Program-made: the position numbers and the translations under genes
The notes under the pieces: generated by a model
What the model was told of the DNA's origin: nothing
Database searches by the model: none
What the model saw: the letters and a program-made list of their open reading frames with translations, nothing else
In this document: positions 1 to 64,000 of the stretch, in pieces
How positions within the stretch are numbered: the first letter of the stretch is position 1
Layout: the number at the start of each line of letters is the position of its first letter
Assembly: GCA_039654915.1 (NCBI GenBank)
Contig: CM077596.1
Location: forward strand, 76,943,751-77,007,750
DNA from: Aquilaria yunnanensis
Lineage: Eukaryota; Streptophyta; Magnoliopsida; Malvales; Thymelaeaceae
Direction of reading: 5' to 3'
Length of the DNA: 64,000 bases

Positions 1-2190
1 ACAATTAAACCACCTCATCCTAACCTTCCTTCCCCATCTCTTTCCCCTCATTCATCATTGTTGCCCTCCTTGCTACCTTTCCCTCTACCACCTCCTGATC
101 TTTGCCCTTACCCATTGAGTCCATCTCTTTGCACTTCGGTGTTAGTACTTTCATAATCCATGTCATCCTAAAACTAAAATAAAAAAAAACAAAGAATAAG
201 GAAACTTCACCGTGAAATCAAACCAAAAAAAGTAACTTGAAGATTTTTTTTGAAACATACTAGTAATTTTTTTTATGCTACTCTTCTTTGATTGTTCACT
301 TGTATTGAGTTACAACTCCATACAGATTCAACCAAGCAATCATGCCCATAGCATTGTATCTTACAAATCCTAACTCAAGCATGGCATTTTTAAGAATCAA
401 AACAAGATGTAATAGCCAAAACATAAATTTCACAATAGTCAAACAAGGTTGGTTAGGAAGAACTCATTTCAGAGGAGAATCAACAACTCAAATGAACTTT
501 TAAATCTTTGCCTGTGCGTGCTCATTATCCCCTGCTCCAGCTAGGTCACAAATATTGTCATGGTACTCCTGCAGTATATCTCGTATATCTTTCTTGCTTA
601 GCTTTTTTTTTCTTGAGTAGTAGCTTAATTCTTGCTCTCATTTAACGATGCTTAGAGCACCAAAGTGACATAGAATAACTATAATTAATTGAAAAGTATA
701 GAAACTAACTTGAAGATTATAGTGGAAAAGATCCAAAATGAACCATGCTTAATAAGCGACATGCCCAAACGTCACTAGCTTCCTTTCCCCTTTTAATTGT
801 AACATCGTACAAAAAAATCCATGAATCCTAAATCATGATCTATAAGGGTCCAACCCTAAATCTCTTGTAAACCCCAAATCCATACTTAAATTGTCACATA
901 TCTCTTGGGGAACTGATTCTTAGTCACCATTGTTGTTGTAGTAATCCCACAAATCACTCGGTAGTAATATCATCTTTGCCCCTCAACCCATCAATCCAAC
1001 TTTACACACCAGCAAATACCAGTCCTAGAACCACTGTCCCGCTTGGCCACTAGAGTTTAGCACGCTGTTTATGTAGAGCATAAGGGTTTCGCTAGCTTTT
1101 GCAACAAGGACGCCTTGGTATGAGCTGTGAAGACTGCCAACAAGTGCACTGGAGAGGTAGCCGATGCAGGTGCTATGCTACATGTACTTGTCCCATGATC
1201 GGTGAGACTTGATATCGGTGGAGTTGGCAATGATGGAGCAGTCGAAAAGGGCAATTGTGATGGAAGAGATGAAGGAGACCAAGGATGAAGGTTAGAAAAA
1301 GGTTGTTGGATTGTTAAATGAAAAAAAAATTAAAGCTTTATAAGTCAAATGGAAAGTTTTCATGGGTTGAAACTAGTTTTTCACTTTTTTTCTTGTTCAA
1401 CATTACACCTCAAGTTAACAAAAGATCCAAAATGGAATACTTAAATAAGGTTAAGGACTTTATATACAAGAAATTGAGGTTTGGGCCCAAATGGTATGAT
1501 AATAAATGTTAGGAGCCATAGATGTAATTAACCCTAAATAAAGGTGTTACCTTAAGGGAAAATATCAAATTTCCTATTATCGTTTGGCTCTTGGACAAGA
1601 TTGCACATTATAGTATTCTATCGTTTCAATATGGCAATTAAATTCATAGCTTAGAACTAGATTAACCACTAATATTACATTTTGGGACTGAATATATCAC
1701 CATCAGTTAAAAACTTAATAGTAAACGCACGCAATTAATGGTTTTGAAATCTTGAATTATTCATGTAACTTTTAACAAAATTTACAAATTTTGTGTAATT
1801 TCCCATTTTCACTTCTTCTGTGACAGCCATTACCATTCATCACCGGATCTTCTATTAATCCTTCCAAAAATGATATTTCAAATTAATCACCATATTCTAA
1901 TGCTATAAATAACCCGAGTCTCAATCAAATAAAACTCACTCATATAATATCAATGTGTTCCTGACTATCGGATTACAGATATACTAGTTGTGCTATTTTA
2001 AATATTAACGTTTAATGCTAACTCATTTGGCATTGCCTCTATCACCTAGTGATAGATCTGGTGGAGACAAATGCAATTGCTGGCACACAAAAAAATGAAA
2101 ATAGTAAATTACAAAAAGTTTATTAAGTTTGTTAAAAGTTACATTAGTACCATAAGATTTTAAAGCCAACAACTTTCTATGTTTATGAAA
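1..2190. other. AT-rich intergenic stretch, no gene seen
   Basis: I see no supported gene here. Open frames are under 65 codons and match no family I know. The sequence is AT-rich with short pyrimidine-rich patches. It ends at the first base of the left LTR of the Athila-like element. Confidence 0.6.
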
Positions 2191-3786
2191 TGTTGACTTT
2201 TTATGTAAACTTTGACTTCAAACTTTGGAATTAATTCATCATTATTTTGCTAGTTTCTTGCTTCTATTATTCATTTTGTAGGTGTTAAGAGCTAATGGAG
2301 GCATGAGAAAGGAATGAAAACAATTGGAGCAAAAACAAGAAAACTTGACAATAAAGAAAGCTAGGAAAATAAGTAACTTATAAGTTGCTTTTTGACCTTT
2401 TCCTATAATATTGAGGCTTTGGTGAAAGCATATAAGTTGTATCCCTTTCTCTTAGCTTCGTGTAAGATTTTGAATCACCTTAATCAGATATTTGTGCACA
2501 AAGTGATGACCAAAATACCAAAAAGTGTCAAAGTTGTCGAAGTGAAAGCACCTTGGTACCAGGAATGAAGCCTAGGTGCAACAAGTCAAATCTCCCATGC
2601 CAAAAAATGCACTCTTTGGTGCCTAGGTGCTACAGCACCAATTCTAAGCCTCTCTAGTTTCTACTGCTTAGGCGCCCCTACACCCTGGAGAAAAATGGTC
2701 TCCCACCTCTAATTTGAATATAAGTATACTATTGGCTAGGGGATTCTATCCAAATGGGTAGGTGGATGACAAAGACCTCTCTAAGAAAAGAAAAATCTAG
2801 AACCAAGCATAACACAAAAGATATTCTTCACCTTTAAGAGCTAGAGTTAGTTTTTCTTGACCATCACATCTCGGATTTCTCCATCTTCTTGTGAAGCACT
2901 TGTGGATTCTTACTTGGAGAAGGCTTGGAGGACTTGAAGACTTGTAAAAGCCTTGAGGAATCAAGCATCTAAAGTTTATTAGGTTCCTTCTTTCCCTCAT
3001 GCTTGTTATATTTAAAGATGGATGCTCTTTTATGTGTTTTCATGATTGTGTTTAGTTTAATTATGGAGTAATTTTCTCTATACTTTATATGGTTGTAGCT
3101 ATTTGAATTGGTTATGTTGGTTAGATTAATGACTTTTTTACTTTGGTTTTTTTTAAATGTCTATTTACTCATCTCTTGAGCTTATTATTGTGCTAGCTAG
3201 TTACTTGCTACAATTATTTGTACTATAAGTTTCTTTTAAAATCCTGAAAAAGATTAAACGTGATTGAAACTAGGAGAAGTGTGTGATGACTATGGACTTT
3301 TTAGGAGACTAGTCTTAGTCATTAGATGAAAGTAAATTAAGCTTGATAATGTTTCTCTTGAACTAGTAATTCGGATGAGAGTTTATTCTAGTTTAAGCTT
3401 AGAGAGTGACCCTTTCACTTAGGAAAGTAAGGACCTAATTAGTTAATTTCATCAACAAGTAGGAAAACCAAATTATTAACCTTAATTCTCCAATTAATCA
3501 AATCAAGTAGTGAACTCATAGAAAGTAGGCTTTTATAATTTGATAAAAATCATAATTTAGCATTGCATTGTTGTATTATGGATTAGTGACATTTTACTTA
3601 GCTAGGTTTAGTTTATTTAATTTACTTGTTTAGCCTTTATTCAATTATTGTTTGTTTAGCTAAAGTTGTCTTGAAGTAGTGGTAATTGGGAATCAATACA
3701 AACCAATCCTTGTGGGAATGATACTCATTTACCCTATCTACACGTGACCTGTGCACTTGCAGATAGTGATTTCAAAACTCACAACA
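2191..3786 (+). repeat. Left LTR of the Athila-like element
   Basis: It begins TGTTGAC and ends ...CACAACA. The partner copy is at 8396-9974. The end resembles other Athila/Tat LTRs, with a cacgtgac-type stretch and cacttgc shortly before the terminus. Substitutions against the right copy are scattered through the length. Confidence 0.85.
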
Positions 3787-3791
3787 AGTTT

Positions 3792-3812
3792 TTTTACGTT
3801 GTTGTTGGAGAT
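3792..3812 (+). other. Deaminated primer-binding site of the Athila-like element
   Basis: The segment tacgttgttgttggagattg follows the left LTR after a short T run. It aligns without gaps to the usual Athila/Tat PBS (ggcgccgttgccggggattg, complementary to a host tRNA). Apart from the first two bases, every difference is C-to-T or G-to-A. That pattern fits loss of methylated cytosines. The PBS sequence is from family knowledge; the comparison is by eye. Confidence 0.6.
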
Positions 3813-3929
3813 TGATTGTATTTAATAGAACAATATTATTTCTAGGAGATTGACTCTAGACTAAATCTTTATTTCTTTACTTATTTGTTGCCATTATGCT
3901 TAAGATTTTTTTTAAGGTACTATTAGTGT

Positions 3930-5010
3930 ATGACCCGTTCACAACACTCTAATTTGTTGCCATTAAAACCGGAGATAGTTAGACATCTTAGAGAGCTTCA
4001 TGCTACATTATACTTGGGTGAATCTAGCTCCTCTTCTATATCCATTGAGGGTGGTGAAGATAATCTTAATGGTAATAAAGGTAACAATGGGTACAATGGA
4101 GGTATGGATCATCAAGATGGAATCTTACCAAGGAATCCACAAAGATTTATAAAGAAATATATTTGACCTCTGGTGACGGAGAATTATTCGGGCATTGTAA
4201 AGCCACTGATGCAAGCCAACAACTTTGAGTTAAAGCCAGCTTTAATTTCTCTTATCTAACAAAACCTAATTGGAGGATTGGCTTCAGGGGATCTTAACAC
4301 TTGCATAATGGATTTCTTAGAGGCATGTGACACTTTTGATGCCAATGGAGGTTCCACCAATGCTATTAGGCTCTAGTTGTTTCCTTTCTCACATTGGGAT
4401 AAAGCTAAAGGATGGTACCAATCATTTTAATTGATGAGTATCACTACATGAAATGGAATGACCAATAAGTTCTTGAGCAAGTTTTTTCCTCCTTCAAAGG
4501 TCGCCTACTTGAGAGCTTTTATAGTGACATTCAAGCAACATGAGATGAAGTTCATTTCAAAGGCATGGGAGAGGTTTAAGGAGTTGCCTAAGAAGTTCTC
4601 ACAACATGGATTCTTGGATTGGCAATAAATCCAATTTTTCTATGAAGGCTTGGTAACCATTTCAAAGTTTATGATTGATGCTTTAGGCAATAGATCCTTG
4701 ATGTTTAAGATGCCTGGTGATGCCTATCAAATAATTGAGCAATTAATACTTAATGGAGAACAATGGCAGAGTAAGAGAACACAACCAAGAAGAAGTGTTC
4801 CTGAGGTGGATCAATTGACCGCTTTGTTAGCATAAATGACATATTTTATGAATCAAGTATCCAAGCTGACCAATAAGAAAAAACTAACCATTAAGCAAGC
4901 CACTACTTCTACTTCCAATATGTATGGAACACCTATGAAGATTGAGTTTAAGCCAGCAAATTTCATAGGCAACTGAAACTTTGGGTATAAAGGTAACTAA
5001 CTTGGTAACC
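3930..5010 (+). pseudogene. gag relic (retrotransposon gag domain)
   Basis: Broken frames contain the Athila gag pattern in order: LMQANNFELKPALI, then DTFDANGGSTNAIRL, then KAKGWYQSF, then NKFLSKFFPPSK, then AWERFKELPKKF and FYEGLVTISKFMIDA. These are the blocks of the retrotrans_gag fold that builds the virus-like particle. Several in-frame stops (for example after 4163 and before 4630) break the reading frame. The only long open part is about 4650-4835. It is dead as a protein source. Confidence 0.8.
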
Positions 5011-5569
5011 AATACAATCTCAATTGGAGAAATCATAAAAAAATTTTCTATGGCAACACAAAAAATATTTAACTACCACCTCATCCCAGTTTCAACCAAG
5101 TTCCAATGGAGAAGAAACCTTTTATGGTAACAATTATATTATAATTCATGAAAGAAACAAGGGATTTAATTGAAAGGAATGAGGCAAATATAACAAAATT
5201 GGGTGCGAACTTGCCAAGTTGACAAATATAGAGGACAACATAAGTTCAAATATTAAGAACCATAAGTACCAAGGGGGACAATTGTTAAACTCCATAAAGA
5301 TTCTTCAAAAAGATAGATTCCCTAGTGACACTAAGCTGAACCCAAGGGAACAATGCCACGTGATCACATTTAAATGAGGAAATAAGCTTGAAGATCTCTA
5401 TATAAGGACATCTACTCCAGAAAAACCAATCTTGGAAGATGAAGTGCAAGTTCAAGAAGAAGAGGAAGTGGTGGTATTACCAAAACTCTTTCCTAATCCA
5501 CCCTTACCTTTCCCACAAAAGTTTCAAAAAAAGAAGCTTGATGATTAATATGGCAAGTTCTTGGATATT

Positions 5570-6337
5570 TTTAAGAAGCTTTACGTCAACATCCCATTCT
5601 TGGAAGTTTCAACTCAAATGTCAAATTGGGGTAAATTATTGAAGGAAGTCATTGCAAAGAAAATGAAATTTGAAGAGTTTGAAACCATATGCCTTATGGA
5701 AGAATGTAGTACAATTGTCTAACAAAAACTTCTATTAAAATTGAAAGACCCTGAGAGCTTCACTATTCTATGCACAATTAAGGAATTTGAGTTCAAGAAG
5801 GTATTGTATGACCTTGATGCAAATGGAAACTTGATGGTTTTGTTTATTGCCAACAAAATGGGGTTAAAAGTTAAGCCTTCTACAATACAATTATAAATGG
5901 CGGATAGGCCTATCAAGTATCCATGGGGAGTAATAGAAGATATTTTGGTAAAAGTTGAAAAATTTGTCTTCTCTATAGATTTTGTGATTCTTGACATAGA
6001 AGAAGACAACCAAGTACCCTTTATCTTTGGAAGACCATTATTGACTACTGCCAAAGCAACTATAGATGTAAAGGAAGGCAAGCTTATATTCAATGTGGAG
6101 CATGAAAAAATAGAGTTCAACATGTTTAATTCTAACATTTACCCTCCTAATATGGAAGTGTACATAACTGATGTGGTCATAAAATCCAACAAAAAAAATC
6201 CTCCTACTTTTGTTATGGGTGGTAGCCCAAGAAAAATCAATGAATTTAAGCCCCCAAATCCCAAGGAGAAAGTAAAAGATGAGGTAAAACACTTATTGAT
6301 AGAAGAAAAAAAGAAGAAAACAATGAAGAAGAAATAG
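5570..6337 (+). pseudogene. Aspartic protease relic of the Athila-like element
   Basis: The frame 5570-5890 reads blocks typical of the linker and protease of Athila polyproteins (KFEEFETICLMEECSTIV, KLKDPESFTILCTI). The active-site neighbourhood appears as YDLDANGNLMVLF, which keeps the aspartate but has lost the usual glycine pattern. A stop precedes 5897. From there an open frame of 146 codons continues with MADRPIKYPWGVIEDILVKV and FGRPLLTTAKATIDV, the second half of the retropepsin fold. Nothing downstream can be read as RT. Confidence 0.8.
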
Positions 6338-6546
6338 GTCATGATAAGAGATGGAAATGTAAAAAAGTCCAATGTGCTTAAGGAAGAAATATATGGAAAC
6401 TCAAGCATGGAGATGAGTACATCTTGTTGGATACATATTGGACTCTTAAAGCATTGGAAGAATTCTTACAATGGAGAGAGTATAGAATCACATCGCCCAC
6501 TCTAATGTTTAAGAATAAAGGAGTTGGTGTGTAGCTAAAGACAATA

Positions 6547-6576
6547 AATCAAACACTTATTGGGAGGTACCTCAAC
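6547..6576 (+). other. Conserved post-pol motif of Athila/Tat elements
   Basis: The stretch aatcaaacacttattgggag followed by gtacctcaac resembles the short block found after pol in many Athila/Tat elements (usual form: aaacaaagcgcttgttggga). It lies only about 210 bp after the protease relic, which places the missing RT/IN segment in that gap. Downstream, 6577-8377 is 3' untranslated-type sequence with no gene I can support. Confidence 0.5.
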
Positions 6577-8377
6577 ATCTTTTTTTTTTTATATTTTTAA
6601 TTATCTTTTTAATAAGTTGAGTCTTGGAAAAAATGTCCCTTAATTACTCTTTGTGCTTATTATAGATGCCTGGTCGAAAAATCAATAACAAACATGAAAA
6701 GATGAATTACCACCATCACTAAGAGTTTAAATAGGAGTAATTAGAGGCAGAAACATCCACCTCCTGGATTTGATTCTTGATACACAATATTCTTTTGTAC
6801 TATTTTTGTCAACATTGTGGACAATGATGGTTTTAAGTTTGGGGTATGGGGGAGATGTGTTTTTGGATGATACTTGTTTGAGTGTTTTTCTGAGACTTGA
6901 CATTTAGTTGTATGCTCTTTCTTTTAGACTAGTGTTTGATGAATTTTTTCTTGTGACATTACATGCATTTCATATTCACTTTCCTTATCATGGGTTGCAT
7001 ATGGTGCATAAATGTAGGAGCATATAGTTGCATTTTTAGGTTGTGTGCATTTAGGAATCCAATGTGTACTTTTTATCATGGTTGATTGAGTCTTTTTGCA
7101 AAATCAAATCACTTGTTAGTTTTGTTAAGTAAAGAAATATCCTCATTTGTCATTAATGGTGGAAATAACACTCGGTAAGACATTTGGGCCTTGGATGATA
7201 CTTGGGCATCATGAATATTTTCTTTCCTTTAAGTAGTGCTTGCTTTGTGTGTAGAATCTTTAATTTGCTTATGAACCCTTTTATTGCTTGTAAATAGAGG
7301 ATGAAAATGACAACTTAGGGCTAACTACATATCCAAATTGCCAACCCTACAATATAATCCTTAGTTAATCCCCATTGAGCCGTTAAGCCATATTCGTTGT
7401 TTAAACCTGCATGTTAAGTCATATCCAATTTCATTCAACTTCTTTTGGTAATTGAAATGAGTTGAGCATTTTACTTGTGGGCTTGGCAAGGTATGATGAT
7501 TCTTTTTCACGTGAGTGTGGACAATGAATAAGTTTGGGGAAAATGTTAGGTTCGTGTACTAATAGTAAAAAATATGTAGTTGTGGCCTGATCATTTTGAT
7601 AGAGCATGCATGGTTTTGAATACTCTAAAAGGTTAACTGAATTTCTTTCTAGTTATGTTAAAAATCACTTCCCACTTTAGAAAAAGGCTAAAATGAGCAC
7701 ATCATGAAAAAGCCATCGTAAAAACAATAAATAAATAAAGATGAAAAAAATAAAAATAAAAATAAAAATAAATGAATTAAGTTTAAAAAAAAACTGAAAG
7801 TGCTTCATTGTAGTGCTTGAAGTTCAATCAAATATTTTGTTAGAATTATGCATGTTAAGTTGTTTATGAAGCTACTTGGAAGCTAAGCAATTGCATGTTC
7901 TAGGTGTTTAATACCTCGAGTGGGTCTTGAGAGTCAAAAGTTGTATGTGCCCATGGTGTAAATTGCTTGACATGTTTCCTTAGCTCCACTACAAAGTGCC
8001 TCTTATTGATTCCAGTCCATACTAAGCCAGGCTCTAGTGCAAGGTTGAATATTTGTCGTTGGACTTGTATGTTGTATGCATATTCTTTATGGACAATTAA
8101 TGGGTAGCTTGGATCCACTTACAAATTTATGGGTGAAGCCATATTGTGAGCTTTTGCACATACTAAGCCAACTTGAAATAGAGAGTAAAACACTTAGGGA
8201 GTAGCCATTTACCGTTAATGACAAAGTTTTTCTTTCTTTACTTACCTAAACTTCTCTTGAGTTGATTTTGTGAAATGAAGGATTCCATAATGACGTATTG
8301 GGTATGCATTGTTAGCTTTTTTTTTTTTTGTTTATTTTATTTTTCTAGTTTGCATTTGTTAGGGATAGCAAATATTT

Positions 8378-8395
8378 AAGTTTGGGAGTATGAAG
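8378..8395 (+). other. Polypurine tract of the Athila-like element
   Basis: The segment aagtttgggagtatgaag directly precedes the TG of the right LTR, where plus-strand priming takes place. A similar aagtttggggtatggggg occurs earlier at about 6836-6853. Confidence 0.55.
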
Positions 8396-9974
8396 TGTTG
8401 ACTTTTTATGTAAAATTTGACCTCAAGCTTTGGACTCAATTCATTATTATTTTGCTAGTCTCTTGCTTCTATTGTTCATTTTATAGGTGTTAGGAGATAT
8501 TGGAGGCATGGAAAAAGAATGAAAGCAATTAGAGCAAAAACAAGAAAACTTGTCAACAAAGAAAGCCAAGAAAATGACCAACTTGCAAGCCACTTTTTGA
8601 CATTTTCCTAGAAGATTAAGGCTTTGGCGAAAACATATAAGTTGTAGACCTTCCTTTTAGTTTTGCATAGGATTTTGAATTGCCTCAACCGAATATTTGT
8701 GTGCAAAGTTATGACTAAAACACTAAAATGTGTCAAAGCTGTCGAAGTGGTGGTGCCTAGGCACCATAGTTCAAATCTCCCTTGCCTGAAAATGCACACT
8801 TTGGAGCCTAGGCACCTCCAAGAACCTCGAGCCTGGGCATTGCAGCACAAATTCTAACCTTCTCTAGGACCTAGACGCCCCTGCACCTGGAGAAAAATTG
8901 TCCTTTACCTTTATTTTGATTCTAAGCATACTATTAGCTAGGTGATTCTATTCAAATAGGTAGGTGGGTGACAAAGATCCCTTTAAAAGAAGAAAAATCT
9001 AGAACCAAGCATGACACAAGAGACATTCTTCATCTTTAAAAGCTAGAGTTAGGTTTTCTTGACCATTACATTTTGCATTTCTTCATCTTCTTGTGGAGTA
9101 CTTGTGAATTCTTACTTGGAGAGGGTTTGGAGGACTTTAAGACTTGTAGAAGTCTTGAGGAATCGAGCATCCAGAGTTTATTGGGTTCATTTTTTCCCTC
9201 ATTCTTGTATTTAAACATGAATGCTCTTTAATTTATTTTCATAATTGTGTTTGTAGTTTTGTTTACACTTTCTATGGTTGTAGCTATTTGAATTAGTTAT
9301 ATTGGTTGGATTAATGAATTTTTGGCTTTGCTTTTCTTTCAAATGCTTGTTTACTCTTCCTTTGAGTTTATTGTTGTGCTAGCTAGTTAATGGCCACAAT
9401 TACTTCTACCATAAATTACTTTTAAACTCTTGAAAAAAATTAAAAGTAATTGAAACTAGAGGAAAAGTGTGATGACTATGGACTTGTTGGGAGACCAGTA
9501 ATGGTCATTAGATGAAGGTAAATTAAGCTTGATAATACCTCTCTTGAGCTAGCAATTCGGATGGGAGTCCATTCTAGCTTAAGCTTGGAAGAGTGACCTT
9601 TTTCACTTGGGAAAGTTAGGGTCCAATTAGTTAACTTCACCAATAAGTAAGAAAACAAACCATTAGCCTTAATTCACCAACTAATCAAGTCAAGTGGTAA
9701 ACCCATAGAAAGTGGGATTTTACAATTTGATAAAAACCACAATTTAGCATTGCATTGTTGCATTATGGATTAGTGACATTTTACTTAGCTAGGTTTAGTT
9801 TATTTGATTCACTTGTTTAGCCCTTCATTCAATTGCTGTTTGTTTAGCTAAAGTTGTCTTGAAATTGTGTTAATTGTGAATCAATACAAACCAATCAGCA
9901 TGAGAACAATACTCACTTACTCTATCTACACGTGACTCATTCACTTGCTGATAGTGGTTTCAAAACTCACAACA
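8396..9974 (+). repeat. Right LTR of the Athila-like element
   Basis: Homologous to 2191-3786 over its whole length, with TG and CA ends. It is slightly shorter through small indels. It ends in ctcacaaca at 9974. Confidence 0.85.
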
Positions 9975-10984
9975 ATTTACAATTAGATTTTTAATGGTAG
10001 TGGTTAATCTGATCCTAAACTATAACATTAATGGTGATTGCGTAACCATTGAAAACTATAGTGAGCTATGTGGTCTAGGAGTCAAACTATAGTGAAAATT
10101 TTGATACTATACCTTTACATATATTATAACCATTGATTTTCTAATTTTTTATATTTTTTGCATGAACAAATAACAATATTCGAGGTTATTTATGCATCAC
10201 TTAATGTCTAATTAGTTCCTATCAAAGTAAGTGATTTTCTATAAACAAGTAGTTACATCCTAATAACTATAATTTGGTGAAAATTTGGTATATTAATTCA
10301 ATATGGTGTGATTGTGTGGTTGTATTAAAGTTGTAAGGTGTATTTACGTCATTCCTCAGCTATGGGCTAGCACATTATATCAATAAATTTCTAAGACATT
10401 GTTAAAAAATTAATGATGTGCTTCAGTAACCAGCCCACTTGTTCACAATTTCCCTTTAACAATTTGCTGATGCTAAAAGGATTGCCAATATCTTATATTG
10501 CAACAAAATCCAATTATCAAATTACTTGTACAACTTCAATAACATAATTGTTAGTAATAATACTTTTCAAAATTCTTTCAACTTGGTTATTATTTTTTGC
10601 TGAGTAAAAAAAAAGGTCAAACTACTTATTTTTAAGCTCTCATATGAAGGTAAAAAGGATTTTTGAGTTCTTTCTTAAATACCAACATTTTTTTTATGTG
10701 CTTGAAAAGAAAAGAAACCAATTACAAGGCAAGAATAAAACATAAAAGCCGGTGTCTAGATTATAGGTCACCCCAATGGTTTATCATTAGACCTTTATTA
10801 AGGAGACTAGCTAAAATAAGCCCGCAAGATCTTGTATATTTCTGACCACGCTACTAACCTTAATTTAAATTTTTTAGTAGTTAAACACTTGAAGGAAACC
10901 CTACAAACAATCTATTTAAATAGTGCAATTTAATAGATTGTTTGTTGTAGCAAATCTCATGGCAACCTAGATTACATATAGCTT
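9975..10984. other. AT-rich intergenic stretch, no gene seen
   Basis: No coding or RNA gene is supported. The sequence is AT-rich with short frames only. It separates the Athila-like element from the LINE remnant. Confidence 0.5.
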
Positions 10985-11966
10985 CATGTATATGGCTGAA
11001 GTGCATGCATTAAAAAATATCATTGAGTTAGAGTTCTTTTGTCGGGAAACCTTCAGACCAACACCAAAGCACCAGCTCTGAATGTGCTGCAACATACACC
11101 ATCCACCTTAAAAATGGATGGAGGACCTTGGCAAATGTAATTATCCCAAATCTTACTACTTGGTAGAGGGGCTGACTGGAGAAGACTTATCATAAAAAAT
11201 TTATATGCCCTTGTAGGTTAACAGTTATTTTTGAGATTTTCCTTGGTAATAGTGATTTGAGATGGTAGTTGTGACTCAGTAGAAAAAACCAAAGAATTTT
11301 GGCATAACTAGATGCTCCATACAGTCGCCAAGACCAAATCAATTTTTTCAATAAACTTTTTAACAAACTGATGCCAGACTTCTTAAAACCAAGATCCAAA
11401 AGACTCCAATTGGGAAAGTATAAGAATACCAGAAGTTTGTGTCCAAACTATTTGAGAATCCTTACACCTAAAGAATAAGTGGATAATATCTTTCTATCTC
11501 TCTTTCTCCACACTTTGCGCAATCTGGCGAATGAGTGATATTCCTCTTGAACAATTATAATTTTGTAGGAATGACTGCCAAGCAATATTTCTAAATATGT
11601 TTTGAATTTGGGGCAAAAGTTCTTAGCCTACATTTTTTTAAGGCAATTAATAAGCTATTGAGTAAGGAGGTCTGCACCATTTTAGGAGACCTTAGGAAGC
11701 TAAAAAAAAACATATCCCTTCTTTGTAGCCTAAACCCCATTTTTAGCCCTTTCACAAATAAGCCAATCATTTCCTGAGGCACTTCTTTGAGTACTAAGCA
11801 TGATGATTTGGGCAATTTCCACTTAGAAAAGGGAATTAAGCACCACAGTGTTCTAATCCTTGGAATTTAGATGAAGTAGATCAACAACCTTCTTTAGCTA
11901 CAAATTTTCTATAAGGACCTGCATATTGCCATGCAGTCTAGCTGGATAGAACTCTAGGAGCTAATA
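10985..11966 (-). pseudogene. LINE (L1-type) 3' part: zf-RVT and RNase H-like relics
   Basis: Read on the minus strand, this is the C-terminal half of a plant L1-type pol. At 11780-11900 there is a KWKLPKSSCLVLKEVPQEMI-like block, the usual stretch before the zinc-binding domain. At about 11480-11560 a frame reads LFKRNITHSPDCAKCGERE, matching the C-x2-CG-x2-E core of zf-RVT. At about 11040-11110 a frame reads FKVDGVCCSTFRAGALV, resembling the start of the RNase H-like tail (DGA...GAG). Frameshifts and stops are frequent. The 5' half continues at 14499, after the inserted solo LTR. Confidence 0.7.
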
Positions 11967-14498
11967 TGTGACAGCTCTCCTAGTTAACTAATCAAGTAAG
12001 TGTTTATTTACTTTGACTAAGTGTTTATGAAATTAAGTACCTCAAATTAGCGCCTTGTTAAGCAAGTAACATAAGCTTAATCAAGTTAAGTGAGTTCCTA
12101 AGTGTGATTTGGCATAGTTAAGTCAAGACCATTAGTTGTTCTAGCTTTTAGAAGCATCCTAGTAAGTTTTGACAACTTGTGGCACTAAGTGTTTTTTTTG
12201 AGCCATTTAGAACTTAAGTGGCTAAAGTGTTCAAGAAAATTAAGTTTGGGAAGCTCTTTAGTACCTTTTAAAACAAAGAAAAGTGAGTTTGGAGTGTGAG
12301 TTGGTGAGCTATTTGAAGCTTTTGAGAGTATGAGGACTTAAGTGCAAGGGGAGGGAAGTTGCTTATTAAGCTTATAAACTAAGTTTTCTTCTTCTTCTTC
12401 TTCACTTAGCCAATTGTTCCATGCTCCCAAAATTCGTAACCCCACTTTCCTCTCAAATTTGGCAGCTCAAACTTCCATTTTCTTGCAAGTTCTCATTGAA
12501 TTAAGGGTGCCCAAGGTGTTAGAAAGATCACTAAGCCCCTTTGCTAGTGTTCTTGCTTCATTTGATCTTTGGAGCTTGTTTTGGAATCCAATTTTCGTAG
12601 GTAAGCTTCTTGAGATCATTTGGTGTGTTTATAGGTTGTTTCTAGAGCTAGAAATGGTCTTGGTTTGATTGGTTTGGGTGCCAATTTTCGTTGGTTTTAG
12701 ACTTGGAACTCAAGGAAGCTTGTGGAGCTAGAAAAGCTTGTGTTTCATTGCTTGCTTTGTGGCTAAAATTGAGGTAAGGGTTCAAGTAATTAAGCTCAAA
12801 TAATGCATGGTTTTGTAGCTTTGTGTGTTGGGATGAATTAGAAACAAGACCCATTAAGTTTGGATTAGAAATGAGAGAGTTTGAGTAGTTTGTGTACAAG
12901 AACAACGCTGTCGCACAAACCCAGAAAACTGAGTTGGCGACGCGTCGCCAATCTGGCCTCGAATTGGCGCCGCGGCGCCAGCGTGCGAAAATGTACACAG
13001 AGCGTTTGCTCGGCGGCGCCGCGTCGCCAAAAGCATTTGCTCTTTGGCGCCGCGTCGCCAAGTGCAAAATTGGCCTCGATTTCCGGCCATCCTAAGATTA
13101 ACTTAGACTCTCGGTTTCTATCCCTAGGCTATTCTAAGACGTTCCATAGCCTCGGTTGGGTCTAGAATTCGTTCCTAAGGCGGGAATTGTGCGTTATTTG
13201 GAAGGTAGTCAAGTTGTGTGGTTAAGTATAAAAGAAATGTGACTTGGTGGCTAAGTAACTCATAGTATTTAAGTTTTTAAATGGAAATTAAGGGGATTAA
13301 GTGGGTTTTTAGACTCTTTATTGGCCGTATAGAGTATTAATTATATATGGTCAATAGAGAGAAAAACCTAAGTCGATCCCAACCAAGCCATTTGGTTTGG
13401 TAAGTGAGCCACTAGTAGTATTTTGAGTTAAACCTTGAGGGTTTGACTAGTTAAACCACATAGTAAGACTACCCTGTACAATAAATCAAGGGTAAAGGCG
13501 GGTAAGTTTGAGATAGGTGACGACCTACTCTAGAACCCGTAGATGGGACTTAATTGAGGTAAAGTGTCCGGGATACGAGGGCCAGTATCTCAAGTACCTC
13601 AGCCGTTTGAGCTCACGGCAAGAATTAAGGCACTTAAGTGCAGAAAGTCCCAAGTGCATGTGTCGTGTGCATTCCATACCATACATCCATACATTGCATT
13701 TTTGGCATTTTGTTGATTGTTTGTTGTTTGAATTGCATGTTTGATTGCTTGGTTGCCATATTGCATATTTGTTGCATATTTCTTTGCAGGTATTCAAGAA
13801 GGGAATCCTTACTGAGTACTTTTAAGTACTCATTCCCTTAGTTTTATTGTGCAGGATCTAATCCCGGGCCTAATCACTGAGGTGATAGTTGAGGCCTAAG
13901 CTTTCTGTTTTGCAGGTATTTTATTGAGAATCCTAGTGATTCTAGTTTCTTGCAGTATAAGTTATGTGCTAACCAAGTTGTGCCTTTACAGTGTAGAGGC
14001 TAAGAGTACACAAGAACAAGGTCTAGTGAAGGGCTACACTTGGAGCTTGGCTTAGCTCAAGGTGGGCTCAAGTAAATGATCTTAGTAGTTAGTAATTTTG
14101 TCTCTTGTACATAGTACTTTGTGTACTAAGTAAGTTGCCTCTATCGGGATACATTAGGATGTAAATCCATCTTGTTACTTTTGGGTGCATGCTAGAGCTG
14201 TAATGTATGCACAAAACTGTTACTTGTAGTTAAAGCAACTAGTATTTCAATGACTTGGTACGTTTTCAGTATGTTTTAATGAAATGCTCGAGCAATGTTT
14301 TAATTCAAGACTTTTAAATTTCGGTTGCATTGCCAAGTCAGAAGCATGCATAACTTAATCTGAGTAGGCTAAGTAACTAGTTGCATATAAATTGTTTTAA
14401 TTTATATTGACGAGTAATAGTTAGCCAACTGTAACTAGTGGGATTCATTATCCCTAAGAGCCTACAAGATTAGGGGCACTGGGCCCCGTTCCGTCACA
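11967..14498. mobile_element. Solo LTR of a gypsy-type retrotransposon, 2.5 kb, inserted in the LINE
   Basis: The 2532-bp block starts TGTGACAG and ends CCGTCACA, with TG/CA termini and a short inverted terminal repeat. It is flanked on both sides by the perfect 5-bp duplication taata (11962-11966 and 14499-14503). LINE reading resumes on both sides, so the insertion is precise. No gag or pol lies inside, which identifies it as a solo LTR left by recombination between two LTRs. Length and TGTGAC...GTCACA ends suit long-LTR chromoviruses such as the Tekay/Del group; that assignment is tentative. Small ORFs inside match nothing I know. Confidence 0.85.
12935..13075. repeat. GC-rich cluster of palindromes inside the solo LTR
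   Basis: Four related GC-rich motifs sit within 140 bp: ttggcgacgcgtcgccaa (a perfect 18-bp palindrome), ttggcgccgcggcgccag (near palindrome), ggcggcgccgcgtcgccaaa and ttggcgccgcgtcgccaa. CpG density is far above the surrounding AT-rich DNA. It may be a regulatory block of the LTR. Confidence 0.7.
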
Positions 14499-15651
14499 TA
14501 ATAGTCCTGCTAGATGTCTACAGTTTTGCCGTCTTCAATAGTCCAACACAAATGAAGCTTAAGGACCTATTTCCCAAAAACCAAACACTCCAAATTGGAG
14601 TAAGATTATTTCCAATATTGTTCTTTCATAAGAACACATTACTACTAAACTTAGTTTGAAAAAACCTTTTAACTAAAGATTTAAGATTTTTATGCATAAT
14701 CCTCCAGAAAGTTCTAGCCAACAGTAATTGATTAAACTACTTAATGTCCCGAATCCCTATACAACCATCACCTTTAGATGTGATGAAATGGAATCTATTC
14801 CAAAAATGGATGTCATTTCCCTACTCTAACCTTTTCACCAAAACTAAATCATTAACTTGGTGATTTTGTCACTCATTGTAATCGAGATGTGAAATAAAAA
14901 CATGACATAAACCAAAAGATGAAAGTGAAGCCTGAATCAAAGTTAGTTATCTTGCAGGGTTCAATAGCTTCCTTTTCCAATAATCAAGTTTTTATTCAAC
15001 CCTGATACTAAAAAACTCAAAAGAAGCTGATCTTGAAAAATCACAATTGAAAAATGATCCCAAGGTACTTTGTTACTGAATCATTGACCATAAAAGGCAA
15101 AATTTTCCTGAAAAGGTGAATGAACCTCAAGGGTATATTCTTACTAAAAACATCACTATGATTTTTGGTAATTGATTTCATGACCAACAACTTTTTGATA
15201 CATCTCAAAAGAATCCTTTAGAGCGTGCATAGATTGGAAGTCTGGGCTACAGAAAATAAGGCAGTCATTAATGAACAAAAGATGGTTAATGTTAGGGCCT
15301 TTAATACTTGGTTTCAAACTAGGGATTAGATCATTAGAGTACTGATGCAACAAAAAAGCTTGAAAAAGCTTCGCTGTACAAAATGAATAGGTGTGTTGAA
15401 AGATGGTCACCTTGCTTCATACCTTGATTTGGTTTGAACCAATCTATGGGACTGCTATTAATCAATACTGTACTAATGCATTGCATTATGAGGTTGATCC
15501 AATGTTCAAGGAAATTTATCATTTGAAGAACTACTCTGATAAAACTCTGATTCAACTTATCATATGTTTTTCTTATATCTAATTTCAAAGTTGCATCATA
15601 TCTTTTGCAAAATACCAACTTGAATCTTTTGCAAATGATAATTAGAGTATA
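14499..15651 (-). pseudogene. LINE (L1-type) reverse transcriptase relic
   Basis: On the minus strand, 15618-15334 reads ATLKLDIRKTYDKLNQSFIR, then SSPIDWFKPNQGMKQGDHLS and HLFILYSEAFSSF. These are the RT fingers and palm blocks of plant L1 elements; the usual family form is LDI-K-(A/T)-(F/Y)-D and G-(L/M)-(R/K)-QGD. A frameshift near 15400 leads to 15410-15156 with INHLLFINDCLIFCS. That is the position of the catalytic (F/Y)xDD box, here decayed to FIND. The endonuclease part upstream is missing; the relic stops where the Helitron-like sequence begins. It is the 5' part of the same LINE as 10985-11966. Confidence 0.85.
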
Positions 15652-15652
15652 A

Positions 15653-16326
15653 TCTATTACATATATTATAAAGTATAAGATGGGGGATGATTCTATAATC
15701 TTAAAGTTAATTAATATGCTAATTAAGTGTCACTTCAAATTTTTATATGAAATTACAATTTTACCTCTTAATTTTTTGACTCAATTTTAACCATTTTCTA
15801 GATTTACATTTTGGCCCAACAAAATAATAATTTTGTAATAAATGACAGAATTTTAGGTTTCTATTTTTTTTTTAAATTAACCCATCTGTTCAATTATAAA
15901 AAATTTTCTAGTATGGAACTGCTCAATTACCTAATTGATTATTATATATAAAGAAAATTGAACCATACCATACTACAAATAAATTGTATTGTTAATTGCA
16001 GATTTCATTTATATATTAATGACTTATTAAATTTTTAACTAATAAAAGTATATAATTTTTTAAACCATGAAATTTACATAATTACAAAAAAATCCATAAT
16101 ATGATCTCAATTTCATTTCAAAATTTTAAAATATAATTCTATTCCATTTTTTTGTTTCTGCCTTCTTTCCTTATCTTTTTTTTTTTTAAGAAAAGATGGA
16201 TAAAAATATTTATTTTTGCAATTAAAGAGTCAATTGAAGCTTATTTTGTAGTCATTTAAAAGTATAAAAATAAATTTAATAAATTCTACAACAAGCATGC
16301 ATTGCAAGTGCAGTGCTAAAATTGTA
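15653..16326 (+). mobile_element. Possible Helitron remnant (non-autonomous)
   Basis: The left end tctattacatatattataaa fits the 5' end of plant Helitrons (TC start, tctatactatattataaag type). The right side has a degenerate tail gcatgcattgcaagtgcagt, similar to the hairpin region close to Helitron 3' ends. A clean ctag terminus is not preserved. The interior is AT-rich without genes. Confidence 0.35.
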
Positions 16327-18837
16327 AAAATGAATAGAAGTCAAGTAATTATGACAAGTAAAATAAATAACAATAACTGCATCAATAGAATTGCATAACT
16401 CTAATTTTAATTAAATATATTTTTTATGTTAAATGAATTGATTGTACCCGAATAAATTATTTATATAATATTGAAATAATAAAATTAATTTTTTCAATAT
16501 ATATTGTGAAAAATATTATATATTGTTTAAGTATTTGATTATTATGTTTTAATGAGTAAAATTACACTGAACTAATTATTTTATTCCTTTTTTTTGTGTG
16601 AAAATTTGTAAAATTAACTATATGTAGTACAAACATGTACAATTATGACTTAGCTTGATATTGTGGTGCATGTGAAAAATAGTAGTAATTTGCAATTTAA
16701 TACATTATCAAAACTCAAAACGCATATAATAGGAAAACAATTTTATATAGTTTGTAGAATAAGATCTGAGATCTAATTAGGTGTTTCTGACGGGACAAAA
16801 AAATATTAACGCATGAAAACAGGCGAAGCTAATTACCAAAATGCAACAATTGAAAACCCACAAAGGAAAGAAAAAGAAAGATGAATATTATAGTAATGAT
16901 CCATGGGATCTTAAGAAAACCAGTGGGACCTATAGGGTTTGTGAAGAAGTGGGCGAAGCAATTGGCATGAAGAACATGCTCAACCTACAATTCACCCAAA
17001 AAATGACAATAATGAGTAGATTGATCAGATGTTAACAATGCTAGTTGAGACCTATAGGATTCAAAGAAGAAACAGGGGAAGCCATTATCTGCATGATTGA
17101 CAAATGAGGCCAAACTCACAATCACAAAGCCAACTCGAATCGCGCCACTGAATAAAAATCAACAAATCACGAAGATTCGTCCTTCATCGATTTGTATGAG
17201 ATTAGCCGGTCAAAGTGAAGTAGCTTTGCTCGATTGAGAGACTGGCGGGATAAAAGGTGGGAATAATAATTTAGCATTTTTTATAGAATTGTGGGATAAT
17301 AAAATCATTGGAAAGAAGATTCGTGTGGGATATAATTATGGGATAAAACAGGATAAAATTCTTTGATCTCTGACCAAATTTTCTGTTGTTATATTCTTTA
17401 TTTAAACTATAATCAATGGATGAAAGCCTTAACTGGGTTAAGGGTGTATTACACACCAGAAGAATGTTGCAAGCCCCACTAATTGCAGCCATGGTTTCTA
17501 GAACCGGACCAAACAGCCCCCGATTAGACCTGTTTAACCATGAACTGCAACTATCATCAGTCCGGGATTCGACACATGTCTAAGTAAGTTAAAAGCTAAA
17601 AACTGCTCTAAATTGCTAAAAATTGAAGGGAACTATTAACTCGCATACTGTTTTGAACCATGAGTTAACACCAATCGGAAAAAAAAAAAAAGAAAGAGAA
17701 GAGAAAAGAAAGAAAAAGGAAAAAAAAAAGTCTCCTAGCTCTTGAAAGGTAACTAGTTGTTGCTACTCTATTTCCTTCCCTTCTTGTTCCACTGTTGTAA
17801 GGTGAGAAATTGAAGTGAAAAACAAAACTGGGAAGAGGAACAGAAGAAAAAGAACTAAAGAAGCATTGAAGAGGTTTTTCATGAATCAAATACTAGAAAA
17901 AAATATATTAATGCAATAATTGAGGAGTGGAAGAAAAGGGAAAGATGAAAAATTAGAATGAAAAAAAAAATGACAAGATTGAATCATCCAACCCTTGTCC
18001 TGTCAGACAGAGAATGAAAGACAAAGAAAGTTTAGAGTGTTTCAACCAGCAAACGCAGGCTAATATTGGATTATCTACAAAGTTGGTTCTTGTTCTATAC
18101 CAAAAATTTCATTATAGTCCAAAATATTTTTAACGCGATAATAAGGTAACTTCTAAGTCATGAAACAAAAATGTAAAGATGATTTTGACTTGACAGTCCA
18201 ACCAAATAAACTGACCTGATCAGGATGGCCTAATGGTTTGATGAACAGCTTGGCTTTTAAAACTTTAATCGCAGCACATGGAAACCTTCTAGATTCTGTT
18301 CGATATCACATGAATCTATATATATCCCTTAGCCTTCTACTGTGGTAGGCTTCTATATGTTAAAAAAAAAAAAAAAAAAAGGAATCCGCATAATCATAAT
18401 ACTACTGTATAAGATGTGACATCATAATCTTCTGCTTCTCAATTGATTCAAGTATTTTACTTATTTACAAAAAAAAAACGTATTTTCCTTACTTTGCCTG
18501 AGTTGATGGAGCACAATAATTTACATTAGCATCAATGGAACATTTTATATATGTAAATCGACATTCCTATTAATCTAGCTTAAAATGTTAGTATTTGTAA
18601 TTGACCATATATATAGCTCAAGATACATATATATATAGGTCAAAGTGCTGGAATTAACGCGAGCTATATATAATTATATAAAACTCAAGTTAATGAAGGT
18701 TTATTATGGAAGGGATGGCTTAATTTCCAAACGGTAGCTCACGCTGAAATTGGAGGGAGGAAAATACAAAACAACTGATGCTAATCATGCATCAACGATA
18801 TTTATGTATATGTTACGTACTAATGAAGAGTAATTAG
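16327..18837. other. Intergenic, AT-rich; weak internal duplication
   Basis: No gene is supported. At 16918-17100 two imperfect copies of a gacctatagg...gaagaa(g/a)...gg(g)gaagc segment lie about 130 bp apart. A purine-rich run is at 17680-17730 and a poly-A run at 18361-18380. The end near the bHLH gene is its 3' flank. Confidence 0.5.
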
Positions 18838-20307
18838 TTACTGTTGCAGTCGTCTGGCAATGGCAGATTTGAGGCCCTCTTCGTTTCTCAACCCCTTGTG
18901 AATCCGAACGACGACGTCTTGAAGCATCAGTTCGTTCACGCACGACACGCTCGCGTGATGAACCTCTAACTCCAGTTCCCTCAACACCCCCATCAGCCTC
19001 GCCGCCGGATGGTTCACATTCTCAGACTGGACCCTTACCACTGCGTCGCTTCCCACAATCCTCACCTCTACCTCCGCGCTCGAACATGATCCGGTTCTCG
19101 AGTTGTTCGCCGGCCGGCTCTGCTCCACGGTTGTCGTCGTGCTCTGGTTGTCCGCCAACTCGAACTTCACCTCCTTCGGCTCTCTTCCCACCCGCGACTC
19201 TAGCTCGTCGATCTTGGCCCTCAGCTCGTTGATGTACGAAACGGCGTCGGACAAGAGCGAGGCCTTGTCCATTCGTGAGACGTTCGGGACCACCGAGCGC
19301 AGCGCGTAGAACCGGTGGTTCAGCTTCTCCCGCCTCTGCCGCTCCGCCTCCACGTGGTTCAACTGTGTGTCTCCGGTAAGCCCAGGTTTCCGGCCGCGCT
19401 TCTTTGGTGTTCGCCTCTCCTCCGCGGCGTTATTTTCCAGCAACGCAAGGTCCGAGTCCGAGTGGTCGGAATCAACTAACGGCGACGGTCCCATTTTTGC
19501 TGAGTCCGTGATCTTGCCCTTTTCCTTGTCGTCGTTATTGTTGATTTTCTCTGCAGCTTTCAATTCATCTTCCTGTACTCCGGCAGTAATTTCAATGTCC
19601 GTGATGGACATGTTGCGGTCATCGAGCTGGATCGGATCAGGTTGTTTATTCGGAGGCAAGGAAGTGCTCCCCGATTCGAAAAGTGTTTTCACTTGCTGTA
19701 CCAATCCCCAGTTTTCGCAGATCTTTTCAGGCGAACCCAATTCGACAACTCCGCCGGCAGTCGGAATGCAGACGAGCGTCTCAATGCCGTGCACTTGAGC
19801 TTCTCTGGCTCGGTCACAGTTGTAAAACTGGAGCTCGTGAGCACCGGTTATCCAGACAAAGGAACCACCGCTGAGCGCCTTCCAGGCGATACCTTCTCCG
19901 GCTAAAAACGAGCGGGTCAGGGACATGAGGAAGAACCATTCGGCGCCTGTGACGTCACTGTCGTCCATGACGGACATGTCGATATCATGGTTGTCACCGA
20001 TCAGGGCCTGAATACCCTCAATCATTCGCTTCCTCTGCGAATCGAGCTCCGGCGAGATAAAACTAGGAAGTTTGTGAGGTGTTTCTTTTGCTCCTTGGAA
20101 ATGGCCGTCGCCATAAGACAAGAAAATCCGTCCATGGCCGTCGTTAGAGGTTTGCCAGAAAATAGCATAGGCCCACCAGTCGCGCTGGCTCTGGAGGATG
20201 TACTGGAGGCGCTGCTGGAAATTGGGCGGCGGCTGCTGAGCACAGGTTTCATGGCAAAAGGAGACTAGTGATGAAGATGAAGAAGGAGATATGATGAGTT
20301 CTTCCAT
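18838..20307 (-). CDS. bHLH14/MYC2-like transcription factor (subgroup IIIe bHLH)
   Basis: An intronless gene for 489 residues, the usual layout of MYC2-type factors. Residues about 28-205 form the bHLH-MYC N-terminal domain ([34 protein letters not shown]), including the JAZ-interacting region. Residues 118-134 ([17 protein letters not shown]) match the acidic activation segment. A basic KKRGRKPG is at 302-309. The bHLH lies at 316-365 with His318, Glu322 and Arg326, the residues that read CANNTG/G-box DNA. An ACT-like C-terminal domain occupies about 412-485. Known relatives act in the nucleus in jasmonate responses, and bHLH14 itself is reported as a repressor redundant with bHLH3/13/17. 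Closest resemblance is to bHLH14 rather than MYC2 because the protein is short. The start [10 protein letters not shown] fits that family. Confidence 0.95.
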
Positions 20308-20789
20308 GTCGGACGAGATGGCAGAGAAGTGGAAATTTTTGTTGGTTGAAATACAGGCAAGAGGAACTTGATAAGAGCTGGAAGAGAAAGTTTCTTTTCT
20401 TGGTACGGAGTGGCAGGTCGTGAGTGAGAAAACAACGTTACGACTAGCTCTGCCTTAATTGGGAGGACCGGTTTACTCGGAGGGAACTAATTCAAAGGCT
20501 AACCATGACAAATGATACAACTAGTTTTTTTGGTTTAATTGCTAATACATCTCATAGTGGAGTTATTGCGTCCATCATTGTGGATGCCCCATACCACATG
20601 GAACTCTAACGTTGTTAACATTAAATGGATAAAATAATTTTTTTAATTTTTAAAATTTTTTATTAATTTGAGAGATAATTATAATATTTTGTAGGTAGGA
20701 GATTTTGTATAATAAAATCTCTTGATTCAAATTAATTTCAATTTCTCAACTCAAATACTCTTTTAATATTCTAGCCAACATCGACCAAT

Positions 20790-21120
20790 ATAAAGACTAA
20801 CTAATATATACATCTACCTAACATAATTAAATACTCAGAAATCATTATTAGATATCATAACAATAGTCATAGACTTCAGACTAACTAATTTATATATTAA
20901 CCTAGTATAATTAGATACTAGAAAAGTATTACTAGATATCATAACAACGGTTCTAGATATTAGAACAGTAGTTTTGGACACCAGAATAATAGTAATAGAC
21001 ACCAAACTAACTAATTTGTATACCAATCCAACATAATAATTAGTCACCGGAAAAACAGTAATAATCATCAAAACAATAATTTGAGACACCAAAACAATTG
21101 TTCTAGCCATCAGTTTAGCC
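20790..21120. repeat. Decayed minisatellite-like tandem repeat
   Basis: The phrase gactaactaat(t/a)t(g/a)tat(a/c) recurs near 20795, 20880 and 21005, each time followed by a (t/c)(a/c)taattag...tac/acc block and acaa(c/t)(g/a)(g/t)t-type units. This gives about three copies of an 85-125-bp unit. It explains the repetitive hydrophobic antisense frame at 20835-21122. Confidence 0.45.
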
Positions 21121-22095
21121 AATATATGACACCAATTCTAAATATACTATATACCAAATTATGATAATGGTAGTATTTTTATTTAAAAATGAGAGATTTT
21201 TTCTAAAAGAATAATCAAAATCTTAAAATTCATTTATTACATAATTATAAATATTTATTTAAAATGGTAGCCCCCCCTTGGGATAATAACCATCTTATCT
21301 ACTCCATAATTATAGAAGTTTATTTAAAATGGTAACCTCCCTCCCTTTATGATAACCATCTAACACCATTAGCTTCACCGTTAATGGTGGATGGTATAAC
21401 TCCTCAAAAACTATTGCTTGATATTCTATTTTACACAACCTCAAATTATTGTAACATTTTCATATTTAGTAAATTACTTTGCTACACTGCTATTCAAAAT
21501 ATTATTTAAATATTCATTGTCTTCAACTTTCTTGATTTACATGTAAAAGGTTAAGGATAAAAATAGAAATAACAGATAAATTTTGCTCCATCTTTTTAGT
21601 TTTTATATCGAATCAAATAATTCATTAGATATGGGATAGAGCGAGTAACTTTTCCATTTATTATAAATAGTTTGTTCCTCTCCTTTCACACTATGTTTCT
21701 CTCTTCTTTCTTCCTCTGTTGGGCATACAATTTCGTTTCCAATTCTAGATTTGAATTTTCCTTTCACTTCTCCTCCTCTTTCTCATTCTTTTCGTCAATT
21801 TTCTACGGTTTCAACACTGTTCCTCTTCCCCGTTCTCTTACCTTGTTACCAAATCTAGTTTGTTTCCATTTCTCTTACTTTGTTGCTATCTTTTCTCACC
21901 GTTGGTATCAGAATCAATATGTTTTTTCTTCTCTGGCTTCAGCACTATGTCCTATACCTCGGTGTTCTCTTATCGTTGTCACCATAGGCATAATTAGTTC
22001 ATTTTGCTTCTCTAACTTTATCACTGTCTTTCACCGGTTTCATCATGCTTCTCCACATTCTCATTGTTATATTAAATATGGTTCGTTTTGAAAAC

Positions 22096-22125
22096 ACACA
22101 CACACACATATATGTATGTATGTAT
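22096..22125. repeat. Microsatellite (CA)n then (TATG)n
   Basis: A run of acacacacacac is followed by atatatgtatgtatgtat. It is a simple-sequence repeat, likely length-polymorphic. Confidence 0.9.
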
Positions 22126-22549
22126 AATACGATATGTGCTTCACTAGGAATCGAATGGTGGAATTATAATTTTATCTATTTTGCGAAACTTTTAGTGATT
22201 CGGTAGCCCATAAGTATTTGAACGTGAAACATTCCAGTGATTCAACAGCAGATAATTCCTTGTGCCAATCCACTAAAATTAATTGAAAAATGTTTAACAA
22301 TATAATTGTGATTGTTGTTATTTACGCTGTCCGTTCTAAATTATCTATAACATATTTTATTTTAGCTCTCTTAAATTTTTCCAACACTTTTATATTTACT
22401 AAATTTATTGTATCATGTTACTCATCAAACTATAACTTTAATACTCACCTTTTTCATATTTCTTGATTTATATATAAAAAGTGAAGCAAAAACATTAAAA
22501 TAATACACAAATTTTTTTTATTTCTACGGTGAAAAATGAGCAAATAATT

Positions 22550-22850
22550 CGAGCTCAATTCAAGTTCTGCTCGGTTTAAAGCTCATTTATGACTTGTTCG
22601 AAAAATTATCAGGTTAAACCTGAATAAAATTTAAAATTTGATATACAATTCAAACAAAGCTCAATTTGCTCAACACTCAGCTTGACTCGGTTTGATTTTA
22701 GTTTTTTTCCTTAATTTAAACAAACATCTCAAATTCAAGTTGAGCTTGATCGAATAAAAGGTTATTCACAACTCATTCATATTATTTTCAATCAAAATAT
22801 AAAAAAAAAATATCAAGCTCGATAAATTATTCAAATTGAATATGATTAGC
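22550..22850. repeat. Degenerate AGCTC-rich dispersed repeat, MITE-like
   Basis: Repeated cgagctcaattcaagttc, aaagctcaatttgctcaaca, tcaagttgagcttgatcgaa and tcaagctcgataaattattc occur in both orientations, so the two halves can pair imperfectly. Similar AGCTCGAGCTC-rich fold-back repeats are common in plant genomes. Exact ends are not clear. Confidence 0.4.
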
Positions 22851-24909
22851 CCACTTTCTTAATATCAAACCTAAATGTTTCAATTAATTTAGGATTAAGG
22901 AGTGTTTCATATGCACGCATGTGCACTTAGTACTAGTATGTTATTTGATGATTTGATCACGTAAATTGCGTTATTGAATAAAAGTAGAATATACATATAG
23001 CACATGATCACATAACATCGGCTATCAAAGTAAATGACAATTAATTCAACATATGTAGGCGTGTCATGCTTACTGGTTTTCCTCCGGTCCCCATTACTGT
23101 GTTGTGTGTTTGCACTCAAATTCCAAGCCAAGCAGAGCAAGCCAAATTGTGTTCTAGTAATTGTGCTCTATTTTGAATTTGTGATGTAGTGCCAATGATG
23201 TACTATCAATCGAGAATAGTACTAATTTCGTAAAATTTTAATAATATTATAAAAAATTGTTATTAAATCTTTATTGCATCTACATATAGTATTATCTTTC
23301 AAATGATATTGGTTTCAGGTAAAAATATAATATAAGAGTGTAAATAACCTAGTACTACATATACGTCTCTTAAAACAGAAAACTAACCTAGCTACTGCTC
23401 CCTCCCTTTTCTTCTGCTTCATCTTCCTCTGCTTTTCTTTGTACCTCCGACCATGTTTGAATACTAATCCAAACATAGCTGATTGATTTACTGTTGTTAT
23501 TTTAGCTGATCAACCACCCTTATCTCTCTTTTGATCGTTTCCTCTTTCTCCTCTCCCACAAAACTCTATTATTTTTATTAACAGGAGTATCATTTATTTT
23601 AGCTGATACTTTATAGAAAAAAAATTCAGGTGATCCATTTTAGAGTTAGTAGATCAAGTGGAGCTTGAAAAGCTGCGAGGCATAGGTAGATAAGGCATTT
23701 TGGAATAATGAATTGAGTGATAGTATCCTTTATCCTTTTTATTTTTTTGTCCATTTGAGCTATCATTCATGATTTTTACTTCGATGGTTTGTTTAGTCAA
23801 ACCAAGTGTTAGTATGTTAGTCTAATAAAGTTTATTCTCTATTCTATGAGTTGCTATCTGAAATTTATTTTGGTTTACATAAAATGTTCACTTTGAAATG
23901 ATATTCTTCTTCTTATTCGATGTAGTAGGGACAAGTAATCCTTTTAGTAACCAGTATTATGTCTCTGTTATTTTTTAGTCTTATATCATTAGTTTGCAAG
24001 ATGTCGTTTGACTTACTTTTAAATTGAATAAATTTTTTTTTATCAAAAAGAATTAATCAAATTTAAGTTAAAACAAATGGATTTTAATAATTAATCCCAC
24101 AGAAAATCATGAAAAATTAAGTACGGCTACAATAATTAATTTGACATCCTTAATCAGTTAAGCCTTGGTCAATAAAGAGAAGCGGCAGAGCAGAATCATA
24201 ATCATGTTTACTGCCTAATCCTGGAATTGATTTGGATTTTGGCCACCAAGTCAAGTACACGTACATGCCATGTTGTTTTTAACACGAGTTGGAAACGGAA
24301 GTCTGATGCTGCTGCTGCTCTGGGACTGGGGGAGACTCCTTGTTGCTTCCTGGTGATCAGTTGATCACACGCTCTAACTAAAATAACGTAGCAACTGCAA
24401 TGACAACCCAACAGCTCACCTTTTTTAAATAAATTTGAATCTTAATTGGTGTTAAATTTTGTTTTGATTTCAAGTTATTAAAGTAAAGGCACTGCAGTTA
24501 GATCACAAATGAAGAGAAACTCCACCAAAGCCAACAGTTAACGTTATAAGACACAGTACTGTGTAGTAACAGCAAGCTTATAGCTAAATCTTATCTTATG
24601 CACTAATTAACTACACGCAGTTCTTGAACAATTCGAATTCAATTGTAAACTTACACATAAATATAGTTATATACCATCTAGTATTATACTTTGTCACGAC
24701 ATGTTCAAAATACAAAAAAACAAGAGAAAGATCCTCAAACCACACTACTCTTGATCACTCTCTTCGACACATCCAGACCAAGAAATTTCAGTAAGCTAGC
24801 GATCGGTGTACACTCCTCAAACCCATCTCATTATCATACCTTAGCTTCTCACAGTCCATCCCTAGTATTTATGGTGGCAAGACCTTGCCATCTCAATTTT
24901 TTTATCGGG

Positions 24910-27514
24910 CTAATGGAACTGAAACATTTGGTGTCTGCATAGCTTCTTCATTCCCTTTCTCAACTGTAGCCAGTCAGGACTGTCACACTTGATCTCCACA
25001 GCTCGAGTTTCATGCGTGTTCAGCGAGCTGCTGCTTGAAATTGATGCCGAGTCCTCTTCATGATCGCTCCCGTCAAAGCTCCACACTTGTTCTTTCGGGC
25101 CAGCTGCCAGCTTACTGAAACTGGCACTTGTCAAGAATGTTGCTGATCTAGTTCTGTCTAGCGCTGGGCCCGGAGCTTCACCCTTGTTACAGAACAATGA
25201 ATTTAGGCTAATTCTATCTGAGGGAGAACCTGAGCCTGGCGATAGGATACTGGTCTTCCCAGCTAACTCTCTTTCATGCAGGGTCTTTAAGATCAGCGTC
25301 TTAAGGAACTTCATCACTTGTACAGCATGAATCAACGCTGTTAAGGGATCGGACATCTACATCAAACAGTGTCCAGATATCAATCAGATTGTTGCTAGAA
25401 TGAGGCAGTCCATAAAGGTTAGAACATGTCCATAAAATGACCAAGATTGTTCTAGCTGAATAGTGTATACTAGTACTTTTTAGTTAGAAGGCAGAAGCAT
25501 GCCCCATACAGCTCATACCACAGAAGGACAGATTAAGCAACTGTCCTTCCATTTTCATTTGATGTCCAAAATGACATACCTTAGTCATGTTTGGAGCAAA
25601 AACTGTAGCAATGTTGTGCGCGTTCATTTTATTGTATTTCTCATACTGCACAACATCTGCCATCAAATTGATGGCCCAATCAAGCAGAGCGGCTTCAGTT
25701 TTAGGGAGCAGCTTCACAAGGTCAGTGCAATCGTCTTCTGTGATGCAGTGCATCACCTGTTCTGGAGCAAGGCAATCAAGAATTCCTGTTGGGAGTTCTC
25801 TAAACCATGCCTACATAGCAGTTAACAAATGAACAGAGGGAGGACCCAGTGTGAGCATCTGAAAGTTGTAATGTTACGCAGGAATACAAATGCATGCTTG
25901 ATGGTGTTGTTACTTGCTATGGAGCTGCTACAACAAAGACAGCAGGCATGTAAACTTATGCAGAGAGACAGACAGACAGACAGACTACTGAAAATGGAAG
26001 AGTATGTGAATGTACCTTGATCAAACCTGCCAAGCAATGGACATCAACTCCACAAGGCATCAAACCTTTGCTCAACTGCTCTTTAGCATACTGCTCTTGA
26101 CTGTTTTCTGCTGTAATTCGAAATATTCCTTCTGCCTTCAACAACACAATCACGAGTAATTAAAACATGAAGAGGTTATAATCATAAATATGTCGGACAT
26201 CAACTGAATTTCGGCATACCTTAAGGCCTCCTTCCGAATATAAATGCCTCCGCATTCTGAGCAGAATGGTTGGCACACAGTTTCCTCTGTCGTCATGAGA
26301 ACACTGCATCGACTGGGCAGAAACTCCAAACACACTTGCACTGGATCATAGGCATACAGTTAGTTGTTTGCTTTAAAGTTGAAGTACTTGGTCACAGGCT
26401 TCCGTGAAATTAAATGATTTGTTGTATGATGAGAAAAGTCTCTAGACAATGGATTGCAGACAGCTACTTGAACCACTCACTAGTGCTGTTGAGGCCAAAT
26501 ATGGCTGTCCATTAAATTAACAGCATCTTCTATAGGCCAAGTCATCGATCAACATGTCAAAAATGCTTAACTATTGACCCCATCTGAAATGGCAGTCAGT
26601 TAGGCTGGCAGACCAAAGAAAGAACAAAATTGCCCCTCGAAATAACTTCTTCAGCTAACGAAGCCAAACAGCTCGCAAGTCACTTTCTTGGACAGAAAGC
26701 TACGCAGTGGACAGTTCCAAGTTCCAACACCCAAAAACCAGGGCAACAGTCACTCCATTAACAACATCTTCTATAGGCCAAGTCAACGATCAACATGTCA
26801 AAAATGCTTAACTATTAACCCCGTCTGAAATGGCAGTCAGTTAGGCTGGCAGACCAAGGAAAGAACAAATTGCCCCACGAGATAACTTCTTCTGCTAACG
26901 AAGCCAAACAGCTAGGCAAGTCACTTTCTTGGACAGAAAGCTACGCAGTGGACAGTTTCAACACGCGAAAACCAGGGCAACAGTGACTCCATTAACAAAG
27001 GGAGAAAATGAGAATGAATAGATCCATCAATCTAAAAGTGTTGAGCTATATATTCACGCAATTACCTGGCACTCGGTGGCTTGGGAGGGAACTCCGGCTC
27101 GAGATCGTCGGGCAAGCCGAGGAAGCCATTGAAGCGGTCGAAAGTGACGTGGGAGACGTGACGGACTTGGGTGGGCGTACTAATGTCCATGGAAGACGAA
27201 TCGTCTCTGTCCACGCTGCAGGTGACGAGAGACTTCCTGAGTGCGGCTGCCAGAATATCCAGAATCTGGAACTGTCCGTCGTCATGGGGCGGGGAATCTG
27301 CTTTCCGGCCACTCCCGAAGGACTTCGAAATGGGGTTTTTACTGAGAGCAGCACCATGTGAATCAACCTGGGAAATTTCTTCCTCCCCAGCAGTTTCATC
27401 ATCATCATCATCATCAGCTTCAATACTGTCCTCTGCCTCCTGGGCTTTGGTCCGTCGGAAGAAAGGAGAGAGGTCATGAAGTCCGATGCGTTTTGACCAA
27501 AACAGACCTGTCAT
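24910..27514 (-). CDS. ROP GTPase-activating protein (CRIB + RhoGAP), five exons
   Basis: Exons on the minus strand: 27514-27066, 26340-26220, 26135-26016, 25810-25580 and 25356-24910. All introns are GT-AG and phases agree, giving 455 residues. It speeds GTP hydrolysis by ROP (plant Rho) GTPases at the plasma membrane or cytoplasm and so limits polarity signalling. An acidic run DDDDDD is at 34-39. The CRIB motif ISTPTQVRHVSHVTFD is at 111-126 and binds active ROP. The RhoGAP domain spans about 150-330: AEGIFRI places the arginine finger at Arg196, and KMNAHNIATVFAPNM lies at 291-305. The tail is variable, as in the family. I chose the Met at 27514 (MTGLFWSKRI) over an in-frame Met 37 codons upstream because relatives start similarly and the extension looks like 5' leader. 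Confidence 0.95.
26513..26993. repeat. 241-bp tandem duplication inside RopGAP intron 1
   Basis: Two head-to-tail copies lie at about 26513-26753 and 26754-26993. Both contain catcttctataggccaagtc and ggcagtcagttaggctggca, and differ by a few substitutions and small indels. A third partial start (ccattaacaaa) follows at 26989. Confidence 0.9.
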
Positions 27515-27850
27515 TGGTTTGGTTACTGAGATTGAAAACTGGCCGGGTAGGCGAATCGAGAGGGGGAAAGTAAAATTCCTGACGAAGAAAAGAATGAACA
27601 GATTAATGCAAGGGACTATAGTCAAAGGGAATGTTGAAAACTAAAAGCGAGGGGGGGAGATTGGGTGGGTGGGTAGCTTGGTGGAGAAGGAAAGAAGGAA
27701 GAGATTGATTGAGGAAGGAGATTGTAATTGTATTCGTAGTTGTAGTTGATCTGGAAAGCATTGCAACAAGATTCAGTTGAGAGGGAGAGGTTTGTGGGAG
27801 AGGGAGAGAGGTGTTGGCAGAGGAGTGTTACTTATAGCATTAACTATTAA
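27515..27850 (-). promoter_or_regulatory. RopGAP 5' leader and proximal promoter region
   Basis: The minus-strand sequence just upstream of the chosen start is pyrimidine-rich (ctctccctctcccacaaacc on the sense strand), like many plant 5' leaders. No clear TATA box could be fixed, so the leader limits are uncertain. Confidence 0.35.
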
Positions 27851-29782
27851 GTGAAAGTTAATAATTATTATTATTATCCTTGATTCTAATGTTTATCTCT
27901 TAATTGCTGGAATCAGTCTTCGGCTTTGCCTGTTTGGTGCATTGATGGATGTTATTTACGGATAAGGAAATAATCAAAATTTGAGATTCACTAGAGCACA
28001 TATTATATATATGAAAATTAAAGGAAAACCATGCATGCAGTAAATCATTTCGAAATTAATTAGTAGGCAATGCATAAATGACTATAAAGTTAAGTTAAAA
28101 TGTCATGTTTAAATAAATTTCAGTGCTGACTTGTGCAATATATATATATATACACACACACACACTATGGGACATGAAGTAATTAACATGAGTAGCATAG
28201 GAGAAAGGGTAGGGAGAGAATAAATGATTGAATATCTTAGATCTTGTGATATAATCACAAGCCTTTCAGTATTGGGTTATGGCTTTTATTCTTGATTACA
28301 CATTAAACTTATTAGTTGGACAAAGAAAAATGAACGTATCCTAATTTTAATGTTTGAGATGTAAGTCCTCATGATAAGCATATGAAAGTGCATAGAGGCT
28401 TTTTATTGAGGTGGCCGGTGATACAATAAAAGATTAGGAAAATGGTTGGCCCGAGTCCATGGAGGAGCTCATTAAACCAATAGAGTTCATTAATTATCTC
28501 TCAAACTCTATAGTTGTGATTTTCATCAATGCAAAAACAATATGCATGCGGTCGGGAATTAAGCTGTTGGGGGAAGTCAAGGATATGAGTTTCTTGGCTT
28601 TGTTTATGTTTATGGACGGGTTGAGTTGCTTTCAAGTAAGTGCAAGAATCAATCAACCAAATCACTACTCATGAACGTGTAGCTGGCTAGAGATAGGTAG
28701 GGTTCATTTCATTAGGTGAAATCTTCAAACCAAAGGCTCAATCAATTATATACTACTCCAGTAATAACGTCAAGTTCCCTAATTTCACGTTTAAAAAACA
28801 AAATCAACTTCAACAAAAAGGGTTTTCCTTTTCAGTCTGTCCTTCCTTTCTGCTCTCCCCGTATGTAGAATTACTTGCCTTTCCAACGACAGAGACGAAT
28901 TATATAGATACATTTAAAAAAAAAAAAAAAAAAGGAATCGGCGACGGTGACATTAACTGGGTCAGGGTGATGGGTCTAATGCGGCCCATAAAGGTATTAG
29001 TCCAACCCACAAATGAGTTGTTCATTTCAGACTCTAAAAGACCCAGCAAAAACTTAAACCTAAAGGCCTCAATCAAAATTTTCCGCTTTCCTCTACAAAG
29101 CAAGAACTACTAAGCCTGGCTCATAAATTTATGGGCTCATGTGATGTCAAACACAAATTTATAAAATCATGTCCGTTTATGGTTTGCAAATTAATCCATC
29201 GCACACTGAAAAGAGAGAACAAACATCAGTGGCTTATTTTCAACCTAATATTTCGTTTTCAACCTAATAAAATGATTTTAATATATTATTGTACACATTG
29301 TACACAACCTAATATTACTGTACAAATTAATCCAGCAAATGATTGTACACTATTATTGTTCACTATTTTTATTTTAATCTATTATTGTACACTATTTCAA
29401 TAAATTGACAATTTAAATAAATAATCTGTTTATATAAAAATGAAACATAATAATACATGAAAGCTCATTTAAAACTGACTGGCCCGTTAAAATCTAAATA
29501 ACCAAAACCATTGAATTAATGATAGATATCTGTTAACACTTAAGCACTGTGGGTCTTTAGCTATAACGCCAAATAATGTTAAGACAGCGGGAGTGGTTAC
29601 CCCAACCAGATCTTCCCAATTTAGCTGATGACATATCACTCAATTCCCGGATCCTCTGTTGCCACTAATTTGTTCGTTTTAACACTAACGCCGAAATGGG
29701 TCGCTGGCTTCCATTTATTTATTGTTTTTAATTTTATTGCTTTTAAAAACATAAACTGAGACATACAGTACAGAATATAAAA
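27851..29782. other. AT-rich intergenic stretch, no gene seen
   Basis: No gene is supported. A (TA)n(CA)n microsatellite is at about 28139-28165 and a poly-A run at 28915-28934. Short open frames at 28459-28674 and 29131-29403 show no family resemblance. Confidence 0.5.
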
Positions 29783-30245
29783 AGGGTAAATTACAAAAGC
29801 TCCCCTATTGTTTAATTTAACCTACATTTTATCTTTTATAATTTCAAAAATTTACACTTTATCTCGTAATTCCTTTATAGTGTCCAAGAACAACTTCTGA
29901 AACCTTAAATTAAACTATTTGATAACCATATTTCAATAATTTTAAGATTTTTTATATTTTTTTCATAGCTAACCGACCTTTAAAAAATATTGATATGCAT
30001 TTACAAAAAAATATATATATTTACAGAAAGAAAAAAATGATAATTTAAAATACTTATTGATTATAAAAAAAATATTAGAGAGACTAACATTATTAGAAGA
30101 TAACTATCATATAGTTTAAATTACAGTTTTAGAAATTATTATCAAACAATATAAAAAACTAGAGGGCAAAGTGTACATTTTAAAAAATAAAAATGATAAA
30201 CTGTAAGTTAAGGTAAACCTCAAATGGCTAATTGTAACTTTCCCA
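29783..30245. mobile_element. MITE-like element, copy 1 of a two-copy family
   Basis: The ends agggtaaattacaaaagctc and (reverse) gggaaagttacaattagcc form an imperfect inverted repeat that continues inward for about 80 bp (tacactttatct / tacactttgccc). The interior shares blocks with 50901-51349, for example ataaccatatttcaataatt and catatagtttaaatta. It has no coding capacity. A target duplication is not clear for this copy. Confidence 0.7.
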
Positions 30246-31099
30246 TGCAATTGGAAATGAACAATTGGATAATTTCACGCCTACAAAAAAGAGCTTTTCG
30301 AAATTAGCATAAAGTTGGATAGTTTATTAATGGTATAAATTAAATCATTAAAGTTAAATGTTTAAAATTATCATTAAATAGTTTTTTTAGAACTCTGATG
30401 ATAATTGCTAAGGACCTATTTAGTTCCAGAAAATTTTCTAAAAATTAGAAAATGAAAAGAGAATATGTTTAGTATGTAAGTTTTCTTTTTTTATTTTCTA
30501 AGAAAACAATTTTCCATGTCATGAAGAATTGGAAAACATCATTTCTACTGCTTTATCAGTTTTTCATATCTAAAAAAACATTTTAAATTATGTGTTTCTC
30601 TCGCTCTCGACAAGATCTCGCTCGTCGTCGCCGCTACTGGACCTTTTCACTTATCGCCTGCTTTGCCAATCTCCTCGGCATCGCCAATCTCAGAATTGAC
30701 TCTCTGCTTCGATCGGTGAATACGGAATCGGTAGCAATTATGGAGCCTGTAATCAGACCTTTCTCCTTCCTCCAGACAATTTCACTCATTATCAACAGTA
30801 TGGTGAAACAAAAAGCAGTAAAGATGGTCGGCAACGCGCTATCAGGCAATGGAAGACGATGATACTGCTGAAATGTTATGCTTTTGGGGAGCACAAAGAT
30901 GGGGGCTCAGATGCAAGGGATAAAAAAGTTTGGGGCTTACGCGGTAAATAGAAAAAATTTGGGGCTGAATTTGAACTTTCTCTTTTTTGCTTTTGAAGCT
31001 GATAGACTTAGGAAAATATAGGCAAATCAAATATAAACTAAATGTAAAAAGGAAAAAAAAATCAAGCTTCATCATTGGATATTACCTCATTATCGGAAC
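30246..31099. other. Intergenic with a GC-richer island at 30590-30870
   Basis: Within AT-rich DNA, 30590-30870 is markedly richer in GC and CpG (tcgctcgtcgtcgccgctac). It is open for 90 codons on plus (30590-30862) and 86 on minus. I recognise no protein family. It may be a captured gene fragment or a decayed exon. Confidence 0.35.
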
Positions 31100-33066
31100 T
31101 TTTTTTGTCTTACATATGCATACTTTCACTGCCTCGGGTGTCAATCTTGATTATTTGTTCAATATTACCTATTTTTTTTGCATTAAACGCTGCTTCATAT
31201 GCTAAAGTAAGGATCGAAACAGTAAGAATCTTCTGTGCAATTATCGATAAGATCAGAAACCTTGATTGTTTTTTGTTTCCATCACTCCAATATGTCAATG
31301 TCGCTTGGCTTGAACGATGCGTTGAGGTAGTCATCAATTTCAGCTAAACCCGAAGTCATTGGTCGGGGATGCTTCAACATTTGGAAGGTCGGGTTGAATA
31401 TTGATAAAATTGATCTCCTAGGAGGCTCGGTTTGAGGAGTTTCAGAGATCTTACCTTATTTGAATACTGCTCACAATATAACTTGTATAAAGAATACAAT
31501 TACTTAGAAGTAGTAGCAGACATGACCAAAACATTTATAGGAGACATTTCTAAATAAATATGATAAATGTCTCCAAGTAATGTCGACATGCCTGTCAATT
31601 TGATACATGGATCAAGCAAAGAAGCAACTAAAAAGATAGAGGGAATGTTTTTGAAATATTAAATCTACTTAGCCCAAATGGCTTTAATAGTTGATTTAAA
31701 AAACTTATCATTTTTAAACTGATATAAAACATATGTAATGTTCACTAAACGAATCAAAACTTGATGAACGGTTAGGTAGCAAACATCGGAGAAAAATTCA
31801 GTTGCCTCATAAAAAAACTTAAGCAATTCATCAGTTTTAGAACCTTTTTCCCAGACTTCAATCGTAAAAAGTTCACATCCCATCTTTATGTTTATAAAAT
31901 GTACGAATATGCATATTGTAACATCAAATAAGTAGAGTTCCAGTGGGTTAGACAACCTAATTTAAACTTTTTTCAAGAAAAATGGTTTTTTATTTTCAAA
32001 ATAAAACCTTTTGGATTCACGAAATACAACGAGTCTTGATTTTAAAAATAACAATGAATTTCGAATAGACATAATTTCATTTTAGAGAACTTCTAAACCC
32101 TTTTGCACATGCAGGTTTAAAATGTGGCACATGCATCAAATGTAAAGAACACACCTTCAAGAGATGGTTTCAATATTTGGCTCAAAAAGTGCGCAACAAT
32201 ATCATTGTTTGAAGCATTATCAAATAAAATGTATAGGACTTTACCAGCACAATAATAATTATGTAAAGTTTCTAAAATGCAATTATATATGTAATAACCA
32301 ATATAATCAGTTTCAATGACCATAAATGACAAAATACATTTTTGCATGACCCCATTAGAATCAATCAAATAAGTAGTAACACAATAATATGATTGACCTA
32401 CAGGTGATGTCTACATGTCAGAAGTAAATGTCATACAATGATCAAGAGCAAAGAAATAGGCTTGCAAATATGATTTTTTTGTTTCAAATAGTTTAAAGCT
32501 CTCATTCCTAGCTGTTTTCCTAGAAATTTTTTTAAATATAGGGTTTAATTGTGATTTAATCTAAAGTTCTAGGTACACATTTTCAGCTTCTGAAAAAGGT
32601 TTTTCAGTAAATGTCATCTAATTTATTGTAAGTGTCATCTAATTTATTGTGCATTCTCACAAGATTGTTGATTAAATTGAAATATATTTAACTTACCGGT
32701 TGTACTTTCAAGTTGTGTTTGTCCTTCGGAACTAATAACAGCACTGAGAAAGACATTGGGATGATGATTTTCTATGTGGCGCCGCAGCGCTTTGATGCCA
32801 AAATTCTTTTTATGCACCAACTTTTTTCCGTAACATTTACATTTGTTGCACCTTGACTCTCTATCAAATAAAGCTCATAATGCTCCCAAACCCAAGTTAT
32901 TAGCCTTCAGGATTTATCTTGTTTTTGTCCTTGGGTATCCTTAGCATTGAGTTGACGGTTTGTGGACGTTAGTTGTGTTGATGGATCTCCAGCCAGTGTC
33001 ACATCCACCACTTCAACATCATCATTCAATAATTAATCATCTATACCCAAATCATAATTCGTCATT
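31100..33066 (-). pseudogene. Decayed hAT-family transposase, interrupted by the Tat element
   Basis: Minus-strand frames read hAT transposase blocks in order. A BED zinc finger is at about 32860-32770 (C-x2-C, then IKALRRHIENHH). The RNase H-like core is at about 32370-32120 (CAGKVLYILFDNASNN). LLKFFYEATEFFSD is at about 31850, and the C-terminal dimerisation block at about 31345-31120 (YLNASFKPSDIDIL, then SIIAQKILTVSILTLAYEAA). Stops and frameshifts separate them. A plausible Met start spans the target site: minus-strand ATGAC is the duplicated pentamer, followed by NYDLGIDD. Upstream sequence of the same element therefore continues after 48639. Terminal inverted repeats were not found. 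Confidence 0.8.
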
Positions 33067-35495
33067 GTTGACACCCAATTTCGTCCGGGTGTTTTAAAAT
33101 TTTAAAAAAAAAATTTATTAAAAAAAAATTAATTTTAAAAAAATATATTACTATTATTATTAAAAAAATTTAATTAGTTTAAAATATATTTTTGTTTTGT
33201 GAAAATTTGATTTAAAATGATATATGTGTAAATATGTGTATGTTTGAAATAAAATAAAATTTCATGAAAAAAAATGACAAAAAATTAAAAGTTCGAGGTA
33301 AAAATGACAAAATTGAGAAGTTTCGGGAAAAATTGACAAATTCTAAAAGTTCCAGGAGCATTTGGTAGTTTGTCACATAAAATTTTGGGCCTGCCGACGT
33401 TTCTGGGCAAAATTGACAGAAAACGACAAAATTGTCAAAATCAGAAGCTTCAGGAACTTATTCAGAGGCTGAGAGACATAAAGGACTAAAATTGTCATTT
33501 TACCAATTTAAAAGATAAGTTTGAAATTTTTTATTAATTTATCCATCAACAGTTCAGCCAAACTTCCTCTATAAATAGCCCCCCAAATTTTGTGCTGAAC
33601 ACAGAAAAAAATACATAGAAAGCTTAGAGCTCCGTTTTAAAAAATAGAAAAAATTAATGCCTTAGCCCCTGGCTCTCCTTCCTTTCTCCAGAAAATCCCA
33701 AAATTTTTTATTTTGACAGTTCGACCATCTTCTTCCTTCCATTTCCCGTGCGTTCTCTCTCTCTCTCCTCTCGTTTTCTCTCTCTTTCTCCTTCCTCTGC
33801 CGGCCGTCGCCTGCCGCCGCTCCGTCCGCGCCGCCGCCACGCCGCCGCTGCGTTCCTCCCTTGCGCCACCCTGCCCTTCCTCTTCCTCCCCTGCGCCGTG
33901 CCTGCTCCTCCCTCCTCCTCCCTCGCGTGTGCTCTGTCTCACGTTCCCAGCAAAATTCAAAATTAAAACTAAAGGGTACAACCCTTGTTTTGTCCTCTAT
34001 TGTTTTTATTTCTTTCACTTTGGTCACTAACCTTTTATTTTGTTCTTGCAGAATTAATTCCTAACTATTTTAATTTTTACTTGTTTTACTTATTTGTTAT
34101 TATTACTAACCCTTTTTTTTTTTGTTATTAACTTACTAACAACTAACTTTTAATATTATTATTGTTACTAACCTTTTAATTTTTGCATTATTACTAATTT
34201 TTATAATTGTTGTTAACAATTAATTAACTTTTTATTATTGTTATTAATTAATTAATTTAATTAACTTGACTAACTTTTTATTATTGTTGTTAATTAATTA
34301 ATTTAATTAACTTGACTAACTTTTTATTATTGTTTTTAATTAATTAATTTAATTAACTTGACTAACTTTTTATTATTGTTGTTAATCAATTAATTTAATT
34401 AACTTGACTAACTTTTTATTATTGTTGTTAATCAATTAATTTAATTAAACTTGGCTAATTTTTATTATTGTTGTTAATTAATTTAATTAACTTTGCTAAC
34501 CTTTATTATTATTTATTTTTAAAGTGGATGGCCAAAAAGCCCCACTTTATTATTATTAATTTTCCTTTATATAATTTTTTTTTAATTTAATTCACCTTTA
34601 CCCTTACTTAAATAAATAAATTAAAATTAAAAGAAGATTATTTTTTAAGCCTAATAAAAATAATTTTTTAAAAAGCCAATTATTTTATTTTTCTTTTATA
34701 AATTGAATAATTATTTAAATAATAAATAACTTTCACTAAAAAAAAACTAAAAGAAAGATAAGAAAAAGATAAGAAAGATAAGAAAAAGATAAAAAAAAAG
34801 AAAAGAAAGAAAGAAAAGATAAGAAAGATAAGAAAAAGATAAAATCAAAAAGAAAGAAAAGAAAGAAAGAAAAGAAAGAAAAGAAAGAAAAGAAAAGAAA
34901 GTGTAAAGAATAAAAAATAAATTTTTTAGATTATTAATAAATCTAAAAACAAAAGACTTACAAATTAGTAATAATAAATTCCATAAAAATAATAATTATA
35001 TAACTAACAATTAATTAAAGTAATTTCCATATCCAGATGATCCAGCAGGATCTACGGTTTGGAAAATATCAAACTTTCAAAATAAATAAATTAAATAAAA
35101 AGATAAAAATCCATATTTTTACGATATGGATTAAAATTTTCACCAAATTCCGTGTCCAAATGACTCGGCAGAGTCCATGGTTCGGAATCAAATCTTCCGT
35201 GTCCAAATGACTCGGTAGAGTCCATGGTTCGGAAGTATAAAATTCTATACAAATTAACTTAAAAATCCACATTTCGACTAATTCAGTTAAAATTTCTAAA
35301 TTAACTGAAAATTATTTAAAAGCAAAGTAAAACAAAATTAAAATCAACTAAGGTGCCAATTTTGGGCGCTATAACAATATTGTTTTAGCGTAACCGTACT
35401 CCCGATCCCCGAACTCTCGCAGACCAATTTTAAGGTGACCAATCGACCTAAGAAAACTGATTGGTGGCGACTCCAGAAAACCCGACGTTGCCACA
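33067..35495 (+). repeat. 5' LTR of the Tat-like element
   Basis: Begins TGTTGACACCC and ends CGTTGCCACA. It contains a likely TATA box (tataaatag at 33570-33578), a C/T-rich then GC-rich block (33740-33925) and about six copies of a 46-bp AT-rich unit (34229-34500). A GA-rich run (34740-34905) and two copies of gtccaaatgactcgg(c/t)agag (35150-35230) follow. Frames in the GC block are compositional and are not called as genes. Confidence 0.95.
33570..33578 (+). promoter_or_regulatory. TATA box of the 5' LTR
   Basis: tataaatag followed about 25-30 bp later by gctgaacacag, a plausible start region for the genomic transcript. The same site recurs in the 3' LTR at about 46686-46694. One base just upstream differs (cctctataaa versus catctataaa). 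Confidence 0.6.
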
Positions 35496-35498
35496 GCT

Positions 35499-35518
35499 TG
35501 GCGACTCCACTGGGGACC
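35499..35518 (+). other. Primer-binding site (tRNA-Arg type) of the Tat-like element
   Basis: tggcgactccactggggacc starts three bases after the LTR. It matches the type of PBS described for Ogre/Tat elements, complementary to the 3' end of a tRNA-Arg. Unlike the PBS of the old Athila-like element it looks undamaged. Confidence 0.75.
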
Positions 35519-36489
35519 CTGGTTAGTGAGTCAAGCCTAAAACTTGATTTGTTTTGTTTTGCTTTTTGCTTCTTTTTATGTGGATTTTTATATGTTATAT
35601 TTACTTATTCTAAACATGCATAATGCATTCACAATATGAAGCTCTATACCCGAGCTTCTTCAAAGCGAACACGTTCTTTCTAAGCGGAATTGGTGTTGTT
35701 GTCCTTGAGAGGCCATGGTCTCTAAGCCTTCACCGGTTTCAAAGTAGCAAAGTAGTGTATTGCCTTCTGAGACGGTTAGTCTCTGCATGGGCCCACGAAA
35801 AGCTACGACTCGAATTAATCCATTCCTTACATTAACCCTAGAGGGTAAGGAATCGGGCCGTCACTATGATTTAGTGACGGGATTCGGGAACTATCCCTTG
35901 CTTTTTTGATAAACCACCTTATGCATATAGAACTCCCCACTTAACCATAGAACTGACCATAGAATTTCTACCATTTTACCAACGCCATAAGCATATCCTT
36001 GTTATGCTATGTTGTTACTCTACACTTTTCTTCGTATGGTTTTAACTTGTTTATCCATAATAGTTCATGAGTTGTTAATTGTTATTTAACTTATTAATAA
36101 CCTTATCTTTCTTTTCTTGTACTTCTGTTTTGTGCAATTACTCTTCATACATCAAAACCACGCATTAAACTTTGCTAACTTTTTGGTCTTTCTAATGACA
36201 ACTAGAAGTCTTGAAGTTCCACGATAATGGATAATCAAATTCACTCATCGCATACATCCATTACATTAATCACGTGTATATAAAGTCTGATAAAAACATA
36301 ATCTCATTGCACACATCCATTACATTAATCACGTGCATGTAAAGTCTGATAAAAACATAATCTCATTTTGCATACATACATCCATCACATCAGTCATATA
36401 CACATAGAATCTAATAAAATAAATCTTACTTTAAAAAGGGTAAAATTGGACCTCAACACCGATATTCAACCCGGCTCCAAACAAGATTA
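35519..36489 (+). other. Leader of the Tat-like element with a ~60-bp tandem repeat
   Basis: An untranslated leader between PBS and gag. At 36245-36425 three copies of a ~60-bp unit occur (catccattacattaatcacg, then taaagtctgataaaaacata); the third is diverged. No gene is supported; the frames at 35435-35835 are short. Confidence 0.7.
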
Positions 36490-37386
36490 ATGGCAGAACA
36501 AGCCGAAGGACGTCTCATAGAGATGGAGTCAAAGATAGAAAGTATGGCCGAACAAATGAGACAATTGATCGAGCTAATCAAGGCGAAAGCAATTCAAGAA
36601 GCACAAGTTCAGCCACCCATGACAGAAAGAGAAATGGTCACTTTGTTTGTCCAGACACTGAAGTACCTATATTATGACGAACTCATTGGCAATTCGGCAA
36701 CTAATTTTTCTAATATTGTCATGTCTAGAGAAAGAATCGAGCGTGAGATTAGGACTGGGAATATTGCTGAATCCTTTAATAATCCTATGAAAAGAGGAGG
36801 ACCATCCAGAAGAAAAGATGACGAAGTACAACAAATAGGACGCGGAAGAAGGATTCCCCTCGTGGATACTGTGGCTATCGGACCTCGCCTATCCTATTTT
36901 GCCAATGGGCCCGATAATTACCTTCCAAATAGGCCCAATGATTATCCTCTGAATAGGCCCAATAATTATCCTCCAAATAGGCCCAATGATTATCCTTCCA
37001 ATAGGCCCAACAATTATCCTTTTAACAGACCTAATCAGTCATGGCCACCTGCTCCTACTCCTCCAGTACCTGCACCAAGACCAAGAGAAGTTTTCACACC
37101 AATTTCCATGACTTATACTGAGTTATACCCAAAACTCATCGAAAGACAATTTATCCGTCCAATTCCTACAAAGCCATTCAAACCCCCATATCCAAGGTGG
37201 TATGACCCTAACATTACCTGCCCATATCATGATGGCGTTCCAGGCCATGGCTTGGAAAACTGCATGGCATTGAAGCGTATAGTTCAACAATTAATCGAGT
37301 CAAAGTGGTTGGACTTTTCCGATGAGCCAAATGTCACCCACAATCCATTGCCGCCTCATCAAGCAAAACCAAGTCCAAGTTGCTAG
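36490..37386 (+). CDS. Tat-type gag, internally shortened
   Basis: An uninterrupted 298-codon frame. The N-terminus (about 1-35, RLIEMESKIESMAEQMRQL) is a coiled-coil-like heptad stretch. From residue about 42 it reads VQPPMTEREMVTLFVQTLKY and NFSNIVMSRERIEREIRTG, which in Tat gag proteins lie after the main retrotrans_gag domain. The C-terminal part has YPKLIERQFIRPIP, PPYPRWYDPN and the Tat signature C-x2-YH-x4-GH-x3-NC (CPYHDGVPGHGLENC). Between them is a (Y/N)-P-(P/L/S)-NRPN repeat at about 143-178. About 100-150 residues of capsid domain seem to be missing between the coil and VQPPMTERE. Family comparison is from memory of the lineage. It may bind RNA without forming a normal particle. 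Confidence 0.8.
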   Translation: MAEQAEGRLIEMESKIESMAEQMRQLIELIKAKAIQEAQVQPPMTEREMVTLFVQTLKYLYYDELIGNSATNFSNIVMSRERIEREIRTGNIAESFNNPMKRGGPSRRKDDEVQQIGRGRRIPLVDTVAIGPRLSYFANGPDNYLPNRPNDYPLNRPNNYPPNRPNDYPSNRPNNYPFNRPNQSWPPAPTPPVPAPRPREVFTPISMTYTELYPKLIERQFIRPIPTKPFKPPYPRWYDPNITCPYHDGVPGHGLENCMALKRIVQQLIESKWLDFSDEPNVTHNPLPPHQAKPSPSC

Positions 37387-40060
37387 GCCCGATGTGATTG
37401 ATAACTGAAAAGTGAAGATTTCGAGCTAGAATTACATTGACTTTGGAAGGCCTCCAAGTCAGATCTGACCTAACAGTCCGCATACATTTTCGAATGACAG
37501 GGAATCCTTTGAATAAACTTGTATCTTTGAAAGCTTGCAAAAGTAATTTAATAGTAAAAATCTCCTAGATTTAGTCCAGAATCTAGGGTGTAGTCTTTGT
37601 TAAATGGACACCTGCTATTCTTTTTCTGGTACAACAAAAAGATGTGATGCGTGCATTCTACTACTTTCCATTTTTACACTCTTTGCCATTATACTATCCA
37701 TTATTGCTATCACACTTTACTTTTTCGACAACCGGTAATTCTTTTTGTTCTCTAACAAAAAGATGTTGCGTGTGCATTCTACCACTTTTTAATTCCATTA
37801 TTACATCTACACATTCTACCAATTTTTACCAAAAATTCAATTATTACACCTACACATTCCACCACTTCTTACCAAAAATTCCGCTTTTACATCCATCTCT
37901 CACTTCTTTCCATTATACTATCCATTATTGCCATCATACTTTGCTTTCTAAATGATACTACTCGTGGGTGAAAATAAAAAGTTAAGGAAAATTTGATAGT
38001 AGTGATCTTGAAAGTGCTGCCAAATCTAATAAGAAGGATTTCAAACGTTGCACCTCAACCCTCAAAAGGAATTCACAGTGGTTATCAACATCCTTGCAAG
38101 AAGTCCGGGGTTAGCTTCCAAATCCAAAGAAGTTAGCTCTCATATTAAATGGCTTTAATGGTCTCTCAATTCTCATGAATGCTCAACACAAGCAAAGGTT
38201 CTCAGTTCTCTGCAACACAAACTCCAAAAAGAAAGAGAAATTCGTCCCTTCCATCAAAAGACAACAAGGGGAAATTCAAAACCAAAAAAGGACTGAGAAC
38301 AAGCACAAGCAAGCAAGGCCATTTGAGTCATCTCACTTCAAGAGAGTTATCAAGTATGTCATCACCATAGCTCACAAAAAAAAAAAAAAAAGGGAAACAA
38401 AGAAAAAAAAAAAGAAAAGAAAAGAAAAAAGGGCTTAAGTTAGAGCAAAAGAAAGAAAACAAAAAGTGAGCTATGGATTCTAGACTGAAAACCTGCAAAG
38501 GCGGTTTAGAACACAAAAGCAATCCTCAAACCAAGCATGCATAAAGATCACAATAGTTGGGGGGGCAACAGATAAGGTCTAACTTTCTGGAAAGAGTGGC
38601 AAATTGAGGTCATCACTATTGAGTTTTTCACCATAATCAAATTTGCCCACGAGTAGTATTAAAAGACCATTCTCCCACACCACTTAAACTTAACTTTCCT
38701 CAGACTGAACATCCTCATTCAGTTAAAAGACTATCATTGTGAATCATGTTTCAACCTTATTTAATACTGCTCACGAGTAGTATTAAAAGACCATTCTTTC
38801 ACACCACTTAAATTTAACTTTCCTCAGACCTAACATCCTCATTCAGTTAAAAGACTATCATTGTGAATCATGTTTCTACCTTATTTAATACTGCTCACGA
38901 ATAGTATTAAAATACCCTTCTTTCACACCACTCAAACTTAACTTTACTCAGACCTAATATTTACCTCTTAATATTATTCTCATTCAGCTAAAAGACTGCC
39001 ACAAAAAAAAATATTCAAACTTAACTTTCCTCACACCTAATATTTACCTCTTGATATCATCCGCATTCAGCTAAAAGGCTATCATTCTGAATCATGTTTC
39101 TACCTTATTGCATTGCACAGTTTATGTCTTCGAGTTGGAAAAGAGAAGAATGACAGGATATTTTAATTAAAAACAAAGACCGTAAATTACTTTGTCAAGC
39201 TTTGCAAATTGATGAAAGTTTTTCTTTAACGCCAAACCATTATTCATTAATGTATGTAGACTTAAAAGTGAGGAGATAGCTTGAGTCTTTCTTTAATAAG
39301 ATGTGGTTCTTGTAAGAGAAATTTACGATCAAGTGCCAGCACAAAGGTCTAGAAATGCTCGACCTTCTGTTAAATTAAAGGCGAGATGATACCTTTCATC
39401 CACATAAATACCATATTCAGGGGGGCAAAGTAGTCTCTACGAAGCGTAAGAGGAGTACTGCCAACAAAGAAGTTCAATAGACAAGGGGGCAAGTCTTATG
39501 GATCAAAACTTGAGCTCAAGGAAGAGCAATCATTCAGATTATAACATGGGGATAAGTAAGTGTCGGCACGGCTACAAGAAAATGGGCAAAGCAGACATTG
39601 AAAGTAAAGCCTTTGATGGTATCAAATCCATGACAATGGATGAGTACCCGAAAGAGATATAAATTATGAGGCGGGCCAACTTTAAAGAAATTGAGGCCAA
39701 AATTCAAGAACAAGTCAAAGAAAGGGGATTTTGAAAAGAGTTGGGCTTTTGAGGCAGCGAACAAAAGCTGGAAAGCATAAAGAGATTCAATGATAGTCCA
39801 AGAAGGCCATCACAAAGAGGATCCAGTAAAACAAAGACATAAAGAACTAGATCCATACAAAAAAAGCCATTAGTTACACATGCTCTGCATTCATGCATTT
39901 CATATCATGCATACATAGCCTTTACATAACAAGGACCAAACGGGAATCACATTCACAGCACAGTTACAGCAGTATAAGCTGAGATCTCAATGTCATCAGT
40001 TCTTACCAATCTATCACTGGATACACAGCTAATATGCGGGACCAACCCGCATCAGGAATT
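37387..40060 (+). other. Gag-to-ORF stretch of the Tat-like element, repeat-rich, no pol
   Basis: This is where pol would be expected, yet no protease, RT, RNase H or integrase block can be read in any frame. It holds scattered cattatactatccattattg repeats (37680-37940), an A-rich run (38370-38450) and a ~120-bp tandem array (38640-39110). Three G-rich, PPT-like stretches also occur (ttgggggggcaac at 38558, caggggggcaaag at 39419, caagggggcaag at 39484). It resembles duplicated 3' untranslated sequence of a Tat element. Confidence 0.6.
38640..39110. repeat. ~120-bp tandem repeat, about 3.5 copies
   Basis: The units share cacgagtagtattaaaagac, cacaccactta and attcagttaaaagactatca, then ttatttaatactgct. 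They start near 38648, 38771 and 38895, with a shorter diverged unit after 39005. Confidence 0.85.
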
Positions 40061-40067
40061 CAAGGAT

Positions 40068-40465
40068 AAAGTAGACAATATTGTCAAAAGCTTCGCTACC
40101 GATTCAATAATCGGGGCTACACCTGGAAGGATCGGACTGACGCCAGCTAGTAGTATCCAAGATAAGAGATAGCTATAGCCAAGGATAAGGCAGATATAAA
40201 AAAATATATATATATAAAATAGACAATATTGTTAAAAGCCTGGCAATCGATTCAATAATCGAAGCCACACCTGGATGGACAGAATTGACGTCAGCTTAGC
40301 GGTATCAAAGATAAGAAATAGCTATGGTCAAAGATAAGCGCGGATATCGAGAAATATTGTCGTCGAAAGCAGACAATGGATTCAATAATTAAGAACTGGA
40401 TCAATGTCATGCCTGATGAGACATCAAAGATAAGAAATATCTATGATACAAAAATAAAGTAGGAT
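40068..40465. repeat. Tandem ~150-bp repeats with TGACG motifs upstream of ORF copy 1
   Basis: Three units start at about 40070, 40220 and 40367. They share tagacaatattgt(c/t)aaaag, gattcaataatcg and caaagataagaaatagctat; the third is shortened. The first two carry tgacgcc and tgacgtca, TGACG-type motifs bound by plant TGA bZIP factors. Their position suggests an upstream control region for the first cassette, though I see no TATA box before that ORF. Confidence 0.6.
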
Positions 40466-40580
40466 CCACTTTTCCGGTTAAGCGGCGGATACGGTACTCC
40501 GTGACTCTCAAGTCGGTTCTCTCAGTTGCCCATAATAACTGATCCTTTCCTCCCTCCTTTCTTTTACTTTCTCCTAGGAA

Positions 40581-41129
40581 ATGGATCCTACTTTTTCTGC
40601 CTTGCGAAAATATTTTCCTTTTCTCCCAATGAACATCCTCAAAAAGATCTACCAAGTTCGTTGTGAACGATTAAGAGCTCTGATGCATAAAAGAATCCCT
40701 GAAGATGTGCGGTGGTTAATTGAAGCTAAGGTTCGTCTGGCAGGTGAAATCCCAGAGGCATTTGTGTCTCACATGCCTGGTGTAGGCAAAAGCTCTTATG
40801 CCAAAAAGCGAAGAACGAGGAGACTAGGCGTCTGTCATAAATGCGGACGCTGGACCTGTAATACTAAATGTCGTTCTTTAGGGATGATCTCTAATAATCG
40901 AGAAGATAAAATACGATTCATTAAGAATGGCCTGAGTAAGGACTCATTGGATGATATCCAATTGACTCTTGAGACGCATTCTTGTGGATCCGTGCAACGT
41001 GAACTTCTCGATTTATGGAGCATTTTTCATGAAGAACGAGAACGATACAGTCCCGGGAATCTGACGTTAAACGACCCTATTTGCCAGCTTGTAAGAAAAC
41101 TGGATGGGAAGCAAATCCTCGACTCATAG
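40581..41129 (+). CDS. Cys-rich basic protein, cassette copy 1 (carlavirus NABP-like motif)
   Basis: An open frame of 182 codons. Residues 74-81 (AKKRRTRR) form a strongly basic, nuclear-localisation-like block. Cys85, Cys88, Cys93 and Cys97 follow as C-x2-C-x4-C-x3-C, a probable zinc site. Cys135 is also conserved in the next copy. The order G-K-S-x-Y-A-K-(K/R)-R-R then C-x2-C resembles the small cysteine-rich nucleic-acid-binding proteins of carlaviruses (Pfam Carla_C4), several of which are reported to suppress RNA silencing or alter host transcription. The N-terminal ~65 and C-terminal ~85 residues resemble nothing I know. It lies on the element's sense strand and shares 68% identity with copy 2. 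The viral link is inference from a motif; a standalone plant or retroelement zinc-knuckle protein is the alternative. Confidence 0.75.
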   Translation: MDPTFSALRKYFPFLPMNILKKIYQVRCERLRALMHKRIPEDVRWLIEAKVRLAGEIPEAFVSHMPGVGKSSYAKKRRTRRLGVCHKCGRWTCNTKCRSLGMISNNREDKIRFIKNGLSKDSLDDIQLTLETHSCGSVQRELLDLWSIFHEERERYSPGNLTLNDPICQLVRKLDGKQILDS

Positions 41130-41375
41130 AAGCCGTTAATCCCATTACTGGACGTAAAACCAGTGGAAGATGTGAGCCACAGTCACAATCACTGTACATA
41201 CAATTTATCATATTTAAAATTTTCCATTTTTCTTTTAATAATGTATTTGCTCCCGTAAGTGTAATCGACACGTTATCCATTTCATCGCTATAAATGCATG
41301 TTCTTCCAGTCGGTTATCTAAGTTTCCTTCAATAACTAATTCCTTTCCATCATCTCTCAAATTCTTCTCTCATCA
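41130..41375 (+). promoter_or_regulatory. Intercassette module 1 with TATA box
   Basis: Contains ccattactggacg, cagtggaagatg, cagtcac...actgtac, a t-rich aaaattttcc block, ataatgta and tgtaatcgacac-ttatcc. TATAAA is at 41289-41294, 87 bp before the next ATG. The same landmarks recur after copy 2 and copy 3, so each downstream ORF has its own promoter-like module. Confidence 0.6.
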
Positions 41376-41924
41376 ATGGATTCTACTCTTTCTACCCTGC
41401 GAAAATACTTTCCTTCTCTTCCAATAAAAGTCCTTAAAAAGATCTACCTTGCTAGATGTGAAAGAATCAGAGTTTTTACACGCAAAGACATTCCCGATAA
41501 TGTGCAGTGGATAATTGAAGCTAAGGTCCGTTTGGCGGGTGAAGTTCCAGATGCATTTATGTCCCGCATGCCCGGTCTAGGTAAAAGCCGTTATGCCAAA
41601 AGGCGAAGAGCAAAGAGACTAGGCGTGTGTTATAAATGTGGGCGATGGAATTGTAATACTAAATGTCGCTCTTTAGGATACATCTCCATAAATCGTGAAG
41701 ATAAAAGAAAATTCATTAAGAATGGCCTGCGTAAGGAATCTCTGGAAGATATCCGAGAGACTCTTGAAACGCATTCTTGTGGAAAAGTGCAAGGTCAAAT
41801 TGTCAAATTGTGGAGGACTTACCATAAAGATCGAGACCGTTACAGTCTTGGGAATGTGACTGTAAACGACCCTGTCTACCAGCTTGTAAGAAAACTGGAT
41901 AGGAAGCAAGTCCTCGACTCATAG
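41376..41924 (+). CDS. Cys-rich basic protein, cassette copy 2
   Basis: A 182-codon open frame the same length as copy 1 with no gap between them. I count about 58 differing residues, so identity is about 68%. Conserved are the LAGE(I/V)P block, the MPG(V/L)GKS motif, the basic run (AKRRRAKR at 74-81), Cys85/88/93/97, THSCG with Cys135, and NDP(I/V)-x-QLVRKLD near the end. Cys28 is also shared. Many changes are conservative (I/V, D/E, K/R). Equal length and conservation of every key residue at this divergence argue that both copies were kept functional for a long time. Likely a nucleic-acid-binding, possibly nuclear protein; function unproven. Confidence 0.75.
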   Translation: MDSTLSTLRKYFPSLPIKVLKKIYLARCERIRVFTRKDIPDNVQWIIEAKVRLAGEVPDAFMSRMPGLGKSRYAKRRRAKRLGVCYKCGRWNCNTKCRSLGYISINREDKRKFIKNGLRKESLEDIRETLETHSCGKVQGQIVKLWRTYHKDRDRYSLGNVTVNDPVYQLVRKLDRKQVLDS

Positions 41925-42140
41925 AAGGCATTGAAGCCATTACTAGATATAAATCAGTGGAAGATGAGAGCCACAGTCATGATTGCTGTACATATAAGCT
42001 GTCATTTGTCTTTTCTTTTGACAATAATGTACTTGCTTCTGTAAGTGTAATTAACGCATTATCCCTTTCATCACTATAAATATGTGTTAGTTATTTTCGT
42101 TTCCTACAATCACTAATTTCTTTCTTTGCCTCCTTCATCA
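41925..42140 (+). promoter_or_regulatory. Intercassette module 2 with TATA box
   Basis: Homologous to 41130-41375: gccattactag, cagtggaagatgagagccac, gctgtacata, ataatgtacttgct, tgtaattaacgcattatcc. TATAAA is at 42075-42080, 66 bp before the ATG of copy 3. Confidence 0.6.
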
Positions 42141-42688
42141 ATGGAGTCTTCTCTTTCCGCTACGAAAGTATTTTCCTTCCTTCCCAATAAATGTTCTTAA
42201 AAAGATTTATCAAGCTAGATGTGAACGATTCAGAGTATTTATGCACAAAGGCATTCCTGATAATGTGCGGTGGCTAATTGAAGCTAAGGTTCGTTCAGCT
42301 GGTGAAGTTCCAGAAGCGTTCTTTCCCCGTATGCCCGGCTTTGGTAAAAGCGCTTATGCCAAAAAAAAGAAGAGCAAAGAGGCTAGGCGTTTGTCATAAT
42401 TGTGGATGGTAGATTTGCGGCAATAAATGTCGTTCTCCAGGAGTGATCACCAGAAATCGTAATGATAGAATAAGATTCATTAAGAATGGCTTGCGTAAGG
42501 AATCTCTAGAAGATATTCGAGAGGTTCTTGAAGCGCATTCTTGCGGAATAGTGCAATTTGAGGTTGTTGGATTATGGATAATTTTCCAAAAAGAACGAGA
42601 TCGTTACAGTCTTGGGAATCTGACCCTAAATGACCCTGTTTGCCAGTTTGTGAGAAAGCTAGATGAGATGCAAATCACCGATTCATAG
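42141..42688 (+). pseudogene. Cys-rich basic protein, cassette copy 3, broken
   Basis: It aligns to copies 1 and 2 from start to stop with a net loss of one base. A small deletion near codon 8 shifts the frame. An expanded A run near 42362 shifts it again in the basic block. A TAG replaces a codon in the Cys cluster at about 42409-42411. From 42443 the last 81 codons are open and match the C-terminal third (EDIREVLEAHSCG, NDPVCQFVRKLD). No complete protein can be made from it as it stands. Confidence 0.8.
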
Positions 42689-43188
42689 AAAGCATTGAAG
42701 CCATTACTGGACGCAAAGCCAGTGGAAGACGAGGATCAAAGTCACGATTACTGTACGTACTAGCTGTCGCTTTTGAAATTTTCCTCCTCTTTCAGCGATA
42801 ATGTATCCACTCCTGACATGAGCCATAGTCACGATTACTGTACGTGTTAGCTGTCGCTTTTGAAATTTTCCTCCCCTTTGGCAATAATGTACCCACTCCT
42901 GACACGGACTACTGTATATAGCTGCCACTTTTGAAATTTTCCTTCTCTTCCAACAATCACGTACCTACTCCTGACGTAAGCTACAGTAGTGACTACTGTA
43001 CATGCTAGCAGGTATTTTGAAAATTTTCCTCCTCTTTTAACGATAGTGTACCCATACCTGACCAGAGTCATACTCGTGACTACTGTGTATAGCTGGCAAT
43101 AATGTATCCACTCTTGAAAATAAAATTATTGCCTTATCTCTTCATCTCTATAAATATATCCTCTTTTCTTACAAGGATAAAGATAGGA
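42689..43188 (+). promoter_or_regulatory. Expanded promoter-like module upstream of the LOG-like gene
   Basis: This begins like modules 1 and 2 (gccattactggacgcaaagc, cagtggaagac), then one part is repeated about five times with a 75-86-bp period (units from about 42731, 42817, 42898, 42973 and 43058). Each unit carries (g)actactgta or gattactgtac, tagctg, ttttgaaattttcctcc and acccactcctgac. One unit contains tgacgtaagc, close to the TGACG half-sites of plant stress and viral promoters. TATAAA is at 43149-43154, 40 bp before the LOG-like ATG. Confidence 0.6.
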
Positions 43189-43818
43189 ATGGAGAAAACC
43201 CCAACTCGTAAATCCCAAAGTATTTGTGTATTTTCTGGGGCTTTTCCTGGAAAAGATGAAGAGTATTTAAAAGCAGCCAACCATTTGGGTAGAATATTAG
43301 CTGAGCAAAAAATACATTTAGTTTATGGAGGAGGTAGTGTCGGATTAATGGGAGGTGTAGCATCAGCAGCATCTCTAGGAGGAAGTCAAGTTCTGGGCAT
43401 TATCCCTGGACCTCTGAAATTTATTTCTGGGGGCACGATTGGAGAAGAATTAGTGGTTAAAAATTTGCAAGAGCGTGTGTTATAAATGCTTTTAAATGCT
43501 GATGCTTTTATCGCTCTACCAGGTGGTTTTGGTACATTAGGAGAAGTCTTTCAAATTGCTTCCATGACCCAACTTAATTTGCATAAGAAACCCATTGGGC
43601 TTTTGAATGTTAACAATTTCTTTACAGGTCTGATAGCTTTTATGGATTATGCTATGCAGAAGAATTTCATATCAAGAGTGGCACGGCGAATTATAATATC
43701 CGCAACAACTGCTGAAGAATTGCTAGATAAAAAACAAGTTTTTGTTCCTGAACCAGATCCAGCAATGATTCAGATAGACTGGACACGACAGTCTTTCCCG
43801 ACCAGTTCACTCCCATAA
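43189..43818 (+). pseudogene. Intronless LOG-like gene (cytokinin riboside 5'-monophosphate phosphoribohydrolase), one in-frame stop
   Basis: LOG enzymes release active cytokinin bases from cytokinin nucleotides. From the ATG at 43189 the frame encodes 98 residues, a TAA at 43483-43485, then 110 more codons in the same frame; about 208 residues suits the family. Visible are the Rossmann start (SICVFSGAFPGK, 11-22), LVYGGGSVGLMGGVASAA (44-61), VLGIIPGPL (68-76) and the LOG signature PGGFGTLGE (111-119). NLQERVL-stop-M sits where relatives have the MHxRKxxM motif: its arginine is kept, its lysine is V, and its glutamate codon has become TAA. Plant LOG genes normally have several introns, so this looks like a captured mRNA copy. 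An in-frame Met at 43102 lies in the promoter module and is not preferred. Two separate half-proteins are possible but unlikely to be active. Confidence 0.88.
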
Positions 43819-44340
43819 TGGTCCTCTACTCACCTTGTTGAAGTATTGTGGAAGAAAGAAGCGATCTGATCCGTTTTTCTTGTCCTTTAGTTTTATTATC
43901 AGCATTTTCTTTCGCGTTTCAGTTTTTCTTTTCAGGGAATTTCTTTTTTTTTATAATATAGTTTCGTCCATGCTGATATTAAAACCATAGGACAATGCCT
44001 TTAGGTTGGAATGGCTGAGTAAAGAGTAATTTTTGTTACTCTTGAGACGCATCCTATTAGGTCTACTAGGCATAACATTTTGGGGTAGTTAAGCTTTAAC
44101 CTTATTCGGATGACATATCTCACAAGGGAATCTATATTTACTGAAGAAAATATTAGATGAACCTTGAATATTGATTCCAAACATCCGTTCCATTTACATA
44201 ATTTGTCAGTGTTATTGTCATCATCAAGATTCACTCGTTTTATCGAAGCCTAATTCTTTGCGCTCGCCAATTATGAAAATTCACACTTTCGAAGAAAATT
44301 ATTCCAATTTCAATTGCTTTCATATAAATTTCGCTCGAGG
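43819..44340 (+). other. Spacer between the LOG-like gene and the satellite array
   Basis: AT-rich with no supported gene. The first ~150 bp may be the 3' untranslated part of the LOG-like transcript (tttatttttct-rich, poly-T run at 43946). Confidence 0.5.
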
Positions 44341-44342
44341 TC

Positions 44343-44360
44343 CTAAGGAAAGCTCCTTAG
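44343..44360. other. Hairpin at the left edge of the satellite array
   Basis: ctaagga-aagc-tccttag: a 7-bp perfect stem with a 4-base loop, immediately before the first repeat unit. A stronger hairpin lies at the other edge (46024-46047). Confidence 0.6.
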
Positions 44361-44370
44361 CCTCAAAATC

Positions 44371-46012
44371 AATTTTCAACATCGGGGTTTTAAGGATGGA
44401 ACCTTTGCCTCGAAAATAATCAATTTTCATCATCGGGGTTTTAAGGATAGAACCTTTGCCTCGAAAATAATCAATTTTCATCATCGGGGTTTTAAGGATG
44501 GAACCTTTGCCTCGAAAACAATCAATTTTCATCATCGGGGTTTTAAGGATGGAACCTTTGCCTCGAAAATAATCAATTTTCATCATCGGGGTTTTAAGGA
44601 TGGAACCTTTGCTTCGAAAATAATCAATTTTCATCATCGGGGTTTTAAGGATGGAACCTTTGCCTCGAAAATAATCAATTTTCATCATCGGGGTTTTAAG
44701 GATGGAACCTTTGCCTCGAAAATAATCAATTTTCATCATCGGGGTTTTAAGGATGGAACCTTTGCTTCGAAAATAATCAATTTTCATCATCGGGGTTTTA
44801 AGGATGGAACCTTTGTCTCGAAAACAATCAATTTTCATCATCGGGGTTTTAAGGATGGAACCTTTGCCTCGAAAATAATCAATTTTCATCATCGGGGTTT
44901 TAAGGATGGAACCTTTGCCTCGAAAATAATCAATTTTCATCATCGGGGTTTTAAGGATGGAACCTTTGCCTCGAAAACAATCAATTTTCATTATCGGGGT
45001 TTTAAGGATGGAACCTTTGCCTCGAAAATAATCAATTTTCATCATCAGGGTTTTAAGGATGGAACCTTTGCCTCGAAAATAATCAATTTTCATCATCAGG
45101 GTTTTAAGGATGGAACCTTTGCCTCGAAAAGAATCAATTTTTATCATCGGGGTTTTAAGGATGGAACCTTTGCCTCGAAAACAATCAATCAATCAATCCG
45201 AGGTTTTAAGGATGGAACCTTTGCCTCGAAAACAACCAATTTTCATCATCGGGGTTTTAAGGATGGAACCTTTGCCTCGAGATCAATCAATCAATCCAGG
45301 GTTTTAAGGATGGAACCTTTGCCTCGAGATCAATTATCAATCCGAGGTTTTAAGGATGGAACCTTTGCCTCGAAAACAATCAATTATCAATCCGAGGTTT
45401 TAAGGATGGAACCTTTGCCTCGACATCAATTAATCAATCCGGGGTTTTAAGGATAGAACCTTTGCCTCGAGATCAATCAATCAATCCGAGGTTTTAAGGA
45501 TGGAACCTTTGCCTCGAGATCAATTATCAATCCGAGGTTTTAAGGATGGAACCTTTGCCTCGACATCAATCAATCAATTCGAGGTTTTAAGGATGGAACC
45601 TTTGGCTCGACATCAATCAATCAATCCGGGGTTTTAAGGATGGAACCTTTGCCTCGAGATCAATCAATCAATCCGGGGTTTTAAGGATGGAACCTTTGCC
45701 TCGAGATCAATCAATCAATCCGGGGTTTTAAGGATGGAACCTTTGCCTCGAGATCAATCAATCAATCCGAGGTTTTAAGGATGGAACCTTTGCCTCGAGA
45801 TCAATCAATCAATCCGAGGTTTTAAGGATGGAACCTTTGCCTCAAGATCAATCAATCAATCCGAGGTTTTAAGGATGAAACCTTTGCCTCGAAAACAATC
45901 AATTTTCATTCATCGGGGTTGTAAGGATGGAACCTTTGCCTCGAAATCAATCAATCAATCCGAGGTTTTAAGGATGGAACCTTTGCCTCGAAAACAAATA
46001 ATCAATCAATTA
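44371..46012. repeat. Satellite-like array, ~33 units (51 bp, then ~46-50 bp)
   Basis: About 33 head-to-tail units share ggttttaaggatggaacctt then tgcctcga. The first ~16 units have a 51-bp period (spacer aaaataatcaattttcatca); later ones have ~46-50-bp periods with gatcaatcaatcaatcc spacers. Since 51 bp is 17 codons, the minus strand stays open at 45192-44320 as a 290-codon frame repeating KIDYFRGKGSILKTPMM. I regard that frame as a by-product. Tandem repeats in the 3' untranslated part of Ogre/Tat elements are known and can seed satellites. Confidence 0.95.
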
Positions 46013-46023
46013 GTCCATCTTAC

Positions 46024-46047
46024 AACGATAGGAGCTTTCCTATCGTT
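46024..46047. other. Hairpin at the right edge of the satellite array
   Basis: aacgatagga-gctt-tcctatcgtt: a 10-bp perfect stem with a 4-base loop, directly after the last complete repeat unit. Confidence 0.7.
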
Positions 46048-46169
46048 AGAGGTTTTAAGGACCTTTCTTTAAACCTTACTGTTTGGGCGGCGAGAAGATT
46101 CTCAATGCCTACCTAAGCCGGACGAAATTTGGTAATGACTTTGCATACATCATGTCCCATGAAGCATGC

Positions 46170-46182
46170 AAAGGGGGGCAGC
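46170..46182 (+). other. Polypurine tract of the Tat-like element
   Basis: aaaggggggcagc abuts the TG of the 3' LTR. It looks intact and fits the position for plus-strand priming. Confidence 0.85.
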
Positions 46183-48634
46183 TGTTGACACCCAATTTCG
46201 TCCGGGTGTTTTAAAATTTTAAAAAAAAATTTATTAAAAAAAAATTAATTTTAAAAAAATATATTACTATTATTATTAAAAAAATTTAATTAGTTTAAAA
46301 TATATTTTTGTTTTGTGAAAATTTGATTTAAAATGATATATGTGTAAATATGTGTATGTTTGAAATAAAATAAAATTTCATGAAAAAAAATGACAAAAAA
46401 TTAAAAGTTTGAGGTAAAAATGACAAAATTGAGAAGTTTCGGGAAAAATTGACAAATTCTAAAAGTTCCAGGAGCATTTGGTAGTTTGTCACATAAAATT
46501 TTGGGCCTGCCGACGTTTCTGGGCGAAATTGACAGAAAACGACAAAATTGTCAAAATCAGAAGCTTCAGGAACTTATCCAGAGGCTGAGAGACATAAAGG
46601 ACTAAAATTGTCATTTTACCAATTTAAAAGATAAGTTTGAAATTTTTTATTAATTTATCCATCAACAGTTCAGCCAAACTTCATCTATAAATAGCCCCCC
46701 AAATTTTGTGCTGAACACAGAAAAAAATACAGAGAAAGCTTAGAGCTCCGTTTTAAAAAATAAAAAAAATTAATGCCTTAGCCCCTGGCTCTCCTTCCTT
46801 TCTCCAGAAAATCCCAAAATTTTTTATTTTGACAGTTCGACCATCTTCTTCCTTCCATTTCCCGTGCGTTCTCTCTCTCTCTCCTCTCGTTTTCTCTCTC
46901 TTTCTCCTTCCTCTGCCGGCCGTCGCCTGCCGCCGCTCCGTCCGCGCCGCCGCCACGCCGCCGCTGCGTTCCTCCCTTGCGCCACCCTGCCCTTCCTCTT
47001 CCTCCCCTGCGCCGTGCCTGCTCCTCCCTCCTCCTCCCTCGCGTGTGCTCTGTCTCACGTTCCCAGCAAAATTCAAAATTAAAACTAAAGGGTACAACCC
47101 TTGTTTTGTCCTCTATTGTTTTTATTTCTTTCACTTTGGTCACTAACCTTTTATTTTGTTCTTGCAGAATTAATTTCTAACTATTTTAATTTTTACTTGT
47201 TTTACTTATTTGTTATTATTACTAACCCTTTTTTTTTTTTGTTATTAACTTACTAACAACTAACTTTTAATATCATTATTGTTACTAACCTTTTAATTTT
47301 TGCATTATTACTAATTTTTATAATTGTTGTTAACAATTAATTAACTTTTTATTATTGTTATTAATTAATTAATTTAATTAACTTGACTAACTTTTTATTA
47401 TTGTTGTTAATTAATTAATTTAATTAACTTGACTAACTTTTTATTATTGTTGTTAATTAATTAATTTAATTAACTTGACTAACTTTTTATTATTGTTGTT
47501 AATCAATTAATTTAATTAACTTGACTAACTTTTTATTATTGTTGTTAATCAATTAATTTAATTAAACTTGGCTAATTTTTATTATTGTTGTTAATTAATT
47601 TAATTAACTTTGCTAACCTTTATTATTATTTATTTTTAAAGTGGATGGCCAAAAAGCCCCACTTTATTATTATTAATTTTCCTTTATATAATTTTTTTTT
47701 TAATTTAATTCACCTTTACCCTTACTTAAATAAATAAATGAAAATTAAAAGAAGATTATTTTTTAAGCCTAATAAAAATAATTTTTTAAAAAGCCAATTA
47801 TTTTTATTTTTCTTTTATAAATTGAATAATTATTTAAATAATAAATAACTTTCACTAAAAAAAACTAAAAGAAAGATAAGAAAAAGATAAGAAAGATAAG
47901 AAAAAGATAAGAAAGATAAGAAAAGGATAAAAAAAAAAGAAAAGAAAGAAAGAAAAGATAAGAAAGATAAGAAAAAGATAAAATCAAAAAGAAAGAAAAG
48001 AAAGAAAGAAAAGAAAGAAAAGAAAGAAAAGAAAAGAAAGTGTAAAGAATAAAAAATAAATTTTTTAGATTATTAATAAATCTAAAAACAAAAGACTTAC
48101 AAATTAGTAATAATAAATTCCATAAAAATAATAATTATATAACTAACAATTAATTAAAGTAATTTCCATATCCGGATGATCCAGCAGGATCTACGGTTTG
48201 GAAAATATCAAACTTTCAAAATAAATAAATTAAATAAAAAGATAAAAATCCATATTTTTACGATATGGATTAAAATTTTCACCAAATTCCGTGTCCAAAT
48301 GACTCGGCAGAGTCCATGGTTCGGAATCAAATCTTCCGTGTCCAAATGACTCGGTAGAGTCCATGGTTCGGAAGTATAAAATTCTATACAAATTAACTTA
48401 AAAATCCACATTTCGACTAATTCAGTTAAAATTTCTAAATTAACTGAAAATTATTTAAAAGCAAAGTAAAACAAAATTAAAATCAACTAAGGTGCCAATT
48501 TTGGGCGCTATAACAATATTGTTTTAGCGTAACCGTACTCCCGATCCCCGAACTCTCGCAGACCAATTTTAAGGTGACCAATCGACCTAAGAAAACTGAT
48601 TGGTGGCGACTCCAGAAAACCCGACGTTGCCACA
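46183..48634 (+). repeat. 3' LTR of the Tat-like element
   Basis: Nearly identical to 33067-35495. Its extra length comes mostly from one additional gaaagataagaaaaagataa unit and homopolymer changes. It is followed directly by the target duplication gtcat. Confidence 0.95.
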
Positions 48635-48639
48635 GTCAT

Positions 48640-50900
48640 ATCAATTTTGTCATTGTCTTGCAACTACTCAATAAAATTCGAGTGGTAACATTTTTTATTT
48701 GCCAAAGAAAAAAGGGGTCAAACTTAAAAGTCCCCTATACAACGGTTCCATGAATTTGTTAAATGTCAATAAAGTGATGTAATAGATAAATTTCCATGAT
48801 TTTATGTTGCTGTACGTTCTACGAACTATTGTTAAGTGATCCTAAAGTAGACAGCTTTAAAAATTTAACCGAGATAGTATAGCTCTCCATTTCTGGTACT
48901 GCAGCAAGGTACTAAATTCAGTTTTCATTATCCATCCTCTCTCAATTTGATAATCAAGATCGTTTTACGAAGATTATATCTGAAAAGCTAAATTGATCCA
49001 TTTAACTTTTAATTATCTCATCCCACAACAAATTTCTGATAAAATATTCACTTATTCATATTGTTTTCTATGAACCATTAACTAAAATTTAAGTTTAACT
49101 TAGATTTATTTATATTATTACTTAATAAAAAAATTTAAAAATATATTTAAAAATTATAAGTTATGTAGTTTCTAAATATAATTTTTTAGTTCTTTTTTAA
49201 ATTACTTCTTCAACTTCGGTTTTTTGGAACACTTTAGTTTGGTACGTAAATTACGGAGAGAATAAAATTTGCTTGATACTTTCATTTTTATCTTTTATTT
49301 CATCAGTCTAAATATAGATGACAAGTATTCTTTTTGGGTTATCCCAAAAGGATCAATTGTTTTTTTTTTAGTTTTTAATATTTAATTTATCTTATTACAC
49401 TCTTTTAAACTTTTGTTCTTGTACATGACCCCAGAACTACAAAAGACCCAAAAAAGAATATTTAGAATATTTTTTGTCTCTACTTATTTAAACTCTCATT
49501 AACACAAAAACCAATTTTTTTATTTTAACTTCAGGTGTATATTTTAATCTCTGTCACAGAGAAAAACACCATCTTAAATGTGACAAATTTAGTACTTTTT
49601 ATACGTAAGTTAAAACAATAAAAAATAAATACTAAAAAACAATTTAAGGGTAGTATGATAAAATAACCTACTAAAAAAAGAAAATATTATAGAGATTTTA
49701 TTTTATTTTTTTTAAAGGTAAAATTTTATTCAATCGCAACAGAGTTAAAGTTACAAATGGGAAGAAACTAAGGCATGATTCATTTAATGCTAACACAATG
49801 GTGTTAACATGTTCTAGGAGTCAGCTAGTCTGACTAATGTACAGGTAAAAAAAAAACTGCCCTCAAAAGTGCTCATTATTTACTACGAGTGCCTTGGCCA
49901 AATTACAGAAGTGCAATCTACATTTCCCTCACGTCCTCACCAACCTTCTCCACTAGGTTGTGACCAATTTTTCACACGCTGTTGTTCCTTCCTTCTCAAC
50001 CTTCATGTTGTTAAAATGACCAATATTGTGTTCATAAGAGAACATCCCTTTTGAATCCAAATCTTGATCTTCATCTTCAAAACGTGTCCAGTCCATGTTC
50101 ACAATATGAAATTATGAAATTTTGGTTAAAGGGACAAACTTTGGGGATTCAGAATTTTAAACTCATAAAAAATGTATATCACCAATTCTCGTTCGACGTA
50201 GGAAACAAGCTTTTAGTTCTCATGCCTTGACAACTCCCTAACCCAATCGTCATTGATATCTAAAAGATAAAGCAACAAGGACTGAGGTGTGGGCGGGGAC
50301 CGTTTCAAGGTCCCGTGATTTTGTTCTCTTTTCTTGAATCATTTTAGTGGTTGTTAGTGTGTGTTCAGGGGGCTGTTGTTGAATCGGAGAACATACAACT
50401 AGGGAAAGCGCCATGGTAATGCGTCAACTCCATGAAAGACCAATTGGGTTGACAAAGGTTTGAGTTATAGGGATGGCTTGGCGGATCATAATTTTTCTCC
50501 AACTTTAGGAGCAAACTTTTTGATGAAATCAAATGCATAGACCAAATAACCCAAAAACATGTTAACAGTTGTGAGTTAAATTCAAACAAATCGGTCGTAA
50601 GATAAAACACAACAAAAGACAAACAGTAAATGATTTAACAAAACCTTTACGGCCAATACACAATAAAGACACATATGCAAAAAACACAAAAGACCTAAAG
50701 TTATTTTATTAGTACTCAGAATTATCTTGTATAACAAATAAAGAGTTTTTTTTAAAAAGAGATTTTTTGATAAAGATAAAAAAAGAAAAAAAAAACTCGA
50801 ACTCGGTGAAGAATGTAAATTTTTTGCCACCAATTAAATTAGGAAGGCGTGATGCGTATAAATTTTTTAATTTTATAAAAGTTGTGGTTAAATTAAAAAT
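48640..50900. other. Rest of the interrupted hAT element, then AT-rich intergenic DNA
   Basis: The first few hundred bases are the upstream side of the split hAT transposon (minus strand). No further transposase block or terminal inverted repeat could be fixed. The rest is AT-rich with no gene; frames at 49869-50054 and 50365-50833 match nothing known. Confidence 0.45.
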
Positions 50901-51349
50901 AGGGATAATTACAATTTGCTCCCGAGATTTAGGTACAATTACACTTTGCCCCTCTTATTTCAGAAATATATATTTTACTCCCAGTCTTTTTAGTACAGTC
51001 CAAAAATAGATTTTAAAACCTTAATTCAGATATTACGGTAGCCATATTTCAGTAATTTTAATCTATATGACATTTTTTTTACATTTAATGGATATTTCAA
51101 ATTATCAATTTTTTCTTTATGTATTTTTTTTAGTTTTTAAAATAGTATTTTTTAAATATTAATTAATTATAAACAAAGTACTATGCAGATTGAAATTGTT
51201 TAAAGATGACAACCATATAGTTTAAATTAATATTTTAGAACTTGTTATGGGATTGTATTAAAAATACAGGGGGTAAAGTGTATATTTTGAAATAAAAGGG
51301 GTAAATTATAATTTTACCTAAACATCAGGGGCAAATTGTAGTTAACCCT
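50901..51349. mobile_element. MITE-like element, copy 2 of the family
   Basis: A 449-bp element with ends agggataattacaatttgct and (reverse) agggttaactacaatttgcc. The imperfect inverted repeat runs about 80 bp inward (acactttgcccct / acactttaccccc). A perfect 6-bp duplication aaaaat flanks it (50895-50900 and 51350-51355). The interior is homologous to 29783-30245. Confidence 0.8.
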
Positions 51350-52108
51350 AAAAATTACTTTAACGAAATAGACGAGTGTACCGTACGAGGGAATACCAAT
51401 GGAGTGTCACATCGGCGCAGCCTTTTAATCCTCGCCTGTTCGGAACCTTCGAACTGGCCAATGCAGCTTCGTCACCTCAATTCTTAGAATCCTATTTTCT
51501 CAACCACCTGGCGCCACGTGTCTGAAAGAGCATTAAAGTATTAGCCCTTCTGAGAAAATGCCAGAAGATTTCGAATGCATGATACAATGCGTACGCCATC
51601 CACCAGTGAATCCCACTCCCGCAAGTTCACTTTTTCGGTTTTTCCAATCATAAATAACGGCAAGGAAAAAAAAAGTGTAAAAGGAGCAAGAGACAAAGTG
51701 AAAAATACTTGCAAAGCAGAAAAAGGAAATAGAAACCGATGGAAACTCTAATCTGGTAAATCAGAATACCAGTATTTTGAGACCTAAATCCCTCGAGATC
51801 TCCGTAGTTATCACTCGACTTGTTAAAGTCATCAAATCCAACGGTAGAAACAAACAGAGAGTTTCTTATTTTGTGAGGGGAAGGAGTTTGTAATAAAACC
51901 CCAGTCTCACCCATTTCCTTCTGACTCTGTCTGTGTCACAGTCCTCTTTCTATCTCAGTCTCTATCTCTGTCTCCCAAACACTAACTCTGTCTCTCACTC
52001 TCTCTCGACTTCGACCTCTCTCTGTTTCATTCTCTTCTTTTATCGTTTTCTTGCAGTTTGATGTCTTGGACTTTGACCGAGTTTTGACTCTTGCCCCGGT
52101 GAGCTCCA
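51350..52108 (+). promoter_or_regulatory. Promoter and pyrimidine-rich leader of the CRK gene
   Basis: A G-box CACGTG lies at 51515-51520 within gcgccacgtgtc. The 150 bp before the ATG are very rich in CT (tctctatctctgtctcccaa, ctctctctcgacttcgacct), typical of plant 5' leaders. No clear TATA box was found; the transcript start is probably near 51900-51960. Confidence 0.45.
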
Positions 52109-55100
52109 ATGGGCCAGTGTTACGGAAGGACTATTCCGAAGCTAGAGAATGACGGACCGACGTCTAGCGCCGCCGCCCAAATTGGTTCCGTCAATCACGA
52201 TGTGTCCTCGTTGCCGCCGTCGAGTTCGAGTAATGGCCGCGTCGGTTTGATGAGCACTCCTGCTCGCTCGTCGAACCTCAGTCCCTGGCCGAGCCCGTAC
52301 CCGCACGGGGCCCCGGCGAGCCCGCTTCCAGGGGGAGCGTCACCATCTCCTGCGAGTTCGTCGACGGCGACTCCGAGGAGGTTCTTCCGGAGGCCTTTCC
52401 CACCGCCGTCTCCGGCGAAGCACATTAAAGCTTCGTTGGCGAGGAGGTTCGGTGCGACGCCTTCGCCCAGAGAAGGACCGATTCCGGAGGCACAGAGGGT
52501 GCCGGAGCCGGAGCAGAATCTGGATAAGAACTTCGGGTTTAACAGGGATTTTGCAGCTAAGTATGAGCTGGGGAGGGAAGTGGGTCGAGGCCATTTTGGT
52601 CACACCTGCTCTGCTAGAGGCAAAAGAGGTCAGCTTAAGGATCAGCCTCTTGCTGTGAAGATCCTTTCCAAGGCGAAGGTACACCTCGATGCTTTTTTTT
52701 TTCCCATAGACTAATCTAGAAAATTTAGCTGATATGTTACTGAAAATGTGATCATACTTTACAATTATACAGTTGCATGTTGTTTGTTTTCTCCGAAAAT
52801 GTATCTGGAAGTGATTGTTGTGAACCATTTACTGATTTCGGTGTTCTTGGATTGCTGTAGATTTGATGGAATTTGATAGAGTTACTTTTGTTGATTGTTG
52901 CACGGTTACCCATATCATCAAGTTTGTTCTTTTTCCAAATCATTTTGAGGCACATTCATTAGCTGCAATTTAAAAAGGCCAAGCCCCTGGAGTATTGCTG
53001 GAACAAGGATATCGAATTTCATGTTGCAGCTCTACCATTCTATAGGTTTTAATTACATTAATCAAAATTCCTCCTCTTATTTGAAGGCCCGGCTTTGTTT
53101 TTTCCTGCCATTTGAGTATCCTGGATTACACTAACAACAGATCAACTATACAAGCCTAACCAGAAATGTGATGGCCATTGGTTGGCAAGTGCTTGAAAGT
53201 TTTCAGTCAGTTTGAAAAAGGGAATGTACTAAATGCTTGGCAGCATTGAACACATTGATAGCTGAAATTTGAAAAACTATGTACTGTCTGAGCACACTAA
53301 TGCTGGAAAAAGGATATTCAGTTTGATGCTGCAGGTTAGCCTTCTATAGCTTTCAGATTGATGAAGATTCCATGTCTTGTTTGAAGCCTTAGCTTTGTGT
53401 TACATAAGAGGAAACATTGGTGGGTATATACTTAAAAAGGTAACTCTAGAAAGCCCAAAAATTACGTACATATTTTTCGTTAGCTGCGATCATGCAGGAA
53501 CTAGCAGCAGCTCATCAGGTCCAAAAAAGAAATGTAACAGCCAACGGTAATTGGAACTTTTCCATAGCTATAAGTTCCAAAAAGGAAATGTGTTGAATCC
53601 TTGGCAGCATTAGCACATTTCTAGCTGAATTTCAGAAAAGCTATGTAGTACCTTATCACAATAATGTGGAAAAAAGATAATTAATTTAATGTGGTAGCTT
53701 TTGCCTTCTATGGCTTCCGAATTGATTGAAATTCCTTGCATGAGTTGAACCCTTAGCTTCCTTTCAGTTTCCTAGGAAACAGTAATTCCAAAAGGCCTGA
53801 AATGATGCGGATATTTGTCGTTATTCGGGGATCATGCAAGATGCTAGTGAGAATTCATTTATAAGTACCAAAAGAAAAGTGACGGTCAATGTTCAGCATG
53901 CACATGAAACGTTCCATAACCATAAGTTCTAAAGAGGAAAGATGCTAAATGCTTGGTACCGTTGGGCACATTATTGTTTGAAATTGTGAAAAGCTATGTA
54001 CTATCTGAGTACAGAAATGTTGGAACAAGGATACTGAGTTTGGTATTGCAACTTTAGCCTTCTACAACTTTCATATTGATAAAACCTTTTTTCCTTATTT
54101 GAAGCCTCTTCTTTATGTTACATAAGAGTTTAAATTGATTAGTATTAACACAAAATAGGTAATTATACTAAGCCAGAAATGATGTTAGTGGGGCTTATGC
54201 AGGATACTAGCAACGACTAAACTGTTAAGTTTGAAAAAGAAATGTAACGGCCAATGGTTGGCATGTACTTGAAACTTTTCATAACTATAAAATCCCAAAA
54301 AGGAAATATGACCTGAGCCATGTAGTGCTCAACACATATAAAACACAATGGCATTTGTTGCTTTTGAGACATTTAATCTTTTAAGAGACTGCACTTTCTG
54401 TCGAGACAATGTCTTTTTATGCTAAAGGAACTTGTGTTATTGAGTGAACTTGCCACTGACATGTTGCTAAATTTCTCTTTGTTTATGTTAATGGTAAGGG
54501 ATATGAGTGTTTAGTCGAGTATTGCGTGGATTTTAGTTATAGACCTTAAGGAATTGGAGTACAGTTCTAGGCTTCCTTTTTTGAGTTGTGGAGCTTAGAA
54601 GAAATCCCCTTCACATCATGCCTTTTAGGAGTTCAATTTTCTGATTGTCTCTTTGGCTGCTTACTCTTATGAATATCTGATCAGGTAATGTATCATCTGG
54701 ATGTGCATATTTAACAAGACTCATTTGACAGATGACAACACTGGTAGCAATTGAAGACGTCCGAAGGGAAGTAAAGATACTGAATGCACTATCAGGGCAC
54801 AGGCATCTGGTGAAATTTTATGATGCATGTGAGGATGCCAATTATGTGTACATAGTCATGGAGTACGTTCCTTCTTGCACCTACCAATTATACTGTGGGA
54901 AGTGGTTTTGTTTTTCTTGCTGTTTCCTCTCTGCATTGCTAATTATAGTTATTCTTTCTCTGATCAGATTGTGTGAAGGTGGTGAGCTATTAGACAGAAT
55001 TTTAGCAAGGTAGCTTCCATTATTTGTGCAATTCTGGAACTGTTATGGTTGCAGTGCAGTGGAATGCTTTGTTTATTCTGTCCTCTTAAGAATCTAAACT

Positions 55101-57811
55101 TAGTACCTACATTTCAGAGTGGCTAAGATGATATCTAAACCCTGCAACTAAATTTGAGATTGTGAAATATATGTTCTCTTTATCCACCGGATCACATGCT
55201 TTCAAAATGTTTGTACATTCAGTTGCATTTCACCTGAAATTGTTTGTGTTCCAGGGGAGGAAGGTATACAGAAGAAGATACAAAAGCGATTGTTATACAA
55301 ATTCTAAATGTGGTCTCATTTTGTCATCTCCAAGGCGTTGTGCACCGTGACCTAAAACCAGAGGTTCTTGCTTCTTAAATTAGAAATTATCTGCTAACGT
55401 TTCATTCTTCAATCTCCGCAATCCCTTCATTACAGTTATCTTCTGTTTTGTGTTCAACCTTGTTAAGATTGCCATCAATTCTCCTTTTTGTCCTTGTGAT
55501 ATGCAGAATTTTCTGTTTACTTCAGCACATGAAGATACCCATATGAAGCTTATCGATTTTGGTCTCTCTGATTTTATTCGACCAGGTAACGTATTCATGT
55601 CAAATCTTAATTCATATGTTTTTTTCTTTTTCTCCTATCTCTTGATCTAACTGTGAGTCACATTTGTGTTTTTCAAGCTGGAATTACCTGGCTCTTTTTT
55701 TTTTTTTCTTGTTTTCTGGCACACAGGCACATGCATGCATGCGTGTGCGCGCACACACACACACGCACACACACACACACACAGAGGAAGGGAGGGAGTT
55801 AAGAGAGAATGGGATGCCTGAGAATTGCAGTGTGCTGGACTGCTCATTGGGATTCAGTTTTTTTGGGCTAATATTGTCTGTGACAGATTCTGGAATGCAT
55901 TAATGGTTAAGATTGGGGTCATTTATATAATTCATTTTTAAAGTGTGGACAGGTTTATCTATGGGTAAAAAACAAAGGCTTTACTGGTTGTAGGGGAGCA
56001 GAAGCTCTGTGTTTTTTGAATAGGTACATTGTTCCATTTGTTAATTGGTTACTGTCTTCATATCTACAGATGAAAGACTCACTGATATTGTAGGAAGTGC
56101 TTTTTATGTTGCTCCCGAAGTCCTGCATAGATCTTATAGCTTGGAAGCAGACATGTGGAGCATAGGTGTTATCACCTATATCTTACTGTGTGGAAGCCGG
56201 CCATTTTGGGCACGAACGGAATCAGGAATTTTCCGTTCCGTTCTGAGATCTGATCCTAGCTTTGAAGACTTACGCTGGGCATCCGTTTCTTCAGAAGCGA
56301 AGGACTTCGTGAAACGAATGCTAAACAAAGATTACAGGAAGAGAATAACTGCTGCTCAAGCCCTAAGTAAGTCACAACCTTTCAGAACCAAAAAGACTAA
56401 CATGATTTAGTAGTTATGGCTACCACTTTACTCTCCTACTCTCCCTTTGATACTTGGGGTTTCTGTGAGTTGATTGCATGAGCAAGTGGCAATGAACTTA
56501 AAAATCACTAGAGCAGCAGCATGTTAAGTTAAGCAATTTTTGTTTTGTCTTGTCCCTGGAACTGACAAAGTGCAGCTTATGACAGCCCACCCATGGTTGC
56601 AGGATGAAGATCGTCCAATCCCTCTGGATATAATGATGTATAAGTTCGTTAAATCCTACCTCCATGCTGCACCATTCAGGCGTGCTGCACTTAAGGTAAA
56701 GCTTAAATTTTGTCAGTGCAAAAATGTGGCTTGCAACCTCTTTCTCATGCGCCCTTGATCTCTGCAAGCTATAGACGAATATGTTGTGCTCCGGGATATT
56801 TAATTTCTATGAATCTTCATAAAGTAAACCTCTCACATCTTATCAACTGAATGAAGATATTAATGATCAGGTTCATCCAGAGCACCAAAAAGTTTTATTT
56901 AACGTGAACTCTGACTTGTACTGTTTGCATGAGCATAAAATCTTTCATCATGTCGTTTGTTTGCTTTTTCCATTCTAATCTCTTGGGAGCTAAATTCATA
57001 GAAAAAAATGCAGGCATTGTCAAAAGCATTGACAGAGGATGAGCTGGTTTATCTTAGGGCGCAGTTCGTGCTCTTGAAGCCAAATGGAGATGGCAGTGTA
57101 TCATATGACAACTTTAAACTGGTAAATAATCCATCTACCCCTCTCAACTTGATTTCAGAGTTGATTAATGACTTGAAGCAGGGAATTGCGTTTCCACCAG
57201 CATAACTACACCCTCGGTCAGCCTGTTCTAGCTTATGGCAATAAATAAATTTTGCAGGCACTGCTACGCAACTATACGCATGCCATGAGGGAGTCGAAGG
57301 TTCTTGAAGTTGTCAATGCGGTTTGTTACTTAGCATGACTTGTTAAGGATACATCTTCCTAGTTCCTATTGACAATGGTTCTCCTGCTTCCCTTTTCCAT
57401 AACCACTTCTAAACAGATGGAGCGACTTGCTCGTGGGAAGATGCATTTCGACGAGTTCTGTGCAGCTGCAATCAACCCGCATCAGATGGAGGCTCTTGAA
57501 AACTGGGAGGAGATATCATCAACAGCATTCCAGCATTTTGAACGGGAGGGCAACAAAGTTATCACAGTTGATCAACTTTCACGGGTATGATAGCTTGCAT
57601 ATCAATTAAAGTATTTTCATTTCGAGCCTGGTTTTAGACATAGAAATGCTTTGCAATTCGTTTGTTGCAGGAGCTGAATCTTGGGACTTCAGGTCATAAT
57701 ACAATATTCAGGGATTGGATCAGGCAATCAGACGGCAAGCTTAGTTTTCTTGGATATACAAAATTTTTGCATGGTGTCACCCTCCGTAGCTCGACAACAA
57801 GGAATCATTAG
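52109..57811 (+). CDS. CDPK-related protein kinase (CRK4-like), eleven exons
   Basis: Exons: 52109-52678, 54732-54862, 54968-55009, 55255-55363, 55507-55585, 56070-56366, 56586-56695, 57014-57121, 57258-57320, 57417-57584, 57671-57811. All introns are GT-AG and phases fit, giving 605 residues, normal for the family. MGQC suggests N-myristoylation at Gly2 and palmitoylation at Cys4, so membrane attachment. A Pro/Ser-rich region with [13 protein letters not shown] (about 93-105) precedes the Ser/Thr kinase domain. That domain shows [11 protein letters not shown]-binding Lys184, HRDLKPEN at 278-285, DFG at 301-303 and APE at 325-327. A C-terminal part (about 447-605) resembles the degenerate EF-hand region of CRKs; NGDGS (470-474) is the only loop-like remnant, so calcium binding is doubtful. 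CRKs are reported to respond to calmodulin and act in stress and hormone signalling. Resemblance is closest to Arabidopsis CRK4. Confidence 0.95.
52970..54330. repeat. Diverged ~305-360-bp tandem repeats in CRK intron 1
   Basis: Four units start near 52970, 53280, 53640 and 53990. Each has a tgg(a)aaaa(g)gata block (52999, 53304, 53663 and 54019), then (a/t)gccttcta(t/c)(a/g) and ga(a)gcc(t/c)-rich stretches. Three units add ttacataagag or an equivalent. They fill most of the 2.05-kb first intron. Confidence 0.75.
55745..55784. repeat. (CA)n microsatellite in CRK intron 5
   Basis: acacacacacacgcacacac and the adjoining run form an almost pure dinucleotide repeat. It lies between exons 5 and 6. 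Confidence 0.9.
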
Positions 57812-58949
57812 CAGCAGACAGCAGTTAGTTTTGAACAAAGACTACAGAGGTTTTAAATTAAGAGGAAATTGTATAGGCCCAAACGCGTAGGTTGTTTTCC
57901 TTGTCCAAAATCATTTCGGGGGTGGGGGAAGGGTTATACAACAGTTAATTACATATCAAATAGCAAAATAGAAACAGAATTTTATTTCAAATGGTGTGAC
58001 TGATTCATAACCTAATGATGCTCATAACATTAGACCTCATATGAGACTTGCCTCATCATAGATTAATGACCCTTTACAAGTTATGATGCCTCCTTTTTTC
58101 TTTTTTCTTTCTTTTTTGTCTGTGTTCTTCGCAAAAAATGGGGAGAAGGAGCCTTCTACTTGTCAATGTAGCCAGGGACTCCTGCTGAGAACCATGCTTT
58201 AATTAAGTCTTTAAAACCTATGAGAGCACTTAAATAGAGTGCCATAGATGGAGGGAAAAAGGTATGTAATTAAGATGCAACTAACTTCCCAAAAATATAT
58301 AGAATTCTGGTCAAAACTGGCCTTTGCATATATTTCTCCGGCTGGCCCAACAAATGAAGCATCTGCGTCAACAGGCAACTTACCAAATGGCTACTATTGG
58401 AATTGCCTTTCTCCAACCAACCATATATCACTCTCTATCCATCACCTAACTCTGATCAACCCCTTCACCCTGATCACCTTAATCAAGCGTACTAAAAACA
58501 AACATCTGCGCTCAAATTTTGAAATGGAAAAGACAACAAAATAATACATCTCCACACCGAAATCATTAATGTTTTTTTCTGCTAGTGTTTCTACACTCTG
58601 GTGACGAGTCTCCTTCACACTAAAGAATTAATCGTATTAAATAACCATAAGGTCCATAACCAATGGGGACCAAACTTCTCTAAAGAAGGTTATGCAAAAC
58701 AAGGACGGCAACCACGCTATTGAATAAAATGAAATAAGGAATGGTTAAATATATTAAAAGTTATGAAAAGAAAAATACATACTGATCACTGCCAGATTCT
58801 AGCATATATATATGATTAGATGTAGAAAGGTTAATTGGTTTTACTTTCATTTTCAGACACAAATCAAACAATAACAATGAATTTTTGTAGGAAGTTTAAG
58901 TAGATCTAGCATATATTACCAGTAAAAGAATCTTTTGAGAGAGACACAT
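57812..58949. other. CRK 3' region and intergenic DNA
   Basis: The first few hundred bases are likely 3' untranslated sequence of the CRK gene. Beyond that I see no supported gene; the frame 58248-58544 has no family resemblance. Confidence 0.45.
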
Positions 58950-59715
58950 GACACTATAGCACAAACGCAGGATACAAACTAAGAAAACAGTCGTTTTCAG
59001 TTGTTAGTTGCGACTGACTAGCAATTAAATGTGTTAGTTGCAAAAACCTTAGTCACCAGGGGACTAGTGACTGATTAGTGATTGAATGATTTAATCGCAC
59101 AATTTTTAAACCACAGCAAAATAGTGACTGAAATGTTAATTGTAACGAGTGATTGAAATTGCTGGTACCAATTTAATTTTTTTTTTAAAAAAAATTAATT
59201 GCTGAGATGTTTATGTGGGTATGGGTGTGTGTAAATGAAATGTAATAAATGCAGTAACGAATTGTAATAATAAAAAAGTTCAATTGAAATAAATATAGAA
59301 TCTAAACATAATATTATTAATTAGAAAATGTGGAGGAAGAAGAAGAAAATGAATAAGGAGAGCCTAGAGTTGAAGTAAGGAGAAATGAAGGAGGCAAAAG
59401 AATAAGAATTGAGGAATGAGCGGCTGAAGCTGAGGAAGAAGAATGAGAAATAAGGAAGGAGGAAGAAGGATAAATGAGGAAGGATAGATCAGAGTTGAGG
59501 AAGAAGAGAAGAGGAAGGAGAAATGAAGGAGGATGATGAAGGAGAAATGAGGAAGAGGAGGCTAGAGCTGAAATTTTTAATTTGTTTTAGTGACTAATTA
59601 ATGACTGAAAATTTAAAATTAGCAACTAGTTAATAACTAAAAACTAGTGATTGAAATTTTAAGTCGCTAATCAGTCATAATAATTACATTGCCTACATGC
59701 TAGCAACTGAATTGA
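58950..59715. mobile_element. Possible CACTA-like non-autonomous element with purine-rich core
   Basis: A cactatagca-type start lies near 58954. Both flanking parts are crowded with short subterminal motifs (tagtgactga, agtgactgaa, tagttgcgac, tgactaattaatgactgaaa) in both orientations, as in CACTA elements. The middle (59330-59575) is a GA-rich run of ggaagaag/gaaatgaagga repeats. A clean matching right end was not found. Confidence 0.35.
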
Positions 59716-60031
59716 GCAAAACTGATTGCAACAATTTCATGTAAAAGTGAGGGCTCTTCGTTCCTACCCATCAACAGTAGTACTATGTATTTACCATCTT
59801 TATGGTCATGGAGAACAGCAAAAAAGAGAGAAAGCTACAAATACACATGCACACACACACGTGTGCTCGATCGCGTCAATTCCCTTAATTTCCACAAAAA
59901 AAGAAATGGAATTGGAGCACTTGTGTTTTATCATGATCGTTATCGATCACCAACCGGAAAAACCAGCAAAACTCTGTCGTCTAAAATAATACTAAGAGAT
60001 CGGCGAACAAGTTAAAGCGAAATTAGATGTA

Positions 60032-60316
60032 TCACACCCTAAAGCAGCGGAGATGCTGGTTGTGGTGATTGTCCCTGGCGATCAATTGCTGAACATACCT
60101 GAACTCGTCGACGCGGCAAGGGATGGAGATGGCTCCCTTCTGTTCGAACCCATATTCCTCCTCCGCCTCCTTCAGCAGCCGCTCGAACAGCGGGTGATTG
60201 AAGTACATCACCGGCACCACGAATCTCTGCTGCTCCTCCCCACGCCCAACCTTGATCGCCAAGCAACCCTTGGGCACGTCCCTCGGATGATCCCCCACCA
60301 TCTTTTGCCTACCCAT
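60032..60316 (-). CDS. SAUR family protein (small auxin-up RNA), SAUR32-like
   Basis: A single-exon gene for 94 residues, the usual SAUR size and structure. After a short N-terminus it reads DVPKGCLAIKVG (13-24), then RFVVPVMYFNHPLFERLLKE (31-50) and EEYGFEQKGAISIPC (52-66). This is the conserved SAUR core, followed by a short variable tail. SAURs are induced by auxin and promote cell expansion by inhibiting PP2C.D phosphatases, which keeps plasma-membrane proton pumps active. The start MGRQKMVGDH matches the common layout. An alternative Met at residue 6 is possible. No auxin-response element was fixed upstream. Confidence 0.95.
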   Translation of the reverse strand: MGRQKMVGDHPRDVPKGCLAIKVGRGEEQQRFVVPVMYFNHPLFERLLKEAEEEYGFEQKGAISIPCRVDEFRYVQQLIARDNHHNQHLRCFRV

Positions 60317-61242
60317 TACTAACTCTTGATCAATTTTCCGGCTTACCGGTTCCTACAAATTAATCACTAGGAATTCAGGAAGAAAAGCTCTTGATATTGT
60401 TTGGTGGGGCTATAGGAAAGTGAAAGGCCAGGACTCGAAGCTGAGAGAGGAGATGAGTGGTTGGAGAGACATTATTGGCCGGTCGAGAAATGAAATCATC
60501 GGTTACGAAATTTATCAAAGAGAATCAGACAAGAAATGGAAGAGGGAGAGGAAGTGAGATTTTATACATAGATGGAGAGGCTAGGCTAGGGTTTGTTGAT
60601 GGCTTCGGAATCGGTGGTTTGCTTCATTGTTTGGAGGTGTTACGATAAATTGAGAATTTAAGGTCGTTGATGATTTACGTGATTCGGTATTTCAACCAGC
60701 TTACATCAATTACCCTCTATTCGGTGCCCACTTTCACACGATGCACACACCTTCTCTGATTAATCGGTGTGGTTATACCTGAGTGCACGTATCTTTGTCT
60801 TCTTATATGAGCTTATTTATAGATTTCATTGTTGACCGAAAACATTTTTCTGATTAACCTCCAATGATTAGTATATCAACTTTTTTACTTTAAACTTTCT
60901 TTTTCATATGAATACAAGACCCCAAGTTCAGCTTCCCACATATAACTTTTGGTCATCTCATGCAAAAGTTACCATTTTCAACATTTTACATGCAAATTTT
61001 TAGTCAATTCATGCCAAAAAATTTCTATTTTCAATAACTTTTCATATGTAACTACCTTTATATGGACGCAATAAAGTCAATTTTTCACCAGGAGGAAATG
61101 GGAAGAAATTAAATTTAAGGGGTATTATTGACTTTGACAATACATTGGGATTGGGACACATGAGGATGTGGAATTTAATATATACATGTACAAGCTGCAA
61201 ATCGATAATACTAATACTAGTTAACAAACTGAAAAAAAAATT
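60317..61242. other. SAUR upstream region and intergenic DNA, no gene seen
   Basis: 5' flank of the SAUR gene (minus strand), then AT-rich DNA. No further gene is supported; open frames are short and unrelated to known families. Confidence 0.5.
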
Positions 61243-62086
61243 CAGGTCAAAATACGCATTTAGTCTCTCAACTTTGCTCACACAAGTGACTTTGGTCTTT
61301 AATTTTAACTGATTGTAGTTTAATCTCTCACCTTTGAAAAATTAAGCGAGTTAGTTCCTTGTTGTACGAAGTGACAGATAGCATTAGTTTCCACACTAAT
61401 TGTTGGCCTCTCAACTGTTGATCTGCCATTGTTAGCAGCTCCAAATTGCTGGCCTCACTCCATCTTAGGCCGAACAGTTGTTCTTGAGCATCGCCCACCA
61501 CCGACCATGCTAGAATGAGGAGGAGAGAAGTTTATGACTCTCCCCCATTGTGTTAATCTCAAATCCACCATTGTCACTGCCGCTACACGCAAATGAAGTA
61601 ACAAAGCCATCTTGTCGTTCATCCAAAAGCCTCACTACTGCACTGAAGTCATTGCCGCAAGATCTGCTTTTGGAGATCCATTTGTTACCCTCATCCCCCG
61701 CTATTTTTCCTTAAGCCTCGTTGCTACACTAAGGCAGTGGAAGTCAAGCTGCCACACCTTCATCAACTTGCCCAGTTTAGATGTAGCACCGTCTTGCCTT
61801 GCCATTGTCGCCCACTCATCACCACTTGCCAATTGCTCACAAATTGAAGACTAGAGCAATTTCATGATTTGGGTTAAAAGCCTCATTGATTAGCACCTCA
61901 CCAATTTCATCTAATTGTGCACATTTTTCATCAACCAAAGGACTAAGTCATATAATTTATCAAAGTTTGAGGATTAAGTTGAATAGTTTATCAAATTTAG
62001 AGCATTAAGTTACACTGAGTCAAAGTTAAAAGAATAATTCACATGAGTTTACAAAATTAAGGGACTAAATGAACATAGGTTTTTTC
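61243..62086. mobile_element. TIR element with ~100-bp imperfect inverted ends
   Basis: The left part (catttagtctctcaactttg, gtctttaattttaactgatt, tagtttaatctctcaccttt) is repeated in reverse at the right (gggactaaatg, caaagttaaaagaataattc, caaatttagagcattaagtt). The interior (61390-61860) holds GC-richer sequence with an 80-codon frame at 61612-61854 that I do not recognise. It is probably a non-autonomous DNA transposon; no clear target duplication. Confidence 0.6.
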
Positions 62087-62556
62087 ATGTATTTGTCAAA
62101 GAGATTAACAACCCGTACATAACTGGTCAAACCAAATAGCAGAGTACAAGGGCAGGTCCTTTTCAATAGAACTAATTACCAAATTAGTGGAGTGTACTTT
62201 TTGGCATGATAAATTGATAATGACATAATTATATTACTTTGACCAAAAGCTAATTGTTAGAGCTAGTGATCCAAACAAAATCATCCTCCAGTTTTGAAAT
62301 TGAAGATATAGGGATGATCGACAGTCGATCGGTGGGCTGCCGACCTTTCAACATGCATTATTGCGTTGATTCAGACAGACTAGCTAGAAAATTGGAAAAC
62401 TGAACCGACCCACATTAGTATGTAATTGATCTAATTTTCCAATTGAATCATATAAGTATAGACTGGTTAATTTGCAGATCGGACTTCTAAATTAAGAGGG
62501 AACAACAAGAATCGAATGCATATTTCATATTATTTTAGTCAAATTAATTCTTAGAA
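62087..62556. other. AT-rich intergenic stretch, no gene seen
   Basis: No coding, RNA or repeat feature is supported in this interval. Confidence 0.5.
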
Positions 62557-63501
62557 AAATGACAAAAATCCTTTTCAGGTTTGGCAAAACAGGCCATTAT
62601 GTCATTGCTATTTTAAAAAACTACACTTAACTTTGGCCGTTGCCATAAAAAAGAAAAAAGACCTGACTTAGCCCTTCCAACATTCATCCATAGAAACTTT
62701 ACCCTCCAACTTTTATATCTAAAGAACACAATCAAAAACCGAAAAGGGCATACACGAAATCAAAATGAAAATTTTTCGGTATCTTTCTCAGCTTATTCTC
62801 CTTCCACTGATTCACATGGATTGATGACGGTGCTTGCAGACTTCTCCAACCACCGCCCAAACTCTTCCCTCAATCGAGCCAAAGAATCGGAGGAGCGCGA
62901 TTTTGAACAGCTAGCCAAAGAATCGGAGGAGCGTGATTTTGAACGGCTAGCAGGCGGTGAGCATGAACTGGACCCCCTCTCTCTCTGCCCTTACCATCGC
63001 CGCCTTCGATCATTCATCGGCTACCCACAGACTCGCTCTCCGCCCGATTGTTTGATTTCCCATCCTGTTTTGCTTTCTTGATTCCCAGTTCTCGATAGAT
63101 TCCCTCCAATCGCGTCATCCTCTTTCGTAACATGGTGGGTGGAAATCGAGAGCCAGACATTCCGGCGCCGGTGGTGCGCGGCAGTTGGACAACATCGCTA
63201 TGGCGGAGCCAGTTACCGGCAGATATCCCTTGGTATGGCGGAGGAGGAAAGTGATTAGGGTAGGGTTTATCAAATGGGCGATGGTTTAGAGAGAAAACGG
63301 AGGAGTTTAGGTATGGGGCAATGTTATCGAGCCAAAAAGGTTAGGAGAGTACAATAGAGTTTTGCCTTTTTACTTTTTTTTTTTTTTGTCTTGACGATGA
63401 ATGATGAAGTTGACTTAACAAAGGGGTAAGTTTAGGTTTATGAAACAAAGAGGACACAATCGTAGGTTTCCCCAAACCTCAGGAGGATTTTTGTAATTTT
63501 C
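62557..63501. mobile_element. TIR element carrying gene-like GC-rich sequence
   Basis: The left end aatgacaaaaatccttttca then ggtttggcaaaac is inverted at the right end (reverse reading aattacaaaaatcctcctga then ggtttggggaaac), about 35-45 bp. Between them, 62800-63290 is clearly GC-richer, has an 86-codon frame (62821-63081) and CpG-rich patches, and contains a duplicated 36-bp unit. This is the look of a DNA transposon that has picked up host gene pieces (Pack-type). The source gene was not recognised. Confidence 0.5.
62880..62951 (+). repeat. 36-bp exact-frame tandem duplication
   Basis: Two adjacent copies of caaagaatcggaggagcg(c/t)g then attttgaac(a/g)gctagc. They differ at two bases and encode AKESEERDFE(Q/R)L twice in the open frame. 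Confidence 0.9.
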
Positions 63502-64000
63502 GTTTAATGAATATCATAATCTAATTGGAGATTTGTGTGCCATCATATGTAATTAATTACAAAGGAGATACAAATACAAAGAAATTATAACATGCTCTAT
63601 CAAAATCTGAAAACGTGTTTGTGTGTCATTTTACAAGTGATAAAAATTACCACTTAGTCAATAAGTTCTTGTTCTACATCCACGAGGAGCCCAACAGATT
63701 ATATTATGAGCAACTGACCCACAACAGTTGATAATATTGTATGCAATTTTGCGGTCTCAAGATCCAACAGTTAGTCCGTCAACTATACATATTGAATGCC
63801 ATTGGAAATATCAATACATATATATATGAAAGCGTAAGCCGTTCAGTAGGTGGCGACGCCTGTTCTGTTTCTTGTTGTCGAATATCCAGTTCAATCCTTT
63901 GCTTGTTGTGGTTGAGAAAGAGTTGCACTTTGGCCAAGCTTTGTTAAATGACAAGTGGATAGGGGGTTTTTGTGCAGAATGATGGTATTGGTTCTCTATT
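63502..64000. other. AT-rich end of window, no gene seen
   Basis: No gene is supported. The frame at 63741-63947 is not related to a family I know. The window ends inside this stretch. Confidence 0.45.

Follow-up and report, generated by a model that had tools for sequence, protein, structure and literature searches.

The window analysed here is a stretch of 64,000 nucleotides from Aquilaria yunnanensis (contig CM077596.1, positions 76,943,751 to 77,007,750). It contains an LTR element of 15.6 kb (33066-48634) with the target site duplication gtcat on both sides. The cargo of the element consists of three tandem genes of the flexivirus nucleic-acid-binding type (NABP) and one LONELY GUY (LOG) gene. 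The following features were located:

33061-33065, no strand: target site duplication, left copy, gtcat, repeated at 48635-48639
33066-35495, plus strand: 5' LTR, 2430 bp, TGTTGACACC...GTTGCCACA
35499-35518, plus strand: primer binding site (PBS), beginning 3 nt past the 5' LTR
36418-37386, plus strand: gag remnant, 322 codons open, capsid part mostly deleted
40581-41129, plus strand: NABP1, 182 aa, open; Viral_NABP 4.9e-06, Carla_C4 7.8e-06
41376-41924, plus strand: NABP2, 182 aa, open; Viral_NABP 1.5e-08; TATAAAT box at 41289
42141-42689, plus strand: NABP3, frame-disrupted, internal stop; TATAAAT box at 42075
43189-43818, plus strand: LOG (Lysine_decarbox, PF03641), 209 codons, PGGxGTxxE intact, one in-frame stop; TATAAAT box at 43149
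44367-45997, no strand: tandem array of ~47/51-bp units
46170-46182, plus strand: polypurine tract AAAGGGGGGCAGC, adjoining the 3' LTR
46183-48634, plus strand: 3' LTR, 2452 bp
48635-48639, no strand: target site duplication, right copy, gtcat, pairing with the left one

An earlier sequence-only reading had described a young element with intact LTRs, PBS, polypurine tract and gtcat duplication and with a satellite array inside, and all of this is borne out by the coordinates above. The LTR pair differs by 11 substitutions over 2428 aligned sites (K2P 0.0045) and by 6 gap events; at usual substitution rates this would place the insertion at about 0.17-0.32 Myr ago. We take the PBS to be a match to the 3' end of plant tRNA-Arg; no tRNA gene that could be its partner was found within the window.

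The reported lack of reverse transcriptase and integrase was confirmed in two ways. No pol domains were detected by Pfam in the three plus frames of 35498-40577 and the three minus frames of 37387-40577 with stops masked, a scan that also left the gag remnant unflagged. When 33001-43900 was searched by tblastn with RT-RH and aRH-INT sequences taken from a related copy, no RT or integrase match appeared either. The viral-like and hormone-related nature of the cargo holds too, as NABP1, NABP2 and LOG all score above the Pfam cut-offs. Of the four accessory genes, NABP1 and NABP2 are full-length and open; that NABP3 is disrupted, that LOG has one in-frame stop and that the residual gag lacks most of its capsid part had escaped the sequence-only reading.

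Among 136 NABP relatives, 116 match Viral_NABP and 110 match Carla_C4 (E up to 0.001); the scanned piece of the window's NABP3 gave no Pfam match. The finger spacing in the family alignment is C-X2-C-X4-C-X3-C. Since the carlavirus spacing C-X2-C-X12-C-X4-C was not found, we file these proteins as NABP-like rather than as carlavirus NABPs. AlphaFold models of NABP are weak (pLDDT 55 for the first and 69.5 for the second). A BFVD search with NABP returned nothing at E 0.001, the best E values all being above 0.04, and IMG/VR yielded no relatives for either the NABP sequence or alignment A1. By virus name, 20 of the best 23 BFVD rows are flexivirus proteins and the other three are unnamed.

LOG is homologous to Arabidopsis LOG-type structures. 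Using the catalytic and adenine/prenyl-pocket residue roles given in PMC4979012, we found that the window copy keeps the catalytic Arg/Glu pair, which is also widespread among the 120 listed LOG relatives (R99 in 115, E122 in 117). All six pocket residues are changed in the window: M96L, H97Q, K100V, E121G, E125Q and W129M. Among the listed relatives Met96 is retained in 90, His97 in 62, Lys100 in 4, Glu121 in 114, Glu125 in 5 and Trp129 in 116. The loss of K100 (116 of 120) goes together with the loss of E125 in 115 of those 116, and the four relatives with K100 all retain E125. LOG is therefore likely to be a nucleotide hydrolase of altered specificity. The LOG tree was rooted with two host LOGs only and gives no date for LOG acquisition.

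TATA boxes are located 40-90 bases upstream of the NABP2, NABP3 and LOG starts. The promoter-proximal sequences of LOG and NABP3 can be aligned over 65 bases (73.8%, E 2e-6). Longer blocks shared by the LOG upstream region and the regions upstream of NABP2 and NABP3 (77-80% over 179-218 bases) are located about 380-600 bases before LOG; these are copies of the stretch 3' of an NABP gene and not of the TATA-bearing part. Conservation of the boxes was checked at the loci where the start matched exactly (24 of 30 for NABP2, 28 of 30 for NABP3 and 11 of 11 for LOG), and it weighs little, because the spacers are nearly identical among copies anyway.

The cassette is widespread in the host genome: each of two genome listings holds at least 150 scored places, partly the same elements. 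Of the 30 loci fetched by NABP2 similarity, every one has three or more NABP matches and 29 also have LOG sequence. Relatives with the same cargo order thus exist at other sites, as the sequence-only reading expected, and its reservation that the cargo might be unique to one copy falls away. A pol-bearing relative, a candidate for the autonomous partner, was also found. This copy at C5:79.89-79.92 Mb encodes DUF7745, Retrotrans_gag, G-patch, RVT_1 with RNase H, RVT_3 and integrase, followed by the NABPs and LOG, and the first 18 nt of its PBS are identical to those of the window element. A second RNase H (aRH) is located between RH and INT (RVT_1 and RNase H in L046, RVT_3 and then integrase in L055), so that the layout is that of Ogre/Tat elements. 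The 5' ORF of this relative, divided into two pieces by a stop, matches DUF7745 (3.2e-37), which we take to be akin to the plant mobile domain.

As the cassette follows the integrase in this relative, pol was deleted and the cassette kept, so the earlier proposal that the cargo had replaced pol has to be abandoned. The residual gag of the window element can be aligned only from capsid-probe residue 96 on with its counterpart in the pol-bearing copy. Upstream of the cassette, 1 of 12 elements examined has RT/INT; in the others, 11 in number, what is left of gag/pol stops at three different places, and the window element is one of several pol-deleted forms. A second pol-less copy has the same gag deletion, no difference between the first 1300 LTR bases and all four cassette ORFs open.

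In most of the copies examined the frames of the cassette are open, and the genes of open copies differ mostly at silent sites. Among open copies dN/dS is 0.22 for NABP1, 0.27 for NABP2 and 0.28 for NABP3 (19, 19 and 20 distinct sequences), and 0.19 for LOG (8 copies; 3 of 10 fetched LOGs were left out as not full-length and open from the usual start, and the window LOG was not used). Between two groups the NABP1 value is 0.15, with 2 of 6 new loci giving an open NABP1 with the expected start. NABP and LOG thus look constrained among open copies (dN/dS 0.15-0.28), in a sample that favours intact copies, as loci were collected by NABP similarity and only open gap-free ones entered the calculation. 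The three window NABPs compared with each other gave 0.44, 0.34 and 0.22, the disrupted NABP3 being aligned to the other two with gap and stop codons dropped. A gag dN/dS calculated on mixed fragments was meaningless and was discarded in favour of the two-copy value. Between the two copies with the same gag deletion NABP1 has dN 0.025 and dS 0.238, yet their spacers are less than 1% different; NABP2 and LOG of this pair have dN/dS of 0.34 and 0.36, on 11 differences each. NABP3 is open in 24 of the 30 fetched loci, a set of 30 that includes the window itself as L001; a broken NABP3 is common to L001-L004, and the LOG stop of the window is shared by L033, which is the LOG of the L003 copy. Copies with these defects were still amplified, so amplification does not require a complete set in cis.

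The best explanation as a whole, which we consider rather probable, is that the window element belongs to an Ogre-type (Tat, Ty3/gypsy) family as a young member that has lost pol and is moved in trans, with an NABP/LOG cassette serving the family. We infer from its structure that it was probably mobilised in trans, as the sequence-only reading suggested; pol-bearing relatives sharing the LTR ends and PBS of the pol-less forms would move them. Expression of the cassette could start at internal TATA promoters (NABP2, NABP3, LOG) or rely on the LTR transcript. NABPs would bind nucleic acid in the nucleus, as carlavirus NABPs do, and are likely to act on element RNA or silencing: they may weaken silencing of the element or else enhance transcription, and the output of the family as a whole would rise. 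The presumed substrate that LOG hydrolyses is a nucleoside monophosphate, probably not the usual cytokinin precursor, since the catalytic pair is kept while the adenine/prenyl pocket is changed.

The strongest competitor treats the cassette genes as passive passengers that worked in pol-bearing ancestors and of which pol-less copies inherit recent versions, their low dN/dS reflecting selection there combined with template switching. The mosaic of divergence along the cassette (spacers and NABP1 of the same two copies) fits such a history, as do the NABP3 defect common to 4 of the 30 loci and the shared LOG stop, all in amplified copies. Yet the cassette frames stay open in most copies although gag/pol was truncated at three places, and the excess of silent NABP1 changes is seen between two copies that already share a gag deletion, so we regard it as a serious possibility that we do not expect to hold. 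For the LOG part, it may be supposed that LOG is an ordinary cytokinin-activating enzyme which, together with a growth-promoting NABP, creates a dividing-cell environment favouring the element. Homology to the Arabidopsis structures agrees with this, but the loss of K100 and E125 in nearly all of the 120 listed relatives (E121 and W129 being retained in 114 and 116) and the six pocket changes in the window make it unlikely.

Capture of the cargo by the window element in place of pol would account for the absence of pol from the window. It is very improbable given the position of the cassette 3' of integrase, an argument that holds unless the pol-bearing copy is a later recombinant, and given the number of scored places in both listings. 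Integration of flexivirus fragments into an unrelated retrotransposon, or an assembly join, is scarcely credible: NABP does score above viral Pfam cut-offs, but it is the only virus-like part among the parts identified and is coupled to LOG in the host family, a coupling that recurs in Rhamnella and Citrus gene models (P0056, P0067, P0076). Copies of the cassette at many other sites argue against both and rule out an assembly join as its source.

Going further than the pol-deleted, trans-moved element, we speculate that three NABPs and a LOG of changed specificity, with their own promoters, form a module of a eudicot Ogre family that provides shared counter-defence or transcription. Pol would be lost repeatedly with the module retained, and pol-less copies would carry helper functions, in a division of labour with pol-bearing elements. 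We propose this tentatively and find it rather doubtful. Extra ORFs of plant retrotransposons are usually of 'function unknown', whereas here the set has recognisable relatives: for NABP, an RNA-virus protein class with members described as silencing suppressors and regulators, and for LOG, an enzyme of known mechanism whose pocket is visibly altered. Both also show signs of constraint in a family that is abundant and was recently active, which makes the accessory-gene role testable by standard silencing-suppression and enzyme assays.

Several known systems are comparable. The Ogre clade of Tat Ty3/gypsy elements (Neumann 2019, PMC6317226) is likewise large, with long LTRs, a second RNase H between RH and INT, a 5' extra ORF (here DUF7745) and tandem arrays, each of these likenesses being present in the pol-bearing relative or in the window element. 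Among Ogre elements 57% have an extra ORF of plant mobile domain type, and non-chromoviruses use tRNAs such as tRNA-Arg for the PBS. Unlike Ogre as presented there, the window copy has no pol, and the family carries three sense NABP genes and LOG after pol. With its lower limit of 250 codons for extra ORFs, that survey would have passed over NABP (182) and LOG (209). Retand (PMC11963269) also has accessory ORFs and tandem arrays between pol and the 3' LTR, as well as recently active pol-defective copies, but its extra ORFs are mostly antisense, with TRP28. No Pfam match to such an antisense ORF was found on the minus strand of 37387-40577, upstream of the cassette, and the genes here are sense NABP and LOG.

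The sequence-only reading knew of no Tat/Ogre family with this combination, which has to be narrowed for LOG. In Citrus and Populus, a YgdH/LOG domain is present in Gypsy elements (PMC9289625 section 12, which cites Steinbauerova 2011), so that a LOG-type gene is carried there too by Gypsy elements containing RT. A term search found no mention of NABP in section 12 or the main text of that paper, and our literature search showed no report of the NABP in such elements. The Phalaenopsis Gypsy elements with an AlkB-type RNA demethylase (PMC9289625) are also giant Gypsy elements with an added enzyme gene; theirs is another enzyme and is described there with biochemistry, whereas ours is known from sequence. 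The NABPs of carlaviruses and other flexiviruses resemble ours in having a basic stretch followed by a cysteine-rich finger and in matching Viral_NABP and Carla_C4 above the cut-off. They differ in finger spacing (in jasmine virus C, PMC8839810, C-X2-C-X12-C-X4-C) and, unlike them, the NABPs described here are retrotransposon-encoded and present in triplicate. A shared protein of this type links plant RNA viruses and retrotransposons.

The element is bounded by two long terminal repeats, with gtcat flanking both sides:

33066-35495, 5' LTR
46183-48634, 3' LTR

The repeats differ by 11 substitutions over 2428 aligned sites (K2P 0.0045) and six gap events. The PBS and purine tract are both in place, which bears out the sequence-only reading of intact LTRs, priming sites and a gtcat duplication. 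Substitution rates behind element dating are general figures. A 322-codon gag remnant, three genes of the NABP type, LOG and a tandem array of 51/47-bp units lie in the internal region. The frames of NABP1 and NABP2 are open, that of NABP3 is disrupted and contains an internal stop, and that of LOG carries a single in-frame stop. Of the four accessory ORFs and array claimed earlier, all are present, with NABP3 and LOG broken. The reported absence of RT and integrase was confirmed: Pfam found no pol domain before the cassette (three plus-strand frames from 35498 and three minus-strand frames from 37387, to 40577), and gag was the sole tblastn match of 33001-43900 to the pol pieces of a related copy. 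Other features are also visible in the window:

18838-20454, minus strand, 538-codon open frame resembling an MYC2/JAM-type bHLH transcription factor (translation, by eye)
26516-26998, a 241-bp unit duplicated in tandem (two copies, 91% alike)
52103-52714, plus strand, apparent first exon of a CDPK-related protein kinase (by eye)

The sequence-only reading proposed that copies with the same cargo order be sought elsewhere in the host assembly (842 Mb, 345 contigs), and such copies were found. NABP2 and P0004, a foreign relative, were used as queries. The best 150 of 8304 NABP2 candidates were scored (all at least 94% identical, 144 without stops), as were the best 150 of 8236 for P0004 (142 without stops). 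The lists partly overlap in the same elements, and both are biased to intact copies because they hold only the best-scoring part. At least three NABP matches occur at each of the 30 loci fetched by NABP2 (the window included) and LOG sequence at 29, the exception being L014. A NABP1-type copy is absent from the stretch examined at L013. NABP1 is open at 26/30 loci, NABP3 at 24/30 and NABP2, selected for by the query, at 30/30; the part of LOG examined is open at 27/30, its placement at L014 being unsure. The window and three other loci (L002-L004) have an identical NABP3 disruption. Among P0004-fetched loci, two NABPs followed by LOG were seen at one of six (L064). The C2 copy, a second pol-less relative, shares the layout and gag deletion of the window, has all four cassette genes open and shows no differences between its own two LTRs across their first 1300 bases. 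At L013 and L014 (G000:C4:62.49 Mb) two copies of NABP2 are separated by 1.7 kb, which hints that NABP has duplicated further within one element.

Upstream sequence was surveyed for 12 elements with the cassette, namely the window element and 11 others drawn from the NABP2 list, all of them on the plus strand. RT and integrase were found in one, the copy at C5:79.89-79.92 Mb. It shares window-like LTR ends and an 18-nt PBS, and is ordered as DUF7745 pieces, gag (Retrotrans_gag, G-patch), RVT_1 and RNase H, RVT_3, integrase and a cassette of three open NABPs followed by LOG. Its LTR parts, compared without the 5' LTR start, differ at 59 of 2835 sites. It is a candidate for the partner with RT/integrase and matching PBS envisaged earlier; we make no claim of activity for it, as a stop divides its 5' ORF and its LOG is without the usual start. 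No RT or integrase was detected in the examined sequence of the other 11 elements (tblastn, E up to 1e-6). The region from gag/pol remnant to cassette was covered without a break for eight (window, C2, C6:28.1, C4:93.6, C3:15.07, C3:18.1, C7:4.3, C8:2.48) and partly covered for C5:94.36, C27 and C3:27.05. What remains of gag/pol ends at three distinct points:

past the gag tail: window, C5:94.36, C2
within the protease region: C3:15.07, C3:18.1, C3:27.05, C7:4.3, C8:2.48, C4:93.6
in the early part of the gag tail: C6:28.1, C27

These end points imply either that pol was lost more than once or that recombination shifted cassettes among backbones.

Recombination is also likely within the cassette. 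Between the window and the C2 copy, dN and dS are 0.025 and 0.238 for NABP1, 0.014 and 0.042 for NABP2, 0.013 and 0.035 for LOG, and 0.017 and 0.026 for the gag remnant (the last three resting on 11 to 17 differences each), while the spacers of the same two copies are only 0.5-0.8% divergent, so the cassette is a mosaic. The window NABP genes compared pairwise give dN/dS of 0.44, 0.34 and 0.22, with third-position change in excess. Open genomic copies give values of 0.22 (NABP1), 0.27 (NABP2) and 0.28 (NABP3) for up to 120 sampled pairs and 0.19 for LOG (eight copies), and a comparison of two groups of NABP1 gives 0.15 (36 pairs, 2 by 18 sequences). Several amplified close relatives have a broken NABP3 and one has the window's LOG stop, which argues against the whole cassette being needed in cis.

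TATAAAT boxes lie 87, 66 and 40 bases upstream of the NABP2, NABP3 and LOG start codons, respectively. The stretches upstream of NABP2 and NABP3 (each taking in the tail of the NABP gene before it) are 78% identical over 575 bases, those immediately 5' of LOG and NABP3 73.8% over 65 bases (E 2e-6), and the NABP3-LOG interval contains further post-NABP spacer copies (77-80% over 179-218 bases). Among copies whose start codon was found by exact match, the box is present in 24/24 (NABP2), 28/28 (NABP3) and 11/11 (LOG), in spacers that hardly vary anyway. We propose that internal promoters may drive these three genes.

NABP1 and NABP2 exceed Pfam cut-offs for both Viral_NABP and Carla_C4, which matched 116 and 110, respectively, of the 136 relatives aligned (E up to 0.001; best 5.7e-09). 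A BFVD structure search with NABP gave no match at E 0.001; 20 of its best 23 rows are flexivirus proteins by virus name, 18 of them labelled silencing suppressor or nucleic-acid/RNA-binding protein. The cysteine-finger spacing of carlavirus NABP is unlike that of the element NABPs. NABP functions are used here as given in PMC8839810, together with general background on these proteins. Named sources of relatives among the matches listed are Xanthoceras, Populus, Rhamnella, Citrus and Acer. NABP-like and LOG-like parts are fused in predicted genes of Rhamnella (P0056, its NABP part based on a precomputed domain and a phmmer match and absent from its Pfam scan listing) and Citrus (P0067 and P0076, domains below curated cut-offs); therefore the pairing is probably not peculiar to Aquilaria yunnanensis. 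Several NABP and LOG matches sit on equal-sized contigs (8723, 4511, 2128 and 1386 bases), which suggests but does not prove that they share one and the same contig. Another Rhamnella model, P0046, joins an apparent integrase C-terminus (by eye) to NABP, Pfam confirming the NABP part only.

Residue roles for LOG were taken from the C. glutamicum LOG study (PMC4979012). In the best 120 of 7839 matches (7999 candidates scored), chosen by likeness to the window, catalytic Arg99 is kept in 115 and Glu122 in 117, Glu121 in 114 and Trp129 in 116. The adenine/prenyl-pocket Lys100 is missing from 116 sequences and Glu125 from 115. Glu125 is retained in all four relatives with Lys100, and of the 116 that lack Lys100, 115 have lost Glu125 too. 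All six pocket residues are altered in the window LOG. From their multiplicity (e.g., a 37-row clade entirely from Reevesia) we infer that these relatives are retrotransposon genes. We read the family LOG as an enzyme predicted to be retained for hydrolysis and to act on another substrate. Three Xanthoceras models (P0093, P0094, P0149) have two LOG-like units or parts within one protein, retain the pocket lysine and glutamate and fall outside the main LOG-relative clade in the tree.

A NABP gene in an LTR retrotransposon was not reported in the literature searched, most subscription papers and supplements being outside its scope. LOG (YgdH) domains have already been described in Citrus and Populus Gypsy elements (PMC9289625). 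Extra ORFs and gene transduction are reviewed by Vicient and Casacuberta (2020; PMC7264820), and extra ORFs were counted by Neumann (2019; PMC6317226) only if they had at least 250 codons. The comparable Retand elements (PMC11963269) have pol-defective active copies and tandem arrays.
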